In this document: piece by piece, positions 1-64,000 of the stretch
How the letters are laid out: every line of letters begins with the position of its first letter
Position numbering within the stretch: the first letter of the stretch is position 1
Assembly: GCF_025502585.1 (NCBI RefSeq)
Contig: NZ_CP106679.1
Span: 1 to 64,000, forward strand
DNA length: 64,000 nt
Direction: 5' to 3'
Source of the DNA: Reichenbachiella agarivorans
Lineage (GTDB): Bacteria > Bacteroidota > Bacteroidia > Cytophagales > Cyclobacteriaceae
Position numbers and translations under genes: made by a program
The notes under the pieces: model-generated
Database searches by the model: none
The model's input: only the letters and a program-made list of their open reading frames with translations
Told to the model about the DNA's origin: nothing

Positions 1-16
1 TGTAAGCTTCCCATTT

Positions 17-826
17 TTAGGACAGCTGTAATTTATAATTATTGTCTAATACTTCAACCTTCAGAGAGTCCAAGAGGGTACCCTCTTGGACTCTCTGAAG
101 GTTTTCTCCGAACATTTTTGGAGTAATCCTACCAAGGCTATCATGCGGGCGATGGTTATTGTAATCTTCCATCCACTTATCTACTTCTTCTCTGGCCTGG
201 TCGATGTGCTCAAATACAAACGCATCAAACACGCCCCGGCGCAGAGAGCCATTGAACCTTTCGATGTAAGCATTCTGCGTGGGCTTGCCTGGTTGGATGT
301 AACAAAACTCAATTTCTTGCGCATAACTCCATGTTTGGGTCATTAAGGCTATGAATTCTGGCCCATTATCCATCCTGATGCGCTTTGGTTTTCCTCTCCT
401 ATTGATCAGGTGGTTCAGTACCCAGATCACTCGACTGCTTTTTAGTGAAAAATCTACTTCTATATGCAATGCCTCTCTGTTTGCATCATCCATTACGTTG
501 AAACTTCTGATTTTTCGACCATTTACCAATCTATCCTGCATAAAGTCTATTGACCATGTATGATTAAGGTGATTCGGAGCCTCAAGATGCTGCTTGGACC
601 TAGCGGGGAGACGTTTCTTCTTCTTGACCCTTAAGGATAGCCCCAGAGCTTTGTAAACCCTATATACCCTTTTATGATTCCAATGCTTGCCCTCTAGTCT
701 AAGGCGGCCATAAGCCTTCCAAAAACCTTCTCTGGGAAATTGTGCAGCCTTATCATTCAAAGCCACTTCAATCGGGGTGTCATCCTTTTGGGGTTTATAA
801 TACATCACCGACCTAGACACATCCAT
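17..826 (-). CDS. IS3-family transposase OrfB (DDE integrase domain)
   Basis: 269 aa from the first ATG. The biologically active form is probably the frameshifted OrfAB, because the frame is open upstream to the A7G slip site. The HTH_21-like start ([10 protein letters not shown]) is followed by an rve integrase core with all three catalytic acids: D94 (HTWSIDF), D153 (RMDNGPEF) and E189 (YIERFNG). The downstream HRPHDSLG motif is typical of IS3 transposases. Length and motifs are full, so the element looks competent. The 3' coding end contains a perfect 48-bp palindrome (56-103), which is odd for a coding region. Confidence 0.94.
56..103. repeat. Perfect 48-bp palindrome inside orfB
   Basis: Every base from 56 to 79 pairs with its mirror from 103 to 80, centred on a GGTACC. 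It lies about 40 bp before the orfB stop and encodes part of the C-terminal tail ([12 protein letters not shown]). In RNA it would form a 22-24 bp stem with almost no loop, on either strand. It could act as a terminator-like block against transcription entering or leaving the IS, but no U-tract follows on either strand. Confidence 0.9.
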
Positions 827-894
827 TACACGGCACGCCCTGTTGATACCGTATTTAGGCAGCTCTTTACTAATCCTACGCTTATCACAGGGCT

Positions 895-1161
895 TTAGAG
901 CTTTTTTTCTATGATCTCTTTGGCCATCTGGTGATCCAATGCCAGCTCAGCATACATACGCTTTAGTTTGGCATTCTCCTCCTCCAGAGCCTTCAAACGC
1001 TTCAGGTCTGAGGCTTCCATGCCGCCATACTTCTTGCGCCAATTATATAGCGTGCCTTGGCTTATACCATGATGGCGGCATACCTCTTGTGCCGATTTAC
1101 CTTGTTCAAATTCCTTGAGAATCTTAACGATTTGCTGGGGACTAAATGTACTCTTCTTCAT
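895..1161 (-). CDS. IS3-family transposase OrfA (HTH)
   Basis: 88 aa DNA-binding subunit of the insertion sequence. It has a helix-turn-helix (about residues 8-45, including [18 protein letters not shown]) followed by a heptad-like coiled coil (residues 50-80) used for multimerisation in this family. The last codons run through an A7G tract (minus-strand reading of 901-908) just before the TAA. This is the classic A_AAA_AAG slippery heptamer. The orfB frame is open from this tract to its first ATG, so a -1 slip gives an OrfAB fusion transposase. By itself OrfA is expected to act as a regulator that binds the IS ends. Confidence 0.92.
902..908 (-). promoter_or_regulatory. Programmed -1 frameshift site (A7G) of the IS element
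   Basis: On the minus strand the sequence reads GAAAAAAAGCTCTAA. The orfA stop lies two codons after the slippery tract. Shifting back one base opens the orfB frame, with no stop for 27 codons before the orfB ATG. The in-between peptide ends in NRACRVM, which is the normal IS3 N-terminal OrfB motif. That supports translation by frameshift rather than by a separate start. Confidence 0.85.
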
Positions 1162-1217
1162 TTCTACAGTTTAAATCTATTCATTTTTAAACTGTCCTGT
1201 TTTTGGGGAAGCTTACA

Positions 1218-1320
1218 AACGGGCGTTTTAGTGAAGATAATCTTTCGGATGCTAAATAGCCAAAACTAAGATATAGCAGGACCCAATCGTCCTCGTCTGT
1301 GGGCGTTTGTTAGATGCATT
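1218..1320. other. Spacer between IS and split gene, with cassette-like core GTTAGAT
   Basis: 103 bp without a gene. Plus strand 1309-1315 reads GTTAGAT inside GGGCGTTTGTTAGATGC. The complementary heptamer ATCTAAC occurs at 2488-2494, just upstream of the split secreted-protein gene. Both match the integron recombination-core consensus (GTTRRRY / RYYYAAC), and they bracket the gene in the orientation a gene cassette would have. The other half of a folded attC is not evident, because the IS sits where it would be. The assignment is therefore tentative. Confidence 0.3.
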
Positions 1321-1947
1321 TTAGAATATTACATCTATGACTTCAACATTGAGATTCTTTGTTCTATCAGGTGAGTACCATTTTATTACTTTGTCCTTCG
1401 TATTCAAATCTATTTTTAGAAATCCAGTAGTATTCCCATTGTGGAGTTCAGATATCAAACCTGAATTATTTGACAATTTCCCGTGGAGTTGAATGTATTC
1501 TTTTTTACTATCATAGTAATATAAACCGTTAACAACCGAATTACCTTCAATATCTAAAACCATTTTACAAGGATATTTACCATCAATTGCAGCAATAATC
1601 ACAAATCTGCGGGGTAGTTCTGAATACAATCTAAGTTCTGTATCCAAGACAACAGAAGGATCTTTTTCATTCAATCTGACTGAATACAATTTTCTGCCAA
1701 CTTCATTCATATAACTCCAAAGTTCACTCTTGGGGATTTGACAATGCCCATAATCTTCACAGCCTCTGATAGCTCTTGGGAAAGACATATCCTCCCAGCC
1801 TGATACTACAGCACTTCCGTTTGAGGTGAAGTTAAAGGATGTCACTTTGAAAAATGAAGTCATATTAATCTCATGTCCTAAACAGTTTTCTAAATCAGTC
1901 CATTTCTTTTGAGTTTGAGGAATCCAAAATTTGTCTATAAAACCCAA
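1321..1947 (-). CDS. C-terminal half of a secreted protein gene split by an in-frame TGA
   Basis: 208 aa if initiated at TTG 1947, but no convincing start exists. The reading frame is the same as that of the gene ending at 2005. Only TGA (2005-2007) separates them, and the 19 codons after it (S-T-I-Q-R-P-E-F-D and so on) are open. The C-terminus has a GLYYYDSKKEYIQLHGKL segment followed by NTTGFLKIDL, a layout I associate with Bacteroidota secreted or lipoprotein C-terminal domains of unknown role. I do not recognise the family. Most likely this is the 3' part of a roughly 382-codon gene now broken, or a gene read through at TGA. Confidence 0.55.
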   Translation of the reverse strand: MGFIDKFWIPQTQKKWTDLENCLGHEINMTSFFKVTSFNFTSNGSAVVSGWEDMSFPRAIRGCEDYGHCQIPKSELWSYMNEVGRKLYSVRLNEKDPSVVLDTELRLYSELPRRFVIIAAIDGKYPCKMVLDIEGNSVVNGLYYYDSKKEYIQLHGKLSNNSGLISELHNGNTTGFLKIDLNTKDKVIKWYSPDRTKNLNVEVIDVIF

Positions 1948-2004
1948 TATCCCTTCCTTAGAGAGTATCTTGTAAAAATCAAACTCAGGTCTTTGGATAG
2001 TGCT

Positions 2005-2469
2005 TCAATCTCGAATATCAAGGTTGTGAGTAACACTTCTATAAGTTACTCCATTGTAATATTGAGGTTGATCATAGATACACTCTAGATAGTCCCCTTC
2101 TAGGGTTAACGCTAAGTGGTAGTGATTTAAGTTTAACGAGTATTTAATGTTAAAAAAGGCTTCCTTATCGCACCCTCCACAACTATCATCTTCAAAATAC
2201 TTTTTCGCTACTTTTTGAGCGTATTCATCAAAAGTTATGCCCTCATCAAATTTGGGTACTAATTCATAGTAAGTAAGTATTTTATTGTTGACTCTATCAA
2301 AGAAATTCAGATCACCATTTTTAGGCACAAAATGCGGTACCATTGCTTTAGTCCCATTTATTGTTAGCTGTTTCTCAACAATGGAATAATCTGGTATTTT
2401 ATTTTCTTGCGAAAACAAACTATTTGTAAGTAACAGCAATACAAATAGGAGAAAATTATTCTTATTCAT
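2005..2469 (-). CDS. Secreted protein, N-terminal half of a TGA-split gene
   Basis: 154 aa starting with a clear signal peptide (MNKNNFLLFVLLLLTNSLFSQ, cut after FSQ), so it is exported. The mature part is unrecognised. It contains a CGGC motif (DDSCGGCDKEAFF) in a segment about cell-envelope length, and ends ...SVTHNLDIRD at TGA 2005-2007. The same frame continues past the stop into the 1321-1947 ORF, so the product is probably a truncated form of a 380-residue protein. Its upstream side carries the heptamer ATCTAAC (2488-2494). Confidence 0.6.
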   Translation of the reverse strand: MNKNNFLLFVLLLLTNSLFSQENKIPDYSIVEKQLTINGTKAMVPHFVPKNGDLNFFDRVNNKILTYYELVPKFDEGITFDEYAQKVAKKYFEDDSCGGCDKEAFFNIKYSLNLNHYHLALTLEGDYLECIYDQPQYYNGVTYRSVTHNLDIRD

Positions 2470-2672
2470 TTCAACGAGACTTTTTGAATCTAACGTTCCG
2501 TGTATGGTGTCGTAGCATCCCGCAGGGTGCTATGCACTATACATATTGTTGTGTTTTCGTTTTTTATTTTTCGTTTTGTTTATTGCGTTGGCAAAGACAT
2601 ACTCTTTTGCAATTTTTGGCTTGTGTGTTGGCTTTAGCGAATTGTAAATGTGTATGGCTTTTAGCATTAGGC
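2470..2672. repeat. Spacer with hairpin and imperfect inverted repeat, related to 6860-6950
   Basis: This lies between the hamB stop and the split gene. Two structures are visible. An imperfect hairpin at about 2500-2543 has arms of the GTATGGTG..TAGCATCCC / GGGTGCTATGCACTATAC type. A second imperfect inverted repeat at about 2598-2660 begins GCGTTGGCAAA and has half-sites CATACTCTTTTGCA and TGTAAATGTGTATGG. The second block resembles the sequence upstream of hamA in the same orientation (shared GCGTTGGC, CTCTTTTG, AAATGTG). No coding potential is seen. Confidence 0.5.
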
Positions 2673-5600
2673 TCATTTCTTAAATGTTAAATATGGATTT
2701 AGATTAATCATTTTCCAAACCTCATCATCTTCATCATAATCAAAATAGACTCCAATTACATCATTAACCGAAGAGAAATCTATATCTGCTTCACTAATTT
2801 CTTCAATTACTTTAAAGTCAGGGCTTATTAAATATTGTTTTCCATTAATTTTTTTTGCGGCCAACCTGTTAGTAAGCTTATGGTTGTCACCAAATGTAAA
2901 ATTGGATATTGGTTTTAAAATAGTAGTTTCTCTTTTAGAGAATTTCGATAATAATACAAGCCATTGGTGAGCATCTGGAGATAATAAAGCTTGATATTCC
3001 TCAATATTTCTAATTAAATCATTTTTGTAGAATTTGATGCTTTTATCCCATAATTCATCATCATATAATCCACTAATTTCGTTAGCGGATGATCTTGACC
3101 TAATGCCTGATTGATAAATCTTCACACTTACTAAATTTGGTAAACCAAGTTCAACTAAAATGGATAATTCCTCTATAGTTTCTGCTTCTTCAACAAGCTC
3201 TTTGTTTTTTAATTTTTTTGAGATTCCATTTAAAACCCAGGGAAGACTATAAGAATAATATTTTGTAACAATACTTGTTGCTTGGTCTAGTGGGGCGATT
3301 TCTGACAAAGGAATTGCCTTTAGCCATCTTTCTCTTATTTCATCTTGGTTTGCACTTTCAATAAATTCATCAGACAAAACATTGATATCATTGATTTCGT
3401 TTTCAATGTCTTTTAGTAGCTTGATTTTTGTATCAATGTTTATTTCATTTGATAAATGTTCTTGAATAATCTTTATTAGCAAGTCTAATTTGTCCTCAAT
3501 TTGCAAGTCGCTATTTAGTGGTATTCCAGATTTGATTATTGAATTCCATTTTTCTCTGTCGTCACCTACTTTGGTTATTATTCCCTTTGTTCTAGCTTTT
3601 AAAAATTGAATTACTTCTTTTCCTGTAATTTCCTCAGATTGTTCAGCTTGAATATAAGCTAGTGAATTTCTAAAATAGTCATCAGTCCAGTCGAAGTTAT
3701 TATCTGTACTATTTATGTTGTGTAATGATAGTAATCCATCATCAATCCAATCAAGTATGTTATCAATATCTTCTGAGTCCTCGTGTATTGCAGATATATT
3801 ATTATCAGCTATTAATTCCAATAATTGCTCGAATGATATACCATTAGAATCAGCTAGGGACTTGAAAACTTTAATTAGTTTCAAACAACCGCTTTGAGCT
3901 TTATCAATTTTTTCTTTATCGAAGTAGTCAAATATTAGGTTTCGTTCTCGTGTAATTTTTCTACTTGTTTTACCTACTGTATCTAGTGCTACTAAAATTT
4001 TTCCTTCGTGGTCTACAAATGCTCTGCCTGCTCTTCCTGCAATGTTCCAAAAATCTCTTGAGGTAATGGGATCGCCAGCTTGATATAAAGTTGAAAAAAT
4101 CACAGTTGAAATTCCTAAATTAACGCCTTGGCCCAAAGTGGATGTCGCAATTATAACTCTAGGTTTTTCTTTATTCATTAGTCTCTCTAGTGGCAGTCTA
4201 ACATCAGACAAAAGATCTCCATTATGACATAAAATCCCTTTTCTAGCAAAATACAACCATTCAGAGTCCTCTCCATAAGACTCAATACAGGCTAATTCAA
4301 ATGCTCTCCAATCATTTTGATTTTTGAATATAAAATCATCTTCCTCAATAAGACATTTATCATACTCTCTTGCCATTACAAAAACTGAAGCTTTCAAGCC
4401 TACAAAGATTAAGACAGGTCCGAAGGTTCTTAGTTTATAGGATGTACTAGCTATTGCTTGATTTTTAGTCTCAGGAAAATGTCGTATTCTCGTTTGCCTT
4501 CCTATTAGTGGTTGTTCTTTACTAAGAATAAACTTTGGATTAAAAGAATTTCTTTCTGTATCAGTACTTCTCCAATTTAAGTCGACAGAATCACCATTCC
4601 ACTGAAGAACACCAAGTCTTTCATCTGATGGTCTCCAATTTTCTTTAAATACGTTTTCGCTCGAGTTAGTGAGCCATAGGGCTAAATCTTCTGCATTAGG
4701 AAGAACTGCTGATAGAATCAAAAAGCTACCATCATTCTGCTTTATAAAGTATCTTAATTCTTCGTAAAATATTTCATTTACAATTAGTCGTTTATTAGCC
4801 CCAAGTAGATGACCTTCATCTATAACAACAAGTTTTATTTGATTTAGGATTTCATTATTTCCCCGTAGCATTGCTTTTGCTTTTTCAGGTGTTGCTATGA
4901 TTACATCAGATTCATCTATTACTTTCTCGTCAAGTTTACTAAACAAGCTTCCACCATAAAGATGTGATACTGAAATCCCGATACTATGAAATATTTCGTC
5001 CAGTGAGTTTTCAATTTCATAAGCCAACGATCTAAATGGAGCGATATATAATACTTTACTTCCTTCGTTTTTTGTAATACAGTCCAATATTGCAATTTCT
5101 GCAATTCTTGTTTTTCCGCTACTTGTGGGAATACTTACAACACACCCTGTATTTTCTGCATTTAGTACTTTAGGCAATGAATTCCGCTGAGTTATGAATA
5201 ATTCATAAATTCCTCCATACTTTTTATATGTTAATGATTGAATATAATTACGTGGAAGTCCAATACTAGTATCAAAATGTGCTTCAAGTGAATTCCATAA
5301 AGAAGCTTGTGAAATACCATCTGTTATTATTATTAACAATCTGATAACCCACCAAATATCAGGTTCATTTTTGATTTCAGCTATCTCTTTTAAACTTTGA
5401 AGATTAGATTTAGCTAATTCTAAAAGATGTTTATCTCCAGTATAGAAGTATTTGATAAAATTGTTTAAGGATCTTGCAATAGTGATTTCATAGATGTTTT
5501 TACTGGATTCTAATTCATCATCATTTTTAGATAGATTTTCATCTAAATAAATGTCATCTACCATCATATTATTTATTGTTTCTAGGAGCTGATGGTAATT

Positions 5601-6029
5601 TCGACCTAGAAAAAAAGAAACTATTTTTGAAATAACGGTATCATTTTCAATCTTCTTTATAAGAATAAATGCTTTTGAATATTGAAAACAGACGTAGTAA
5701 GATAGAGCAGAAATAAGACCATAGTAATTACCCAATTTGGTTTTTACTTCTGGTGACCCGTGAACATTTTCTAATATTGAAGCTCCTTTTTCCAAAGGAA
5801 AAACACCTTCTTTTAAATGCTCGTTTTCAATAAATCTACATCCTAGATTTAGATAGTGAAATGCTAATAGATTTAGCTTCTCATCCTTAATTGTATAGTT
5901 TGGAAAGTTATCAATACTTTCAGATGTATTGTAAAGAATATATCTAGCATTTGCTTGAGCAATTAGATTTTGAAGTGTTGTATCTTTTTCAACTTTATCT
6001 AATTTTTCTTGAATTTGGTCAAACGTCAT
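2673..6029 (-). CDS. hamB: Hachiman anti-phage system helicase HamB
   Basis: 1118 aa SF2, Ski2-like helicase. Motifs in order: Walker A PTSSGKT (301-307), motif II DEGH (404-407), motif III region SAVLPN (440-445), motif V ATSTLGQGVNL (about 628-638) and motif VI NIAGRAGRA (662-670). A helical N-terminal region of about 280 residues precedes the helicase core, and a long helical C-terminal region follows. Its start overlaps the hamA stop by 4 bp (ATGA-type junction at 6026-6029), which implies translational coupling. In the known Hachiman system HamB is a DNA helicase that holds or activates the HamA nuclease. All ATPase motifs are intact. Codon use is A+T-richer than the metabolic genes from 7381 on, as expected for transferred DNA. 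Confidence 0.9.
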   Translation of the reverse strand: MTFDQIQEKLDKVEKDTTLQNLIAQANARYILYNTSESIDNFPNYTIKDEKLNLLAFHYLNLGCRFIENEHLKEGVFPLEKGASILENVHGSPEVKTKLGNYYGLISALSYYVCFQYSKAFILIKKIENDTVISKIVSFFLGRNYHQLLETINNMMVDDIYLDENLSKNDDELESSKNIYEITIARSLNNFIKYFYTGDKHLLELAKSNLQSLKEIAEIKNEPDIWWVIRLLIIITDGISQASLWNSLEAHFDTSIGLPRNYIQSLTYKKYGGIYELFITQRNSLPKVLNAENTGCVVSIPTSSGKTRIAEIAILDCITKNEGSKVLYIAPFRSLAYEIENSLDEIFHSIGISVSHLYGGSLFSKLDEKVIDESDVIIATPEKAKAMLRGNNEILNQIKLVVIDEGHLLGANKRLIVNEIFYEELRYFIKQNDGSFLILSAVLPNAEDLALWLTNSSENVFKENWRPSDERLGVLQWNGDSVDLNWRSTDTERNSFNPKFILSKEQPLIGRQTRIRHFPETKNQAIASTSYKLRTFGPVLIFVGLKASVFVMAREYDKCLIEEDDFIFKNQNDWRAFELACIESYGEDSEWLYFARKGILCHNGDLLSDVRLPLERLMNKEKPRVIIATSTLGQGVNLGISTVIFSTLYQAGDPITSRDFWNIAGRAGRAFVDHEGKILVALDTVGKTSRKITRERNLIFDYFDKEKIDKAQSGCLKLIKVFKSLADSNGISFEQLLELIADNNISAIHEDSEDIDNILDWIDDGLLSLHNINSTDNNFDWTDDYFRNSLAYIQAEQSEEITGKEVIQFLKARTKGIITKVGDDREKWNSIIKSGIPLNSDLQIEDKLDLLIKIIQEHLSNEINIDTKIKLLKDIENEINDINVLSDEFIESANQDEIRERWLKAIPLSEIAPLDQATSIVTKYYSYSLPWVLNGISKKLKNKELVEEAETIEELSILVELGLPNLVSVKIYQSGIRSRSSANEISGLYDDELWDKSIKFYKNDLIRNIEEYQALLSPDAHQWLVLLSKFSKRETTILKPISNFTFGDNHKLTNRLAAKKINGKQYLISPDFKVIEEISEADIDFSSVNDVIGVYFDYDEDDEVWKMINLNPYLTFKK

Positions 6030-6853
6030 AAAGCAGAAGGATTAGCCATTAATTCGTTTGCTTTTTCAAAGGCAAGGTTGATGAAATTTGCGGGTTCCTG
6101 AATTCCAATGGATATAAAAATCAGTTCAGGATTATCATTATTTAGATTTCTCTCAACATTAGCTGATGTATTTTGGTTACTTAATAGTAGACCTGTATAA
6201 ATCAGTTGTCCCTTATCCTTAATGTCTTGCACAATAAAATCATCTAATTTTAAAGCTAATTCTTCATTGCTTTTGGCAATTTCCTCAACTAAAAAAGAAT
6301 AAGATAATGGCATTTTTTCTTTCTCTAATGAAGACGAAATCTCGTTAACTGCTTCTTTTGAAGGAGTAGTTCTAAATTTGGATTCCCCTAAATAAATTTT
6401 TAAATCGTTTCCACTCTCTTGTTCAAAGAAGTCAACCATTAATGTATCATCTCCTTTAATAGCTTGATCTACATTTGGGTTGTACTTAAGTTTAAAAACT
6501 TTAATCAATTCACGATTTAATGTGCTTTGTATGTATTCGGTAAGAATAATTTCTGTTGCATTCCCTTTTTTTACTTTGTCTGCAATTGGTAATTTTCTAT
6601 TTTGTTCAGCATATTTTTCAAACCCTAATTCCACATATTTTTTCTTCAGTTGTTCTAACCGAAAGTTCGAGTAGTGGTGACTTATTAATTTATGTGCCAT
6701 CCATAAAATCAAATCATCATCATCATCATTTCTCTCAGTTAATTCTCTATGACACTTAGTTGCTGTAACAGGAATGTCATTTGCGTTTAACCAGGCTCCG
6801 AGAGGATGCTCTACGTTTGGGTGGTTTCCGATTAAGTCAATTTGTTTAGTCAT
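6026..6853 (-). CDS. hamA: Hachiman anti-phage system nuclease-fold protein HamA (DUF1837)
   Basis: 275 aa DUF1837 protein, first gene of a two-gene operon with hamB. Residues consistent with a PD-(D/E)xK nuclease core are visible: E101 in KGNATEIILTEY, the acidic GDDTLMVDFF segment (134-143) and the E-x-K signature GESKFR (156-161, E157 and K159). In the characterised system HamA cleaves DNA when released by HamB, giving abortive-type protection. The start at 6853 gives normal family length. No promoter matching the Bacteroidota consensus was found immediately upstream. The upstream DNA is instead an imperfect inverted repeat (see 6854-7020). Confidence 0.9.
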   Translation of the reverse strand: MTKQIDLIGNHPNVEHPLGAWLNANDIPVTATKCHRELTERNDDDDDLILWMAHKLISHHYSNFRLEQLKKKYVELGFEKYAEQNRKLPIADKVKKGNATEIILTEYIQSTLNRELIKVFKLKYNPNVDQAIKGDDTLMVDFFEQESGNDLKIYLGESKFRTTPSKEAVNEISSSLEKEKMPLSYSFLVEEIAKSNEELALKLDDFIVQDIKDKGQLIYTGLLLSNQNTSANVERNLNNDNPELIFISIGIQEPANFINLAFEKANELMANPSAL

Positions 6854-7020
6854 TTTTTATCTTTCGTAGCGTTGGCTAAAAAATAGCTCTTTTGGTATTT
6901 CTGCGTTGGGTTTAGTGCTGGCAAAAACCAAATGTGCTATTTGTGTGATTGGCTTTTCCCGAATGAAACACAACATTTGAGTATGCGGACAAAAGTTCCG
7001 CATACTTGCCTTATGGCATG
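6854..7020. repeat. Imperfect inverted-repeat spacer upstream of hamA
   Basis: Begins TTTTTATCTTTCGTAGCGTTGG. An inverted repeat is formed by AAATAGCTCTTTTGGT and ACCAAATGTGCTATTT (about 6885-6947). A separate perfect 10-bp-stem hairpin lies at 6980-7006 (AGTATGCGGA...TCCGCATACT). The first block resembles 2598-2660 on the far side of the Hachiman operon in the same orientation. The operon is therefore framed by related non-coding elements, as in gene cassettes or MITE-carried cargo. No gene is seen here. Confidence 0.5.
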
Positions 7021-7221
7021 GGTAAATCTAAGTTTTTTAATTTGTCGATAAGATAGCTTTTATCACTCATGCTTCTTACCAAAACTAACACCTCCACCTT
7101 ATATCTCACCAAAAGTTGAATGCTTTGTTACACTATTCATAGCAATATACCCAAATCTTGGGAGGTGATTTGGGTGGTAAAGGAGCAGTTTTCCTGACCA
7201 TCCGCTACTTCGACTCCCATG

Positions 7222-7287
7222 TTGCGCAACATGAGGGTCGACCTTGCGCAACAAGGAGGTCCACCTTGCGCAAGGTTGACTAAGTCA
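7222..7287. repeat. 22-bp tandem repeat with TTGCGCAA palindromes
   Basis: TTGCGCAA occurs at 7222, 7244 and 7266, exactly 22 bp apart. The first two units match at 18 of 22 bases, and the third matches mainly in the core and its flanks. Each core is embedded in a longer palindrome, for example CATGTTGCGCAACATG (7219-7234) and ACCTTGCGCAAGGT (7263-7276). The sequence is locally G+C-richer than its surroundings. It lies between the island and the transaldolase terminator. The spacing of about two helical turns would suit cooperative protein binding. Confidence 0.7.
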
Positions 7288-7322
7288 TCGGTTGAGTGGA
7301 TTTTGCTTGTGTAGGCACCCAC

Positions 7323-7355
7323 AAAAAAGGGATGCATCTGTGATACATCCCTTTT
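7323..7355 (-). terminator. Rho-independent terminator of tal
   Basis: On the minus strand, AAAAGGGATG and CATCCCTTTT pair around a short loop. The right arm runs into a T-tract. It lies about 25 bp after the tal stop. Confidence 0.8.
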
Positions 7356-7380
7356 GATATTTCTAGAACCGAAAGCGGTC

Positions 7381-8037
7381 TTACTTGTTTCCTTTGGCGT
7401 AATCCGCTAGGAAAGTAGCCAATCCACTGTCAGTCAATGGGTGTTTCAACAAGCCGATAATTGCGCTCAATGGACAAGTCACTACGTCAGCACCTACCTC
7501 AGCGCACTTGATCAAGTGTAGTGGGTTACGTACAGAGGCAGCCAAAATTTCTGTTTCGAAACCATAGTTGTCATAGATATGCACGATCTGCTCGATCAAG
7601 TTCATCCCGTCAAACCCGATATCATCCAATCTACCGATGAATGGAGAGATATAAGTCGCACCAGCCTTAGCAGCTAGGATCGCTTGTCCTGGGCTGAAGA
7701 TCAGTGTACAGTTGGTTCTGATACCCTTGTCGCTCAATGCTTTGATGGTTTTGATACCGTCTTTGATCATTGGGATCTTCACGACGATCTTTGGATCGAT
7801 CGCTGCTAGCTCCAAACCTTCTTTGAGCATCGCATCAAATTCGGTAGAGATTACTTCCGCACTTACTTTGTCATCTACGATATCACAGATTTTCTTGTAA
7901 TGCGCTCTGATGTTTGCTTCACCTGTGATGCCTTCTTTGGCCATCAAAGATGGGTTAGTCGTCACTCCATCCAATACACCTAGGTCGTAGGCTTCTTTGA
8001 TGTGGTCCAAATTTGCTGTATCAATAAAAAATTGCAT
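7381..8037 (-). CDS. tal: Transaldolase (small TalC/Fsa-type)
   Basis: 218 aa, the length of the single-domain transaldolase / fructose-6-phosphate aldolase subfamily. Class I aldolase TIM barrel: MQFFIDTANLDHIKEA at the start, the DGVTTNPSLMAKEG loop, and the Schiff-base lysine in VVKIPM (about residue 85). It transfers dihydroxyacetone units in the non-oxidative pentose phosphate pathway in the cytosol. It lies 118 bp after transketolase on the same strand, which fits a shared pathway, and a terminator follows it. Subfamily sequence alone does not fully separate transaldolase from F6P aldolase, but the neighbouring tkt favours transaldolase. Confidence 0.93.
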   Translation of the reverse strand: MQFFIDTANLDHIKEAYDLGVLDGVTTNPSLMAKEGITGEANIRAHYKKICDIVDDKVSAEVISTEFDAMLKEGLELAAIDPKIVVKIPMIKDGIKTIKALSDKGIRTNCTLIFSPGQAILAAKAGATYISPFIGRLDDIGFDGMNLIEQIVHIYDNYGFETEILAASVRNPLHLIKCAEVGADVVTCPLSAIIGLLKHPLTDSGLATFLADYAKGNK

Positions 8038-8155
8038 ATCTATTTCTGTTTATAGTCTAAATTTAGTTCTCCTAAGTCTTACGTCATTTGGACAAAAGGG
8101 GCTACTCATAATCGAACTGATCAGGCAACCCTCTGTTGTCAGCATGACAAACGGT

Positions 8156-10189
8156 TTATAAACCGAGCATTTCTACTACTTGCTTGTAAACATTCTCTCC
8201 AGTGAATCCGAATTTTTCATCCAAGACTCCAGCAGGCGCAGAATATCCAAAGTGATTCAAACCAAACACTTTACCATTGGGTCCTGCAAGTCCTTCTAGG
8301 TTGACAGGCAATCCAGCGGTCATACCAAAGATTGGCTTGTCCGTTGGGATGACAGATTCTTGGTACGCTTTGTCTTGGCTTCTGAATAGCCCTTCTGATG
8401 GAATCGAAGCAATATTGATTTTCAAGCCTTTCTTCTCCTCTAGCAAAGCTGCTCCAGCAAACAAAGTAGCTACCTCAGAGCCGTTGGCGATCAAAACCAC
8501 GTCTGGATTGTCTACTTTCTGCACCAAGTAACCGCCCTTCTCTGCTTGCAAAGCATCTTCGTATCTCGAAGCACCTACTGCTGGCAAATCCTTGATGTTT
8601 TGTCTTGATAGAATCAAACCTGTTGACACTTCCGTGTTTTCCAAAGCCATTTTCCAAGCGACAGTTGTCTCTGCAGCATCAGCAGGTCTCAATGCCAAAA
8701 AACTATTTTTGTGACTGTGATTTTGGACTTTCTCCATCAATCTGATTTGTGCTTCTTGCTCGATGGGTTGGTGAGTCGGTCCATCCTCTCCTACTCTGAA
8801 CGCATCGTGCGTCCATACGTACTTCACAGGCAACTCTTGGATCGCTCCCAATCTGATCGCTGGCTTCATGTAGTCAGAGAACACAAAGAAGGTTCCCACC
8901 ACTGGAATCACCCCCCCGTGCAGTGCCATCCCGTTGGCAATAGCTGCCATAGTCAACTCAGCCACACCTGATTGCAAGAAAGCACCCCCAAAATCATTCT
9001 TCTGAATAGATCGGGTTTTCTTCAAGAAACCATCTGTCTTGTCAGAGTTGGACAAATCCGCAGAAGACACGATCATGTTTTCTACTTTGTCCGCTAGGTA
9101 AGCCAATACTTCAGAACCAGCAGCTCTGGTAGCGACACCTACTTTCTGTGCGATGGCAGAGAAGTCGATTCCTTCGGGCAATTTGCCCGTGAAGAACTGA
9201 TCCAGCTTCGCAGCTAGAGCAGAATTTGCCTTTCTCCAGGCTGCTTCCTTAGCGTAATACTCTTTTGCTTCAGCTGTTTTATCCTTCAATACCTTCGCAT
9301 AGTGCGCTGCTACATCAGGGTAGATTTTGAACGGATCTTTAGGATCTGCTCCTAGATTTTCCAAAGTCTTTGCATAATCTGCACCTGTGTGACCGATAGG
9401 CTGACCATGTAGCTCACAGTGTCCTTCGAACATCTCGCCAGTAGCCGTCACAGCACCTTTGCCCATGATCGTCTTGCCGATGATCAAAAATGGCTTTTCG
9501 GTTTCTGCGTTGGCTTCTTTCAGTGCTTTTCTGATTTCGTCATGGTTGTGTCCATCGATTGTCACGACTTTCCATCCCCAAGACTCATACTTCATGGCTG
9601 TGTCCTCGGTAGTCACTTCGTCAGTCATGGTCGACAACTGCACGTCGTTGCTATCATAAAACATGATGAAGTTATTCAATCCCAAGTGACCCGCGATACG
9701 GCCTGCTCCTTGAGAGATTTCTTCTTGGACTCCACCGTCAGAGATGAAGCCATATATTTTTTGATCCATCCAGTTGCCAAATTTGGCCTGAAGGAATTTG
9801 GCAGCAATGGCAGCTCCCACGCCCATGGCATGACCTTGACCTAATGGTCCTGAGGTATTTTCGATCGCACGCTCTACGTCCACCTCTGGGTGACCTGGCG
9901 TCACCGAACCCCACTGACGAAAGTTGGAGAGGTCTTCCATGGAGAACTTTCCTAGCAAACTGTACTGTGCGTACATCAACGAAGACAAGTGTCCAGCATC
10001 CATAAAGAATCTATCTCTTGCATGCCAAGACATGTTTTCGGGATCGAATCTCATGAATTCGGAGTATAAAATATGCATAAAATCGGCTCCTCCCATGGGG
10101 CCTCCTGGGTGACCGGAATTTGCCTTCTCCACCATGGATACGGCCAATGCTCTGATGTTGTCTGCTGCCTGTAAGTCTACTGTCTTCAT
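8156..10189 (-). CDS. tkt: Transketolase
   Basis: 677 aa, full family length. The N-terminal thiamine diphosphate domain has the substrate histidine in ANSGHPGGPMG and the cofactor-binding FISDGGVQEEISQGA segment ending in FYDSNDVQLS. The pyrimidine-binding domain carries VWTHDAFRVGEDGPTHQPIEQ, and the C-terminal domain follows. It transfers two-carbon ketol units between pentose phosphates in the cytosol. It is followed by tal, so the two non-oxidative pentose phosphate enzymes are side by side. A hairpin with a T-tract lies in its own leader (10207-10248), suggesting premature termination ahead of the gene. Confidence 0.97.
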   Translation of the reverse strand: MKTVDLQAADNIRALAVSMVEKANSGHPGGPMGGADFMHILYSEFMRFDPENMSWHARDRFFMDAGHLSSLMYAQYSLLGKFSMEDLSNFRQWGSVTPGHPEVDVERAIENTSGPLGQGHAMGVGAAIAAKFLQAKFGNWMDQKIYGFISDGGVQEEISQGAGRIAGHLGLNNFIMFYDSNDVQLSTMTDEVTTEDTAMKYESWGWKVVTIDGHNHDEIRKALKEANAETEKPFLIIGKTIMGKGAVTATGEMFEGHCELHGQPIGHTGADYAKTLENLGADPKDPFKIYPDVAAHYAKVLKDKTAEAKEYYAKEAAWRKANSALAAKLDQFFTGKLPEGIDFSAIAQKVGVATRAAGSEVLAYLADKVENMIVSSADLSNSDKTDGFLKKTRSIQKNDFGGAFLQSGVAELTMAAIANGMALHGGVIPVVGTFFVFSDYMKPAIRLGAIQELPVKYVWTHDAFRVGEDGPTHQPIEQEAQIRLMEKVQNHSHKNSFLALRPADAAETTVAWKMALENTEVSTGLILSRQNIKDLPAVGASRYEDALQAEKGGYLVQKVDNPDVVLIANGSEVATLFAGAALLEEKKGLKINIASIPSEGLFRSQDKAYQESVIPTDKPIFGMTAGLPVNLEGLAGPNGKVFGLNHFGYSAPAGVLDEKFGFTGENVYKQVVEMLGL

Positions 10190-10206
10190 TTGTACTGTTT
10201 CTAGAA

Positions 10207-10248
10207 ATCAAAAAAATGCCTCGGAAATCATCTAAATCCAAGGCATTT
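10207..10248 (-). terminator. Terminator-like hairpin in the tkt leader
   Basis: On the minus strand, AAATGCCTTGG (10238-10248) pairs with CCGAGGCATTT (10214-10224, one mismatch), and the stem runs straight into a T7 tract. It ends about 18 bp before the tkt ATG. The nearest upstream gene already has its own terminator at 10644-10683. This one would therefore stop either a leader transcript (attenuation) or a small RNA made from 10260-10640. Confidence 0.6.
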
Positions 10249-10643
10249 ACTAAACCCAAAACTAATTTAAATTCTACTATTATAACACCTCAAAGATGGA
10301 TATTAATACCCAAGGCATTGATCTTCTGCCTACTGCATGCCCCCTTCATTTTAGTTTCACCTATACTTCACTCTGATTACCTATCCTATCTCCATCTATC
10401 TCAACGAAACCAGCCCCTACACTACATTTGTGATTGTAAAGCTGTCTGCATATAGTCCTCACCGTCGGTATGGGTTAAAGACATTCCCCCAAGCAACAGG
10501 CTCTATCTAGTAACCTAAGTTCGATTTTGAATATCCGTTCAAGGGTCATTTCGAAGAGTTCTTCAGCATTTTTTAGCAAGGCCATTGTAATTTGCCCTAT
10601 TGTGGATCAGGAGCCCTCTGTAAGAATCGAACTCAGTCTAATA
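10249..10643. other. Gene-free interval upstream of tkt
   Basis: About 395 bp with no convincing coding sequence in any frame, bounded on both sides by terminator-like hairpins (10207-10248 and 10644-10683). The content is C-rich on the plus strand in the middle (about 10350-10500), unlike typical A+T-rich spacers here. I see no tRNA-like or riboswitch-like fold that I can name. A leader regulating tkt or a small RNA are the two readable options. Confidence 0.35.
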
Positions 10644-10683
10644 GCAAAAAGACTACCTCAAGATCATGAGATAGTCTTTTTGC
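10644..10683. terminator. Bidirectional terminator after the acetylesterase gene
   Basis: A 17-bp stem (GCAAAAAGACTACCTCA / TGAGATAGTCTTTTTGC, one mismatch) with a 6-nt loop and T-runs on both sides. It lies 20 bp after the stop of the minus-strand gene at 10704. Confidence 0.8.
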
Positions 10684-10703
10684 TTACCCTCTTCCGATAC
10701 CTC

Positions 10704-11714
10704 TTATTGGGTTAACTCTAAGTATTCCTCTGCATACCTCTTTCCCATTTCTCGCAGCGATCTGGAATCCAAATGAGTCCCATCCCCAATATCAGTAAAA
10801 CCATCTGAGGAAACAACCGAAAGATTGGGGTCTTCATTAGCGATCAAATGGAGGTTGTCATTAAAGGTATCCCATTTGTCCTGCTTGTCCTGAGGGGAGG
10901 TGTATTGCCCGAGTTCACCCATAATGAAAGGCAGCTCATTGTCTCCGATTTCAGTTCTAAAAATATCAATCACATCAGTCAACTTGGTCTTGTAAGTAGC
11001 AGCCGATGTGCTGGTGTTGCTTTCGCCTTGATGCCAGATCACACCTTTGATCGTACCGTATTGTTTGGCAAAGGCCACTTTGCTTTTGAAGTTGTCAAGC
11101 AGGAATACGCCTCTGTGTTCCGCATTGGTTTGCCAGTTGTGGATATTGCTCCCACCCACTGCACATGGGATGACAGCTACCGTGACATCCGACGGCAGTG
11201 AGTTGAGCAAGGTGCTAGCGAATGACATTCCACAATCCAAACCCGTAAACTTTGGTTCATACCAGTGTAGTGGTTCTTTGGCCAATATCCAGCTTGCTGT
11301 AGAGTCTATCGACAATATTCTATTGTTGGGAATCGTATCGGAGGGTTCTACAAGCCCTCGGCCTGCCATGTTGGATTGACCTGCCATAAAGAAGATGTAT
11401 AGTTTGTCTTTATGAGGCATCTCAGTGGGGTACTCAACGATACGAGGAAAATTGGCTCTCGTACCTTGGTAAAAATCATCATCTGGGTTACTGATGACTT
11501 CACTGTCTTCCTCTTCTTCTTCTGATTCTTCTTCCTCAACTGGTTCTTCATCAATAGGTTCTTCCTCATTATCGTCTTGCACGTCGTCCTCTTGCACCTT
11601 TTCTTCTGTCAAGATCTCTTTGTCTTCTTGTGTATCACATGCCATACCAAATAGCAAGAGGGCTACAACCAACAATAGTGGTGTAATTTTGATGTTTCTA
11701 GTCTTAATAATCAT
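10704..11714 (-). CDS. Lipoprotein sialate O-acetylesterase-like esterase (SASA/CE6)
   Basis: 336 aa. The lipoprotein signal ends in LLFGMAC (Cys about 26), so the enzyme is membrane-anchored. A strongly acidic Glu/Asp-rich linker (about residues 29-75) precedes the SGNH-type esterase domain. The domain carries the nucleophile motif FFMAGQSNMAGRG, the GVIWHQGESNTS block and a C-terminal DGTHLD for the catalytic Asp/His. The family removes acetyl groups from sugars such as xylan or sialic acid; the exact substrate is not readable. It is monocistronic, with its own terminator, and is preceded by a perfect 18-bp-stem inverted repeat. It lies 9 kb from the pectin locus, so a role in acetylated glycans is plausible but inferred. 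Confidence 0.85.
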   Translation of the reverse strand: MIIKTRNIKITPLLLVVALLLFGMACDTQEDKEILTEEKVQEDDVQDDNEEEPIDEEPVEEEESEEEEEDSEVISNPDDDFYQGTRANFPRIVEYPTEMPHKDKLYIFFMAGQSNMAGRGLVEPSDTIPNNRILSIDSTASWILAKEPLHWYEPKFTGLDCGMSFASTLLNSLPSDVTVAVIPCAVGGSNIHNWQTNAEHRGVFLLDNFKSKVAFAKQYGTIKGVIWHQGESNTSTSAATYKTKLTDVIDIFRTEIGDNELPFIMGELGQYTSPQDKQDKWDTFNDNLHLIANEDPNLSVVSSDGFTDIGDGTHLDSRSLREMGKRYAEEYLELTQ

Positions 11715-11741
11715 GGTGAAATTGTTTTTGAAGTAATTATT

Positions 11742-11784
11742 ATCCTTGTGTTCTTACTTGTCAGATAAGTAAGAACACAAGGAT
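11742..11784. repeat. Perfect 18-bp inverted repeat upstream of the acetylesterase gene
   Basis: The arms ATCCTTGTGTTCTTACTT (11742-11759) and its exact complement (11767-11784) are separated by 7 nt. It ends about 27 bp before the ATG at 11714. There is no T-tract on the minus strand immediately after it. A regulatory mRNA hairpin or an operator fits better than a terminator. Confidence 0.8.
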
Positions 11785-11979
11785 CCTAAATACTCTCCAT
11801 CATGATAGCAGATGCATGTTTCCAAATGACATGGCTGAGGTTACTACTATGATAAATGAGTCACAGAAACACCTGTTTCAGGTTACTACATCATCTCATG
11901 ATGAGCAAGTGCAGTTGTATGTTGGTTGGGAATTTTGACATTTGTTATGTCTGGGACTAGATCGTAATGTTACTAGCAA
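11785..11979. other. Gene-free interval between ferritin terminator and esterase leader
   Basis: About 195 bp with no ORF of interest. It contains two copies of GGTTACTAC (at about 11833 and 11881) and a small palindromic CATCATCTCATGATGAG (about 11889-11906). Nothing else is recognised. Confidence 0.4.
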
Positions 11980-12015
11980 AAAAGGGCTGCCTCATGATCT
12001 TGAGACAGCCCTTTT
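11980..12015. terminator. Terminator of the ferritin gene
   Basis: A 15-bp stem (AAAAGGGCTGCCTCA / TGAGACAGCCCTTTT, one mismatch) with a 6-nt loop, 25 bp beyond the ferritin stop. The stem is flanked by A/T runs on both sides. Confidence 0.8.
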
Positions 12016-12040
12016 AGTATTTTATCTTAATATTCTATTC

Positions 12041-12568
12041 TTATTCCTGCGTATAACTCACAGAGTTGATTCTTTCGTCGATCATCAGCAGTGACTTTGG
12101 ATCCTCTCCCAATAGCTCGAAGTAGTCGAGAATTCTTCGTATCACAAACTCCTCCTCTATCTGCTCCTTGACATACCACTGCATAAAGTTCTCTGTTGCA
12201 AAGTCATTGATTTTGCGGCACTCCGCTACAATCTGGTTGATAGACTCTGTTACGTTGATTTCGCTTTCTAACGCTGCTTCAAATACTTCCTTCAACGAAG
12301 AAAATTCGTTTTGAGAAGCCGCTATCGATGGTGAAATCGCGATTCCTCCCATGTCACTGACATAGTGAAACAACTTCATCATGTGTGTTCTTTCTTCAGC
12401 ACTTTGTGCATAGAAGAACTTAGCACTGTTGTCAAATGATTGTTGATCACACCATGCAGCCATGGACAGGTAGGCAGCCGACGCTTGAGCCTCTAGCTTG
12501 ATTTGATTGTTAAGTTTTTTGATGAGACTGTCCTGGACAGCAACTCTTTGTCTTAATAAATCCTTCAT
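12041..12568 (-). CDS. ftn: Ferritin (non-haem)
   Basis: 175 aa from ATG 12568. A longer reading from TTG 12601 is possible, but MKDLLRQ matches the usual ferritin start. Four-helix ferritin fold with ferroxidase residues visible: the LEAQASAAYLSM helix with its Glu, the E-x-x-H of SAEERTHMMKLF, and the QWYVKEQIEEEF helix with its Glu ligands. It oxidises and stores iron as a 24-mer in the cytosol. It is transcribed alone, with its own terminator. No Fur box can be recognised by eye. Confidence 0.94.
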   Translation of the reverse strand: MKDLLRQRVAVQDSLIKKLNNQIKLEAQASAAYLSMAAWCDQQSFDNSAKFFYAQSAEERTHMMKLFHYVSDMGGIAISPSIAASQNEFSSLKEVFEAALESEINVTESINQIVAECRKINDFATENFMQWYVKEQIEEEFVIRRILDYFELLGEDPKSLLMIDERINSVSYTQE

Positions 12569-12679
12569 CGTTGTATGTGTTTGCGTGTAATCTTGTAACA
12601 AATGAAACTAATATTATGCTAAATAGTTCCGTAAAACCCAAATTTGGAATGAGTCTAATTTGATCTAAGTCATCTAAGA

Positions 12680-14602
12680 TCAATTTAGTCTAAACCTACT
12701 CACACCCTTTTTCAACTCATTGGCCATGTTGTTGAGATGTGCAGAAGTCTTGATGTAATTGTTCATGCCCGCAGACAGTTCAGTCGCCGAACTGCTCACT
12801 TCCTCGGTTCCAGCGGCAGTTTGCTCCGCGATCACCACGATAGATTCGACATCATTGACCACATCTGACATGCTTTTCACCTGATTTTTAGAATCATTCA
12901 ATATTTGCTGAGACAAATCGAATGAGATCTTGGTACTGTCACTTATCAGATTGAACACTTCGGCAGTTTTCTGAGAAGAATTCACTCCACTGACTACACT
13001 AACACTCATTTCTTCCATGATCTTGGTGGCATTTTCAGTATCACGCTTCACGTCACTGATCAATTGCTCAATCTCTTGTGCGGACTTTCTTGATCCCTCA
13101 GCCAGTTTTCTGATCTCCTCGGCTACCACCGCAAAACCTCTACCTGCATCACCTGCCTGAGCTGCTTCTATCGCGGCATTGAGTGCCAGTAGGTTTGTTT
13201 GCGACGAAATATCCGTAATCACACCCAGTACTCTTGATATTTCAATAGACCTTTGGTTGAGTACCTTGATGGATTCTTTGGTACTGACAGAATAGTCTGA
13301 TATTTTACCCATATCATTTACAACGTGAGCGACGATTTCCTTGCCTTTTTCACTGTTGGTACTCCCGATCTTGGCAGACTCCATGACTTCCAAGGTTTTT
13401 GATTCCAATCCTTTGGCAGTTGCCAAAGTATCCTCTAGGACTTTAGAAATATTTTCTATGCTGTTGAGCTGACGCTGAGCACCCGTACTCATCTGAGTGA
13501 TGGCACTCACGATTTCATTGGTGGATCCCTCCATCTCCTGTCCAGAGGAAAGCATGCCTGTTGACTCCTCTTCGAGAGAAACAATATCTAGGGATATCTG
13601 AGTCAACAACCTTGACAAATTGTCCAAGGCCTGATTGAGATTATCGGCTAACATTTTCATATCACCTTGAGCTGCCACATCATATCTGTGAGAAAGATCT
13701 CCATCTGCCATTCCTTTGGTAATCTGTGTGACTTTCATCACGGGGATTGAGATAGACACCATCAGGTTGTTGATAGACTCTGCCATCATACGCCAGTTGC
13801 CTCCCTTGCCATCCAAGGACATACGTGCACCTAGATTACCCTCCATACCTGCCTGGGTCACTACATCATTGGTCTCTGTTATTAACCCATTGATTGCCAA
13901 TGAAAAATCACTTCCCAATGTAGCTAACAATTCGCTGGTAGATTTTTCTTGCCCAGTACTGGTTTTATTAGATGTGATCTCAGCTGCTATTTTTTTGACG
14001 TCCAATGCCATGCGATTCATCTCTTCCAACTGTGCATTGAGGTTTAGGTTTGATTGAAGGTTGCTGATAGTTTCACTCTTCAATTTGACTGCTGCCCAAA
14101 TACTCACACAAAGTCCCAATACTGCCAACCCCATATGATACAAAAAGGTAGACAGTGCCACATCTACATTACCATACAAATAAGTCATATACTGATCCTG
14201 CCCGCCCATATACAAAGCAAAAATCAACACGTGATGAACCGTAACGAGCAATCCAAAAGGAATATAAACTCTCCAGTCTTGAAAAAAGATAAGTATAATC
14301 GGTAGAATAAAAAACCAGAAGTGCATCTCAAACAAACCGTGCAATTGAGCAATGAACTGCAACATATACAATGCCATGACTGCACCTGCCACAAGTCTAA
14401 AAATCAACTTACCAGAATAAAAAACACGTGTCAATAGAACCAATAAAAGGCTGAGTGCTCCTACCCCAATGCCTAAGGTCCAAGTGTCATAATGCAATGA
14501 AATAGTCACACCAAACAAGAACAACCCTGTCACGATGAACATGATCGTTTTTTCTGTTTTTTTTGTCACTAGGTCGAATGCTAATGAAATATCCGAATTC
14601 AT
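12680..14602 (-). CDS. Methyl-accepting chemotaxis-type transducer
   Basis: 640 aa. About six hydrophobic segments (residues 20-190) form the membrane sensor, with no large periplasmic loop. A HAMP-like region follows (about 275-335, [18 protein letters not shown]), then a cytoplasmic signalling domain. The MCP hairpin tip is clear: [19 protein letters not shown] followed by [18 protein letters not shown] (about 460-500). It should relay a membrane or intracellular cue to a CheA kinase. No che, flagellar or gliding genes lie nearby, so it is an orphan transducer. Confidence 0.93.
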
Positions 14603-14630
14603 AAAGTTTAATGGTTATGTTGTTGAAAGT

Positions 14631-15239
14631 CTATATTGATAATGCACAACTAAAACCTGACACTACAGGACTAAGAGGTGCTTGATAATTTTTAGATTTG
14701 AATTGTAAAGCTACTGCGGGAGCTGAACTTTTGATATTGGATGCGCCACAAAAAGCGAACCCATTGGTGTAGTTGCCTTCAAAAAACAATGTACTGTTGG
14801 GATTGAAAATGACAGCACGAGGCGTTGAACTCACCCCACAGAGCGCAAATAAATCGCCAGTTTCATCCACCACAACTGTCATGGATAGAGGCAGGTCATA
14901 TCTAGCAATCAAGTCCTGATCAATGGCATCATAGCCGCCTCTCACTACCAAGTAGAAATCTATCTGCTCGGTGTACGATTGAAACAAACCTTTCAAATGC
15001 TCAATATTGACTCGCGAATACTTACAGGTGGGATCAAAAAAATGAATGTAAACAGGTTTTTCTTGAATATGAACGCCCAGCTGATTGATCATTGGGGAAT
15101 TATTCACATCATAGTGAACATCACTATTCTTGGCTTGAAGATGGCTATATTCTTCGCTCCAAAACAAAAACATGATCAAGAAAAAGATAAGAGAAAGCAC
15201 CCCTATCATTCCCATTCTTTTAAAAAGTTGCATATTCAT
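14631..15239 (-). CDS. Membrane-anchored thioredoxin-fold protein
   Basis: 202 aa. One N-terminal membrane anchor (about residues 8-28, rich in I/L/F) is followed by a thioredoxin-like domain with FDPTCKYSRVNIEHLK at the position of a redox CxxC. The second Cys is Ser here (CKYS). Three more Cys lie in the second half (FALCGVS, FAFCGAS, FSCALS). The layout resembles the DUF6436-type periplasmic thioredoxin-fold proteins. A CxxS site suggests monothiol or non-redox use. It lies 28 bp upstream of the chemoreceptor gene on the same strand, so the two may be co-transcribed. Confidence 0.6.
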   Translation of the reverse strand: MNMQLFKRMGMIGVLSLIFFLIMFLFWSEEYSHLQAKNSDVHYDVNNSPMINQLGVHIQEKPVYIHFFDPTCKYSRVNIEHLKGLFQSYTEQIDFYLVVRGGYDAIDQDLIARYDLPLSMTVVVDETGDLFALCGVSSTPRAVIFNPNSTLFFEGNYTNGFAFCGASNIKSSAPAVALQFKSKNYQAPLSPVVSGFSCALSI

Positions 15240-15365
15240 TATACCCTGCTGACTTATTTCACTTACGTAACAAAAGCCAAGCCTAGATTTATTTTCTCAA
15301 AATATTTCTGAGCAAATAACCTTTCATATAAACCATACGCAAAATAAAATATGTACCTGCAACAA

Positions 15366-15701
15366 TCAAGCGAAACTCGCTCTGTTGATTCTTTGGTGAA
15401 CGATACTATTGAGTTCGAGCATAACCAAGGCTCCTTGTACCAAGTGCTTTACTTCGATCATCTCTTCTAATGTGAGGATCAAAAAACGCTCTTTGTTGCA
15501 AAGAGGAATAATCTCCAAGTCACTCTGACTGGCATCAGATAGTAACATGGATTCCAAATTGTAAGCATCCAACTTACTTTTAAATGCGATGAACGAACAT
15601 ACGTTCATTTTGTATTCACTCCCTTTATATATCAAATAGAAGCAGTTTTCCTTATCTGCTTGTACTACCTTCCCGTGTTGTGAACTATGTATTATATGCA
15701 T
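15366..15701 (-). CDS. Conserved small protein of unknown function
   Basis: 111 aa with no signal peptide or membrane segment, so it is likely cytosolic. The C-terminal half has the pattern LCNKERFLILTLEEMIEVKHL followed by GALVMLELNSIVHQ. I believe this occurs in a small Bacteroidota-specific family, but I cannot name it. A Bacteroidota-type promoter lies just upstream (15709-15740), which would give a nearly leaderless mRNA. It stands alone between two divergently or separately transcribed genes. No function is proposed. Confidence 0.65.
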   Translation of the reverse strand: MHIIHSSQHGKVVQADKENCFYLIYKGSEYKMNVCSFIAFKSKLDAYNLESMLLSDASQSDLEIIPLCNKERFLILTLEEMIEVKHLVQGALVMLELNSIVHQRINRASFA

Positions 15702-15708
15702 TTGAGGA

Positions 15709-15740
15709 CAAATCTAATTTTTATTTAGATTCATTACAAA
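15709..15740 (-). promoter_or_regulatory. Bacteroidota-type promoter for the 15366-15701 gene
   Basis: On the minus strand, TTTG (15740-15737), a 20-nt spacer, then TAGATTTG (15716-15709). This matches the -33 TTTG / -7 TAnnTTTG consensus exactly. The start of transcription would fall within a few bases of the ATG. Confidence 0.5.
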
Positions 15741-15796
15741 TTAAAATATGCAATTTGTTACTTTTCATCTATCAAAAACTCTCATAAATTAGCATT

Positions 15797-16594
15797 ATGT
15801 ATTCTAAGTATCCTATCCTGATTATTGCTTTGTTGTTAGTGAGTTCGCTTTCAATCCAAGCACAAACTGTCACATACCTAGGCAATGAAGGTATGCTTAT
15901 CGAGTATCAAGGCACCAAAGTAATTATAGATGGTCTATTCAGTGATCCTACAGGGCGTTTTGACTCCCCTAGTTCGGATGTAGTTTCTCAAATCATCGCT
16001 GGCACCAAACCTTATGACAACATATCTGTTGATCTCATCACACATGCTCATCCTGATCATTTTGATCCCATTAGTCATGTCAACTTCCTGAGCAAAAACA
16101 AAAATGCAGTGATCATAACTACCCCTCAAGCTGCCGATAGCATGCAAATCAAATCAGATTTATATGGTAACGTAGCAAATAGAGTTATAACCAACTCATG
16201 GAGCAATGGATGGAAATCGAGTACAATTGGACCTGTGGTCGTAAGCAGTGCATACACTAGGCATGCTGGCAAGGCCTATGGCAAAGTAGAGCACCAGATT
16301 TTTTTGATCAAAATCGGAAATAAAAAGGTGCTACATATAGCCGATACCCAAATGGAGGTAAGCTACTTTGATGATTTACGATTGATCTATGAAGATATAG
16401 ACATTGCTATTGTTCCGTTTTGGTTCTTGACCAACCTATTCGGAGAGGAAATCATCGAAAAGCATGTTGCCCCCAAGAAAATCGTAGGCATGCACCTGCC
16501 ATCAGAAGGCAACAAAAGTGCTGTCGAAAAAATCAATCAACAATTTCCAAAGGCAATTGTGTTTAACGAGCCAGGTCAACAGGTATCATTCTAA
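15797..16594 (+). CDS. Exported metallo-beta-lactamase-fold hydrolase (UlaG-like)
   Basis: 265 aa. Signal peptide (LLLVSSLSIQAQ, cleavage about residue 22), so periplasmic. The fold begins VTYLGNEGMLIEYQGTKVIIDG. The metal motif HAHPDHFD (HxHxDH) is intact, further ligands lie in YTRHAGKAYG and HIADTQ, and the last histidine is in VGMHLPSEG. It belongs to the superfamily of metal-dependent hydrolases often annotated as MBL-fold proteins; the substrate is unknown. It is transcribed alone, opposite to its neighbours. Confidence 0.85.
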   Translation: MYSKYPILIIALLLVSSLSIQAQTVTYLGNEGMLIEYQGTKVIIDGLFSDPTGRFDSPSSDVVSQIIAGTKPYDNISVDLITHAHPDHFDPISHVNFLSKNKNAVIITTPQAADSMQIKSDLYGNVANRVITNSWSNGWKSSTIGPVVVSSAYTRHAGKAYGKVEHQIFLIKIGNKKVLHIADTQMEVSYFDDLRLIYEDIDIAIVPFWFLTNLFGEEIIEKHVAPKKIVGMHLPSEGNKSAVEKINQQFPKAIVFNEPGQQVSF

Positions 16595-16662
16595 GTAGAT
16601 CTCAGTAAAGTGCTTCGTTAGAAAAGAAAGGAACTAAATAGTACGAAGTAGATTCTGCTATC

Positions 16663-17688
16663 TCAACCCACTAGACCGCAGAGTTGATACAACACACGAG
16701 CTCCTACGTTGGCATTCCACTGCTGATCGTAAGGTTGAGGAGCTACTTCGCACAAATCAAAACCAATGATTTGCCGGCCAGATGCCTTGACCTGCTGCAA
16801 TAGGTACACCGCCTCCGAGTAATCCAATCCTCCAGGTACTGGAGCACCTGTCCCAGGACAAAGCAAGGGATTCAGCCCTCCAATATCAAAACTGACGTAC
16901 ACCTTAGGTGGGAGTTTAGCAATGATCTGTTCACATACAGTCTTCCAATGTACTCCTTCAAACTTGCGCTGCTTGATGACCTGATCATAAAATACGGTTA
17001 TTCTATTCTCGTTTTGATGTACATAGCCGAGCTCTTCCTCACAAAAGTCACGAATTCCGACTTGCACCAATTGGGTAACCTCCTTTAGCTTCATTACATT
17101 AAACATCACGGAAGCATGGGAGTGCTGAAACCCTTCGTAAGCCTCCCGCAAATCCATGTGAGCATCTATTTGCAACACACCAAAATCCTGATGAGTCTCT
17201 GCCAATGCTTCTACAAAACCCAATGCACAACTATGATCCCCACCCAACACGCCTACATATTTTCCTTCTTGAATCAATGCCAAGGTTTCCTGTTTGATTC
17301 GTTGCCTGAGTGAATCAGTCGATTTATTGACCTTTTCCAACAGCTCTACACTATTATTATAGGTCTGTCCTGTAGTCAACGACGCGATGTATGGTTCTAT
17401 CTGGGTACGGAGGATGTCACTCTTGGATTTTATTTTCCCGTCCATGGGACTCATCCATATCCCACGCTTCCACGGTGAATCTCTGTGAGGCAAATCCAAT
17501 CCCAACTGTACCGAAGCATCCAAAATAGCCCTCGGGCCAAACGCCGTACCACTATTGTATGAAACCGTAGCTTCCCATGGTACAGGATAGACGACTACTT
17601 CTGCCTCTTCTTTGCCATGAGGCAAACCAAATATAGTTCCCTTCAGTCCTGGAGCACTGGGATTGTAATTCTTTATATTCTCTGGCAT
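16663..17688 (-). CDS. Arginase/agmatinase-family protein with an altered metal site
   Basis: 341 aa ureohydrolase fold. Metal-binding motifs are present at GGDHS (149-153) and DAHMD (175-179). The third motif, normally SFDxDxxDP, reads SFDIGGLNP (266-274), so the expected Asp at 270 is Gly and the Asp at 273 is Asn. The downstream GTGAPVPGG and DLCEVAP are normal. Family members hydrolyse agmatine, formimidoylglutamate or guanidino compounds with two Mn ions. Losing a bridging or ligand Asp predicts reduced or different activity. It directly abuts sixA (stop and start adjacent), so the two form an operon. Confidence 0.85.
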   Translation of the reverse strand: MPENIKNYNPSAPGLKGTIFGLPHGKEEAEVVVYPVPWEATVSYNSGTAFGPRAILDASVQLGLDLPHRDSPWKRGIWMSPMDGKIKSKSDILRTQIEPYIASLTTGQTYNNSVELLEKVNKSTDSLRQRIKQETLALIQEGKYVGVLGGDHSCALGFVEALAETHQDFGVLQIDAHMDLREAYEGFQHSHASVMFNVMKLKEVTQLVQVGIRDFCEEELGYVHQNENRITVFYDQVIKQRKFEGVHWKTVCEQIIAKLPPKVYVSFDIGGLNPLLCPGTGAPVPGGLDYSEAVYLLQQVKASGRQIIGFDLCEVAPQPYDQQWNANVGARVLYQLCGLVG

Positions 17689-18192
17689 TTATTCTATTTC
17701 CTTTGGAGAAGTGTATGCGACAAATTCGACGACATTTTGAGAGAAAGCCGACCACTCACCCTCATAGCGCAAGTGAATGATGCCTGCTGGTGACACATTG
17801 CCAATGATGTCTCCCGTCAAGTACTCCGCCAAAAAACTAATCGCAGGATTATGAGCTACGATAGCAACTGATTTCAAGGCTGGGTTGATCTCATTGACTA
17901 CTCTCAGGAGAATTCTGGTAGAAGCTTCATAGAGTTCTTCCATCTCCTGAATCTTGCTGGGATCAAAATCAATTTGCTCCACCATAAATCCCGCAGTTTG
18001 GCGTGTCCTCAAAGCGCTACTGACCAGGATAGCCTCAGGCTTGTACTCGTTCATTTTCATGAACCTTCCTACTTTGGAAGCCACGATCTCACCCTCAGGG
18101 GTAAGTGAGCGATCGATATCCCGAATGTCAAAATTATTGGCGTCTGCTTCGGCATGTCTAATCAAAAAAAGTTCTTTACTCATCTGGGTCAT
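17689..18192 (-). CDS. sixA: SixA-type histidine phosphatase
   Basis: 167 aa histidine phosphatase superfamily member. The catalytic RHA motif is in LFLIRHAEADANN, with the second Arg in SSALRTRQTA and the catalytic His in VAIVAHNPAISFLAEYL. SixA removes phosphate from phosphohistidine on signalling or PTS proteins. Two starts are close together (18192 and 18183); MSKELF at 18183 is equally plausible. The gene ends exactly where the arginase-family gene begins. Confidence 0.88.
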   Translation of the reverse strand: MTQMSKELFLIRHAEADANNFDIRDIDRSLTPEGEIVASKVGRFMKMNEYKPEAILVSSALRTRQTAGFMVEQIDFDPSKIQEMEELYEASTRILLRVVNEINPALKSVAIVAHNPAISFLAEYLTGDIIGNVSPAGIIHLRYEGEWSAFSQNVVEFVAYTSPKEIE

Positions 18193-18303
18193 TATCTCTT
18201 GAGGTGGGTAATTTATTTAGAAATCTATTTTTTGTATTTGCTTAAATCATTTTTTTTTATGGAACTTTGACGCTTTCCTATTAACAAAACCATTCGTTTC
18301 GAA

Positions 18304-20619
18304 ATGAATCTAGTCATAGTTGAGTCACCTGCGAAAGCAAAAACAATAGAGGGGTATTTGGGCAAAGAATATAAGGTTAGTTCAAGCTATGGCCATGTTC
18401 GGGATCTACAAAAGGGCAACAATGCCATTGATATAGAGAATGGTTTCACTCCCACCTACGAAGTATCCAGTGACAAAAAGGAGGTCATTAGAGAACTCAA
18501 AAAACTAAGTAAAGAGGCCACCACTGTCTATCTAGCGAGTGATGATGACCGTGAAGGAGAAGCAATTTCATGGCATTTGAAAGAAACTTTAAAATTAAAA
18601 GATGAAAACACCAAACGGATTGTTTTCAGAGAAATCACCAAAAATGCCATCACTCAAGCCATCAACAATCCGAGAGGAATAGACATTGATCTGGTTAATG
18701 CGCAGCAAGCAAGAAGGGTTTTGGACAGACTTGTTGGTTTTGAGCTTTCGCCCATTCTGTGGAAAAAAATCAAAACAGGTCTCTCTGCCGGTAGGGTACA
18801 ATCTGTAGCTGTACGACTCGTCGTGGATAGAGAACGCGACATTGATAAGTTCAATGCAGAGTCGTCCTTTAGAGTCACGGCCTCCTTTCCCCTGGAGCAA
18901 GAAAAGACTCTCGTAGCAGAGCTGCCTACCAAGTTCAAGACAGAAGAAGAAGCGCACCAATTCGTCAAAGAATGTGTCGGCGCAAAATTCGCTATCGAAA
19001 ACTTGGAGAAAAAACCAGGCAAAAAATCTCCTGCACCGCCATTTACTACCTCTACTCTACAACAAGAAGCAAGTAGAAAATTGGGGTTTTCGGTATCCAG
19101 AACCATGAGTGTAGCACAAAAGCTATACGAAGCAGGTAAGATTTCATACATGAGAACTGACTCACTCAACTTGTCCGAGGAAGCCATGACTGCCGCCATC
19201 GCAGAAATCAAATCTAGCTATGGGGAGAGTTTTTCGACTCCAAGAAAATACAAGACAAAGAGCACTTCTGCACAAGAAGCTCACGAAGCAATCCGCCCAA
19301 CCAACTTTGGCTTGCACAGTGCAGGCGCTGATGACAGTGAACGAAGACTGTACGAGCTGATATGGAAGCGTGCCATAGCCTCGCAAATGTCTGATGCACA
19401 GATTGAAAAGACCGTCGCTACCATCAGTATCTCAACACGTCCAGAGAAACTCAGGGCATCAGGTGAGGTCATCAAATTCGAAGGATTCCTCAAGGTATAT
19501 GTAGAATCTGACGATGACGAAAGTGGTGAAATCGAGCAAAAAGAAATGCTACCTCCACTGACGGTAGGGCAAGATTTGGATCTAAAGGAATTGAAAGCCA
19601 AAGAAGGTTTTACCAGACACCCTGCTAGATATACAGAGGCTAGTTTGGTCAAGAAACTAGAAGAAATGGGTATCGGACGTCCATCGACCTACGCTCCGAC
19701 TATCTCTACTGTGCAAAAAAGAAACTATGTCGTCAAGGAAGAAAGAGAAGGGCATGAGAGGAATTACAGAGAAATCATCCTCAGCGATGGAAAAATAGAA
19801 TCTCTGACACAAACAGAAATCACTGGCGCAGAAAAAAACAAATTATTCCCTACCAACACGGCGATGATCGTCAACGACTTTCTGGTTGAGCACTTCCCTA
19901 ATGTCATCGATTATTCGTTCACCGCCAATGTAGAAAAGGAATTTGATGAAATCTCCAACGGAACCAAGACATGGAATGGCATGATCGCTTCCTTTTATGG
20001 TGATTTTCACAAACAAGTAGAAACTACCGAACAAATCGAAAGATCTGAAATAGGCACTACTCGTGAACTAGGTGTTGATCCAAAAACTGGACTTCCTATT
20101 TATGCCAGACTCGGTCGGTTTGGCGCAATGGTACAGATGGGTGACTTGAGTGAGGATGAAGAGGCAGAAAAACCAAAATACGCTAGTCTGAGAAAAGGAC
20201 AATTCCTAGAAAACATCACACTAGAGGATGCTTTGGAGCTATTCAAATTGCCAAGACAGGTCGGAGAGTTTGAAGACAAAGTGATGACAGCTGCCATTGG
20301 AAGATTTGGCCCGTATATCAGACACGATGGCAAATTTGTTTCTATCCCCAAGGATGTAGATCCTTTGCAGATCACCGCTGATGAAGCTATTGACTTGATC
20401 CTAGCCAAAAGAAAATCTGACGCAGAGAAGTTTATCAAAGCCTTTGATGAGAATCCAGAGGTTCAAGTTCTCAATGGAAGATGGGGGCCATATATCAAGT
20501 TTGGAAAGAAAAATGTCAAAATCCCCAAGGGCAAAGAACCAGAAAGCCTGACCTACGAAGACTGTGTAGAGTTGGAGAAAAAGACTCCTGAAAAGAAAGG
20601 CAGGAAAGCAAAAAAATAA
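18304..20619 (+). CDS. topA: DNA topoisomerase I
   Basis: 771 aa type IA topoisomerase. Toprim domain at the N-terminus (VIVESPAKAKTIEGYLG, and the acidic triad in SDDDREGEAI, 79-87). The catalytic tyrosine is Y282 in GKISYMRTDS. Two C-terminal repeats with the pattern GRFGPY / GRWGPYIKFG follow, and then a Lys-rich tail. No Cys4 zinc fingers are present, the usual state in this phylum as far as I know. It relaxes negative supercoils behind RNA polymerase. It is transcribed alone, with a strong terminator after it. Confidence 0.97.
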   Translation: MNLVIVESPAKAKTIEGYLGKEYKVSSSYGHVRDLQKGNNAIDIENGFTPTYEVSSDKKEVIRELKKLSKEATTVYLASDDDREGEAISWHLKETLKLKDENTKRIVFREITKNAITQAINNPRGIDIDLVNAQQARRVLDRLVGFELSPILWKKIKTGLSAGRVQSVAVRLVVDRERDIDKFNAESSFRVTASFPLEQEKTLVAELPTKFKTEEEAHQFVKECVGAKFAIENLEKKPGKKSPAPPFTTSTLQQEASRKLGFSVSRTMSVAQKLYEAGKISYMRTDSLNLSEEAMTAAIAEIKSSYGESFSTPRKYKTKSTSAQEAHEAIRPTNFGLHSAGADDSERRLYELIWKRAIASQMSDAQIEKTVATISISTRPEKLRASGEVIKFEGFLKVYVESDDDESGEIEQKEMLPPLTVGQDLDLKELKAKEGFTRHPARYTEASLVKKLEEMGIGRPSTYAPTISTVQKRNYVVKEEREGHERNYREIILSDGKIESLTQTEITGAEKNKLFPTNTAMIVNDFLVEHFPNVIDYSFTANVEKEFDEISNGTKTWNGMIASFYGDFHKQVETTEQIERSEIGTTRELGVDPKTGLPIYARLGRFGAMVQMGDLSEDEEAEKPKYASLRKGQFLENITLEDALELFKLPRQVGEFEDKVMTAAIGRFGPYIRHDGKFVSIPKDVDPLQITADEAIDLILAKRKSDAEKFIKAFDENPEVQVLNGRWGPYIKFGKKNVKIPKGKEPESLTYEDCVELEKKTPEKKGRKAKK

Positions 20620-20631
20620 GTACAATAAGCT

Positions 20632-20669
20632 AAAATCAAAAAAGGGATCAAGATCCCTTTTTTGATTTT
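20632..20669. terminator. Bidirectional terminator between topA and pelA
   Basis: Perfect stem AAAATCAAAAAAGGGATC / GATCCCTTTTTTGATTTT with a 2-nt loop and T-tracts in both directions. It serves the convergent topA (+) and pectate lyase (-) genes. Confidence 0.9.
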
Positions 20670-20682
20670 TCTATCTATCCCA

Positions 20683-21783
20683 CTAGTTCCATTTGGCACT
20701 CCACTCTGCGTATTCCTTCAACAATCTGACTGGAGAATCTACGTACCATCTATAGCCATTTCGTCGCTCATAACTGATATCTGACAGTGCCTCGCGTTTG
20801 ATTCCATCGCGATCACAAAAGAAGGGCTCTTCTGTCTCCAAATCATAAAAACGTGCCCAAAGAGGAGTTGCTGCAGGGTCTGCTATCGCTAGCAAATTCT
20901 TTCTCCCGTCTTCTTCTACAACTTTTTCTAACCTGACCCCTTCTATCTTGTGCGTTTCAAACCAATGTATTGCCGCATTTACAGCAGTGATCACTGCTTG
21001 GGAGGGATTATCTATCTCCATCAACAACCGCGTGATACCGACTGATTCTGAACCACTAAAGGACGGCAATTCATACTCACGTGCCTTGGCAGGTGCCAAG
21101 GTGACGTGATCATGCTGTGCACACCATACAGTAGCCTGACCGTTGATCACTATTTGTGTATTCAAAATACACATGACTCCTTGATCAAATGCTTCCTGAG
21201 CCTTGACTTTGGTGTCTTCATGGATTTGCAAGGGTTTGAATAATGAGTGCCCTGTGACGATATCATAAAGAAAGGCCATGACACTAACCATAGCATCATC
21301 GTTGTATGTGATGTAGGCCGAATAAGCAACACTTTTTCCTTCTCTGACAGGATAAAACTGAGGCCAGCCCCCATTGTCATATTGTGACTCAAATATGTAA
21401 TCCAGCCCTCTCATAAATGCTTGGTGATAACGTGCGTCCTCGAATTGAGCGTAGACTTTAGCGAGGAATTTCAGTTCGGTAATGGTGGCACCATTGTCAA
21501 AGGTCGCTCCTACTTTGGTCTTGTCATTTAGAACTTGTACCCTTTCGGATTTGGTAAGGACATGGTGATAAGATTGATTTTTGGGCCATCCTCCTATATC
21601 CCTCTGTCCCATCAACACATTTTCCGCAACAGCTTTGGCTTGCTCCGTGCCATACCATTCTGATGGCATCTTGGTGGCAACATCCTTCCAGCTCATGTTG
21701 AGAAAGTCCTCGCCTTGAGTTTGGGCAAAAATGGGCGTGACAGAAACAGTAACTAATACTAACAATGGGTAAATGAATTTCAT
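20683..21783 (-). CDS. pelA: Pectate lyase, polysaccharide lyase family 10
   Basis: 366 aa from ATG 21783. An upstream in-frame extension to 21828 is unlikely, because the signal peptide MKFIYPLLVLVTVSVTPIFAQ starts here. It is exported. PL10 features: RDIGGWPKN, ATFDNGATITEL, SQYDNGGWPQFYP, ITYNDDAMV and WCAQHD. The enzyme cleaves polygalacturonate by beta-elimination, giving unsaturated oligogalacturonides. It is the last gene of the pectin locus, 47 bp after the cupin gene, and ends at a bidirectional terminator. Confidence 0.92.
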   Translation of the reverse strand: MKFIYPLLVLVTVSVTPIFAQTQGEDFLNMSWKDVATKMPSEWYGTEQAKAVAENVLMGQRDIGGWPKNQSYHHVLTKSERVQVLNDKTKVGATFDNGATITELKFLAKVYAQFEDARYHQAFMRGLDYIFESQYDNGGWPQFYPVREGKSVAYSAYITYNDDAMVSVMAFLYDIVTGHSLFKPLQIHEDTKVKAQEAFDQGVMCILNTQIVINGQATVWCAQHDHVTLAPAKAREYELPSFSGSESVGITRLLMEIDNPSQAVITAVNAAIHWFETHKIEGVRLEKVVEEDGRKNLLAIADPAATPLWARFYDLETEEPFFCDRDGIKREALSDISYERRNGYRWYVDSPVRLLKEYAEWSAKWN

Positions 21784-21830
21784 GCTTTTAATATTAAATC
21801 TCAAAATCAACAAACAGTCTAGACACAAGA

Positions 21831-22235
21831 TTATTTCTGTTGATATTTTTTTATTACCAGATATTTGAGTTCTTGCTTACCTACGTTTTTCAATCCATGC
21901 TCCGACATAGACGGACAGTACAGACTTGTATGAGGGCCTACTATGATGGTTTTGCCATCTAGATAAAATGATGCCTTCCCTTCTAGGATATAAAACATTT
22001 CGTCCTCCTCATGGCGATGTGGTGGGTGGGTAGATTTATCTGGTTTCACAACACTCATCTTGAGCGTGCGGCCATCCAAAAACTCCTTGCCGATGAACCA
22101 ATACTGGTATCCACTGTCTTTGATTACTGCCTTGTCCAAGTCCAGTTCATTGACGCAATTGCCCAAGCTATATTCTTGCGCGTGGACGCTAAATCCCATC
22201 GCTATACCTAGTAAAATGTATGCTAGTCTTCTCAT
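21831..22235 (-). CDS. Exported cupin-domain protein of the pectin locus
   Basis: 134 aa from ATG 22235 (MRRLAYILLGIAMGFSVHAQ signal peptide), so periplasmic. Single cupin barrel: metal ligands in HPPHRHEEDEMFYILEG (HxH and Glu) and the second motif VGPHTSLYCPSMSEHGLKN with the C-terminal His. Small cupins of this kind (KdgF-like) speed conversion of unsaturated uronates in pectin breakdown. The location between DUF4861 and PL10 supports such a role, but the signal peptide puts it outside the cytoplasm, unlike KdgF. Function is inferred. Confidence 0.8.
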   Translation of the reverse strand: MRRLAYILLGIAMGFSVHAQEYSLGNCVNELDLDKAVIKDSGYQYWFIGKEFLDGRTLKMSVVKPDKSTHPPHRHEEDEMFYILEGKASFYLDGKTIIVGPHTSLYCPSMSEHGLKNVGKQELKYLVIKKYQQK

Positions 22236-22299
22236 TTGATTCCTTTTTACCAATCTCCATTCAGAAAACGGAGACTGCCCAACAACTGTAACCTATAGG

Positions 22300-23562
22300 T
22301 CACCATACCACCTTAGCTATCACAGGGTTATTCAAACGCTCGACCTTGCCATTGAGGTAGGTCTTGAATGCCTCCTTGGTCGTGATACCATTTTTTTCTT
22401 GTTCCCAGGCTCCTAGTAGGTAGTAGCTGAATTTTTCGGTAGTAGGTTTGAATACCACGACGTGATCTTTCTCCGCTTCTTTCACATAATCAACATCCTT
22501 GGCATTGAATACAATAGCCAATCCCAGGTTGTCCCCAGCCAAACTCTGCTGTCCATAGGTAGCTATGTAAGCCCAACCATTTGCCTCCACCAGTGACTCT
22601 AGTTTTTCCACATCTGGCTTTTTGACCAAACCCGTACAAAAACCTGACACCATCTGATCCAATTTTATTTGATGCTCTACCGCTCTGTCTTTGGTGTCTA
22701 TTTTAAGTGTAGATTCGAGGTACATCTTGTCTACAGAAGTAGCCCATCCATAATACCGAGTATCTATGATTGAAGAAATGTTTCCGTTCAGCGTGATGTG
22801 ACATAGCACCGAATCTGTTTGCTCGAAATGCTCAACCGTGCCTGCTACAAACTGCCCAATCGAACCGATACCGAGTGTCTTTCCTGCTTTCAACACGTCC
22901 ATGCCCCAAGGAGAATCTTCGTGGTAGGAATCAAATCCATCCTGACCTACCTGCTGCAATACCAGGGTATCTACTTTCTTTCCAAAAATATCCATTGCAT
23001 TTCTCCAGTCCAGATAAAACCGATAGCCTATCTGCTCATTTTCCCATCCTGGTCCCTCGTATCGGATATCGAAAGAGTGATCCGTATGCTCATCTGCTAC
23101 CCTCAAATGATCCACATTGACAAAACCAGTTCCTCCTTCGTATTTTCTACCATTCCATTGCCCCCCTTTCATCACAGATAGTTCAGCTTGTGTTTTTTTC
23201 TGTGATTGGTCAGTGATAGGAATCAAGTCTTTGAGCAAATCAAATGAAACCGATTCATTTGCACCCAATTTGATGGAGGCATACAGTTGATCCACCAAGC
23301 CATTGCCATCCAGGTCCACACACTCTATCTGTCCCTGACCTGATTGATAAAAACCTGTTTTGAGCACCTTACCTCTGACCTCAATGTCTTCTGGGACTGA
23401 TACGGTGACCACCTCTTCTCTGGCTGTCGCTAGTGGATTGCTCAACGCTAGCGTGATACTTCTATCTCTTGGTGCACCTTGTGATGCACAACCATATACC
23501 ACACAAGCCCCCACTACTGCCCATGTGATGTTCTTCAAAAATGTCTTTCTATCCTTTGTCAT
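22300..23562 (-). CDS. DUF4861 lipoprotein of the pectin locus
   Basis: 420 aa. The N-terminus (TKDRKTFLKNITWAVVGACVVYGCAS) ends in a lipobox (VYGC), so it is probably a lipoprotein. The body is a beta-rich DUF4861 domain, with DLDGNGLVDQL early and repeated aromatic blocks (YEGPGWENEQIGYRFYLDWRN) similar to sugar-binding beta-sandwich folds. The family occurs almost only in Bacteroidota uronic-acid loci, and its activity is not established. It sits in the enzyme part of the pectin operon. Confidence 0.82.
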   Translation of the reverse strand: MTKDRKTFLKNITWAVVGACVVYGCASQGAPRDRSITLALSNPLATAREEVVTVSVPEDIEVRGKVLKTGFYQSGQGQIECVDLDGNGLVDQLYASIKLGANESVSFDLLKDLIPITDQSQKKTQAELSVMKGGQWNGRKYEGGTGFVNVDHLRVADEHTDHSFDIRYEGPGWENEQIGYRFYLDWRNAMDIFGKKVDTLVLQQVGQDGFDSYHEDSPWGMDVLKAGKTLGIGSIGQFVAGTVEHFEQTDSVLCHITLNGNISSIIDTRYYGWATSVDKMYLESTLKIDTKDRAVEHQIKLDQMVSGFCTGLVKKPDVEKLESLVEANGWAYIATYGQQSLAGDNLGLAIVFNAKDVDYVKEAEKDHVVVFKPTTEKFSYYLLGAWEQEKNGITTKEAFKTYLNGKVERLNNPVIAKVVW

Positions 23563-23664
23563 CGCTGATGTTTCTAAATGATCTCTCTTGCTTGCACTGA
23601 TCTCCTAGTACGAAAGGTAAAACTAGCAGCAACGGACTACCGCTGATATTCAATAATTAACAAT

Positions 23665-24669
23665 TCACTTGCGCGAATCATCATTATCGTTCTCTGAGGG
23701 AAAAACCTGATTCAAAAAAACCAATACCGAATCAACCGTTCGTTCAAACCAAGGATCAAAAAGCCAAAAAGAGTGAGGGGAATTTTCTATCTGACATACC
23801 TCTGTATCAATGTCATAATGATTAAAAATCTTGATCACATCATCTTGTCCCGCATGAAAACGCGGAAAAGAACTATTGATAAACAACGTAGGAGGATCAC
23901 CTGCTCCAGCATGAGACAAGGCAGAGGCTTCCTCCCAAAGTGTCGGGACTTGCTCATAAGTCCCTCCTATCCACAATCCCGCCACTTTGCCCTCTTTTGA
24001 TTCGGGATGATGAAAAGCCAATATCCCATCAATATCTATGACTGCTTGCACTTTCGAACTAGCTGGTATATCCGTGTTGGCCAGCTCAAACTTGGCAAAT
24101 CCATCAGAGTACCCTACCAATGTAGCCAGTTGTCCACCAGCCGAGCTCCCCAATACCGCCACTCGCGAACTATCTATCCCCAGTTCATCGGCATGCCATT
24201 TGAGCCAACGGATAGCCAATTTGATGTCCTGCACCGCGGCGGGGTATTGTTCCTCTGGTGATAACCTGTACTCAACAGTAGCTGTCGCAAAAGATTCATG
24301 AGCCATCCGCATCGCCATCGGCTCCAGCATCGACCGATCACCAGAGACCCAACCTCCACCATGAATCAATACGATGAGGGGAAGTCTGCGCTCCTTCGAG
24401 ATCGCTTGAGCATACAGGTCTAAGTGTAATGCTCTGTCTCCAATATGGTGATAAACTACATCTCTTTGAATAGTGATGGAACTGTCCATTTTAGCTTTGA
24501 CTATCTCTATTTGTGGATATTCTTTTTGGTATTTGAGATAGGCACTGTGGGTGGTATAGGATGTATCTCTAGGAAAATCCTGCGCCAAGAGCGATTGACT
24601 CAACAACGAAAAAAGTCCCACTGTCCAAACAGTGAGACTAAACTTATTACTAAAATATAAAAACAACAC
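23665..24669 (-). CDS. Exported alpha/beta-hydrolase carbohydrate esterase
   Basis: 334 aa. The start is probably GTG 24669, because no ATG precedes the signal peptide (LTVWTVGLFSLLSQSLLAQ). BD-FAE/lipase-like fold: oxyanion motif VLIHGGGWVSGDRS, nucleophile elbow GSSAGGQLA, Asp in the HAGQDDVI region and His in ENSPHSFWLFD. Enzymes of this type in pectin loci remove acetyl or feruloyl groups. It lies 114 bp from the GH28 gene on the same strand, within the pectin operon. The exact ester is unknown. Confidence 0.82.
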   Translation of the reverse strand: MLFLYFSNKFSLTVWTVGLFSLLSQSLLAQDFPRDTSYTTHSAYLKYQKEYPQIEIVKAKMDSSITIQRDVVYHHIGDRALHLDLYAQAISKERRLPLIVLIHGGGWVSGDRSMLEPMAMRMAHESFATATVEYRLSPEEQYPAAVQDIKLAIRWLKWHADELGIDSSRVAVLGSSAGGQLATLVGYSDGFAKFELANTDIPASSKVQAVIDIDGILAFHHPESKEGKVAGLWIGGTYEQVPTLWEEASALSHAGAGDPPTLFINSSFPRFHAGQDDVIKIFNHYDIDTEVCQIENSPHSFWLFDPWFERTVDSVLVFLNQVFPSENDNDDSRK

Positions 24670-24783
24670 TACTACTGTTACTATTCAAACACTCCTAAAT
24701 TCAGAACTATTCCTATGCGTAGAAGTCCACGTCTATGCTTGTAGATCTTTACTATCCAAGTTCTCACTAGATCGTACTCCATT

Positions 24784-26490
24784 TCAATTCACATCAATCG
24801 TCTTCAAATCGACTTCATTGCCAATCAACACATCTTTGTCAGTCACCAAGGAGTTACTCAATACAAAATTTCTGGTTTCTTTGCCATATACCTGTATAGG
24901 AGAATCCTTTGATTCAGATTCTATCAACAGGCCATCTAGCGTCAAACCTGTCGTATTGAAAGCCGTAATGGCTGATCCCTTTTCTTGTTTGATCGATACA
25001 TTTTTGAATGAAATCGCATCTGCATCGATGAGTGTAATCCCACGTTCCGCCTCCAGCATGACATTCTCCAACTGAATATTTTTCAATTTCATCTCAGGCA
25101 ATCCCTGAAAATACGCCGCAATACCTGATCCAGTAGATCGTACATCTCTGATATAGATATTCTTGAATGATGGGGTTGTGACTGAGACTTCTACCTTGTC
25201 ACTAGCTACCATTTCTTTGCCAACACTGCCATCAGATGCTACTGGAGATTCTCCACCATAAAACAAATTGAATCGAATGGCTTCTGCACCTACATTGATC
25301 ATATCTATGTCCGATATGTAAATATCCTCGACAACCCCTCCGCGACCTCTGGTACTTTTGAATCTCAGACCACAATCTGTCCCTATGAAGGTACAGTGAG
25401 ATACCTGGACATTCTTGACGCCACCTGACATTTCACTGCCGATCACAAAACCACCGTGACCATGATAGACGATGTTGTCTCTGACGATCACATTTTCGGT
25501 AGGAATGCCTCTTTTCAACCCATCTTCATCTTTGCCAGATTTGAAGCAAATCGCATCATCTCCTACATCAAATGAATTGTTGTAAATCAAGACATTCTTG
25601 CATGACTCCAGATCCACACCATCTCCATTTTGTGAATACCAGGGATTGCGAATGGTCAAATTCCTCAAGATGACATTTTCGCACATGAGTGGGTGTAGAT
25701 TCCATGCGGGAGAATTTTGAAAAGTAGGGCCGTCCAACAGTACTTTGTCGCTGCTGATGATGCTGACCATGACAGGTCTTAAAAAATCCTTTACCTCCTC
25801 AAATTCAGCCAATGAATTCAAATCAGGCACATTGAAGTTACCCGCCGTATCGCCCTTTTTAGATTTTTCACTAGGATACCAAGTCTGTTCATCGTCACTC
25901 AACACACCCTTTCTGCGAACAAATTCTTTCCACTGAGCCTCAGTCAATTTGCTTTTCTTCACAGGTCGCCACGAATCTCCTGCGCCATCAAATACCCCTT
26001 GTCCAGTAATAGCCACATTGGTCAGGTTCTTGCCATGGATGGGCGACAAACAACGATAGGTTTCCAATCCCTCAAAACTGATCTCTACAATAGGATACAA
26101 ATCAAAGTCATCTGAAAATTGCACCAACGCCCCTCGCTCTGTATGCAAATTGACATTGCTCTGCAAGGTAATAGGACCCGTGAGCCAAATCCCAAAAGGA
26201 ATGGTGACTTGCCCTCCTCCATGCTCAGCAACTTGCGTGATTGCTTTGTTGATGGCTGCACTGTTTTCGGTGAGTCCATCACCCACAGCTCCAAAATCAA
26301 CTATGCTTACTTCATAATCAGCAAAAGTAGGAGCCTGCACTTTCGGCATATCAAACTCTAGCCCCTCGTACAGTACGGCTGTTTCGTCTACCACTGTGAC
26401 TGTTTGCACTGACTTTTGTTCACAAGATTGGCTCAAAAGCATCGTGAGGACCAATCCATATCCTAGCAGACTTTTCATATCTTTCTTCAT
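24784..26490 (-). CDS. Polygalacturonase-type glycoside hydrolase family 28 lipoprotein
   Basis: 568 aa from ATG 26490. Lipoprotein signal with LLSQSC. The right-handed beta-helix GH28 core has all signature motifs: NGDGVD (about 288-293), GDDAICFKSG (310 on), GHGG (344 on) and RFKSTRGRGG (376 on). The three catalytic Asp residues are present. It hydrolyses the galacturonate backbone of pectin. An insertion at about residues 180-240 (charged, with KKSKLTEAQWKE) lies between beta-helix coils. An upstream in-frame start would overlap the pectinesterase stop by 44 bp; the lipoprotein signal argues for the downstream start. Confidence 0.92.
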   Translation of the reverse strand: MKKDMKSLLGYGLVLTMLLSQSCEQKSVQTVTVVDETAVLYEGLEFDMPKVQAPTFADYEVSIVDFGAVGDGLTENSAAINKAITQVAEHGGGQVTIPFGIWLTGPITLQSNVNLHTERGALVQFSDDFDLYPIVEISFEGLETYRCLSPIHGKNLTNVAITGQGVFDGAGDSWRPVKKSKLTEAQWKEFVRRKGVLSDDEQTWYPSEKSKKGDTAGNFNVPDLNSLAEFEEVKDFLRPVMVSIISSDKVLLDGPTFQNSPAWNLHPLMCENVILRNLTIRNPWYSQNGDGVDLESCKNVLIYNNSFDVGDDAICFKSGKDEDGLKRGIPTENVIVRDNIVYHGHGGFVIGSEMSGGVKNVQVSHCTFIGTDCGLRFKSTRGRGGVVEDIYISDIDMINVGAEAIRFNLFYGGESPVASDGSVGKEMVASDKVEVSVTTPSFKNIYIRDVRSTGSGIAAYFQGLPEMKLKNIQLENVMLEAERGITLIDADAISFKNVSIKQEKGSAITAFNTTGLTLDGLLIESESKDSPIQVYGKETRNFVLSNSLVTDKDVLIGNEVDLKTIDVN

Positions 26491-26509
26491 CTTTCGTATC
26501 TTTTTGTAA

Positions 26510-27487
26510 TCATGGCTCCACACTTTTCTCTTCGTTTGGATTCCATCCATCAAATATTTTGGTTAACTCATAATCTTTGGCCTGCGCATCAGTCAACTGA
26601 TGCGTCCAATTGGCTCTATTATTTGTATTGGCACCTATTCCTGTTGATTGGTATTCGGCATAGTATGCCGTAGTCTCAGCGTGCGTCTTGCCCCAATTGT
26701 GCCAGCCTTGCGAATGTATATGTTGATCCATTTCGCAATTCACATATACCGTCTTGGCATAATCCCGCCACGGTCGCCCGAGATACACCGTCCCAGAAGG
26801 AGCATCTCCCGTCAAATGACAATTGAGGAAAACAAATCCAAAGGATTGCCCTTGTTCGGTACTGGCTGCTGTGATGTATTGCCCTCCCTTTTTGGAAAAA
26901 ATCTCACAATCCTCAAACACTGCTGTAGACCATCCGAAAATAAAATCTGTCGTGCCTTCTATGTAGCATTGACGATAATACTGCCTCGAATTCTTGCCAT
27001 GAGGGTAGAGCGTATCTTGGAATCCCAAAAAGCGACAATTGTCAAACACAACCTGGTCTGCATCGACTCTGACCGCTACCGCCTGACCTACTGGTCCAGA
27101 TGAATTTTCAAAGGTTATGTTCTGCGCCCTAAACCCATCTCCATATATATAGAAACTAGAAGAGCCTGAGGTACCTATTCTTTCACCAAACTGATTGAGC
27201 TTGTCTGCATAGTCGTCATGGGTCAACACAGTACGCATCTTGTCCTCTCCGATCAAAAAGACATTGGTTTTAGAACCCGATAGTACCAATTTCTCTTTGT
27301 AGATACCATTTTTGATCAAAATTCTCGTGACGTGGTTTCGAATATCAGGCACTGCATCTAGCGCCTCCTGTACCGTGACAAAATCACCTGACCCGTCCTG
27401 AGACACTACATAATCATAAGAAGATAACTGAGCCCAAACAGGCACAGTTATCAAAAACATAAAGACTATCAATGTCGTGAATTTCAT
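26510..27487 (-). CDS. Pectinesterase, carbohydrate esterase family 8
   Basis: 325 aa with an N-terminal signal peptide (LIVFMFLITVPVWAQ). Right-handed beta-helix with the CE8 active-site blocks: GQAVAVRVDADQ, the catalytic Asp in FLGFQDTLY, the second Asp in GTTDFIFG, and the Arg in LGRPWRDYA. It removes methyl groups from homogalacturonan, making it accessible to PL10 and GH28. It starts right at the stop of the GH105 gene (27487/27488), so the two are translationally close and in one operon. Confidence 0.95.
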   Translation of the reverse strand: MKFTTLIVFMFLITVPVWAQLSSYDYVVSQDGSGDFVTVQEALDAVPDIRNHVTRILIKNGIYKEKLVLSGSKTNVFLIGEDKMRTVLTHDDYADKLNQFGERIGTSGSSSFYIYGDGFRAQNITFENSSGPVGQAVAVRVDADQVVFDNCRFLGFQDTLYPHGKNSRQYYRQCYIEGTTDFIFGWSTAVFEDCEIFSKKGGQYITAASTEQGQSFGFVFLNCHLTGDAPSGTVYLGRPWRDYAKTVYVNCEMDQHIHSQGWHNWGKTHAETTAYYAEYQSTGIGANTNNRANWTHQLTDAQAKDYELTKIFDGWNPNEEKSVEP

Positions 27488-28708
27488 TTACTGTCGTGGT
27501 TTTAACTCTTCATAAAGCAAAGCAGCCATAATATATGGTCCTACTCCCTTCGGATCGTTGTCTCTCTTGGGTTCAGACACATAGTACTGGTATGATGCAT
27601 CTCTGTACGGATCTCCTCCCAAACCCGCTACTGCACATACATTGGTCAGACTGATAGTGCCGTTCTCATTTTCTACTATGTTGTTTTCGGTGATACCCTC
27701 GTAGGCTTTCAGGGCATTCGCCAAATATGACTGATCGATGTAGCTCATCTTGACGGCCTTGAGCATTGCATAAGCAAACATGCTAGAGCAAGAGGTCTCC
27801 AAATAATTGCCTTCTTGATTGGCCTTGTCCAATACTTGCCACCACAAACCCGAAGCATCTTGGTACTTCACGATTCCTTTCACTAGCTTATTGAGTATCT
27901 GGATGATCTCTGGTCTCTTTGGGTGATCTTGAGGTATAAAATCCAATACATCTACCAATGCCATCGCATACCAGCCCATCGCACGACCCCAAAATTCGGG
28001 AGAAACACCCGTTTCAGGATTTGACCATCGCTGTTCACGACTCTCATCCCAGCCATGGTAATAGAGCTGCTTGTCTGCATCATAGGTGTACTTGTCAACT
28101 AGGTAAATTTGCTTGGCAACCTCGTCAAACAAAGCAGGTTCGTCAAATTCCACTGCATACTGAGCCAAGAATGGAGAACCCATGTACAATCCATCCAACC
28201 ACATTTGATTAGGATAGATTTTCTTGTGCCAAAATCCACCCTCAGAGGTTCTGGGTTGATCTTCCATCTGAGCCCGGAGCGTATCCAGCGCTTTACGGTA
28301 CTTTTCTGTTTTGTTCAGGTCATAAACTTCCATCAATGCTTTGCCAGAATTGACACGATCTATGTTATAATCCGATTTCTTATAGGTTTTTATACTTCCA
28401 TCTTCGTTGATCATGGAGTCTAGGTAGAACTTGACGTAGTTCAAATATTTTTCATCACCTGTTTTTTCGTACACTTTCAGGATGGCCGAACAGACCAGGC
28501 CATTGGTATATTCCCATTTGGGAACCTCTCTGAAGTCGATCAAACGTGGGTCTGGATTTCTTTGCAATTCTGAATCAGCCATACGAATGTATGTCGGGAC
28601 AGACTCCTCAGCCACAGTACCCTTACTTTCTTGCTTTTGCTCAGCAGTAGGTGTGCAAGCTGCAAAATAGAGAAGAGCGATATATATATGTTTCTTAATT
28701 AATGTCAT
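27488..28708 (-). CDS. Unsaturated rhamnogalacturonyl hydrolase, GH105 lipoprotein
   Basis: 406 aa. Lipobox FAAC at about residue 18. (alpha/alpha)6-barrel of the YteR/YesR family: MWLDGLYMGSPFLAQYA, HGWDESREQRW and the SPEFWGRAMGWYAMALVDVLDF block. It removes the terminal unsaturated uronic acid from rhamnogalacturonan or oligogalacturonide fragments made by the lyase. Membrane anchoring places it in the periplasm or on the outer membrane. The gene is followed immediately by CE8 and preceded by a spacer of 155 bp. Confidence 0.92.
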   Translation of the reverse strand: MTLIKKHIYIALLYFAACTPTAEQKQESKGTVAEESVPTYIRMADSELQRNPDPRLIDFREVPKWEYTNGLVCSAILKVYEKTGDEKYLNYVKFYLDSMINEDGSIKTYKKSDYNIDRVNSGKALMEVYDLNKTEKYRKALDTLRAQMEDQPRTSEGGFWHKKIYPNQMWLDGLYMGSPFLAQYAVEFDEPALFDEVAKQIYLVDKYTYDADKQLYYHGWDESREQRWSNPETGVSPEFWGRAMGWYAMALVDVLDFIPQDHPKRPEIIQILNKLVKGIVKYQDASGLWWQVLDKANQEGNYLETSCSSMFAYAMLKAVKMSYIDQSYLANALKAYEGITENNIVENENGTISLTNVCAVAGLGGDPYRDASYQYYVSEPKRDNDPKGVGPYIMAALLYEELKPRQ

Positions 28709-28863
28709 AGATGTTTCTTTTAGCTAAAAGATCGCCGAGATAATCTCTGGCACTTTTACTGTTGGGATTCTGAAAGTAAGCTTGTTGATCACCTGCAAAG
28801 AGTCAGACTCAGCACAATCAATAGTGTAGTCCATATGTATTGCCCCTATCACCATTCCAACCT

Positions 28864-29601
28864 TTAATTTTTTAGATACTTAAGAAAAGGGAAATCCCAT
28901 TCCTTCATTTCCTCGATAGCCAACTCAGCAATGTGATGTGCACCTTCATTGGACAAATGCGTATCATCCTGCTTTCCATCAGGCAAGTATGCAGACTCAC
29001 CAGGGTTCAGCCAGAGATAAATTTTCTTGGCTTCTTCTGCTCCTAATCGACTCACCAATTGCTCTGATCTCAACTGCATATCCAAGAATGGCACCTTCAT
29101 TTCCAAGGCCAATTGTCGCATGACAAAAGGATATGCACCATGTGTATCTTCCAGCACTCCCTGCTCATTGAATTTTCGTCTCACGATAGAGCTGAGCAAA
29201 ACTGGTTTAGCTCCCAAGGCTCTACTCTCCATCACATAGGTTCGTAGACAATCCCTGTAAGTAGTGTAGGGCTGAGTGTAGCGTAGGCTATCCTTTATCT
29301 TTTGATCATTGTGTCCAAACTGGATGAATACATAATCCCCTTTTTTCAATTGTTGTTTTACTGCTTCCCACTTACCTTCACTCATGAAGCTCTTTGAACT
29401 TCGTCCATTGACGGCATGATTCAGTACTTGTAGCTCAGTACCGAAATACTCAGGCAGTACTTGTCCCCACCCGTGTTCGGGATTGCGGTCTGGATCCTTT
29501 TTGTCTGCCATCGTAGAATCTCCCACCAGATGAAGGGTGTAGGGTTCCTGCTGACATCCACTCATCCATACTATGAGAAGAAAATTCAGTAAATACTTCA
29601 A
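28864..29601 (-). CDS. Rhamnogalacturonan acetylesterase-type SGNH hydrolase (CE12)
   Basis: 245 aa. A short hydrophobic start with Cys at about 16 (LIVWMSGC) suggests a lipoprotein. SGNH blocks: Ser in LVGDSTMADK, Gly in GWGQVLPEYF with NHAVNGRSSKSF, Asn in FIQFGHNDQK, and Asp/His in DDTHLSNEG. It removes acetyl groups from rhamnogalacturonan I. First gene after the internal terminator-like hairpin that separates it from the susCD part. Confidence 0.92.
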   Translation of the reverse strand: MKYLLNFLLIVWMSGCQQEPYTLHLVGDSTMADKKDPDRNPEHGWGQVLPEYFGTELQVLNHAVNGRSSKSFMSEGKWEAVKQQLKKGDYVFIQFGHNDQKIKDSLRYTQPYTTYRDCLRTYVMESRALGAKPVLLSSIVRRKFNEQGVLEDTHGAYPFVMRQLALEMKVPFLDMQLRSEQLVSRLGAEEAKKIYLWLNPGESAYLPDGKQDDTHLSNEGAHHIAELAIEEMKEWDFPFLKYLKN

Positions 29602-29641
29602 TGTTCAATAAGAAAATGTGACTGTATTCTTTTTAAGGAAG

Positions 29642-29675
29642 AAACAATCAGAACTCAAATGAGTTCTGATTGTTT
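29642..29675 (-). terminator. Terminator-like hairpin inside the pectin locus
   Basis: A perfect 16-bp stem (AAACAATCAGAACTCA and its complement) with a 2-nt loop, lying between the SusE/F-like gene stop (29685) and the CE12 start (29601). On the minus strand it ends in TTTCTT. It probably reduces transcription from susCD into the enzyme genes. Confidence 0.75.
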
Positions 29676-29684
29676 TCATGTTCA

Positions 29685-30944
29685 TTATAGCTGTTGGTAC
29701 ACAACTTTGAAGTCCATCACATAGTAATCACCCTTTTTGGTGCTACTGGCAGGATTTTGTTTCACCTCTGTCAATCTCACCAAACACTGTGCACCCCACG
29801 CAGTCTCGAAGTAAACTACTTTACCACCGAGGATATCTACATTGGAAACACCTTCAGCTATACCTCTGAGATCAGTATTTCTTGTACTTGCGCCTTCGTC
29901 TGTCAAGGTCATTGCAAGGATGTCTTCTTTCGTCGCTGCATCAAAGAATGCCTCGTCCCCTCTATCCAACACAGAGAATGTTGTGATGTTCAGATTCAAG
30001 TCACCATTAATCTCGTTCAATTTAAATTTATCTCCATTCTGACCCGATGGTGAATAGTACCTTACATTATCGGCCTCATTGTCAGCATTGGTAATCATGA
30101 AATCTATACCCTTGCCGTCAGGATCTGCTGTAATGGTCGCCATATCATAGACCGAACCGTCAATCAAAGAAATACCAATTCCATTGCCAGCAGTTTTTCT
30201 CTTATCAGTGCCATGCAGCTCTTTGCCAGTGTATTCATAGTATAAGAACACTGGTGAGGCTACTACCGAAACCTTGATTTTACTAGAAGTGACATTACCC
30301 TTGTCATCTGTAGCCACTACATGTATTGATGACATACCCAACTCGAAGGTAATAATCTCGAACATGGTATATTCCGTTTTCTGCTCACCAGAAAGAGCTA
30401 CTGATTTATATTGCGTTTCAGTCCCATCTTTTGTGATCAAATAGTCTACTTTCGTCAGAATACCCCCAGCAGATTCAACAATCCCTGTGATCGTATCTGT
30501 GGACTCCACTGACAAATCAATGACAAACTCACTCATATCCAAAGTCAAATCTGGCCCACCTGTCATTAACACTTTCCTAGTTACTTCAGCTACGTCTCCC
30601 GCTTCGTTTTCGGCAGTGATTTTTACAAATGATGTAGTAATAGAATAAGGAGGTATGACAGAGTAATCATAGCTTGTACCCTTTCCTTCAAAAGTTGTTA
30701 CTTCTTGAAAAGGGGCATCTCCTTCACCACTTACGACATAAAAACTAACCTTTACCAATTTAGTATCCGACGACACATTACCAGTCACGGGGTTGATTTC
30801 CTCGTCCAAGTTTACTGGCGCAAAATCCACAGGATATTGATCTATATTGATCACCAAAGATTCTTTTCCATCCTCCTCATTACAGGCCGCGAGTGCCAAC
30901 ATTGAGAATAAAATTGCTACTATATAATTTATTTTCTTCTTCAT
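29685..30944 (-). CDS. SusE/F-like surface lipoprotein
   Basis: 419 aa. Signal with lipobox LALAAC (Cys 20). Two or three Ig-like/PKD-type modules follow (about 30-115, 125-220) with VEDxGNV-type turns (ATDDKGNVTSSKI). A C-terminal domain (about 230-419) ends in KKGDYYVMDFKVVYQ. The position right after susD matches SusE/SusF-type glycan-binding lipoproteins on the outer surface. The C-terminal domain resembles domains found beside pectin and alginate SusCD pairs, but I cannot give a family number with certainty. Confidence 0.75.
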   Translation of the reverse strand: MKKKINYIVAILFSMLALAACNEEDGKESLVINIDQYPVDFAPVNLDEEINPVTGNVSSDTKLVKVSFYVVSGEGDAPFQEVTTFEGKGTSYDYSVIPPYSITTSFVKITAENEAGDVAEVTRKVLMTGGPDLTLDMSEFVIDLSVESTDTITGIVESAGGILTKVDYLITKDGTETQYKSVALSGEQKTEYTMFEIITFELGMSSIHVVATDDKGNVTSSKIKVSVVASPVFLYYEYTGKELHGTDKRKTAGNGIGISLIDGSVYDMATITADPDGKGIDFMITNADNEADNVRYYSPSGQNGDKFKLNEINGDLNLNITTFSVLDRGDEAFFDAATKEDILAMTLTDEGASTRNTDLRGIAEGVSNVDILGGKVVYFETAWGAQCLVRLTEVKQNPASSTKKGDYYVMDFKVVYQQL

Positions 30945-30969
30945 AATTTATCTATCTAGTACTATGAAA

Positions 30970-32604
30970 TTATTTTGAGTAAGCTGGATTCTGCTTAAAA
31001 TCTGGATTCTGATTCAAATCCAGTGCAGATTGAGGAATAGGTCTCAGAATTTTCTGAACACCCCCATTTCCAACAAAGCTTGCTGCTGTAATTTGTGGAT
31101 TGTGGGCAGAAGCTCTCTCTACCAACTTGCCTGTTCTCTTCAGGTCAAACCATCTCTTGTATTCTCCCATCAATTCTTTGCCTCTTTCGTCCAAAATCAC
31201 ATCAATATCAATGGCAGTCAAATCTGCAACACCAGCTCTTCTACGCACCTCGTTGATTCTTACCAAAGCATTGGTCGTATTGTTGGCTCCTAAATAAGCT
31301 TCTGCTGCTATCAAATAAGTCTCACCCAATCTAGACACAATGAAATCTCTCGTACTAGCACTTGAGTTACCCTCAGCAAACAAAGACTTAGGATCATCAA
31401 ATTTCTTTACAATGATTGTCGCATAGTTTCCAGTGATGTTTCCACCCTCTGGATCGAATGTACCATAACTGTGATAAGAAATCTTAGCAGCCTGCTCAGG
31501 AGTCAAAGCACTCATATATGCAGTACTATCAGCTGTGGTATACCAAAATGGTTCGTAAAAATGAGCTACATCTTTGGTAGTGAGATCTTCTACTTGGAAG
31601 TAATCAAAGTATCTCTCGTACACTGTAGTCATAAAAGTGCCTTCCCACCTTTCATCACCTTGCTCAAACAAATCCAAGGCGAATCTGGTTGGGCACAAAT
31701 TATATGTCTTGAATGGAGCTTGTCCGGCAATTTCCTTCCCTCCAGTATAAGAACCGAAATAATTCTGTTGCTGGTGTCCTAACTCTGTCGGATCAGTGCT
31801 GATGCTTGTTGCATCAAATTGTACAGAAAATAGAATCTCTTCGTTCATCTCATTACCTGGCGTCCAAAGCTCTTCGAATGAAAGATTCAAAGTCTGATCT
31901 GCGATAGCAGCATCTGCATAAGCAGCGGCAGTCGCAAAATCATTTGCATCTCCAAAAGACTCATAGGCTCTTGTCAAATGTACTTTGGCCAACATATCCT
32001 GTACGGCTCTCTGAGTAATTCTTCCTTCAAAAGCTCCATTAGGTACTGCAGGCAGTGCCTCCTCCAAATCCTGAATAATCAATGCATAGACATCAGAAGC
32101 CTCAGCTCTATCAAACTTGGTAATCGCCTTATCAACCAACTCCGTAATCAAAGCAACACCACCGTAAGTCTGAACCAATAGGAAATAGGCATTTGCTCGG
32201 ATAAATTTCATCTCTGCAATATCTCTTTCTAGATTGTCGGTCACTTCTGTTAATGAAGCATAATGTAGTGCCGTATTGGCTCTCTGAATGGATACATAGG
32301 CATTGAGATAGATATAATCCACTCCCTCTGCATTTGCATTCAATTGTGTATAATCTGCCAGCCCTACTGGTGATGGGTTACGGCCATCTGTGTACAAATC
32401 TGTGCCAGACTCAAACAACCATGGATCTTGTCCATATAGAGCTCTCAACGAAGAATAAGTTGCATTGACCAATGCTTCATACCCTTCTTCTGTGATATAA
32501 AAATCCTCTGCGGTGACATTTGACCTGTTATCTTCTTCCAGAAAGCTATCACACCCTACTAGAAAGACCAATGCCAATATGATTATCGAAAATATATTTT
32601 TCAT
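30970..32604 (-). CDS. SusD/RagB family outer-membrane lipoprotein (pectin locus)
   Basis: 544 aa. Lipobox VFLVGC (Cys 18). TPR-like SusD fold: TAEDFYITEEGYEALVNATYS near the start, FIRANAYFLLVQTYGGVALI, and the C-terminal LNEVRRRAG-like block RINEVRRRAGVADL with ELMGEYKRWFDLKRTG. It is the surface glycan-capture lid of the SusC transporter encoded immediately upstream (12 bp gap). Located at the head of the pectin enzymes, so its ligand is likely an oligogalacturonide or rhamnogalacturonan fragment. Confidence 0.95.
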   Translation of the reverse strand: MKNIFSIIILALVFLVGCDSFLEEDNRSNVTAEDFYITEEGYEALVNATYSSLRALYGQDPWLFESGTDLYTDGRNPSPVGLADYTQLNANAEGVDYIYLNAYVSIQRANTALHYASLTEVTDNLERDIAEMKFIRANAYFLLVQTYGGVALITELVDKAITKFDRAEASDVYALIIQDLEEALPAVPNGAFEGRITQRAVQDMLAKVHLTRAYESFGDANDFATAAAYADAAIADQTLNLSFEELWTPGNEMNEEILFSVQFDATSISTDPTELGHQQQNYFGSYTGGKEIAGQAPFKTYNLCPTRFALDLFEQGDERWEGTFMTTVYERYFDYFQVEDLTTKDVAHFYEPFWYTTADSTAYMSALTPEQAAKISYHSYGTFDPEGGNITGNYATIIVKKFDDPKSLFAEGNSSASTRDFIVSRLGETYLIAAEAYLGANNTTNALVRINEVRRRAGVADLTAIDIDVILDERGKELMGEYKRWFDLKRTGKLVERASAHNPQITAASFVGNGGVQKILRPIPQSALDLNQNPDFKQNPAYSK

Positions 32605-32615
32605 CTTTCTCTATT

Positions 32616-35600
32616 TTAAAATTTCAAATTAAGACCGACCTGAGTGATGATGTTAGACACACCTCCTGTGCTGAATGACGCAGTTGCCCACTCAGGATCT
32701 AATCCTGTATAATCAGTGAATGTGAATGGATTCAACACATTGACATATACTCTCAATTGTTGAATTTTCATTCTCTCTAATACACTACTCGGTAGTGAAT
32801 ATCCCAATGAAATATTGTTAACCTTTACAAATGATGCATCCTTGTAGTATCCTACACCTGCACCTGATATTTTCCAGTAAGTACCTGAGTTTTGAGCTTG
32901 AGGGTAAGAATTAGATGCATTTGGAGTAATGCCAACATTGTTTTGAGGTACATAAACATCAATGTCCAATTTTTGACGTCCTCTGTCATCCACGTTTTCA
33001 AAATTCTCATGGAATCTGCTGTAAGCCAATACACCCTGAGTAGTAGAAATTGTAAAATTGAAATCAAAACCACCTACTTTCAATCTTGAAATCAATCCTC
33101 CTGTCCAATCTGGATTAGAAGATCCAAGGTGCATCCTGTCATCATCTGGATCAATCACGCCATCATTGTTGACATCTACCACTTTTGCTTGACCTTCTGA
33201 TTGATTGTACAATGCTGCCAAATCTGCTTCATCTGCCTGCCATACACCATCAAACTTGTAATTGTAATATGTATCTACCGACTCCCCAATGAAAAGATTG
33301 TTACCAATATCATCCTCTTTGTCTTGTCCATAAATAGACTCTACTGTATTGATATTTTTAGTAAATGTGAATGTAGTCTCCCAAGTAATCAAGCTGGTTT
33401 GTACATTGGTAGTTGTCAACATCAACTCTACTCCTTTGTTGCGCATAGAACCCGCATTAGCAACAATGGTTTCATATCCCGTTTCGAGAGGCAAAGTCTG
33501 CTCAATCAATAGATCATCATGCAACCTGTCATACAGATCGATAGAACCTCTGAGTCTACGGTTGATTAAGGCAAAATCTAAACCTATGTTCAACTCTGTC
33601 ATTCTTTCCCAAGTCAGGGCTTTGTTTGCAATCGAAGTAGCTACCCAACCATTCGCAGCACTAGCATTGTAATCATAGTATGTCTGCTGCGTCAAGGTGT
33701 TTACAGAGGCATATGGATTGATGTTGTTGTTACCTGTAGCTCCGTACCCAACTCTCAATTTCAAATCATTGATGGCAGAGATGCCTTGCAAAAATGCTTC
33801 GTTGCTCAATCTCCACGCAACTGCTACGGATGGGAATGAATTCCACTGGTTTCCTTCTGCCAACAAGGATGAACCATCCCATCTGTTGGTCAAGGTGATT
33901 AAATATTTGTCATTGAAGCCGTAATTCAATCTTACCGCAAAAGACGACAACTGACTCTTTCTAAATTCGTTGCTCAAGTTGTAGCTGGATTGAAGACCAG
34001 AGCCTACATTGTAAAATTCAGTTTCAAATGGCTGATTGTTGGAAGAAATAAATGATTCTTCAGTCTGATCCACATAGATACTTTGTAGCCCCATCAAATT
34101 GAAACTATGCTTTCCAAAATCCTTGATGAAATTCACTTGATTATCCCATGCATAATTGAAGTTCTGATAGTTTTCAGAGCTGGATGAAGCCAAGTTGTTG
34201 TTACCAGAGCCATCATTGGTCAATACACCTGAGTACTTACCTCTTCTGTATGATCTCAACCCACCAGCAAAGCTAGTTTTCAATATCATCCATTCCACTG
34301 GCTTGTATTGCAAATACACATTACCGATTGTGTTCCACTGACTTTGCAAGTCGCTAGAGTTAGCTATCTCCAACAAGGGGTTGTATGTACTTGTCTTGTT
34401 GATCAGAAAAATAGAAGGATCATTTGGGTCAGTCAACTTACCTGGCAATGGAAACAACTCATCAGTTTCTTCCATATTAGCATCAACTGCATATGGTGAT
34501 AAAAAAGGATTCAGACGAAAAGCCTCTTGCATCGCATAACGACTTCCTCTTTGAATTTCTGATTTGGCTACTGTAAAAGCAGCTCCTACTTTTAGCCTAT
34601 CGTTGATTTCTTGATCAATATTGGATCTCAACGTGAATTTTTCCAACCCTTCCTTTTCGATGTTACCCGTTTCTTTTTGGTAACCTGCTCCAATAGTATA
34701 AGAAGACCCGCCATTGCGATGAGCTATCGAAACATAGTTATTGGATTGCATACCTGACTGCAGAACTGCATCATACCAATCAAACCCATCTAAGTCAGCC
34801 ACTCGCTGTCTCAAGACTGAATTTGAACTAGCAGGATACACTTTATCAAAAAAGGTCTCTTCAGTTAAAGTTTGATCATTCCTATTTGCATAGTAATATG
34901 CTGACTTATGATACTCATTCCATTGTCCATAACTCATCATCTCTGGCAATCTCGCTGGATTCTTAAATCCATAGTATGCGTCAAAACTTACAGTAGTGCC
35001 ACTTGGCACACTAGCACCTCCTTTGGTTTGAATCATGACTACACCATTGGCAGCTCTCGATCCGTAGATAGCTGATGAAGAGGCATCCTTCAGTACGTCG
35101 AGCTTAGCAATGTCCTGAGGGTTCAAGAAATCAATATTATCTACAATCACACCATCAACCACGTACAAAGGGCTCGAATCGTCCCCAAACGATCCTTTAC
35201 CTCTTACTACCACATTGAAGCTATCACCCACCCTACCTGTAGAGTTTGAAACTTGAATACCTGGCACTGCCCCTTGCAAAGCCTGAATTGGGTTTGTCAC
35301 ACCTCTTTCATTGATTTCCTGAGAGTCAACTCCAGTGATAGAACCTGTCAAATCCTTTTTCTTCTGCGTACCGTAACCTACGATCACTACCTCTGTCAAG
35401 GTCTCGGCATCTTCTTGAAGTGTCACGTCTATAACAGATCGACCGTTGATCGCTATAGTTTGTGAACTGTAGCCAATGAAGCTAACTACCAAATTGGTTG
35501 CACCTTCTGGTACTGACAGTTTAAAGTTTCCGTCAAAATCTGTCACTGTACCCGCAGAGGTACCTTCTGCCAAAACCGTAGCTCCAGGCAATCCTTCTCC

Positions 35601-35732
35601 AAGATCGCTGACTACCTTACCGCTGATTTGTGTCTGAGCAAATGATGAATAGCTCGTGACGAGCAGCATCATACCCAGTAGAATTTTCCCTAGTCGTGCC
35701 AGAGAAGATCCAAATAGTAATTCTTTAATCAT
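32616..35732 (-). CDS. SusC/RagA TonB-dependent glycan transporter (pectin locus)
   Basis: 1038 aa. Signal peptide (MMLLVTSYSSFAQ), an N-terminal carboxypeptidase-like/CNA_B domain (about 35-115, GKVVSDLGEGLPGATV), then the TonB box region (TEVVIVGYGTQKKKDLTGSI), a plug domain with GVPGIQVSN-like block and VVDGVIVDNIDFLNPQDI, and a 22-strand barrel ending in ...ITQVGLNLKF with a terminal Phe. It imports oligosaccharides across the outer membrane with energy from TonB. First gene of the pectin operon. No promoter match was found in the 570 bp upstream. Confidence 0.95.
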   Translation of the reverse strand: MIKELLFGSSLARLGKILLGMMLLVTSYSSFAQTQISGKVVSDLGEGLPGATVLAEGTSAGTVTDFDGNFKLSVPEGATNLVVSFIGYSSQTIAINGRSVIDVTLQEDAETLTEVVIVGYGTQKKKDLTGSITGVDSQEINERGVTNPIQALQGAVPGIQVSNSTGRVGDSFNVVVRGKGSFGDDSSPLYVVDGVIVDNIDFLNPQDIAKLDVLKDASSSAIYGSRAANGVVMIQTKGGASVPSGTTVSFDAYYGFKNPARLPEMMSYGQWNEYHKSAYYYANRNDQTLTEETFFDKVYPASSNSVLRQRVADLDGFDWYDAVLQSGMQSNNYVSIAHRNGGSSYTIGAGYQKETGNIEKEGLEKFTLRSNIDQEINDRLKVGAAFTVAKSEIQRGSRYAMQEAFRLNPFLSPYAVDANMEETDELFPLPGKLTDPNDPSIFLINKTSTYNPLLEIANSSDLQSQWNTIGNVYLQYKPVEWMILKTSFAGGLRSYRRGKYSGVLTNDGSGNNNLASSSSENYQNFNYAWDNQVNFIKDFGKHSFNLMGLQSIYVDQTEESFISSNNQPFETEFYNVGSGLQSSYNLSNEFRKSQLSSFAVRLNYGFNDKYLITLTNRWDGSSLLAEGNQWNSFPSVAVAWRLSNEAFLQGISAINDLKLRVGYGATGNNNINPYASVNTLTQQTYYDYNASAANGWVATSIANKALTWERMTELNIGLDFALINRRLRGSIDLYDRLHDDLLIEQTLPLETGYETIVANAGSMRNKGVELMLTTTNVQTSLITWETTFTFTKNINTVESIYGQDKEDDIGNNLFIGESVDTYYNYKFDGVWQADEADLAALYNQSEGQAKVVDVNNDGVIDPDDDRMHLGSSNPDWTGGLISRLKVGGFDFNFTISTTQGVLAYSRFHENFENVDDRGRQKLDIDVYVPQNNVGITPNASNSYPQAQNSGTYWKISGAGVGYYKDASFVKVNNISLGYSLPSSVLERMKIQQLRVYVNVLNPFTFTDYTGLDPEWATASFSTGGVSNIITQVGLNLKF

Positions 35733-36272
35733 ACTTAGTTCTTTTTTGATTTAGAAATTTTTTTATCGCTGCAATCCCTCATACTTTTAGTCTTCATGGA
35801 GAGAAAAGCAACATGTCAAATTTGGCAGTTAGGTGACGAAACGGCTATTCATTATTTAACACAAACTCAGCAATATTTATAATCATCCAATTATTTACAA
35901 AAACTACAAAAACGCCCATATAGGCGATTTAAAGCTATTTTAAACAATGAAATGCCATTCAAATGTTAATTATTGATAGCTAGCAATCAGGTGAAATAGT
36001 ATCGGGGTAGATATAGGGGAAGAATATAATCTAGGTGGATAGATCTTCGAAGTATCTTTCATTATTGCCTCATTGCTTTGCCGCAAATAAGCCAATCCTG
36101 AAAAAAGCAGTGATAGATTTCAATCCATTTAGGATAGAAATTGTACACTGATTGTAAAAATAGAACATTCTATCCCATTTTTCAGCTGGTCTTGTAAGCA
36201 TCCTAGTACACCGTGAGCTACTAGGTTAACTCAAACACACCATGCGTAAAAATAGCTAGGATACAAAACAAA
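35733..36272. other. Gene-free upstream region of the pectin operon
   Basis: 540 bp with no ORF worth calling. It is A+T-rich near susC and must hold the operon promoter and any regulator site. A small inverted repeat CCTAGTA...TACTAGG (36202-36225) and CGCCCATATAGGCG (35912-35925) are visible. A direct TAnnTTTG match on the minus strand was not found. Confidence 0.4.
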
Positions 36273-36302
36273 AAAACCTTCACTGTTTCTAGTGAAGGTT
36301 TT
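36273..36302 (-). terminator. Terminator of tRNA-Cys
   Basis: On the minus strand AAAACCTTCACT pairs with AGTGAAGGTTTT around a 6-nt loop, followed by T's. It lies 5 bp after the tRNA 3' end. Confidence 0.8.
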
Positions 36303-36306
36303 GGAG

Positions 36307-36377
36307 AGGTCCCGAGCGGATTCGAACCGCTGTACGAGCTTTTGCAGAGCTCTGCCTAGCCACTCGGCCACAGGACC
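36307..36377 (-). tRNA. tRNA-Cys (GCA)
   Basis: 71 nt cloverleaf on the minus strand. Acceptor GGTCCTG pairs with CGGGACC (one G-T pair). The anticodon stem is GAGCT/AGCTC around loop CTGCAAA, giving anticodon GCA. The T-loop is GCGGTTCGAATCCGC. Discriminator base T, as expected for tRNA-Cys, and the CCA end is not encoded. Its terminator follows directly. Confidence 0.96.
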
Positions 36378-36466
36378 ATTTTCGTGTTGCAAAAATAGAA
36401 TTATTTAGTCTATGACCAAACTTTTCTTGAGCTATTACAACCCTTTTCTCTTACGAGATTAAGAAT

Positions 36467-36496
36467 AAAAAGGTGTGCGCAATTGCACACCTTTTT
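36467..36496 (-). terminator. Terminator of rpsA
   Basis: Perfect 12-bp stem AAAAAGGTGTGC / GCACACCTTTTT with a 6-nt loop. Its minus-strand T-run lies 10 bp after the rpsA stop. Confidence 0.85.
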
Positions 36497-36505
36497 ATAG
36501 TTTAT

Positions 36506-38452
36506 TTATTCTGCAGATTCTTCAGAATCTTTAGCTTCCTTTTTTGGAGCAGCTTTCTTAGCTGGCTTTTCGCCACCTTCCATTTGCTCTTTCAATGCAG
36601 TCAAAGCAGCCAAATCTCCCAAAGTAGATTTTTCTGACTCTGAATTCACTTTATCGATTGCATTGTTTCCTCCTTTAGCACCGCCCTTCTTACTAGCAGC
36701 AGCCTTAGCAGGAGCTTTCTCTACAATGTGATCGCTATATGTACCTACGTGAGACAAAGCAATTCTTCTCTCGTCTTTAGAGAAATCAATTACTACAAAG
36801 TCAAGGCTTTCACCTACTACTGGGTTAGAACCGTCTTCTTTCTTCAAGTTTCTTGTAGAAGAGAATCCTTCCAATCCGTATGGCAATTCAAGAATTGCTC
36901 CTTTGTCGATGATTGAGTTGACAGTACACTTGTGAGTACTTCCTTTAGAGAATACTGTTTCGAAAGTATCCCATGGGTTTTCCTCCAATTGTTTGTGTCC
37001 CAACGCTAATCTTCTGTTGTCAACGTCTAGTTCAAGTACTCTTACGTCCAATTCTTCGTTCACATTGACGAATTCAGATGGATGCTTGATCTTTTTAGTC
37101 CATGACAAGTCTGATACGTGTACCAAACCATCGATACCTTCTTCTAGTTCGATGAACAATCCGAAGTTAGTCAAGTTTCTTACCACTCCTTTGTGATCAG
37201 TACCTACTGCATACTTCGTCAACACATCTTGTTTAGTCCAAGGATCCTCAGTCAATTGCTTGATACCTAGAGACATTTTTCTGTCATCTCTATCGATAGT
37301 CAATACAACTGCTTCTAGTTCGTCACCGATTTTGATGAAATCTTGTGGATTTCTCAAATGCTGAGACCAAGACATTTCAGATACGTGAATCAAACCTTCT
37401 ACACCTGGCTGTATCTCCAAGAATGCACCGTAATCAGCAACATTTACAATCTTACCTTTTACCTTGGTTCCGATTTCTACAGTTTTATCTAGAGAATCCC
37501 ATGGATGCTCTGACAACTGCTTCATACCCAAAGAAATTCTCTTCTTGTCATCGTCAAAATCAAGAACAACAACATTTACTTTCTCATCTAGGTTCAACAC
37601 CTCATCTGGGTGATTGACTCTACCCCAAGAAATATCAGTAATGTGAAGCAAACCATCTACACCACCCAAGTCGATGAATACACCGAAGTTGGTCATGTTT
37701 TTGATCACACCTTCTAGTACTTGACCTTTCTCTAGGTTCTCTAGAATTTGAGCTTTTTGTTTTTCAAGATCTTTCTCGATCAAGATTTTGTGAGATACTA
37801 CTACGTTATCGTTAGTGTAGTTGATTTTCACCACTTTCACTTCCATTTTCTTATCAACGAAAATGTCGAAATCTCTAATAGGCTTCACGTCAATTTGTGA
37901 ACCAGGCAAGAACGCTTCTACTCCGAAGATATCCACGATCAAACCACCTTTGGTTCTTCTCTTTACCATACCATCGATCACTAGATCCTGGTCGAAAGAT
38001 TTTTGTATATTTTCCCAAGCACTTACTACTTTGGCTTTCTTTCTAGAAAGTACCAATTGACCGTTGTTGTCCTCTTGCTCTTCGATGAATACTTCTACTT
38101 CATCACCAGCCTTCAAATCAGGCATGTCTCTGAATTCAGAAGCAGATACCAATCCATCAGATTTGAATCCGATGTTGATGATAATATCTCTAGCTGTCAT
38201 ACTCACAACAGTTCCTTTCACTACTTCTTTTTCATCGATAGTAGTCAAAGTCCCTTCGTATAGTGACTCTAAATCTTGTCTTTGCTTGCTAGAATAACCG
38301 TCTCCGAAGCTTTTTGGCTGGAACAAATCCCAGTTAAATTCCTCTTCCACTTTTGCTGCAGGCTTTGCAGCTTCTTTTTTAGGCTCTTCAGCTACAACCT
38401 CAGGAGTATTTACTACTTCTTCGTTTGCAACTTCTTTGTTTTCTTCTGCCAT
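36506..38452 (-). CDS. rpsA: 30S ribosomal protein S1
   Basis: 648 aa from ATG 38452 (MAEENKEVANEE). The 44 residues readable upstream have no S1 character, and a promoter lies inside them. Six S1 OB-fold repeats are visible, starting at KGTVVSMTARDI, DGMVKRRTKGGL, EGVIKNMTNFGV, KGKIVNVADYGA, KGVVRNLTNFGL and KCTVNSIIDKGA. Acidic Glu/Ala/Lys-rich tails lie at both ends. It binds mRNA on the small subunit. In this phylum, with few Shine-Dalgarno sequences, S1-assisted initiation is important. Confidence 0.96.
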   Translation of the reverse strand: MAEENKEVANEEVVNTPEVVAEEPKKEAAKPAAKVEEEFNWDLFQPKSFGDGYSSKQRQDLESLYEGTLTTIDEKEVVKGTVVSMTARDIIINIGFKSDGLVSASEFRDMPDLKAGDEVEVFIEEQEDNNGQLVLSRKKAKVVSAWENIQKSFDQDLVIDGMVKRRTKGGLIVDIFGVEAFLPGSQIDVKPIRDFDIFVDKKMEVKVVKINYTNDNVVVSHKILIEKDLEKQKAQILENLEKGQVLEGVIKNMTNFGVFIDLGGVDGLLHITDISWGRVNHPDEVLNLDEKVNVVVLDFDDDKKRISLGMKQLSEHPWDSLDKTVEIGTKVKGKIVNVADYGAFLEIQPGVEGLIHVSEMSWSQHLRNPQDFIKIGDELEAVVLTIDRDDRKMSLGIKQLTEDPWTKQDVLTKYAVGTDHKGVVRNLTNFGLFIELEEGIDGLVHVSDLSWTKKIKHPSEFVNVNEELDVRVLELDVDNRRLALGHKQLEENPWDTFETVFSKGSTHKCTVNSIIDKGAILELPYGLEGFSSTRNLKKEDGSNPVVGESLDFVVIDFSKDERRIALSHVGTYSDHIVEKAPAKAAASKKGGAKGGNNAIDKVNSESEKSTLGDLAALTALKEQMEGGEKPAKKAAPKKEAKDSEESAE

Positions 38453-38553
38453 GATATTGTGCGCCCTGTTATACAATGCAACAGTGGGCATAGGTTGCAT
38501 CATTAATAAAACATATTCTGAAACACTCAGAACCCATCCACTCGAATGGAGCG

Positions 38554-38584
38554 CAAAGTTAAGCACTAAACCTGAATTATTCAA
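38554..38584 (-). promoter_or_regulatory. Bacteroidota-type promoter of rpsA
   Basis: On the minus strand, TTG (38584-38582), a 20-nt spacer and TAACTTTG (38561-38554). The -7 box matches TAnnTTTG fully, and the -33 box matches three of four bases. Transcription would start about 95 nt before ATG 38452, which supports the shorter rpsA start. Confidence 0.5.
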
Positions 38585-38713
38585 TTCAGGAGGTAAAAGT
38601 TAAAAGCAAAAAAGTTGAAGGCTAAGAACTTTCATTTGACAACAGGTAAAAAATGAATCTCAAGAATGTGTTAGGCTTCTCAATAATTACAATGATGTCC
38701 TGAATTATTCAGA

Positions 38714-40228
38714 TTAGAAGTCTTCTTCGTTTTCTTCAAAGCCTGAAAACATCCCTCCTATCAAATCATCGATGCGCATTCCATTTTCCAAAGTCAACTT
38801 GCTCAGGTAGCTATACTCAACCAAGGCAAACAATACATACTCCATCAAAAAATACTTGAGATTATCATCTTTGAGCCCTTTGATTTGCCTTTTGACCAAA
38901 TCGGCCAAGCCTGGCACTTTATCCAGCTCTCTCCTGTACTCCTTCTCTGGGTAGTCATTGAGTAGGTCGATGACATGCTCGGAACCAAACCACTCCGAAA
39001 TTTTCTTGTAGGGATCAGCCTTTTCTTTGCTCTTGCGTACTTCGTCTGGATCCTCGAAGTAATCCGTAAACAGTGTCCTTGTTGCTTTGCCTATCAGGTT
39101 GTGCGCTACAATTCCTGGACCCTCTTGCTCTCCCTCATACACCAACTCGATCTTGCCTGTGATTGAAGGAATCACCCCTACAAAATCTGTCATACGAACC
39201 GCACCTTCCTCTTCTTTGTTTTTCAACAACCTCCGCTCAATGCTGGAAACTAAGTTTTCGTAGGACGAAATGGTCAGTCTCGCTGACACACCACTGTTTA
39301 CATCTACATACTCACTTGATCGTGCCTCCACTGCGATCTGTTCGATCAGTAGCTTAGCCACCTCATTGACATGTACATGCGTCAAGTTGGCATTTTTTGC
39401 TTCTTGCTCTGTGATTTTAAGCCCTGTATGAATGGATTTAGGATAATGAGTAATGATCTGACTGCCCAATCGATCCTTGAGAGGTGTCACGATGCTACCT
39501 CTATTGGTGTAATCCTCTGGATTGGCCGTAAACACGAACTGTATGTCCAAAGGAAGTCGCAATTTGAACCCTCTGATCTGAATATCTCCCTCTTGCAGGA
39601 TGTTAAACAAGGCAACTTGTATCCTAGGTTGCAAATCTGGAAGTTCGTTGATCACAAAAATGCTGCGGTGCGATCGTGGCACCAAACCATAATGAATCAC
39701 TCGCTCATCTGAATAAGGCAATTTCAGAGCTGCTGCTTTGATCGGATCTACATCACCAATCAAGTCGGCAATTGATACGTCTGGTGTAGCCAACTTCTCC
39801 GTAAATCGTTCATCACGATGCAGCCAAGCGATGGGCGTAGCATCTCCCTGCTCTGCAATCAGATCAAAAGCAAATTTTGACAAAGGGTTCAGCGGATCAT
39901 CGTTCAGCTCACTCCCTACTACCACTGGGACATACTCGTCCAGTAGATTGACCATCATTCTTGCCAATCTGGTTTTGGCTTGTCCTCTCAGACCGAGCAG
40001 GTTGATGTTGTGTCTAGACAAAATAGCCCTCTCTACATCTGGGATGACTGTATCCTCATAGCCCAAAATTCCTACAAATGGATTTTCGTTTTTCTTGATC
40101 GACTGAATCAGGTTTTCTCTGAGTTCTTCTTTGATTGATCGGGATTGATAACCACTTTTTTTGAGGTCACCGATTGTCTTGATTGACAATTTAGAAGCTG
40201 CTGTCAGCTCTTCATATTTTTTCACCAT
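38714..40228 (-). CDS. MoxR/ChlI-type AAA ATPase
   Basis: 504 aa. Walker A GLRGQAKTR (79-87). The Walker B-like FVINELPDL (191-199) has Asn where Asp is common, which I believe is usual for this subgroup. Sensor 1 is FTANPEDYTNRG, and arginine-rich blocks follow. A helical C-terminal region ends in an acidic tail (EENEEDF). Such ATPases work with a vWA partner to insert metal or remodel protein complexes. The vWA gene at 40222 overlaps this start by 7 bp, so the two are translationally coupled. Confidence 0.88.
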   Translation of the reverse strand: MVKKYEELTAASKLSIKTIGDLKKSGYQSRSIKEELRENLIQSIKKNENPFVGILGYEDTVIPDVERAILSRHNINLLGLRGQAKTRLARMMVNLLDEYVPVVVGSELNDDPLNPLSKFAFDLIAEQGDATPIAWLHRDERFTEKLATPDVSIADLIGDVDPIKAAALKLPYSDERVIHYGLVPRSHRSIFVINELPDLQPRIQVALFNILQEGDIQIRGFKLRLPLDIQFVFTANPEDYTNRGSIVTPLKDRLGSQIITHYPKSIHTGLKITEQEAKNANLTHVHVNEVAKLLIEQIAVEARSSEYVDVNSGVSARLTISSYENLVSSIERRLLKNKEEEGAVRMTDFVGVIPSITGKIELVYEGEQEGPGIVAHNLIGKATRTLFTDYFEDPDEVRKSKEKADPYKKISEWFGSEHVIDLLNDYPEKEYRRELDKVPGLADLVKRQIKGLKDDNLKYFLMEYVLFALVEYSYLSKLTLENGMRIDDLIGGMFSGFEENEEDF

Positions 40229-41325
40229 CTGTAGTTCTTCCTTCTGTTTTTCTTAAAATCTTCAAACACAATATTGCCCAATCCCTGCAAATCACTGTAA
40301 TACGCATTCCCATTATTGGCTGCTGTAAAGTCTTTGACAAACTGCTTGAGGTATGGGTCTGATGCAATCATGAATGTGGTAATGGGAATATTCAATTTGC
40401 GACAACTTGCCGCTAGATTCATCGTCTTTTTTAAAATTTTCGGATCCAAACCGAAACTGTTCTTGTAATATTTGATCCCTACTTTCATGCAAGTAGGTTT
40501 TCCATCCGTAATCATGAAAATTTGCTTGTTCTGATTCTTTCGCTTGCGCAAAATATCCATAGCCAACTCCAAACCAGCAACTGTATTGGTATGATAGGGA
40601 CCTACACTCAAGTAGGGCAAATCTTTGATTTCGATCTGCCATGCGTCATTGCCAAATACTATCACGTCGAGTGTATCCTTTTTGTACTTCTTCAAAATCA
40701 ATTCTGACAAGGCCATCGCTACTTTCTTAGCAGGTGTGATCCGATCCTCCCCATACAAGATCATCGAGTGACTGATATCAATCATCAGCACTGTAGAGGT
40801 CTGAGTTTTATACTCATTGTCTACTACCTCCAAATCCCTCTCTGTCAAAGAAAACTCTCCTAAACCATTGTTGATCTGAGCATTGCGGATGCTATCCGTC
40901 ATGGCAATATTGTCTGGAGAGTCTCCAAACTGAAAATCACGCATATCGACACTTTTCTCATCACCCTGACCTGTCACAAAAGTCTTGTGACTGCCATGTC
41001 CTGATTTTCTCAACTTACCAAAAATCTCCTCCAAAGCACTCTTTCTAAATGTACTCTCAGTCTTGGCGGTAATCTTTAATTTACCATCAGCAGGATCGTC
41101 CCTAAGTAAACCTTGTTTTTTCAGATCCTCAATAAAATCACCTATACCATACCCTTCTGTGGATATGCCATATTGTTTATCAAGGTTGGTCAGCCAGCTC
41201 AATGCTTCATTGGGATCTCCTGAAGTGATCAGTAGCAATTCTCGGAAAATATTCCAAAGACTATCGAATGTACTCTCGTTTTCGGTGTCTGGTGGAACAA
41301 AATCTGTAAAGCGATATCCTTGCAT
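40222..41325 (-). CDS. von Willebrand factor A domain protein, partner of the AAA ATPase
   Basis: 367 aa, no signal peptide. Helical N-terminal half. The C-terminal vWA domain (about 180-350) has the MIDAS motif DISHSM (residues about 188-193), with further metal ligands in the NTVAGLELAMDIL block and MITDGKP. It ends in a basic tail (FKKNRRKNYRW). It most likely acts as a chelatase-like or chaperone adaptor for the MoxR-type ATPase encoded downstream in the operon. The client is unknown. Confidence 0.88.
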   Translation of the reverse strand: MQGYRFTDFVPPDTENESTFDSLWNIFRELLLITSGDPNEALSWLTNLDKQYGISTEGYGIGDFIEDLKKQGLLRDDPADGKLKITAKTESTFRKSALEEIFGKLRKSGHGSHKTFVTGQGDEKSVDMRDFQFGDSPDNIAMTDSIRNAQINNGLGEFSLTERDLEVVDNEYKTQTSTVLMIDISHSMILYGEDRITPAKKVAMALSELILKKYKKDTLDVIVFGNDAWQIEIKDLPYLSVGPYHTNTVAGLELAMDILRKRKNQNKQIFMITDGKPTCMKVGIKYYKNSFGLDPKILKKTMNLAASCRKLNIPITTFMIASDPYLKQFVKDFTAANNGNAYYSDLQGLGNIVFEDFKKNRRKNYRW

Positions 41326-41566
41326 CTTGTAGATTTAATGTACTTACAATAAAACTAATATTAATGTTTAGGGTTTTGGTATTTATTGATTAATTTGAAA
41401 AAAATAATCGCACCATATTGATACACTGATGGCAGGAAGACGCCCCATATTTGCTTCACTTGTACATGACACGTATATGTTCATCAGAGATAGTACGTTC
41501 AAAATAATTTTGGAACCCAGCCCTGACAAGATAAAAAAGAAAAAGGCTAAAAGAAATGCTAAAAAA
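41326..41566. other. Gene-free interval between the vWA gene and the hydroxylase terminator
   Basis: About 240 bp, A+T-rich, with no ORF and no fold I can name. It should contain the promoter of the vWA/AAA operon. Confidence 0.4.
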
Positions 41567-41601
41567 ACAAAACCCCAATGATTGAATCACTGGGGTTTTG
41601 T
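41567..41601 (-). terminator. Terminator of the fatty-acid hydroxylase-family gene
   Basis: A 14-bp stem (ACAAAACCCCAATG / CACTGGGGTTTTGT, one mismatch) with a 7-nt loop. On the minus strand it is followed by T7, placed 4 bp beyond the stop. Confidence 0.8.
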
Positions 41602-41604
41602 TTG

Positions 41605-42225
41605 CTATTTACTTTTTTCAGGCATGGTTCTAAAGACCAAATCCCAAATCGGTGAACTCACACCAAAGGCTCGGTCTGGTTGCTTGTAGTGATGAATGCC
41701 ATGGTGGACCCACCATATTTTCAAAGCATTTTTTGGTGGTTGAAACGCGTGTACCATATAATGTACCCATAGATAAGCCGCATATCCCATCAAAAAGCCA
41801 GGTAAAAATGCATATGCATAATCTCCCATGATCAAGCGATAAATCAAAAAGAACACAAACGATACCACAAGACTCACTGGTAACGGCATGGCCAATCGGT
41901 CTTTATCCCTAGGGTAATCATGATGTACTCCATGAGCAGTATACACGAATTTCTTTTTGGCAGGTGTATCTTCAGTCATGTGAAAAACATGACGATGCAT
42001 CATGTATTCTATAAAGGTAAAAAACAGTAATCCGCCCAAAAATAACAGCATGGTAGTACCTACAGCAATACCCATCACAGCAACAGATTGATAGATCAAG
42101 TAGATTGATATCATCGAGAAGGCTGTAAGTGGTAAAGAAATATGTGTACGCGTTAATCTTTCGAGAAATGGATTGTTAAAAATCTTTCCCGTACCTGAGT
42201 TCCTAGGTTGATGTGATGTTTCCAT
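41605..42225 (-). CDS. Fatty acid hydroxylase / sterol desaturase-family membrane protein
   Basis: 206 aa integral membrane di-iron enzyme. About four membrane segments. Histidine boxes are all visible: HRHVFHM, HGVHHDYP, HYMVHAF and WWVHHGIHHYKQ. The family hydroxylates fatty acyl chains (2-hydroxylation, as for sphingolipids and hydroxy fatty acids common in Bacteroidota) or carotenoids. The neighbours do not decide which. A terminator follows. Confidence 0.85.
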   Translation of the reverse strand: METSHQPRNSGTGKIFNNPFLERLTRTHISLPLTAFSMISIYLIYQSVAVMGIAVGTTMLLFLGGLLFFTFIEYMMHRHVFHMTEDTPAKKKFVYTAHGVHHDYPRDKDRLAMPLPVSLVVSFVFFLIYRLIMGDYAYAFLPGFLMGYAAYLWVHYMVHAFQPPKNALKIWWVHHGIHHYKQPDRAFGVSSPIWDLVFRTMPEKSK

Positions 42226-42298
42226 ATATGATTAAATATATGTTCAATTACGTTTTAATTCTAAAATGTGTTGTGGTAAAAATATTTTACTTCCTTTT

Positions 42299-43444
42299 CT
42301 AAACCAAGGTCTTTTTAAATTCTTCTATTGTATGTCTATAAAATTCTTCATACTTGGGCAGTATGTTTTTGATATCAAACTTCTTAGCTCTTGCCAGAGC
42401 ACGGCTCTTGAAACCGGGCAAATTCTGATCATCCAAAATCTTGAGTGCTGCTGCAGCCATCGCGTCAATGTCTCCTACATCACATAAGTATCCTGAGTCT
42501 CCATCCTTATTTAATTCTGGCAAACCACCTGCATTGGTACTGACTACTGGGACCTCGCAAGCCATCGCTTCTAGAGCTGCCAATCCAAAGCTTTCCTTTT
42601 CTGAAGTCATCAAGAATAAGTCACTCACACTCAGCACTTCTTCCACAGCTTCCAATTTACCTAAAAACCTCACATCATCTCCATCCTTGCAGGCAATATC
42701 TCTAGACAATGTCTCGATATGTGACCTTTCAGGCCCATCCCCAACCAACAATAACTTGACAGGTATTTTTTCTCTCACTTTGCAGAATACTTTGACCACA
42801 TCCTCTACTCTTTTTACTTTTCTAAAGTTAGAAGTATGTACAATCAATTTTTCTCCATTGGGGCAAATTGCCGTTTTAAAATGATCTTTCTTCTGTTTTT
42901 TGAATCGCTTTAGATCAATAAAATTGTGAATGACTTTTATATCCTTTTGTATATTGAAGAGACTTAAAGTATCCTTTCTCAAATCATCAGAAACAGAAGT
43001 AATCCCGTTGGACTGATTGATAGAAAATGTCACCACGGGTTCCAAAGAAGCGTCCTTACCTACTATGGTGATATCCGTGCCATGCAACGTCGTGATAAAA
43101 GGTATGTGATATCCTTCGGATTTTAAGATCTCTCTAGCCATGTATGCAGCTGATGCATGAGGGACAGCATAGTGCACATGAAAAATATCGAGCTCTTCAT
43201 GCTTGGCTACATCCACCATTTTACTTGCCAATGCAATCTCATAAGGTGGGTATTGGAACAAAGGATAGGGCTTGATATCTACCTCGTGATAATACAGATT
43301 TTCGTTGAAAAAACTTAGCCTAGTGGGTTGAGAGTAAGTAATAAAGTGAATTTCATGTCCTTCTTTGGCGAGCGCCTTTCCCAGTTCGGTTGCCACTACT
43401 CCAGACCCACCATAGGTGGGGTAGCATACTATGCCTATTTTCAT
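42299..43444 (-). CDS. bshA: N-acetyl-alpha-D-glucosaminyl L-malate synthase BshA
   Basis: 381 aa GT4 glycosyltransferase. The N-terminus MKIGIVCYPTYGGSGVVATELG and the FHVHYAVPHASAAYMA block are signatures of BshA. The nucleotide-sugar site is in LMTSEKESFGLAALEAMACEVPVVST. It joins UDP-GlcNAc and L-malate in the first step of bacillithiol, the low-molecular-weight thiol of many Bacteroidota. Later bsh genes are not in this window. It lies 66 bp downstream of the GH3-like/serine hydrolase gene on the same strand. Confidence 0.95.
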   Translation of the reverse strand: MKIGIVCYPTYGGSGVVATELGKALAKEGHEIHFITYSQPTRLSFFNENLYYHEVDIKPYPLFQYPPYEIALASKMVDVAKHEELDIFHVHYAVPHASAAYMAREILKSEGYHIPFITTLHGTDITIVGKDASLEPVVTFSINQSNGITSVSDDLRKDTLSLFNIQKDIKVIHNFIDLKRFKKQKKDHFKTAICPNGEKLIVHTSNFRKVKRVEDVVKVFCKVREKIPVKLLLVGDGPERSHIETLSRDIACKDGDDVRFLGKLEAVEEVLSVSDLFLMTSEKESFGLAALEAMACEVPVVSTNAGGLPELNKDGDSGYLCDVGDIDAMAAAALKILDDQNLPGFKSRALARAKKFDIKNILPKYEEFYRHTIEEFKKTLV

Positions 43445-43510
43445 ATATAATATTTTTGTACTCTACAGATGTAGTGTTGACCCAATCATGATCTAAAACC
43501 AAAAATGCGT

Positions 43511-46246
43511 TTACATCTCATGATTCACAACCTTATCCTCGGATAAAATTGACTCATACATCAAATCGTGAATCTTAGTACGTGTATTGTTGCGAATGAG
43601 TTTGTAATTCTGCGGATCTGGATAAATCCTGTTGGACAAAAATATGTAGACCATATCATACTCAGGATCTGCCCAAACGGACGTTCCTGTAAATCCAGTA
43701 TGTCCAAAAGCCTGATCTGAAGCGTATTTGGAAGTATTCCCCACTGATCTGCGTGGCTTGTCCCAGCCTAGAGCTCTGCTGTATTTGACATTGTTTATTT
43801 CTGTAAATGTTTGTACCAATACACTGTCAAAAACCTGTTGCCCACCATAATAACCTTGTTGCAGCATCATTTCCATGTATTTAGCTAGATCATTACTATT
43901 AGAAAATAAGCCCGCATGACCACTCACTCCTCCCAGCAATGCCGCATTGCGATCATGCACTTGTCCCCTGAGCAGACTGTTGCGAAAACTACCGTCCAAT
44001 TCAGTTGGTGCAATTTGACTCTCTGGAAAAAAACGCAACGGATTGTACAAAGTGTGATCCATCGAAAGAGGAGCAAAAACCAAGCTGTCCACCAAATGAT
44101 CTATCGTTATTTTTTCTCTCTCCTCCACTATATCTTTCATGATCATAAAACCTAAATCACTGTATAAATAGCGGTAGGTACTGTCTGAATTTTTTAGACT
44201 GTTGAATGAGGATTGTCCTATCCAGGTGCTAATAGAGTCGGACCAATTGATTTTGGAATACTCGTATTTATTTCTTTTCAAGGATTTCTTGTAAAAAAAG
44301 TCTGCACTGTCTGCAATGTAGGAGGCATGTTGCCAAAACGGTATATAAGATTTCAACCCTGCCTGATGCGACAACAAGTCTGTTAGCCTCAAATTTGATT
44401 TATCCGAAACCCTATACCTATCAGAATAATCACCCAAGCGTCCATTGAGATCCAGTCCACCATGTGCCACTTCATTCATAATAACAGGTACAGTCACAGT
44501 AGTCTTGGTCACTGATGCTATGTCATACAGATAGTCCCATTTGACCTCCTCCAAACTATCATAAGTCAAGTAGCCAAATGTCTTGCTATATACCACGGCC
44601 CCATTTTTAACCATCAATATTTGACAACCCGGAAAGGACTGCTCGCGAATATCATATACTACCAAACTGTCTATCATCGCCAACTTGGACACATCCACTC
44701 CTAATAATGACGGATCGATGTAACTCAGTCGACGAAGAGATTCCCGTGGTACACCTAGTCTTTTGCCACTCAAGGTCAGGTATGAAGGCAACTGACCCTT
44801 GATATCCATCGCCCCAAATACCATCTGCACCATGACATTCATGGTAGCCATGCTCATGTCTGGCGACCACATCAATGTGGACAATTGATCCAAATACCTG
44901 ATATTAGACTGAGCACCTTGATACAAGACCCCCACCTGATGGTAGTCTTCGAGGAGTAGCAAACGCTCCAGATAAACCTGAATGTCTCGCAAGTGTATCA
45001 CACTGGATAAATCCACTAGTAAATTGCTCTTGGCAGGAAACAGCCTCAACAACGAATCCACTGGAAGTAGTAGTTGTGACAAATCCATTTTGTGGCTGGA
45101 TTTGTACAAGTCAGTCATATGATAAAACTCCTTCTTGTTCCTACTGCTAGAAAATGAGTAAAACTGATTGCTGCGCAGATCTCGAATAGGAAAATAGTCC
45201 TTGTCATCCTTGACCAAAGTAACTGTAGCAGTAGTAAATTGATAGGCTAGTTTAGCAAACAACTTTTCAGAAAATGGCTCAATGACTGGTTGAATAGATT
45301 CCAGTTGGTGCCACCTATCATAGTATCTCTTGACGGCTTCCTTGAAGTAGGATTTTTTCATCACTTCACTATCCAAGAGTTGATTCAATATCTGATGACT
45401 AGACATATGTTCATTGACTACCAATGCACTCATCCCCAATACCCATTGATTTTTTTTACTATCTAGCAAACTTCCCATTTCGAAAGTTTCTATGATCAAT
45501 CCATCAAAATCTGTTTCTCTCAAAAAGCGTCTTCGCAATTTTTTCTTGGTCAATGCCTCATCAGCTATGGCACGTGACTCCAACCAATCCACTTTGGTCC
45601 AGTTGATTTCATCCTGATACTTACCAATAAATTCGGCACAATCATTACCAAACGATAAGTGAATCCCTCGATCTTGCAAGGTCTGTAGGTACTGTAGCAC
45701 CTTACCAGCTTCTGCATCTCCATAGTAGCTAGGGAATCGATCAAAATGCAACAACCCCACACCCATCCCATGCAACAGTGAGGCATTATTCTCAGCCAAT
45801 TGCTTGACCATGACATTATCCCTGAGACACTCCACTACTTCGTCATCAGGCAATGATTCCAGTTGTCCAAAAGGTAGTTCGAACACGCCTTTGGCTTTGG
45901 CGACAAAGAGGGGTGGCGTTTCTGCTACATGCTGAATATTTTGAATCCACTCACGTACTGCCTCATAATTGCCATCGCTAAGGTAAACAGCACCAATACC
46001 ATAGGTTAAAATCAACCCTTCGAGAGCAACTCTCTGGTTGTAATCTCCAAAATCTTGAAAATCATAGTAGATGACAGGGAGGTGTGATTTACTCTTGTTC
46101 CACGCGATATACATAGAATCTCTGTCTGCTGAATTCTCTAAGTCTCCGCAGGTTGCATCCCATGACAGACAGGAAAGGAGTAAAAAGATTAACCCAACCC
46201 GTGCGATGAAAGGACGTAATAAATTATATTCTAAGTAAGTTTGCAT
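43511..46246 (-). CDS. Serine beta-lactamase-fold hydrolase fused to a degenerate GH3 domain
   Basis: 911 aa with a signal peptide (VGLIFLLLSCLSWDATC). Residues about 40-350 follow the order of a GH3 N-terminal domain but lack its KHFPG motif. The position of the GH3 nucleophile Asp (normally TDALNM) reads ETFEM, so this half is probably inactive or binding-only. Residues about 550-900 form a class-C beta-lactamase/esterase domain: SVTK (SxxK), YSDLGF (YxN-like) and HTGFTGTS (H-T-G). GH3 plus beta-lactamase fusions are common in Bacteroidota envelope turnover. Its gene is followed by bshA. Confidence 0.85.
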   Translation of the reverse strand: MQTYLEYNLLRPFIARVGLIFLLLSCLSWDATCGDLENSADRDSMYIAWNKSKSHLPVIYYDFQDFGDYNQRVALEGLILTYGIGAVYLSDGNYEAVREWIQNIQHVAETPPLFVAKAKGVFELPFGQLESLPDDEVVECLRDNVMVKQLAENNASLLHGMGVGLLHFDRFPSYYGDAEAGKVLQYLQTLQDRGIHLSFGNDCAEFIGKYQDEINWTKVDWLESRAIADEALTKKKLRRRFLRETDFDGLIIETFEMGSLLDSKKNQWVLGMSALVVNEHMSSHQILNQLLDSEVMKKSYFKEAVKRYYDRWHQLESIQPVIEPFSEKLFAKLAYQFTTATVTLVKDDKDYFPIRDLRSNQFYSFSSSRNKKEFYHMTDLYKSSHKMDLSQLLLPVDSLLRLFPAKSNLLVDLSSVIHLRDIQVYLERLLLLEDYHQVGVLYQGAQSNIRYLDQLSTLMWSPDMSMATMNVMVQMVFGAMDIKGQLPSYLTLSGKRLGVPRESLRRLSYIDPSLLGVDVSKLAMIDSLVVYDIREQSFPGCQILMVKNGAVVYSKTFGYLTYDSLEEVKWDYLYDIASVTKTTVTVPVIMNEVAHGGLDLNGRLGDYSDRYRVSDKSNLRLTDLLSHQAGLKSYIPFWQHASYIADSADFFYKKSLKRNKYEYSKINWSDSISTWIGQSSFNSLKNSDSTYRYLYSDLGFMIMKDIVEEREKITIDHLVDSLVFAPLSMDHTLYNPLRFFPESQIAPTELDGSFRNSLLRGQVHDRNAALLGGVSGHAGLFSNSNDLAKYMEMMLQQGYYGGQQVFDSVLVQTFTEINNVKYSRALGWDKPRRSVGNTSKYASDQAFGHTGFTGTSVWADPEYDMVYIFLSNRIYPDPQNYKLIRNNTRTKIHDLMYESILSEDKVVNHEM

Positions 46247-46384
46247 ACCAACAATGAATATCTACTACAGGTGGGTGGATAGTAATAAAAAGATTTTTTG
46301 TAACAATCACAATCAATGTGACAACAAAAAACTTACATAAACAGTGCCATAAACTATTAACGACAAGAAATTCAATCGCGTATT

Positions 46385-46744
46385 ATGAAATTTCCTTCTT
46401 TCATAAAAACCACCAAATACAGTCAATTTAGCTACGAGCCTCGCTATTATGATCCTATCAAGGAAGAAATAGACACCAAAATGAAAGCTGCCCGTGCCAG
46501 ACAAGCAGGCATTGATGCAGGTGATTCTTCCATGGAATACAAGTCAAGTATTTCAGCGGCATTTGGCAAGAGGGAAAAAAAATCTAACCAAACATCTATC
46601 GTCCAATTGCTACTGGCAGCAGCCATATTTGGCGTTGTGGTAGGATGGTTGTTCGTTGGCAATGACGTGTTCTACATTTTTCTGGTGCTTTCTCCATTGT
46701 ATTTTTATTTTCGACTCAAAAAGAAAAAATCACCTACACATTAA
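46385..46744 (+). CDS. Conserved small membrane protein upstream of mutL
   Basis: 119 aa. A basic/acidic N-terminal half without a signal peptide (FSYEPRYYDPIKEEIDTKM) is followed by one long or two short hydrophobic segments (about 72-112), then a Lys-rich tail. I recognise it only as a protein that commonly precedes mutL in this phylum. Its stop overlaps the mutL start by one base (TAATG), so the two are coupled. No function is proposed. Confidence 0.7.
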   Translation: MKFPSFIKTTKYSQFSYEPRYYDPIKEEIDTKMKAARARQAGIDAGDSSMEYKSSISAAFGKREKKSNQTSIVQLLLAAAIFGVVVGWLFVGNDVFYIFLVLSPLYFYFRLKKKKSPTH

Positions 46745-48606
46745 TGCAAGACATCATTCACTTATTGCCTGATGCAATTGCCAATCAAATAGCTGCGGGT
46801 GAAGTCGTCCAACGTCCAGCGTCCGTTGTAAAGGAATTGCTCGAAAACAGTATTGATGCGGAGAGTAGCAAAATTCAGCTAATCGTATCTGATGCAGGAA
46901 AAAATCTGATTCAAGTCGTGGATGATGGCAAAGGCATGAGCGAAACGGATGCCCGTATGAGTTTTGAGCGACATGCGACATCTAAAATCCGAACCTCGCA
47001 GGATTTGTTCAATATCCGCACGATGGGTTTTCGTGGAGAAGCTTTGGCATCTATTGCGGCAGTAGCTCGCGTCGAACTCAAAACCAAAACCGAATCGAAA
47101 GAACTAGGCACCTCTATCTTGATAGAAGCCTCAGAAGTGAAACATCAGTCACCAGACACGATGAACAAAGGCACGTCTATAGCAGTGAAAAACCTATTCT
47201 TCAACGTACCTGCCCGAAGGAATTTCCTCAAAAGCAATCCTGTAGAAATGCGCCACATCATAGACGAGTTTCAAAGAGTCGCTCTAGCCAATCCTCAGGT
47301 CAGCATGCATCTCACGCAAAACGACAAGGAAATCTACAACGCCCCAGGAGGAAAACTAAGTCAGAGAATCGTCCACCTCTTTGGAAAAAACTACCAAAGC
47401 CAGATGATCGCATGTCATGAAGAAACAGAATGGCTCAAAATCACTGGATATATAGGTAAACCCGAGCATGCCAAGAAGACAAGAGGAGAACAATTCTTTT
47501 TTGTGAACAATCGGTTTATCAAAAGTGGCTATTTGAACCATGCTGTTCAGGGAGCGTTTGAGGGATTAATCAAAGACGATCAGCACCCGTTTTACGCCCT
47601 GTACTTAGAGATGGATCCTGCGCGTATTGACATCAACGTACACCCAACCAAAACAGAGATCAAATTTGAAGATGAAAGGAGTGTCTATGGCATCATCAAA
47701 TCTGCTGTAAAACAGGCTTTGGGCACACACAACGTGACTCCTTCATTGGATTTTCATACAGATGTCAATTTTGAGAATTTCGCAGTACATAGCTACAAAT
47801 TCGAGTCTGGCACTGCTACCAAGGACAAAAGTTATGGCAATTTCAAGTCTATAGACCATCAACAAGGCAAATCAGCCAGATGGGAAAGTCTCTATGAGAG
47901 CGCTATCAATGAATCTACCCTGTCTCCAGCCGAAATCCGACAAGAAGAAATGGCTGGTTTTGATCAAAACAAGGCGGATGACCGACAGGAAAAAGTGCAA
48001 ATGGAAATCTCTTCTCAGATGTCTACCGCACAGGTCAATACGTCAGACCCCATACTCATGCACGAAAAATACGTGATGAAGCAGGTCAAGTCTGGCGTCA
48101 TGATATTGGATGCTGTACTGGCACATGAGCGAATCCTCTACGAGAAGTACAAACATACACTCAGCAACAAGACAGGGATGTCCCAGAAATGTCTATTCCC
48201 TGTCCATTTAGAGCTCAGTCCTGGCGACTTCTCATTGGTCATGGAATTGGAAAGCGAAATCTCTGCATTAGGATTTGAATTTGAAATATTCGGAGGGCAT
48301 AGCATCTCCATCAATGGTGTGCCTGCTGATGCCCAAAACATCAACGAAAAGGAATTGTTGGAAGGATTGATTGAACAGTTCAAGTTCAACAAATCCGAAC
48401 TTTCACTCAACAAACAAGAAAACATTGCCAGATCCATTGCCAAGAGATCTGCGAGTCGTACGAAAATTTCCAAAGAAATCGTCGAACTCAAAAGTCTCAT
48501 CGATCGTTTGTTTGCCTGCGATCAACCCAATTATACTCCTAATGGTACTCCTACATTTGTTATCTTAGGGCTCGAAAAAATTGTAGAATTTTTTAAGTAC
48601 AAATAA
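46744..48606 (+). CDS. mutL: DNA mismatch repair protein MutL
   Basis: 620 aa. GHKL ATPase N-terminal domain: IANQIAAGEVVQRPASVVKELLENSIDA, DDGKGM, RHATSKI and MGFRGEALASI, all intact. The C-terminal dimerisation domain is present. The endonuclease metal motif, DQHAxxExxxxE in nicking MutL proteins, reads DAVLAHERILYE (456-467). The usual C-terminal CPHGRP reads TPNGTP, so the nickase site appears lost. It links MutS to downstream repair. Overlaps the small membrane protein gene by one base and is followed directly by a rhomboid gene. Confidence 0.96.
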   Translation: MQDIIHLLPDAIANQIAAGEVVQRPASVVKELLENSIDAESSKIQLIVSDAGKNLIQVVDDGKGMSETDARMSFERHATSKIRTSQDLFNIRTMGFRGEALASIAAVARVELKTKTESKELGTSILIEASEVKHQSPDTMNKGTSIAVKNLFFNVPARRNFLKSNPVEMRHIIDEFQRVALANPQVSMHLTQNDKEIYNAPGGKLSQRIVHLFGKNYQSQMIACHEETEWLKITGYIGKPEHAKKTRGEQFFFVNNRFIKSGYLNHAVQGAFEGLIKDDQHPFYALYLEMDPARIDINVHPTKTEIKFEDERSVYGIIKSAVKQALGTHNVTPSLDFHTDVNFENFAVHSYKFESGTATKDKSYGNFKSIDHQQGKSARWESLYESAINESTLSPAEIRQEEMAGFDQNKADDRQEKVQMEISSQMSTAQVNTSDPILMHEKYVMKQVKSGVMILDAVLAHERILYEKYKHTLSNKTGMSQKCLFPVHLELSPGDFSLVMELESEISALGFEFEIFGGHSISINGVPADAQNINEKELLEGLIEQFKFNKSELSLNKQENIARSIAKRSASRTKISKEIVELKSLIDRLFACDQPNYTPNGTPTFVILGLEKIVEFFKYK

Positions 48607-49398
48607 ATGTTCAATCTGACACCCATGGTCAAAAACATCCTGATAATCAACATCGGGATTTTCTTAATAGGCTCTTTGCTCAAGCTAGACTTGTCGCACC
48701 TCTTTGGTGTACACTACATATTCTCGTCTGGTTTTTTTATTTTTCAATACGTCACCTACATGTGGTTGCATGCCAGTTTCATGCATGTACTGAGCAACAT
48801 GTTTGCTGTACTGATATTCGGACCTATGCTGGAGAGAGTTTGGGGATCCAAAAAATTCCTTATTTTCTACCTGATCACAGGTATCGGTGCTGGTCTACTC
48901 TATGGAGTGGCTGACACGATCGAAAAAAACAACCTGAGCAACGCCAAAGAGCAGTTTGTAGACAACCCCAACCCTGAGGACTTTTACATTTACATCCATA
49001 ATTACAACCGAGGTTATGACATGGTCAAGTTAGGAGACTTTGCAGATCAGTATTACGAGCATGCGGATGATCTCAGCTACACCAGTCAGGCAGTGTCAAT
49101 CGTCAATAGAATGTACGAAGACATGGTCAACATACCTATGGTAGGGGCATCAGGGGCGGTTTTCGGCATACTGATGGCCTTCGGCATGCTCTTTCCCAAT
49201 ACTCAATTGATTCTGCTATTTCCTCCCATACCCATCAAGGCAAAATATTTGGTGTTTTTCTATGGAGCTTATGAACTTTATTCGGAAATTAACAGGAGTG
49301 GAACAGACAATGTCGCCCATTTGGCACACTTGAGTGGTATGCTCATTGCCTTTGTCCTACTGAAGTACTGGGCAAGAAACGGACGTGATTTTTATTAA
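48607..49398 (+). CDS. Rhomboid family intramembrane serine protease
   Basis: 263 aa polytopic protein. Rhomboid landmarks: WLHASFMHVLSNMFAVLIFG (H/N in TM2), the catalytic Ser in MVGASGAVFGIL and catalytic His in NVAHLAHLSGML. An insertion of about 70 hydrophilic residues (about 105-165, acidic) sits between TM segments. It cleaves membrane-spanning substrates in the inner membrane. It starts directly at the mutL stop, and 18 bp separate it from a second rhomboid gene. Confidence 0.93.
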   Translation: MFNLTPMVKNILIINIGIFLIGSLLKLDLSHLFGVHYIFSSGFFIFQYVTYMWLHASFMHVLSNMFAVLIFGPMLERVWGSKKFLIFYLITGIGAGLLYGVADTIEKNNLSNAKEQFVDNPNPEDFYIYIHNYNRGYDMVKLGDFADQYYEHADDLSYTSQAVSIVNRMYEDMVNIPMVGASGAVFGILMAFGMLFPNTQLILLFPPIPIKAKYLVFFYGAYELYSEINRSGTDNVAHLAHLSGMLIAFVLLKYWARNGRDFY

Positions 49399-49416
49399 AT
49401 AATAGACGATATATCT

Positions 49417-50340
49417 ATGGATAATTTACTTGATGATTTCAAAAACGCATGGAGGAGACCAAACAATGCTCTGCCGCAAATCATCATTATCAATGTGGTT
49501 ATTTTTCTGGTACTAGCAGTACTTAACATTTTCGGGAAAATCGCAGGTGTAGAGTTTATTTCGAATTTTGTGTACGATCAGTTTAGCATCCCTCCTGCTT
49601 TTGCAGATTTCATTCAGCGACCATGGACGCTTATCACTTATGCTTTCGCGCATAGCCTGAACAGCATTTTTCATATCCTGTTCAACATGCTCGTTTTGTA
49701 CTGGTTTGGCAAATTAATCGTTGAGTATCTGGGCAATCAAAAACTCATCAACCTATACGTACTTGGTGCACTGGCGGGTGGCATTATCTATCTCTTAGTT
49801 TACAATTTGATCCCCTACTACATCGACAGGTCCAATTTCCCAGGAATGGTAGGAGCCTCTGCGGCAGTCTATGCCATCACGTTAGCAGCAGCAACCCTAC
49901 TACCCAATTACACCTTTTATCTGATGTTTTTAGGCCCTGTCAAGATCAAGTACATCGCAGGATTCTATATCTTGATTTCGTTTTTGGGTACTGTGGGAGG
50001 CAATGCTGGAGGCAATATAGCACATTTGGGAGGTGCTTTTATCGGCTATGTCTATATCAAGCAGTTGCAATCTGGAACGGACTGGGGTCTATGGATTGGT
50101 GGCGTGATGTCATTTTTCAAGAGCTTGTTTACCAAACAAGCTCCTATCAAAGTGTCTCACAAGAGAGCTAAAACGGAAAATCGAAGCGCTACAACTAGTA
50201 AGACTACATCAAGCACAGGACACAACATCGCCAACCAAGCGGAGATTGATGCGATTTTGGACAAAATATCGCAATCTGGCTATGAAAGCCTGAGCAAAGA
50301 AGAAAAGCAAAAACTATTTAATGCTAGTAACAAGAGTTGA
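49417..50340 (+). CDS. Second rhomboid protease with C-terminal DUF6576-like tail
   Basis: 307 aa. Six-TM rhomboid core: HSLNSIFHILFNMLVLYWFG, catalytic Ser in VGASAAVYAIT (GxSA instead of GxSG), catalytic His in NIAHLGGAFIGY. A basic, Ser/Thr-rich linker (about 245-270) leads to a small C-terminal helical segment (ILDKISQSGYESLSKEEKQKLF) shared by Bacteroidota rhomboids. Tandem with the preceding rhomboid, probably specialised for other substrates. Confidence 0.92.
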   Translation: MDNLLDDFKNAWRRPNNALPQIIIINVVIFLVLAVLNIFGKIAGVEFISNFVYDQFSIPPAFADFIQRPWTLITYAFAHSLNSIFHILFNMLVLYWFGKLIVEYLGNQKLINLYVLGALAGGIIYLLVYNLIPYYIDRSNFPGMVGASAAVYAITLAAATLLPNYTFYLMFLGPVKIKYIAGFYILISFLGTVGGNAGGNIAHLGGAFIGYVYIKQLQSGTDWGLWIGGVMSFFKSLFTKQAPIKVSHKRAKTENRSATTSKTTSSTGHNIANQAEIDAILDKISQSGYESLSKEEKQKLFNASNKS

Positions 50341-50356
50341 ATACGAGAGTAGAATT

Positions 50357-50427
50357 AAGAACCAAGAGTCAAGACAGAAAGTGAATCAGTTTTGTAGTCC
50401 TCGCTCCAATCCTGTGTCTTGGTTCTT
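50357..50427. terminator. Possible convergent terminator with long loop
   Basis: An 11-bp inverted repeat AAGAACCAAGA / TCTTGGTTCTT with a loop of about 49 nt lies between the second rhomboid gene (+) and DUF4494 (-), which converge. The long loop makes it a weak call. Confidence 0.35.
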
Positions 50428-50443
50428 TATCTAATGTAAAAAA

Positions 50444-50938
50444 TCATTCAGTTTCTACCTCTTCTTCTATTTCAGAGAGAGGTTTCAAGTTATCAGGAAT
50501 TTCTTCTTCCTCTGCGTCGTAAGGGTAAACTTCCACCACATTGGTTTTTGCTATTGATGGAATTTCGAAAGGCACTAGCATAGAATTCAAACTATCACTC
50601 ACTCGATCAAAGGCATGCTTTAGGTCTTCAGCATTCACTAAGAAGTAGGTGTTTACATTTACTTCCTTGCCACTATCACCATCTACACTAGAGTAAGTCA
50701 CTTTTGCCTTGTACCAATAATCAGCATCTTCAAAATGGATTAATTCACCGATGTTGGTTTTGGAGATATTGGTAACGGCAAACTCGCCACTGACATCTCG
50801 CTCCATCGCAGCATAAATACGCGACTCAGCCTCAGTATAACTCATGGCATCCACCAAGAAAACATCTGTGGTTTGTTTCATGATTCCTTCGTCATTCACC
50901 TTACCATACTTCACTTTGCACGAATACCATATTTTCAT
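50444..50938 (-). CDS. DUF4494 protein
   Basis: 164 aa, a soluble protein with no signal peptide. DUF4494 features: MKIWYSCKVKYGK at the start, two similar beta/alpha repeats (VDAMSYTEAESRIYAAM and VNAEDLKHAFDRV), each preceded by a WY-type strand, and an acidic tail. A Bacteroidota-specific family of unknown role. Transcribed alone. Confidence 0.88.
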   Translation of the reverse strand: MKIWYSCKVKYGKVNDEGIMKQTTDVFLVDAMSYTEAESRIYAAMERDVSGEFAVTNISKTNIGELIHFEDADYWYKAKVTYSSVDGDSGKEVNVNTYFLVNAEDLKHAFDRVSDSLNSMLVPFEIPSIAKTNVVEVYPYDAEEEEIPDNLKPLSEIEEEVETE

Positions 50939-51077
50939 TCTTGTAGCTTATTAATTTAATAAATTGATTTTGCAGGACTCAAAAGTAGACCTTAGCAAAG
51001 CTAAATTCCAACAAACTTAAAATCATCAGCAAACTATTTTCTATTTTTACTCTTCACAAAATGAAAATCAAACAGTT

Positions 51078-51626
51078 ATGAGAATAATTTTCTTTGCTCT
51101 ATTAATTATCAGCTTCAACAGCTTAGCTCAAGTCGGTGGTGTATTTCCAGACATGGCAACAGAATCCCTAACCAACAACATGATTGATCTCCCTTCTCAA
51201 ATCAAAGGTAAGTATGCTTTGATCGGCTTGGCCTATTCCAAAAAGGCAGAAGAAGATTTGCAACACTGGTTTTCACCAGTTTACAACAACTTCATTCACA
51301 AATCAGAGACACCTAATCCATTTAAGTTTGAATATGACATCAATACATACTTCATTCCTATGCTCACTGGCGCCAAAAGACCTGCCTATAAAAACACAAT
51401 GAAAAAAGTGCAGGAAACTGTTGACCCTAGGCTTAGACCACATGTATTGTTTTATGAAGGAACTATGAATCAATACAGAAACCTGCTCAAACTAGAGGAA
51501 TCTGATCTACCCTACTTTTTCATATTAGATCCTGATGGCGTGATCATTCATACTGCACAAGGAAGGTACACGGATAAGAAGATGCAAGAAATCATCAATG
51601 CCCTCGCTCCCTCACTTAAAAACTAA
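51078..51626 (+). CDS. Exported ATP10/thioredoxin-fold protein
   Basis: 182 aa. Signal peptide (IIFFALLIISFNSLAQ). The mature start FPDMATESLTNNMIDLPSQIKGKYALIGLAYSKKAEEDL has the layout of ATP10/AhpC-like thioredoxin folds, with no active-site Cys pair. The C-terminus PYFFILDPDGVIIHTAQG is the usual fold end. A chaperone or assembly role is possible; not determined. Strong terminator follows. Confidence 0.7.
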   Translation: MRIIFFALLIISFNSLAQVGGVFPDMATESLTNNMIDLPSQIKGKYALIGLAYSKKAEEDLQHWFSPVYNNFIHKSETPNPFKFEYDINTYFIPMLTGAKRPAYKNTMKKVQETVDPRLRPHVLFYEGTMNQYRNLLKLEESDLPYFFILDPDGVIIHTAQGRYTDKKMQEIINALAPSLKN

Positions 51627-51702
51627 AGTACAATTCACACAATTGGAAAAGCGTGTAATGATAGCATCCAACTTATAGTACGGACTTTCTTATAAACACA
51701 GA

Positions 51703-51736
51703 ATAAAAAAAGCTGGCTAATGTCAGCTTTTTTTAT
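51703..51736. terminator. Terminator after the ATP10-like gene
   Basis: Perfect 13-bp stem ATAAAAAAAGCTG / CAGCTTTTTTTAT with an 8-nt loop, 77 bp beyond the stop, T-runs in both directions. Confidence 0.85.
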
Positions 51737-51786
51737 GCACTTATATCAAGAATCTACAATTCGTTCATTAATCATGAAAAAAAATA

Positions 51787-51836
51787 AAAATATTATACAA
51801 CCGTTGCATGTAATATAAAATATTATACACATATTT
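51787..51836 (+). promoter_or_regulatory. Direct repeat and promoter-like region of the lipopeptide cluster
   Basis: AAAATATTATACA occurs twice with a 30-bp period (TATTATACA at 51791 and 51821). Just after the second copy is CATATTTG (51830-51837), one mismatch from TAnnTTTG. TTG at 51804-51806 is the nearest -33-like element, at a slightly long spacing. The start codon of the first lipopeptide gene lies 28 bp further on. Two half-sites three helical turns apart would suit a dimeric regulator. Inference. Confidence 0.4.
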
Positions 51837-51864
51837 GCTTATTAACTAACTAAATATCAATTAG

Positions 51865-52032
51865 ATGAAACTTATAAAAGCAGTATTAGTAGTATTTACC
51901 ATCCTCACTTTAGCATCAGCTTGTAGCCAGGAAGAAGATTTGGTTTTCCCATCTATTGACACGAAAGAAGCAACTGGTGGTGCGAGTGGAGACAGAGATA
52001 ACGGAAAAACACCTCCTGTCCCTTCTAATTAG
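51865..52032 (+). CDS. Small lipoprotein, tandem copy 1
   Basis: 55 aa. Lipoprotein signal (MKLIKAVLVVFTILTLASAC, Cys 20) followed by a 35-residue mature peptide SQEEDLVFPSID..., ending PPVPSN. The next two genes have the same layout. The mature core TKEATGGASGDRDNGKTPP is identical in all three, although copy 3 carries several silent codon changes. That is direct evidence that the peptide is translated and under selection. Acidic and Gly/Pro-rich, without Cys after position 20. No known family is recognised. It is the first of three genes with an exact 223-bp start-to-start spacing. Confidence 0.85.
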   Translation: MKLIKAVLVVFTILTLASACSQEEDLVFPSIDTKEATGGASGDRDNGKTPPVPSN

Positions 52033-52087
52033 AATCAACCAGACATTACTCTAGCTAAAAACATGACAAGAACTAAATAATCAAAAG

Positions 52088-52255
52088 ATGAAATTTATAA
52101 AAGCAGCATTAGTAGTATTTACCATCCTGACTTTAACATCAGCTTGTAGCCAAGAAGAAGATTTGATACTCCCATCTATTGACACGAAAGAAGCAACTGG
52201 TGGTGCGAGTGGAGACAGAGATAACGGAAAAACACCTCCTGTCCCTTCTAATTAG
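52088..52255 (+). CDS. Small lipoprotein, tandem copy 2
   Basis: 55 aa, start 223 bp after copy 1. The signal peptide differs at a few positions (MKFIKAALVVFTILTLTSAC). In the last 28 codons the DNA is identical to copy 1, including all wobble bases, so this is the younger duplication. Mature peptide SQEEDLILPSID... . The 55-bp spacer before it differs from the next one at only two bases. No separate promoter or terminator is seen, so one transcript for all three is likely. Confidence 0.85.
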   Translation: MKFIKAALVVFTILTLTSACSQEEDLILPSIDTKEATGGASGDRDNGKTPPVPSN

Positions 52256-52310
52256 AATCAACCAGACGTTACTCTAGCTAAAAACATAACAAGAACTAAA
52301 TAATCAAAAG

Positions 52311-52475
52311 ATGAAATTTATAAAAGCAGTATTAATAGCATTTACCATCCTTACTTTAGCATCAGCTTGTAGTCAAGAAGAAGATTTGATTTTACCATCT
52401 ATTGACACGAAAGAAGCAACTGGCGGTGCTAGTGGAGATAGAGACAACGGAAAAACTCCTCCAATTCCTTCTTGA
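52311..52475 (+). CDS. Small lipoprotein, tandem copy 3
   Basis: 54 aa, again exactly 223 bp after the previous start. Its Gly/Asp-rich core is encoded with different wobble bases from copies 1 and 2 (GGC for GGT, GCT for GCG, GAT for GAC, GAC for GAT, ACT for ACA, CCA for CCT), yet the amino acids are the same. Only V-to-I and loss of the final Asn differ at the end. The pattern fits purifying selection on the mature peptide. Followed by an 83-bp spacer containing a perfect hairpin that touches the next start codon. Confidence 0.85.
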   Translation: MKFIKAVLIAFTILTLASACSQEEDLILPSIDTKEATGGASGDRDNGKTPPIPS

Positions 52476-52502
52476 TTTTACAATTCTTTAAAAAGAATAC
52501 AA

Positions 52503-52558
52503 AGCAATAAAGGTAAATTAAGTAGAATTCTTCCTCTACTTAATTTACCTTTATTGCT
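52503..52558 (+). repeat. Perfect 24-bp-stem inverted repeat abutting the TPR gene start
   Basis: Left arm 52503-52526 and right arm 52535-52558 are exact complements, with an 8-nt loop (ATTCTTCC). The next base is the A of the TPR gene ATG (52559). In mRNA it would bury everything just upstream of the start codon. There is no U-tract after it beyond the U-rich right arm itself, so it could be a terminator for the lipopeptide genes, a translation lock on the TPR gene, or an operator. Confidence 0.9.
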
Positions 52559-53617
52559 ATGAAGAAAAAAATTGGTCTCTTTTCGCTTCTTTTTTTAATG
52601 GGGTCAATTGCCTGTATTTATTTTTTTAGAGGTAAGACAGGCTCTTTACCTATAGACTTGAAAGAATCAAGTAATAGGATGATTGGGGGTCAATATGATT
52701 CTGCCATTTTTTATGCGAAGAAGATAATAGCTAATTCAAACAGTGCTTACAATCAGCTTTACGCATTCAGCATCATAGGATATAGCTGGTTTGAACAAGG
52801 AGAATTAGATTCTGCTTTATTCTATTATTCCAAGGCTTTAACATTTGAAAGCACAACCAATCCAGGGCTTAAAGCAAGTTCTTTGAACATGATTGGTTTA
52901 ATTCTTCAAGAAAAACAAACTCACGATAAATCCATCAAGTATTTTAGAGAATCCATATCTCTTTATGAAACAATAAATAGTAAACAGTTACCAATCGTTT
53001 ACTACAACCTTGCCTACAACCAAAGTCAAACCAACAACATAGAATGCATAGAATCGTATTACAAAGCACTGGAATACGCTTCTGATTTTAAAGATTTAAA
53101 ATATGAAGCATACTGCCTTTCGGACCTCGGCAATCTCATGCTAGAGACTAAAAACTACAATTCTGCGATAGAATACTTCCTTGCCTCACTCGATAATGAA
53201 TATGCCAAAAATCATCCAAGAAGAAAAGCGGTAGCTCTACAGGGATTAGGGGAATCAGAATTTTACACCAGAGACTACAGTAGCGCCAAAGTACATGCCT
53301 TGGAAGCCTTGAAACTCAAAATGGAAAACGGGTATGAAGAGTTTCTTTTTACGTCATATTTGTTACTGGGTCGTATTTACAGAGAAACGAATGAACTAGA
53401 AGAAGCGGAAAACAATTTCAAGAGAGCAATTATTTATTATCCTTACAACGAACGCAATAAAAAGAACGTGGCTGTTTTTAAGGAATTGGGAGATGTAGAA
53501 CTTCAGCTTGGTAAACTCAAACAAAGTGAATACTACAATCAAATTCATTTTGAAGAACTGGAAAGGCAATTGGACGAAAGAAAACAAGCACACAATCTAA
53601 AAATAATTGCCATCTAA
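52559..53617 (+). CDS. Membrane-anchored TPR-repeat protein next to the lipopeptide cluster
   Basis: 352 aa. A basic N-terminus and hydrophobic stretch (MKKKIGLFSLLFLMGSIACI) form an uncleaved signal anchor, or possibly a poor lipobox at Cys 19. The positive end predicts that the rest is periplasmic. About six to seven TPR units follow (from about residue 45 to 335, for example ALFYYSKALTFES, SIKYFRESISLYE, AIEYFLASLDNE, AENNFKRAIIYYP). The end KQAHNLKIIAI is where Bacteroidota TPR regulators usually enter a transmembrane helix and a LuxR-type HTH. Both are missing, and the next gene converges 18 bp away, so this is a short version or a truncation. No function known. Confidence 0.8.
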   Translation: MKKKIGLFSLLFLMGSIACIYFFRGKTGSLPIDLKESSNRMIGGQYDSAIFYAKKIIANSNSAYNQLYAFSIIGYSWFEQGELDSALFYYSKALTFESTTNPGLKASSLNMIGLILQEKQTHDKSIKYFRESISLYETINSKQLPIVYYNLAYNQSQTNNIECIESYYKALEYASDFKDLKYEAYCLSDLGNLMLETKNYNSAIEYFLASLDNEYAKNHPRRKAVALQGLGESEFYTRDYSSAKVHALEALKLKMENGYEEFLFTSYLLLGRIYRETNELEEAENNFKRAIIYYPYNERNKKNVAVFKELGDVELQLGKLKQSEYYNQIHFEELERQLDERKQAHNLKIIAI

Positions 53618-53634
53618 GAATGTGCTTCCATACC

Positions 53635-54615
53635 TTAAGCTAAGACTTCTTTGGAATCTTGCTCGTATTGATACACCAAACTAGCCGCTCCAACTATGGC
53701 AGCATTGGCACCTTCTAGCTGTGAAGGCAGGATCTTGACCTCTGCTTTGTAAATATTGAGCATATTGGCATCCATGTACTTCTTGGTAGGTTCAAAAATC
53801 AAATCACCCGCAGATGCCAATCCTCCAAAAAGAAAAACCGCCTCAGGATTAACAATAGAAACCATGTTGGCCAATTGACGGCCTAGAATTTTACCCGTAG
53901 TAACAAATGCTTTCTTGGCAATTTCATCTCCATCCAATGCGGCCTGCGCAATATCCTTTGCTTCTAATTGATCGAAAGGCACAGCACTCAATCTACTTTG
54001 CTCCCCCTGACTGGCTAACAAATGAAGATAGGTTCTTTTGATCCCAGTGGCTGAAACATAAGTCTCCAGACATCCTTTCCTTCCACATTTACAGGCACGA
54101 CCTCCTCCCTTGCCCTTGATCAATACATGTCCTAGCTCGGCAGCAAGGCTCTCAGCACCTATCAGCAACCGTCCTCCTGTGACTATACCACTTCCGAGTC
54201 CTGTTCCCAGTGTAATCATCACAAAATCCTTCATCCCCTTTGCAGCACCAAAGATCATCTCACCCATAGTGGCGGCATTGGCATCATTGCTTAACACCAC
54301 TGGCACATTCAGCTCAGCTGTCAACAACTCCACGAGAGGTAAGCTACCCTTCCATGGCAAATTAGAAGCATCTGTGATGCACCCAGTGTAGAAATTTCCT
54401 CCTGGTGCCCCCACTCCCACTCCTGCAATTTCATAATCAGGATAGGCTAGTAACCATTGCTTAACAATTTTGCTCAGCGTAGTGATAAACTCTGCAAATG
54501 TGTGCTCTCCTGTTGTACTGATTTTTTCTTCAATTATCACCTCCCCTAAGGAATCGACAAGTCCCAACTTGGTACCTGTCCCTCCTATATCTATTCCTAC
54601 AATCAGACGCTTCAT
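53635..54615 (-). CDS. ROK-family sugar kinase (glucokinase-like)
   Basis: 326 aa. ATP motif GIDIGGTGTKLGLVD at the start, catalytic Asp in VLSNDANAATMGE, ROK zinc motif CKCGRKGCLETY (about 177-188) and the second ATP block FLFGGLASAG. It phosphorylates glucose, ManNAc or GlcNAc. Downstream of nagB and a symporter in the same direction, so an amino-sugar kinase role is plausible. Confidence 0.88.
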   Translation of the reverse strand: MKRLIVGIDIGGTGTKLGLVDSLGEVIIEEKISTTGEHTFAEFITTLSKIVKQWLLAYPDYEIAGVGVGAPGGNFYTGCITDASNLPWKGSLPLVELLTAELNVPVVLSNDANAATMGEMIFGAAKGMKDFVMITLGTGLGSGIVTGGRLLIGAESLAAELGHVLIKGKGGGRACKCGRKGCLETYVSATGIKRTYLHLLASQGEQSRLSAVPFDQLEAKDIAQAALDGDEIAKKAFVTTGKILGRQLANMVSIVNPEAVFLFGGLASAGDLIFEPTKKYMDANMLNIYKAEVKILPSQLEGANAAIVGAASLVYQYEQDSKEVLA

Positions 54616-54627
54616 CCCTTCCTTCGT

Positions 54628-56433
54628 TTAGTTCAAATTGAGCTTGCTCATTACTTTAAACAATGCTACCGTACCCACTGTAGCAACAATAGCCAATATG
54701 ATCCCTTGCAGCATGTTGCCATATACGAATCCCCCAATCGCAAAAAGAGAAGAATATATCACAGTACAACCAATAAATATCAACAGTACCTGTCGTGGCA
54801 TTTGCCAAACAACCCCCTCATTGTCATCACAAGGCTGACCATCAGCAATGGCTTCATCCACTACTTTTTTCCATCCTGGCCCACCTGGCTTGGTCAATTT
54901 ATAAAATGCTCTGAGTACTTCTTTATCCTCTGGAGCAGTAAATAAAGCAGTTGCTAGCCATGTCACCGTAACAGCTCCTGTAGTAATTAGAATCTTCATG
55001 GTCATCCCATCCAGTAGCTCTGTGGCCACCATCGCATCATCAACAAACAATGTCAATACAACCGCCATAACAGTTGCCAGAATCATCGCAACAATCTCAG
55101 TAAGTGCGTTGATTCTCCACCAAAACCACCTCAGGAGATAAATTGCACCTGAACCTGCTCCTGACAACAAGAGAATATTGAAAGCGTCAGTGGCATTGTC
55201 CAAAATAGTCAGAGACAAAGTACCTGCCAGAATCATCAATACTACAGTTGTCATTCTACCCATGGCCACCATTTGCTTTTCGGTTGCATCAGGCTTGGCA
55301 AATCGCTTGTAAAAATCATTGACAAAATAAGATGAACCCCAGTTGAGATGAGTACCTATTGTGGACATGTAAGCAGCTATAATAGAAGCAACCACCAGAC
55401 CCAACCATCCAGTGCCCAATTTAGACAGCATCACAGGGTAGGCAATATCATCCTTGAGATAGGTAGGGTCAATGTTTGGGAACTCAGCTTGAATAGAAGC
55501 CATGTCGGGATAAATAACAATAGATGCAAGTGCCACAATGATCCATGGCCATGGTCTCAACGCATAATGAGCGAAGTTGAAAAGCAAGGTAGCTCCCACT
55601 GCATTTTTTTCATCTTTGGCAGAAAGCATGCGTTGAGCGATGTAGCCTCCTCCACCTGGTTCTGCACCAGGATACCACACCGCCCACCATTGCACTGCAA
55701 TTGGAAATAACAACAATGGAACCCAAACAGAAGGATCTGTAAAATCTGGTATAACACTCAATTTGGACTGAACAGCTGGATGCGTGATCAAATTGGCTAA
55801 ACCGTTAACCTCTGGTTGTTGCAGTGCAACATAGGCTGCATAGACAGCTCCAAACATAGCAATACCATACTGAAAAAAGTCTGCCCATACTACCCCTTTT
55901 ATTCCTCCCAAAGAGGCATACAACACCACAACAATCGATGCACCCACTACAATCACCCAAGGCTCTAATCCTAGCATGACCCCACCAATTTTAATGGCCG
56001 CCAAGGTCACTGAACCCATGATCAGGCAGTTGAAAAATACACCTAGGTAAATAGCTCTAAAACCTCTGAGGAAAGATGCTTTTTTACCTCCATATCTGAT
56101 TTCATAAAATTCTAAATCTGTATTGACAGCTGATTTTCTCCACAGACGAGCGTAAATAAATACTGTAACCATACCAGTGATCAAAAATGCCCACCAAGCC
56201 CAGTTTTTCACTACACCATTTTCTCTGACAAAACCTGTAACCAAATTGGGTGTATCTGCAGAAAAGGTACAGGCTACCATAGAAATCCCTAGCAACCACC
56301 AAGGCATACCTCGTCCTCCTAGAAAAAACTCACTAGAACTTTCCCCAGCAGAGAGTGAGGCCTTCCAACCAATCCCTAATACAATGAGGAAAAACACCCC
56401 AATAATCACCCAATCTATCGTCTCTAATAACAT
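54628..56433 (-). CDS. Sodium:solute symporter family transporter
   Basis: 601 aa with about 14 membrane segments. SSS features: GRGMPWWLLGISMVACTFSADTP near the start, GGIKGVVWADFFQYG, WPWIIVALASI and MSTIGTHLNWGSSYFVNDFYKRF. It moves a sugar or acid with sodium across the inner membrane. Located between nagB and the ROK kinase, 12 bp from the latter, so an amino-sugar or its derivative is the likely cargo. The substrate cannot be read from sequence. Confidence 0.9.
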   Translation of the reverse strand: MLLETIDWVIIGVFFLIVLGIGWKASLSAGESSSEFFLGGRGMPWWLLGISMVACTFSADTPNLVTGFVRENGVVKNWAWWAFLITGMVTVFIYARLWRKSAVNTDLEFYEIRYGGKKASFLRGFRAIYLGVFFNCLIMGSVTLAAIKIGGVMLGLEPWVIVVGASIVVVLYASLGGIKGVVWADFFQYGIAMFGAVYAAYVALQQPEVNGLANLITHPAVQSKLSVIPDFTDPSVWVPLLLFPIAVQWWAVWYPGAEPGGGGYIAQRMLSAKDEKNAVGATLLFNFAHYALRPWPWIIVALASIVIYPDMASIQAEFPNIDPTYLKDDIAYPVMLSKLGTGWLGLVVASIIAAYMSTIGTHLNWGSSYFVNDFYKRFAKPDATEKQMVAMGRMTTVVLMILAGTLSLTILDNATDAFNILLLSGAGSGAIYLLRWFWWRINALTEIVAMILATVMAVVLTLFVDDAMVATELLDGMTMKILITTGAVTVTWLATALFTAPEDKEVLRAFYKLTKPGGPGWKKVVDEAIADGQPCDDNEGVVWQMPRQVLLIFIGCTVIYSSLFAIGGFVYGNMLQGIILAIVATVGTVALFKVMSKLNLN

Positions 56434-56511
56434 AATTCAGAATTCAAATTTTAAACTGATTAACCTCAAACCTACGCATTACTATGCATAAGCCCTCATA
56501 GTATTTGTCAC

Positions 56512-58464
56512 CTAGTAGTGGTAGCGCACGAAACCTTCAATAGCCTCATACTCTGGTAGACCTAACACGTCATATTCTTTAGCGGTAGCTCTGTTTCGAT
56601 CTTCTGATCTCTGCCAAAACTCACGATCGTCTTCTCCTTGAAACACTACCCCATCTTTTTGAGATTGGTGTCTCCAAATAGCTACCCTTTTCTTCATTAG
56701 TTCCTCTGGGCTAATAGGCACAGCCATTTCGATCTCGTCGATTGGAAACTCATGCCAAGCACCTCTGTATAACCACATCCAGCAGTCTTTCATGAATTTC
56801 TCAGGCTTCAATTGTTCCACGGCAGCAAATATCCCTTTGAGACAAACCTCGTGCGTACCGTGTGGATCCGCCAAATCACCTGCTGCGTATATTTGATGGG
56901 GCTTTATTTCTTCAATCAGATCCTTGATGATTTTGACATCTGCATCACCTAAAGGATTCTTCTCAACTTTTCCTGTTTCATAAAAAGGCAAATCTAGATA
57001 ATGCACTTGACTGTCAGGGATTCCATAGTATCTACAAGCACTGATAGCCTCTCCTCTACGGATCAATCCTTTGATCTTTCTTACATCTACAGGCAGTACA
57101 TCTTTGTTGGTATTGGATTTGAGTTGTTTGAACAACTTATCAAACACCTTGTCATCGGCCTTTTCGCCAGCAGCATACTCATACAAGTTTTTGGCAAACT
57201 CGGCGAAACGATAAGCTTCATGATCTGCAACAGCAATATTTCCTGATGTTTGGTATGCCACATGTACTTCGTGTCCTTGATCTACCAATCTCAAGAAAGT
57301 GCCACCCATGGAGATCACATCATCATCTGGATGAGGAGAGAAAATAATGATTCGCTTCTTAGCTGGATTAGCTCTTTCTGGTCTGTGGCTATCATCCGCA
57401 TTGGGCTTACCTCCTGGCCAGCCAGTGATAGTATGTTGGAAATGGTTGAACATTTTGATATTCACTTGATACGATCCCCCTTCACCCAGAATATTTGACA
57501 TGCCATTGTCATTGTAGTCTCTGTCGGTCAATTTGAGTATTGGTTTTTTCACTTTTTGACTCAACCATACGACTGCCTTTCTCTTCAATGCCTCAGTCCA
57601 TTCGCATTCGCCAACTAGCCAAGGAGTTTGTATCCGAGTGAGGTTCAAAGCTGCCGATTCATCCATTACAAAAGAGACATCCTTGTGTTGCTGGAGGAAA
57701 GTAGCTGGCACATCAGATGACATTTCACCCTCAACTGTTTTCTTTACGATCTCAGCTTTTTTCATTCCCCAAGCTAGAATCACGACACGCTTGGCATTGA
57801 GGATCGTACCCACACCCATGGTCACAGCTTTGGTAGGCACATCAGCCATGCTACTAAATGCAAAGGCGTTGTCTTGAATGGTAAGGTGATCTAGTGTGAT
57901 CATTCGGGTCAAAGAATTGATCTTAGAACCAGGCTCATTGAATCCAATGTGACCTGTACGTCCAATTCCTAAAAGCTGGAAATCCAAGCCTCCGTAGCTC
58001 TCAATTTTTTCTTCATACTGAGTACATGCCTCTGACATGTGCTCGTAGGGAACTTTACCATTAGGGATGTTGATATTCTCGGCAAGGATGTCCACATGAT
58101 CGAAAAGATGGTGATGCATGAAATAGATGTAACTCTGAACATCTGACTTGCTGAGTCCGTAGTACTCATCGAGATTGAATGAAACCACATTTCGAAAACT
58201 CAAGCCTTCTTCCCTGTGCATGCGAATCAGTTCTTTGTACACTTTGATAGGTGAAGAACCCGTAGCTAGCCCTAGCACACACTTTTCATTTTTTTCTGTC
58301 TTGTACCTGATCAATGCAGCGATTTCGTGCGCTACAATTTTAGATGCCTCTTCGGCATCTGTGAATATCTCTGAATGAATTTTTTCAAATTTGGTGGATT
58401 CCAAAGTACTCCACTCTTTTCGGCTGATTCGCTTCATCTTAGGTCTCTCTTCTGTTGTGATCAT
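56512..58464 (-). CDS. nagB: Glucosamine-6-phosphate deaminase fused to a PIG-L/LmbE deacetylase domain
   Basis: 650 aa. The NagB half (about 30-290) has GLATGSSPIKVYKELIRMH, FNLDEYYGL with catalytic Asp, and LLGIGRTGHIGFNEPGS with the general-base His. The C-terminal half (about 370-640) is a PIG-L domain with the metal motif IIFSPHPDDDVISMGG and the second His in LADPHGTHEVC. NagB converts GlcN-6-P to Fru-6-P plus ammonia. The PIG-L domain may remove N-acetyl groups, so one protein could do the NagA-like and NagB steps. This double-domain form is known in Bacteroidota. Confidence 0.95.
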   Translation of the reverse strand: MITTEERPKMKRISRKEWSTLESTKFEKIHSEIFTDAEEASKIVAHEIAALIRYKTEKNEKCVLGLATGSSPIKVYKELIRMHREEGLSFRNVVSFNLDEYYGLSKSDVQSYIYFMHHHLFDHVDILAENINIPNGKVPYEHMSEACTQYEEKIESYGGLDFQLLGIGRTGHIGFNEPGSKINSLTRMITLDHLTIQDNAFAFSSMADVPTKAVTMGVGTILNAKRVVILAWGMKKAEIVKKTVEGEMSSDVPATFLQQHKDVSFVMDESAALNLTRIQTPWLVGECEWTEALKRKAVVWLSQKVKKPILKLTDRDYNDNGMSNILGEGGSYQVNIKMFNHFQHTITGWPGGKPNADDSHRPERANPAKKRIIIFSPHPDDDVISMGGTFLRLVDQGHEVHVAYQTSGNIAVADHEAYRFAEFAKNLYEYAAGEKADDKVFDKLFKQLKSNTNKDVLPVDVRKIKGLIRRGEAISACRYYGIPDSQVHYLDLPFYETGKVEKNPLGDADVKIIKDLIEEIKPHQIYAAGDLADPHGTHEVCLKGIFAAVEQLKPEKFMKDCWMWLYRGAWHEFPIDEIEMAVPISPEELMKKRVAIWRHQSQKDGVVFQGEDDREFWQRSEDRNRATAKEYDVLGLPEYEAIEGFVRYHY

Positions 58465-58703
58465 GACTTTTCAAACTCTCTAAATGTACGAAAAACTAGC
58501 CGGATCTTAATTGACAATTTTGACTAAAAATGCTTCGCTAAAACTAAAATCCGGCTTTGTTTTCTCTCTAAACTCTAAAAGTATCAACTACTAATAATTA
58601 ATTAAAACTAGCTCTATTCAGCAGGCTTACGAAAAAAAATAGCTAAAGCGGGAGCTTTTAAAGCTAAACGACTAGGATACAAATATAAGCAAATAAATAA
58701 AAT

Positions 58704-58717
58704 GTGTGCGCGCACAC
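58704..58717. promoter_or_regulatory. GTGTGCGCGCACAC palindrome upstream of nagB
   Basis: A 14-bp perfect palindrome of high G+C in A+T-rich DNA. On the minus strand a TATATTTG (58687-58680) lies 16 bp further downstream, a full TAnnTTTG match. The palindrome would therefore sit over the -33 position of a nagB promoter. Candidate operator; inferred. Confidence 0.4.
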
Positions 58718-58724
58718 TATAATA

Positions 58725-58760
58725 AATAAAAAGAGTCATGTTGCCATGACTCTTTTTATT
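58725..58760 (-). terminator. Terminator after the second susD
   Basis: Perfect 16-bp stem AATAAAAAGAGTCATG / CATGACTCTTTTTATT with a 4-nt loop, 20 bp beyond the susD stop. T-runs on both strands. Confidence 0.88.
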
Positions 58761-58780
58761 ATCAACTAATCTGTAATTAC

Positions 58781-60328
58781 TTACTTAGACCACCAGTGCT
58801 TTCTGCCTTCATGGTCTTGGCTAGCTACTGCTGCATAGTTGTCTGGATTTAATATTTTTTGCGAAGTAGGGTACTTCACTCTTTGTACAGGTGTTCCTGC
58901 TGGTACATTGGTATTCAACTGAACACCATAGTCCACAACAGGAAGTCCCAATCTTCTCAAATCAGCCCATGCTTCCCATCCATTGTCAGGATATCCACCA
59001 AGATACTTCTGAGCCATAACTTTCTCTAAGTCAGTACCTTTTCCGTCTCCCCATGATGCAGAAATCCCCATACCGTTTTCTTCTCCAGAAGCCAAATAGG
59101 TAGCAGATGAGCTAAGTCCCCAGTACTCAAATGAAGCAGCTACTCCGCTTTCGTAAGCTGATTGAGCTGTTACACCCATATTCCAGCCGTTCAATGCACC
59201 TTCTGCTCTCAAGAACCAAACCTCCGAGATCGGCATAATCGTCCATGTACGGTTGTTATCTCCATTGAATTCACCTCTCAATGTCACGTTGATACGAGAG
59301 TTGTTTTGTGCAAAATTGGATGGATCAGCTCTTTCGGTAGCATTCAAGCCTGCAGCAATTCCAGCCCATCTGCCATCAAAACCTTCAGCTCTGTCTACAG
59401 TATTTTGATCAGATGTACCAAAGATAATCGTCGCTCTAGGATCAACCATCGCTGGATAGTTGATAGCAGCAGCTCCTACGTCAGCTGTATTAAATGCCAA
59501 CCCGCCGATACCAATTGTCAAGTCATAAAAAGTCTTGCTCATAGCAACACCGTTACCTGGACCCCACCAGAAATAGTAGTTGTAGCTATAGCCCTCGCCC
59601 CAAAGCTGCGTGTTAGCATACATAGTAGGCATATTGGCAAGACTCTCTAATACACCTCCAGCTACTGCTGCTTCGGCGTGCGTCTTGGCCAAAGCTGCGT
59701 CTACACCAGATACTCTCATCGCCAATCTCAATCTCAACGAGTTGCCAAATTTGCTCCACTTGGCCAAATCACCGTTGTAAATTGGGTCGCTAAACATAGC
59801 CAAATCAGGATTTATGCTTGAAACAGCCTCTTCCAATTGGCTCAGCATATCTTTGTAAATACTCTCTTCAGTGTCATAAACACCATCTATGACATTTGAA
59901 TATGGAATATCTCCCATCAAATCAACCGCACGATGTGTGATCCACACTCTCCAGATTTTCATGACAGCCACGGAATTCACATAACTCTCATTGTCACCAT
60001 ACTGATTAATAAGGATACTAAGAGAATTGAACCATCTGTAGTGGTTGTCCCAGTAGAGTGACGTCCATCCGTCTTCTGAGTTTCCTTGGTAGGAACCAAA
60101 ACCAGTACCTGTATAATACTGAGCAAACATGTCTACATACAGGTTATGAATCCTTTGGTGTAGTTCTGCTGCAAGGCATGCTTCCTTAAACACACTACCT
60201 ACTTTGAGACCTGGATCGACATTTTCAGCCAATGGATTGTTGGGGTCTGTATTTAATTCTTCCCAGTCCGAACATGCACTGAACATCAAGGTCAATGCAA
60301 GTACACTTGTTAATATTTTTACTTTCAT
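58781..60328 (-). CDS. SusD/RagB family lipoprotein (SusD-like 2), amino-sugar locus
   Basis: 515 aa. Lipobox LMFSAC (Cys 19), then the SusD-like-2 signature WEELNTDPNNP. Later blocks: GDIPYSNVIDG, SLRLRLAMRVSG and a C-terminal QKYLGGYPDNGWEAWADLRRLGLP. Surface lid for the SusC encoded 12 bp upstream. Followed by a terminator, so nagB and the symporter are not strictly in the same transcript. Confidence 0.93.
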   Translation of the reverse strand: MKVKILTSVLALTLMFSACSDWEELNTDPNNPLAENVDPGLKVGSVFKEACLAAELHQRIHNLYVDMFAQYYTGTGFGSYQGNSEDGWTSLYWDNHYRWFNSLSILINQYGDNESYVNSVAVMKIWRVWITHRAVDLMGDIPYSNVIDGVYDTEESIYKDMLSQLEEAVSSINPDLAMFSDPIYNGDLAKWSKFGNSLRLRLAMRVSGVDAALAKTHAEAAVAGGVLESLANMPTMYANTQLWGEGYSYNYYFWWGPGNGVAMSKTFYDLTIGIGGLAFNTADVGAAAINYPAMVDPRATIIFGTSDQNTVDRAEGFDGRWAGIAAGLNATERADPSNFAQNNSRINVTLRGEFNGDNNRTWTIMPISEVWFLRAEGALNGWNMGVTAQSAYESGVAASFEYWGLSSSATYLASGEENGMGISASWGDGKGTDLEKVMAQKYLGGYPDNGWEAWADLRRLGLPVVDYGVQLNTNVPAGTPVQRVKYPTSQKILNPDNYAAVASQDHEGRKHWWSK

Positions 60329-60340
60329 GATATCCGTATT

Positions 60341-63300
60341 TTAGAATTGAAGTTTCAAATTAAAGCCTATTGTGGCAGTTCTAATTGCACTGTAGGCTTC
60401 CGCTCCTTGTTGGTTAGAGGTGGTATAAGCATACGGAGGTATTCCGTTTAGTTTGCTACCAAATGTTGCTAGGTTTCTACCTACCAGACTCAAAGAAGCA
60501 CCACGGATACCTGAGTTTCCAAACTTAGAAGATGGAATACTGTATCCCACTGTAAGTTCTCTAAGGTTAACTTCTGATTTGTCATATACCCACTCCGAAT
60601 CAATTGTAGAAAGTGATGTCCAATACTGCTGAGCAGTCATGGTTCCAGTCATCTCAGCACCATTGGCATCTACGCCAGTGATAGTGTATTCGGCTCTGTC
60701 GTTTTCAGCAGTCACTGCACTAGTACCTGCTGCTGCTGCTTGTGAGTTTGTGAGTGAATAAATATCACCACCTTTCATGTAATCAAATAAGATAGAGAAT
60801 GAAACAGTACCGAAATCACCTGTATAGCTAGCTGACCCTGTGATACCAGCATTCCAATCTGGGTTGAAATTACCCATTTTCACTCGCTCAGTGCTTCTCT
60901 GAAATTGACCATCTCCATTCAATATCAATTGACCATTGTCATCTTTCAAGAAGGTGTAGCCATAGATATCTCCATAAGCTCCGCCTTCTTCAGCCACTAC
61001 CTGTACCAAACCATCTCCGATCAAATAGGTATCTAGACCTTCATGAAGTTCGATGATTTTATTGATGTTTTTCGCCCAGTTCAAACCAACATTGGCTTTG
61101 AATGCCTGAGTATTCACCAAACCGATATTCAAACCTACTTCGTGACCTGAGTTTTGCATGTTTCCAGCATTGACCATTTCATGTGTAAAACCTGTAGCAG
61201 GATTGACAGGAATAGGCATAATTTGATCTACAGTATTGTTGTGATAGTAGGTATATGCCAGAGTGAATCTATTGTTGAACAAGTTCAAATCTGCTCCAAC
61301 CTCTTTTGATTTAACCAACTCTCTTTTCAACTCATTATTCGGCTTAGTAGTAGGCTGAGCTGCACCTGATTGAGTGATTGTATTGGTCAATTGCAACGAA
61401 TATGGTTCTGCGTCCTTACCTGCTACAGCATATGATCCACGTACTTTTGCCAAACTTATCCATGATGGTATCCCATCGAAACTGTCAGAAATCACCCAGC
61501 TCAAACCGATCGATGGGTAGTCATAGTTTCTATTGTCCTCTGGCAAGGTAGATGACCAGTCAATTCTTTCAGTAATATCAAGGAACAACATCTCTTTGAA
61601 TGACAACTGTGCCATACCAAACACAGAGTTCATAGATTTTCTGTAGATGTATTCTGCAGCATCTTTGTCTGATGAGTTGTTGATAGAATAAAAATCAGGG
61701 ACAACTAGACCATTGGCGCTAGAGGTTTGAGAGTAACTCTTAGCCTCCAATAAATTACCTCCCAATGTCATGCTAAATTTTAATCCTCCTGTAATCTCTA
61801 TAGGCTTTAACATCCCCATAAACTCAACGTTGGTTTCTGTAGAACTCGTAAGAATTTGTTTTACATCACCAGAATTAAACCAATATGGAACACCTGTACC
61901 TAATTGATCTCTTTGTCTCATGTCATAATGATCCATACCATATCTCACATGGAAGGTCAAGTGATCACCTAGATTGTAGATCAATTTTCCATAACCAATG
62001 AATCTATTTCTAGCATCCTCGTTGGTATTGTAGGCAGTAGTAAAATATGGGTTCAATATCACTCCTCCATTTGCATTCCAACGAAGTGGTGCATAGGTCA
62101 CATCATCGCGCACATTGTTTTCCAAGTCTGAGTAACTAATGCTACGTGGCATGATTGCATACGAGTAATATGGATTATCAGGGTCTCTTGCCAATTTGAT
62201 CCTGTTTTCACCCTGCGTATTGTTATAGTTCATGCTAAACTCTGTTTCAAAGGACTTGCCTAGTTTGGTTCCTCCTTTCAAAGCAGCATTTATCTTTTTG
62301 ATGTTACTCGTAGGGAAGACACCTTTGTTGTAAGTATATCCTACAGAGGCTCTGATGTTCTTCACATCATCCGCAGCATACATTTCAATGGTGTTGACTG
62401 TACTTAAGCCATTCTGCAAGAAGTCACGAATATCGTTATCTTTTGCTTCCATAGGCTTGGTTTCTCCAGTCCAATCTGTTATCTCCTGACCTGTCATTTC
62501 AGGTCCCCAGCTCGCACCAGATGTAGGATCAAATACACCTAGACTCCCTTGACCATATTTATTCTGCATTTCGAGGTATTCCCTTGGGATCTCTACTACA
62601 GTATTTGAATTGAAAGAAACTCCACTTGTACCTGATTTGGCACTTTTGGTGGTGATCATGATGACACCATTACCCGCTCTAGATCCGTATAGGGCAGACG
62701 CAGCTGGGCCTTTCAAGACAGACACGCTCTCTACGTCATCCATGTTGATATCATTGAGTCCGTTACCATAGTCAATTTGTCTATCTCCCCAAGTGTTGTC
62801 GGTTGCAGCTCCCATGTTGTCTATCGGCACACCATCTACTACGATGAGTGGTTGGTTGTTTCCAGACAAAAAGCTATTTCCACGGATGGTCACTTTAGAA
62901 GAACCTCCCATTCCAGAACCAGATGGAGAAACACTCACACCAGGTACCTTTCCTGACAAGTTGTTTACAATGTTGGATTCTCTTGCCATAGCTAGCTCAT
63001 CACCATCTACTTGTGCCGCAGCATAAGAAAGTGAACGCTCTTCTCTGACAATACCCAATGCAGTCACTACTACTTCGTCTAGTTGCTCTACATCAGCCAC
63101 CATTGCTACATCAATTACTGATTTGGATCCAACTGCTTGTTCTGAATTCACATATCCAATAAATGAAAACACCAAAACGTCAGATTCTGATACTTCTAAG
63201 CTATAAGCTCCATTCATATCACTTACCGTACCTGTGGAAGTGCCCTTCACTAGTACATTGACTCCTGGCAAAGTTGCTCCATCCGCAGAATCGGTCAACT

Positions 63301-63382
63301 TACCAGATACCGTGCGAGTCTGAGCTTGTACGAACAATGTCGTGCAAAGCGCCAAACTCATCATGAGTATTCTTTTAATCAT
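60341..63382 (-). CDS. SusC/RagA TonB-dependent transporter, amino-sugar locus
   Basis: 1013 aa. Signal peptide (LMMSLALCTTLFVQAQ), CNA_B-like domain (about 25-100, GKLTDSADGATLPGVNVLVKG), TonB-box area LDEVVVTALGIVREERS, plug domain with LSGKVPGVSVSPSGSGMGGSSKVTIRG, then the outer-membrane barrel ending ...TIGFNLKLQF. Imports oligosaccharides with SusD. Its substrate is inferred from nagB and the ROK kinase downstream: an amino-sugar glycan. Clearly different from the pectin SusC (only domain-level similarity). Confidence 0.95.
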   Translation of the reverse strand: MIKRILMMSLALCTTLFVQAQTRTVSGKLTDSADGATLPGVNVLVKGTSTGTVSDMNGAYSLEVSESDVLVFSFIGYVNSEQAVGSKSVIDVAMVADVEQLDEVVVTALGIVREERSLSYAAAQVDGDELAMARESNIVNNLSGKVPGVSVSPSGSGMGGSSKVTIRGNSFLSGNNQPLIVVDGVPIDNMGAATDNTWGDRQIDYGNGLNDINMDDVESVSVLKGPAASALYGSRAGNGVIMITTKSAKSGTSGVSFNSNTVVEIPREYLEMQNKYGQGSLGVFDPTSGASWGPEMTGQEITDWTGETKPMEAKDNDIRDFLQNGLSTVNTIEMYAADDVKNIRASVGYTYNKGVFPTSNIKKINAALKGGTKLGKSFETEFSMNYNNTQGENRIKLARDPDNPYYSYAIMPRSISYSDLENNVRDDVTYAPLRWNANGGVILNPYFTTAYNTNEDARNRFIGYGKLIYNLGDHLTFHVRYGMDHYDMRQRDQLGTGVPYWFNSGDVKQILTSSTETNVEFMGMLKPIEITGGLKFSMTLGGNLLEAKSYSQTSSANGLVVPDFYSINNSSDKDAAEYIYRKSMNSVFGMAQLSFKEMLFLDITERIDWSSTLPEDNRNYDYPSIGLSWVISDSFDGIPSWISLAKVRGSYAVAGKDAEPYSLQLTNTITQSGAAQPTTKPNNELKRELVKSKEVGADLNLFNNRFTLAYTYYHNNTVDQIMPIPVNPATGFTHEMVNAGNMQNSGHEVGLNIGLVNTQAFKANVGLNWAKNINKIIELHEGLDTYLIGDGLVQVVAEEGGAYGDIYGYTFLKDDNGQLILNGDGQFQRSTERVKMGNFNPDWNAGITGSASYTGDFGTVSFSILFDYMKGGDIYSLTNSQAAAAGTSAVTAENDRAEYTITGVDANGAEMTGTMTAQQYWTSLSTIDSEWVYDKSEVNLRELTVGYSIPSSKFGNSGIRGASLSLVGRNLATFGSKLNGIPPYAYTTSNQQGAEAYSAIRTATIGFNLKLQF

Positions 63383-63668
63383 AGATTTAAAATTTAAGAT
63401 TTAGTAATCGTTTTTTGATTTTAACAATCTAATGTTCGTTACTAAATCATGAAATGGATAATAATTTAGCTAAATGGCATGAATTTGCCCCTGAACGATA
63501 GAAAGTGCGCTAAAACCTTCAAAAAGCGCATTTAGGATGCAATGACCTACATTTATCCCCCATACAGCTATATCGCATGCTAATCTAGATTTAAGTTTTT
63601 ATTATGCATAGTTTATGTACATCCTTGAACTATAATTATCTAAATTGGCAAACTCTAACATTTATATA
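63383..63668. other. Intergenic region between divergent susC and sensor kinase genes
   Basis: About 285 bp without an ORF. It must carry the promoters for the minus-strand susC and the plus-strand kinase. CTAATGTTCGTTACTAAATC-type A+T-rich DNA near susC; no clear TAnnTTTG match was found on either strand. Confidence 0.4.
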
Positions 63669-64000
63669 TTGAACAATCGCTCGATAAATGTGCCCTCCTA
63701 TTTGGGATTCCTAAGCAATCCCTTCATACAGCACGCATTGTTCTGGATCATTTACTTTGCGTTCAATTGGATTCGCTGGGGCAGTTTCTTTGACGACTAT
63801 GTGTATTCCTTCAAATCCAATCTCGTAGAGTTCCCTTTGCACATAGCTTTGGTGTATTTTACGGTGTACTTTCTGATGCCTCGATTATTACCTGATAAAA
63901 TTGGCTGGTTCATAATTGCGCTATTTGGAGTCACCTTATTTATCTCCTATCTCAAAATCATCATCACCTTCATCGCTGTGACGACTGATATATATAAAGA
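63669..64000 (+). CDS. LytS-type sensor histidine kinase, N-terminal part (runs off window)
   Basis: Partial, 110 codons to the window end without a stop. The frame is open from 63636. TTG 63669 is taken as the start, with TTG 63645 and GTG 63690 as alternatives; no ATG is available. The translation contains HALFWIIYFAFNWIRWGSFF, then DDYVYSFKSNLVEFPLHIALVYFTVYFLMPRLLPD and further hydrophobic segments. This is the layout of the membrane sensor part of Bacteroidota LytS/YehU-family kinases, which usually pair with a LytTR response regulator encoded next. The kinase domain lies outside the window. Confidence 0.8.
   Translation, partial: MNNRSINVPSYLGFLSNPFIQHALFWIIYFAFNWIRWGSFFDDYVYSFKSNLVEFPLHIALVYFTVYFLMPRLLPDKIGWFIIALFGVTLFISYLKIIITFIAVTTDIYK

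Follow-up and report, generated by a model that had tools for sequence, protein, structure and literature searches.

Three closely related genes for very small lipoproteins stand directly in front of a gene for a TPR protein in Reichenbachiella agarivorans, with a long hairpin at the start of the latter; do these elements form one functional unit, and if so, of what kind? We addressed the question in the window, i.e. the complete analysed stretch of 64,000 nucleotides (positions 1 to 64,000 of contig NZ_CP106679.1), and in related genomes. The reading that we favour, with a probability of roughly 0.55, is that of a self-contained module in which lipopeptide genes are combined with a hairpin-throttled TPR receptor or partner, and which would be an offshoot of, or run parallel to, a wider pairing of lipoproteins and TPR kinases. 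The features of the locus are collected in Table 1.

Table 1. Features of the lipopeptide-TPR locus (positions within the window)
Feature	Position	Strand	Basis
Conserved promoter-like block CCGTT...ACATATTTGC, with partial inverted repeat TGTG...CACA	51801..51838	+	aligned in 4 genomes
Small lipoprotein copy a, 55 aa	51865..52032	+	ORF and repeat analysis
Small lipoprotein copy b, 55 aa	52088..52255	+	ORF and repeat analysis
Small lipoprotein copy c, 54 aa	52311..52475	+	ORF and repeat analysis
Stem-loop with a 24-bp stem that abuts the TPR start codon	52503..52558	+	folding, covariation in 4 genomes
Predicted membrane-anchored TPR protein, 352 aa	52559..53617	+	TPR-type Pfam matches only

The ORF and repeat analyses agree with the sequence-only reading, in which three genes for lipoproteins of 54-55 residues followed each other on an exact 223-bp period: the ORF starts are exactly 223 bp apart, and the repeat family consists of three copies of 223 nt, of which the second and third show 93% and 77% identity to the first. 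Between copy c and the other two copies, residues C20-E24 (2 changes versus copy a, 1 versus copy b) and residues 41-51 (4 versus each) have undergone synonymous changes and no non-synonymous ones, which is the pattern that translated genes should show; it is absent from the signal peptide (1 synonymous versus 3-4 non-synonymous changes). The mature part of copy c starts with CSQEED and carries the invariant residues G42, R44, G47, T49, P50 and P51. Across the four genomes that contain the module the peptide is 52-55 aa long, and a positively charged N-terminus, a hydrophobic core and a lipobox-like SAC can be read from the sequence of all six module peptides, the mature start being C-S-Q-E-E-(D/E) in each. 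The surface-export signal of lipoproteins (LES) is given in PMC5080379 as C-X-K-(D/E)2-X, or as a polar residue followed by two acidic residues, and all six peptides fit the second, looser version and not the one with K. The CSQEE start of the lipopeptide thereby suggests surface export. A stay in the periplasm, where the peptides had been placed earlier, is not supported by a start of this kind; at the surface the peptide would be out of reach of a receptor in the periplasm, which counts against a receptor-ligand model. A role as RiPP precursor was rejected, as two of the three window peptides reached only 16 of 40 bits (E 0.012 and 0.015) with a chryseobasin-related model, and no RiPP modification enzyme was recognised by eye in the ORF list of positions 46000-60000.

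The promoter-like block upstream of copy a agrees with the Bacteroidetes -7 box TAnnTTTG at 5 of its 6 specified letters. A search for the exact pattern CCGTTN{22,30}ACATATTTGC finds a single match per module genome and none in the other four genomes of the genus; given this distribution (exact pattern only), the block was discarded as a regulon site. The 13-nt direct repeat at 51787 and 51817 (spacing 30), to which attention had been drawn before, is real, but a role for it is not supported. It was not seen upstream of the lipoprotein gene in the other three module genomes and such a repeat arises in 12 of 2000 first-order Markov simulations of the same AT-rich stretch, so that we dropped it as an operator and give it no weight.

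The inverted repeat reported directly before the TPR start codon is indeed perfect. Positions 52503-52526 pair with 52535-52558 in 24 perfect pairs around a loop of 8 nt, the last base touching the ATG at 52559, and the folding deviates strongly from that of shuffled sequences (z = -7.3 and -10.0 for two stretch lengths). In all four module genomes the 3' arm either ends at most 1 nucleotide from the ATG or extends into it. Moreover, 9 of 22 pairs are altered on both sides among these four sequences, on which the covariation signal is based, versus 0 of 500 shuffles, and 94.3% of the alignment cells are paired as compared to at most 48% when the alignment is slid. Judged from the alignment, the hairpin at the TPR start is both conserved and covarying. 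With a folding energy of -34.0 kcal versus a mean of -11.3 (sd 6.4), this start is the most structured of 42 window genes, and 26 of its 28 nt at -25 to +3 are paired, the next highest gene having 20. A covariance model (R1), for which the best 150 of 1354-4038 candidates were scored per genome, gave strong matches at the four module loci only, on both strands of each (next E values 0.097 and 0.123), and on that ground the hairpin was rejected as a regulon element. No Rfam 15 family reached its gathering score at the hairpin, where the matches were to sub-threshold miRNA and sRNA models only; the best overlapping one (36 of 70 bits) belongs to a miRNA model on the opposite strand and is taken as chance.

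Structure near the start codon reduces translation in Flavobacterium, with a reported effect that is modest, and mRNAs of Bacteroidota are described as being without Shine-Dalgarno sites (both PMC6847099). The proposal that the hairpin sets the expression ratio of the genes fits a conserved, covarying element at this position, whereas the ratio itself is inferred from the structure: the hairpin would hold the level of the TPR protein low, with the lipopeptide in excess. It is in that sense a candidate translational valve, a second element that can be tested apart from the pairing of the genes. Alternatively, the hairpin could act on RNA stability or processing, for instance as a substrate of a double-strand RNase, or be a degenerate terminator rather than a gate of translation. 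Helices of around 20-24 bp suit RNase III, and a terminator-like hairpin with a T-run follows the lipoprotein gene in all 22 same-strand relatives that were measured, from which it follows that the Reichenbachiella hairpin may descend from a terminator. Nevertheless, an intrinsic terminator was rejected for Reichenbachiella, as no T-run follows the hairpin at any of the four loci, and the close fit of the 3' arm to the ATG is required neither by processing nor by termination. We consider an action of this kind rather doubtful.

The TPR protein of the window yielded only TPR-type matches in the Pfam scan, with no kinase or DNA-binding domain, and PADLOC gave nothing but a generic TPR model. The orthologues in the four module genomes comprise 350-356 aa, lie 75-83 nt behind the lipoprotein gene and each have a single N-terminal hydrophobic segment (best 19-residue hydropathy 2.2-2.8, no other segment above the threshold), preceded by a net charge of +2 to +3 on the first five residues. 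A hydropathy reading, therefore, agrees with the signal anchor and the periplasmic TPR domain that had been predicted. The structure model of the window protein is a TPR superhelix (pLDDT 86.6). Its closest folds are the peptide-binding TPRs of LGN/Pins (Z 28-30), the RRNPP receptors RapI (Z 23.7) and NprR (Z 23.2) rank lower, and the matches also include SprE (Z 22.1), a TPR protein that belongs to the type IX secretion translocon. Conservation of the predicted groove was abandoned as a sign of peptide binding: invariant residues are not enriched there (18 of 35 concave versus 23 of 35 other helix-A positions, and 135 of 315 overall, in a TPR register that was set by hand and is doubtful in the last repeat).

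The module is present in four of eight Reichenbachiella genomes. A full-length TPR orthologue (55-61% identity) was found in the same four genomes as the peptide and only in those, and a profile search of genome contigs with the TPR alignment returned one relative, R. agariperforans. At one of the four loci (L047) the module is intact next to a dnaK-like upstream gene, the usual neighbour being located on another contig. An ORF at the matching place in genome G007 (L086:2510-3391) appears TPR-like by eye; neither Pfam nor the TPR profiles match it. In genome G003 a TPR protein of 438 aa is preceded, at a distance of 58 nt, by a different small lipoprotein with no hairpin, and thus the hairpin is not general. 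This was the only one of 20 further TPR loci of the genus with a small lipoprotein at most 450 nt upstream, and the 6 other TPR loci examined in the source genome showed no such neighbour.

A small lipoprotein-like ORF is found 0-200 nt upstream of 14 of 62 TPR genes (including one spurious ORF, at L140) versus 8 of 228 other genes (Fisher p 9e-6), which leaves 48 TPR genes without such a neighbour. By eye, the 8 control ORFs do not resemble genuine small lipoproteins. Beyond the genus, a search with a lipoprotein-only profile, in which at most 22 candidates were scored per genome, placed 33 of the 36 non-seed small-ORF loci among the matches listed next to a TPR gene, a census that partly reflects common descent of whole loci, since a position in front of a TPR gene was the criterion for choosing the seeds and close genomes contribute several near-identical loci to the 36. 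Left out of it were the A8 matches in ORFs of more than 130 aa, as well as G202 (125 aa) and G078 (129 aa); three of five long-ORF matches have no TPR gene at most 350 nt downstream, and the loci of the other two (L191, L194) end too soon. The small acidic lipoproteins beside TPR genes sometimes occur as tandem triplets, and 47 of 51 distinct peptides have adjacent acidic residues at +3/+4 or +4/+5 (hand count, in a list prefiltered for one acidic residue at +2 to +6). A profile comparison between the peptides of Reichenbachiella and those of other genera gave a probability of 92.6 over 22 columns that span the signal peptide and first mature residues only, and homology of the two sets is thus not proven. 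The six-peptide profile had no convincing match in 390 genomes of the order, only signal peptides in ORFs of 177-483 aa being matched, and a three-peptide profile run on 295 genomes of the family had one match outside the genus in an ORF of less than 100 aa (L022, E 0.006), located 107 nt upstream of a TPR gene. The expectation that relatives would keep the peptide next to a TPR protein was borne out in half of the genus genomes, and elsewhere in the family unnamed small lipoproteins are encoded next to TPR genes.

Descent alone gives homologous loci common neighbours, and in the stretches examined 8 of 11 divergent loci lie near a metG-like or bioB-like gene, which is in line with conserved synteny alone, the lipoprotein and TPR genes being functionally unlinked. 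That explanation is distinctly unlikely: the wider pairs occur in two different orientations and with two kinase classes, the control ORFs do not look to the eye like genuine small lipoproteins, the module is kept whole where its flank differs (L047), and an orphan peptide with no TPR gene nearby has lost the lipid-anchor cysteine.

Of the 14 TPR partners that were scanned, 9 carry sensor histidine kinase domains, each of the nine having one internal hydrophobic segment between the TPRs and the kinase, and the TPR protein of the window is without a histidine kinase, unlike many partners elsewhere. As to the earlier idea that peptides and TPR protein interact (signal and sensor, inhibitor and target, or surface peptide and chaperone), the first branch gains most because of these nine kinases, but direct contact is unsupported, the groove not being specially conserved. 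The two could also be a structural pair with no signalling, made up of a lipopeptide that is abundant in the envelope or at the surface and a TPR protein that works as an assembly factor or holdase. The three copies and the first gene, which has no such hairpin, would point to a high dosage, the window protein and 5 of the 14 scanned partners have no kinase (no output domain at all in the former), and SprE is among the fold matches; nine histidine kinases are nevertheless left unexplained by an assembly role, and we consider a structural pair unlikely.

In the module that we favour, one promoter would drive the tandem lipopeptide genes and then, downstream, a low-abundance TPR protein that is held by its N-terminal anchor with the superhelix in the periplasm, the hairpin over its start keeping the lipopeptide in excess. 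Considering the linkage and the relatives, the TPR protein is probably dedicated to the lipopeptide as its periplasmic receptor or partner, and the Reichenbachiella module may be a kinase-less offshoot of, or parallel to, the pairing that is found more widely in this bacterial family. There, the lipopeptide would most simply be a ligand, an inhibitor or a trafficking sentinel that is read by the periplasmic TPR domain of the kinase. As a tentative extension, for which we would put the odds slightly short of even, the pairs may constitute a class of envelope signalling that is as yet undescribed in this Bacteroidota family. Its dedicated ligands would be lipid-anchored mini-proteins, in some cases present in tandem copies, and its receptors periplasmic TPR proteins, of which many are histidine kinases, whereas the Reichenbachiella receptor, having shed its kinase, would be a hairpin-throttled ligand sink, decoy or co-receptor. 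Histidine kinases with TPR domains are widespread in Bacteroidota and for most of them we know of no ligand; the small lipoprotein gene that is kept beside a set of them offers a concrete candidate that can be tested. It would also link signalling to lipoprotein export, the surface route of which is still unknown in the phylum according to PMC11885536.

A specific form of the favoured reading makes the lipopeptide a reporter of lipoprotein traffic, such that a block of export would leave it in the periplasm to engage the TPR protein. Both the C-S-Q-E-E-(D/E) start, close to the export signal, and the acidic pairs of the wider peptide set are consistent with such a sentinel, but acidic starts are common among surface lipoproteins of Bacteroidetes and not necessarily a feature of a sensor. 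To our knowledge the export signal has seen no test in the order Cytophagales. We regard the sentinel form as improbable, even with a precedent in E. coli, where NlpE/Cpx works as a sentinel of lipoprotein traffic (PMC6538781).

The searches that we made, for papers in the open-licence literature, found no named family or paper for the lipopeptide-TPR pair, and two known systems invite comparison. The RRNPP pairs (Rap-Phr, NprR-NprX, PlcR-PapR) resemble the module in that a small peptide gene adjoins the gene of a 250-500-aa TPR protein. Their five-point signature includes, among others, a propeptide of 10-100 aa, Sec export, a receptor of 250-500 aa with TPRs, and direct neighbourhood (-60 to 400 bp), and a lipoprotein tag on the propeptide counts only at its 'relaxed' level (PMC10075063). 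Four of the five points are found in the module, with peptides of 52-55 aa, TPR proteins of 350-356 aa with TPR Pfam matches and a superhelix model, and gaps of 75-83 nt; as regards Sec export, the peptides show signal features of the lipobox type. However, RRNPP receptors are intracellular, while a membrane anchor at the N-terminus is predicted for the TPR protein in all four genomes (by hydropathy), and RRNPP systems were described from Firmicutes and their mobile elements, whereas the module peptide has a lipobox and the partners in relatives are kinases. The enterobacterial NlpE-CpxA and RcsF-Rcs systems, in which an envelope sensor kinase monitors a lipoprotein, suggest how the relatives with a kinase might work. 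Both NlpE and RcsF are larger than the module peptides and are not encoded beside their kinase, and we know of no TPR domain in CpxA. Membership of the module in RRNPP or NlpE-Cpx is not supported.

Among family models, the small-lipoprotein model of the PG1828 family (NF050142, 59 positions) did not match the three window peptides and weakly matched two of five scanned partner peptides, with E values of 2e-5 (over residues 1-25) and 0.005, mostly in the signal peptide and at 25 and 18 bits versus a cut-off of 50. Closest to the kinase partners is FimS, a TPR sensor histidine kinase of Porphyromonas for which we know of no small-lipoprotein partner. Its model (NF053520) reaches only 24 bits with the window TPR protein, which has no kinase, and ranks first among the NCBIfam models for both kinase partners scanned (E 1.3e-39 and 9.4e-41), where the match covers the TPR and the kinase parts at 136-140 bits versus a cut-off of 600.

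The module is conserved in order and architecture within the genus, its hairpin covaries, and the pairing of a small lipoprotein gene with a TPR gene recurs as genetic linkage in other genera. When relatives were searched for the peptide, the lipopeptide was found in four of eight Reichenbachiella genomes, and a full-length TPR orthologue (55-61% identity) was confined to the same four. All four loci have the order and spacing of promoter-like block, lipopeptide, hairpin, TPR gene and convergent ROK kinase gene in common, with one lipopeptide copy in each of the other three versus three in the window. At one of them (L047) the ATP10-like gene lies on another contig and the upstream neighbour is presumably a dnaK-like gene, and the module is intact all the same. 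The four module-free genomes possess ATP10-like and ROK genes, with no module beside either. In one of these (G007) a 293-aa ORF, TPR-like by eye, adjoins ROK where the TPR gene would lie; it matched neither Pfam nor the TPR profiles built here and was taken as unrelated. The ROK sugar kinase and its adjoining ORFs, which we take to be sodium/solute symporter-like, glucosamine-6-phosphate deaminase-like and SusD-like, look like a cluster for amino-sugar use. Two consecutive window genes, both presumably rhomboid-protease-like, have a similar pair near the module at two other module loci (L048 and L049).

Coordinates of the module, its surroundings and related loci
Sequence	Position	Strand	Feature
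Window	48607-50340		two consecutive genes
Window	51801-51838		promoter-like block
Window	51865-52032	+	lipopeptide copy a
Window	52088-52255	+	lipopeptide copy b
Window	52311-52475	+	lipopeptide copy c
Window	52503-52558		stem-loop
Window	52527-52534		hairpin loop
Window	52559-53617		TPR gene
Window	53635-60328	-	ROK sugar kinase and adjoining ORFs, convergent with the module
L086 (G007)	2510-3391		293-aa ORF
L226 (G003)	287-1820		lipoprotein/TPR pair
L173 (G240)	C1:3490400-3490525	-	orphan lipoprotein locus
L192	1156-1635		lipoprotein triplet
L197	1070-3298		TPR histidine kinase, divergent from the L192 triplet
L206	1-722		response-regulator-like ORF (judged from translation) directly 3' of a lipoprotein-paired TPR gene
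L215	1170-1895		response-regulator-like ORF (judged from translation) directly 3' of a lipoprotein-paired TPR gene

ORF and repeat analysis of the window, part of a 4.47-Mb genome, bore out the triplicate lipoprotein genes of the sequence-only reading: the ORFs encode near-identical products of 55, 55 and 54 aa and start exactly 223 bp apart. The direct repeat claimed alongside is present there as a 13-bp repeat and was not seen at the module loci of relatives. Invariant residues of the aligned module peptides include C20-S-Q-E-E, P29, D32, G42, R44, G47 and T49-P-P. Among the window copies, C20-E24 and residues 41-51 differ by silent changes only, residues 25-40 by 1-2 non-silent changes as well, and the signal peptide mostly by non-silent ones. 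The promoter block contains an inverted repeat, TGTG...CACA, clearest in module genome G004, which is a possible operator.

The perfect 24-bp stem originally claimed, which has an 8-nt loop, ends with its last base against the ATG of the 352-aa TPR protein. A long stem folds at all four module loci (z -4.8 to -10.0), ending one nucleotide short of the ATG in G004 and overlapping the first bases of the start codon in G001 and in G006. When the four sequences are placed on a 22-pair structure set by hand, 94.3% of cells are paired, falling to at most 48% when the partner is slid by 1-3 columns, and nine pairs have changes on both sides versus 3.7 in shuffles (0 of 500 reach nine). Among the best 150 of 1354-4038 candidates per genome, a covariance model run on the eight genus genomes matched strongly at the four module loci, the next matches having E 0.097 and 0.123. 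Because protein-bound DNA palindromes would not be expected to swap both arms freely, an RNA structure appears the better reading. The loops of the three other loci have GCAAC in common, a possible loop-binding site that is absent from the window loop.

Of 42 window genes, the TPR gene has the most structured start (-34.0 kcal; mean -11.3, sd 6.4), with 26 of 28 nt paired between -25 and +3 versus at most 20 in any other. According to PMC6847099, structure near the start lowers initiation modestly in Flavobacterium, and A at -3 is a positive determinant. This A is found at none of the four TPR starts and at only two of six lipopeptide starts (copies b and c), and therefore does not by itself separate the two genes. 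Mainly from its position and conservation, we infer that the hairpin throttles TPR translation.

The window TPR protein was modelled by AlphaFold2 as a TPR superhelix (pLDDT 86.6 and pTM 0.80, with low confidence over the first 28 residues). Among solved structures, the closest in fold are LGN/Pins (Z 28-30), which bind linear peptides, followed by consensus TPRs; the RRNPP receptors RapI (Z 23.7) and NprR (Z 23.2) are also among the matches. Such likeness is no proof of function, and no enrichment of invariant residues was found in the modelled groove among four orthologues. Hydropathy predicts one N-terminal anchor in all four; the window protein ends after the TPRs, unlike partners elsewhere.

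Following TPR homologues into other genera, we found TPR genes immediately preceded by genes for small lipoproteins. In the loci collected up to that point, a small lipoprotein-like ORF lay within 200 nt upstream of 14 of 62 TPR genes (including four module loci and one spurious ORF) versus 8 of 228 other genes (Fisher p 9e-6), the latter eight being in-gene fragments or chance ORFs by eye. A profile of five small lipoproteins was then searched against 295 family genomes. Among the matches listed, a small ORF (<=90 aa) occurs at 36 non-seed loci, and at 33 of them it adjoins a TPR gene: it precedes that gene on its own strand at 22 and is divergent from it at 11, at distances of at most about 0.8 kb and with no intervening ORF of at least 230 aa. 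In this count homologous loci are expected to adjoin TPR genes, since a position upstream of such genes was the criterion for picking the seeds, and certain loci hardly differ between closely related genomes. The exceptions among these matches are G240 and G284:C16, without an adjoining TPR gene, and G274, at a contig edge. The G240 orphan, with its lipobox cysteine replaced by phenylalanine and no TPR gene within the 5 kb examined, looks like decay after partner loss. As 8 of the 11 divergent loci lie near metG-like or bioB-like genes (by sequence motif), many may descend from one ancestral locus.

Tandem copies recur as well: G024 has three at spacings of 174 and 171 bp, G186 and G141 have three each, and G293 has two plus one. 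Among the triplets, the one at L192 is divergent from a TPR histidine kinase (L197), with similar ones at L199/L223 and L210/L224. A module-free genus member (G003) encodes a different lipoprotein, of 52 aa, 58 nt ahead of a 438-aa TPR protein that has a hydrophobic segment at its C-terminal end; this pair has no hairpin. Downstream of the lipoprotein gene, all 22 same-strand relatives measured have a terminator-like hairpin with a T tail; the Reichenbachiella module hairpins are without a T-run.

Nine of 14 TPR partners scanned with Pfam have histidine-kinase domains and five have none. HisKA_2 occurs in five and HATPase_c in four; three of the latter match HisKA too, two of them scoring under its cut-off. 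Each of the nine has a single hydrophobic segment separating the TPRs from the kinase; the kinase-less partners have one near the C terminus in 4 of 4 measured. Because the partners include kinases, a ligand-receptor relation is more likely than one of surface peptide and chaperone; the signal-and-sensor branch of the interaction claimed earlier is thus favoured, the contact itself being presumed. More specifically, the two genes would share one transcript, the lipopeptide would be in excess over the TPR protein, both would meet in the periplasm, and the pair would signal. The mature peptide starts with C-S-Q-E-E-(D/E), close to a surface-export signal of lipoproteins described in PMC5080379; if that signal works here, the peptide would end on the cell surface after passing through the periplasm. 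This start also fits a more specific version of the ligand-receptor reading, one that we consider rather unlikely, in which the lipopeptide would be a sentinel of lipoprotein trafficking by analogy with NlpE and Cpx (PMC6538781); the window protein, having no kinase, would in that case serve as co-receptor, sink or chaperone.

As to whether the favoured ligand-receptor pair is known, the window peptides have no Pfam match at E 0.1, four partner peptides none better than E 0.06, and NCBIfam gave sub-cut-off matches only for both. We found no account of the pair among the search results for open-licence literature on the genus, on Bacteroidetes TPR proteins with lipoproteins or histidine kinases, and on peptide signalling. 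The pair would work like the peptide-TPR quorum-sensing pairs of the RRNPP type, yet their receptors are intracellular and the TPR protein here has a predicted membrane anchor; it would also work like a lipoprotein-monitoring kinase, yet the window protein carries no kinase domain, and membership in either group is not supported. A categorically new class is the bold reading; we rate the pair as a novel form of a familiar arrangement, a dedicated partner protein with an envelope sensor.
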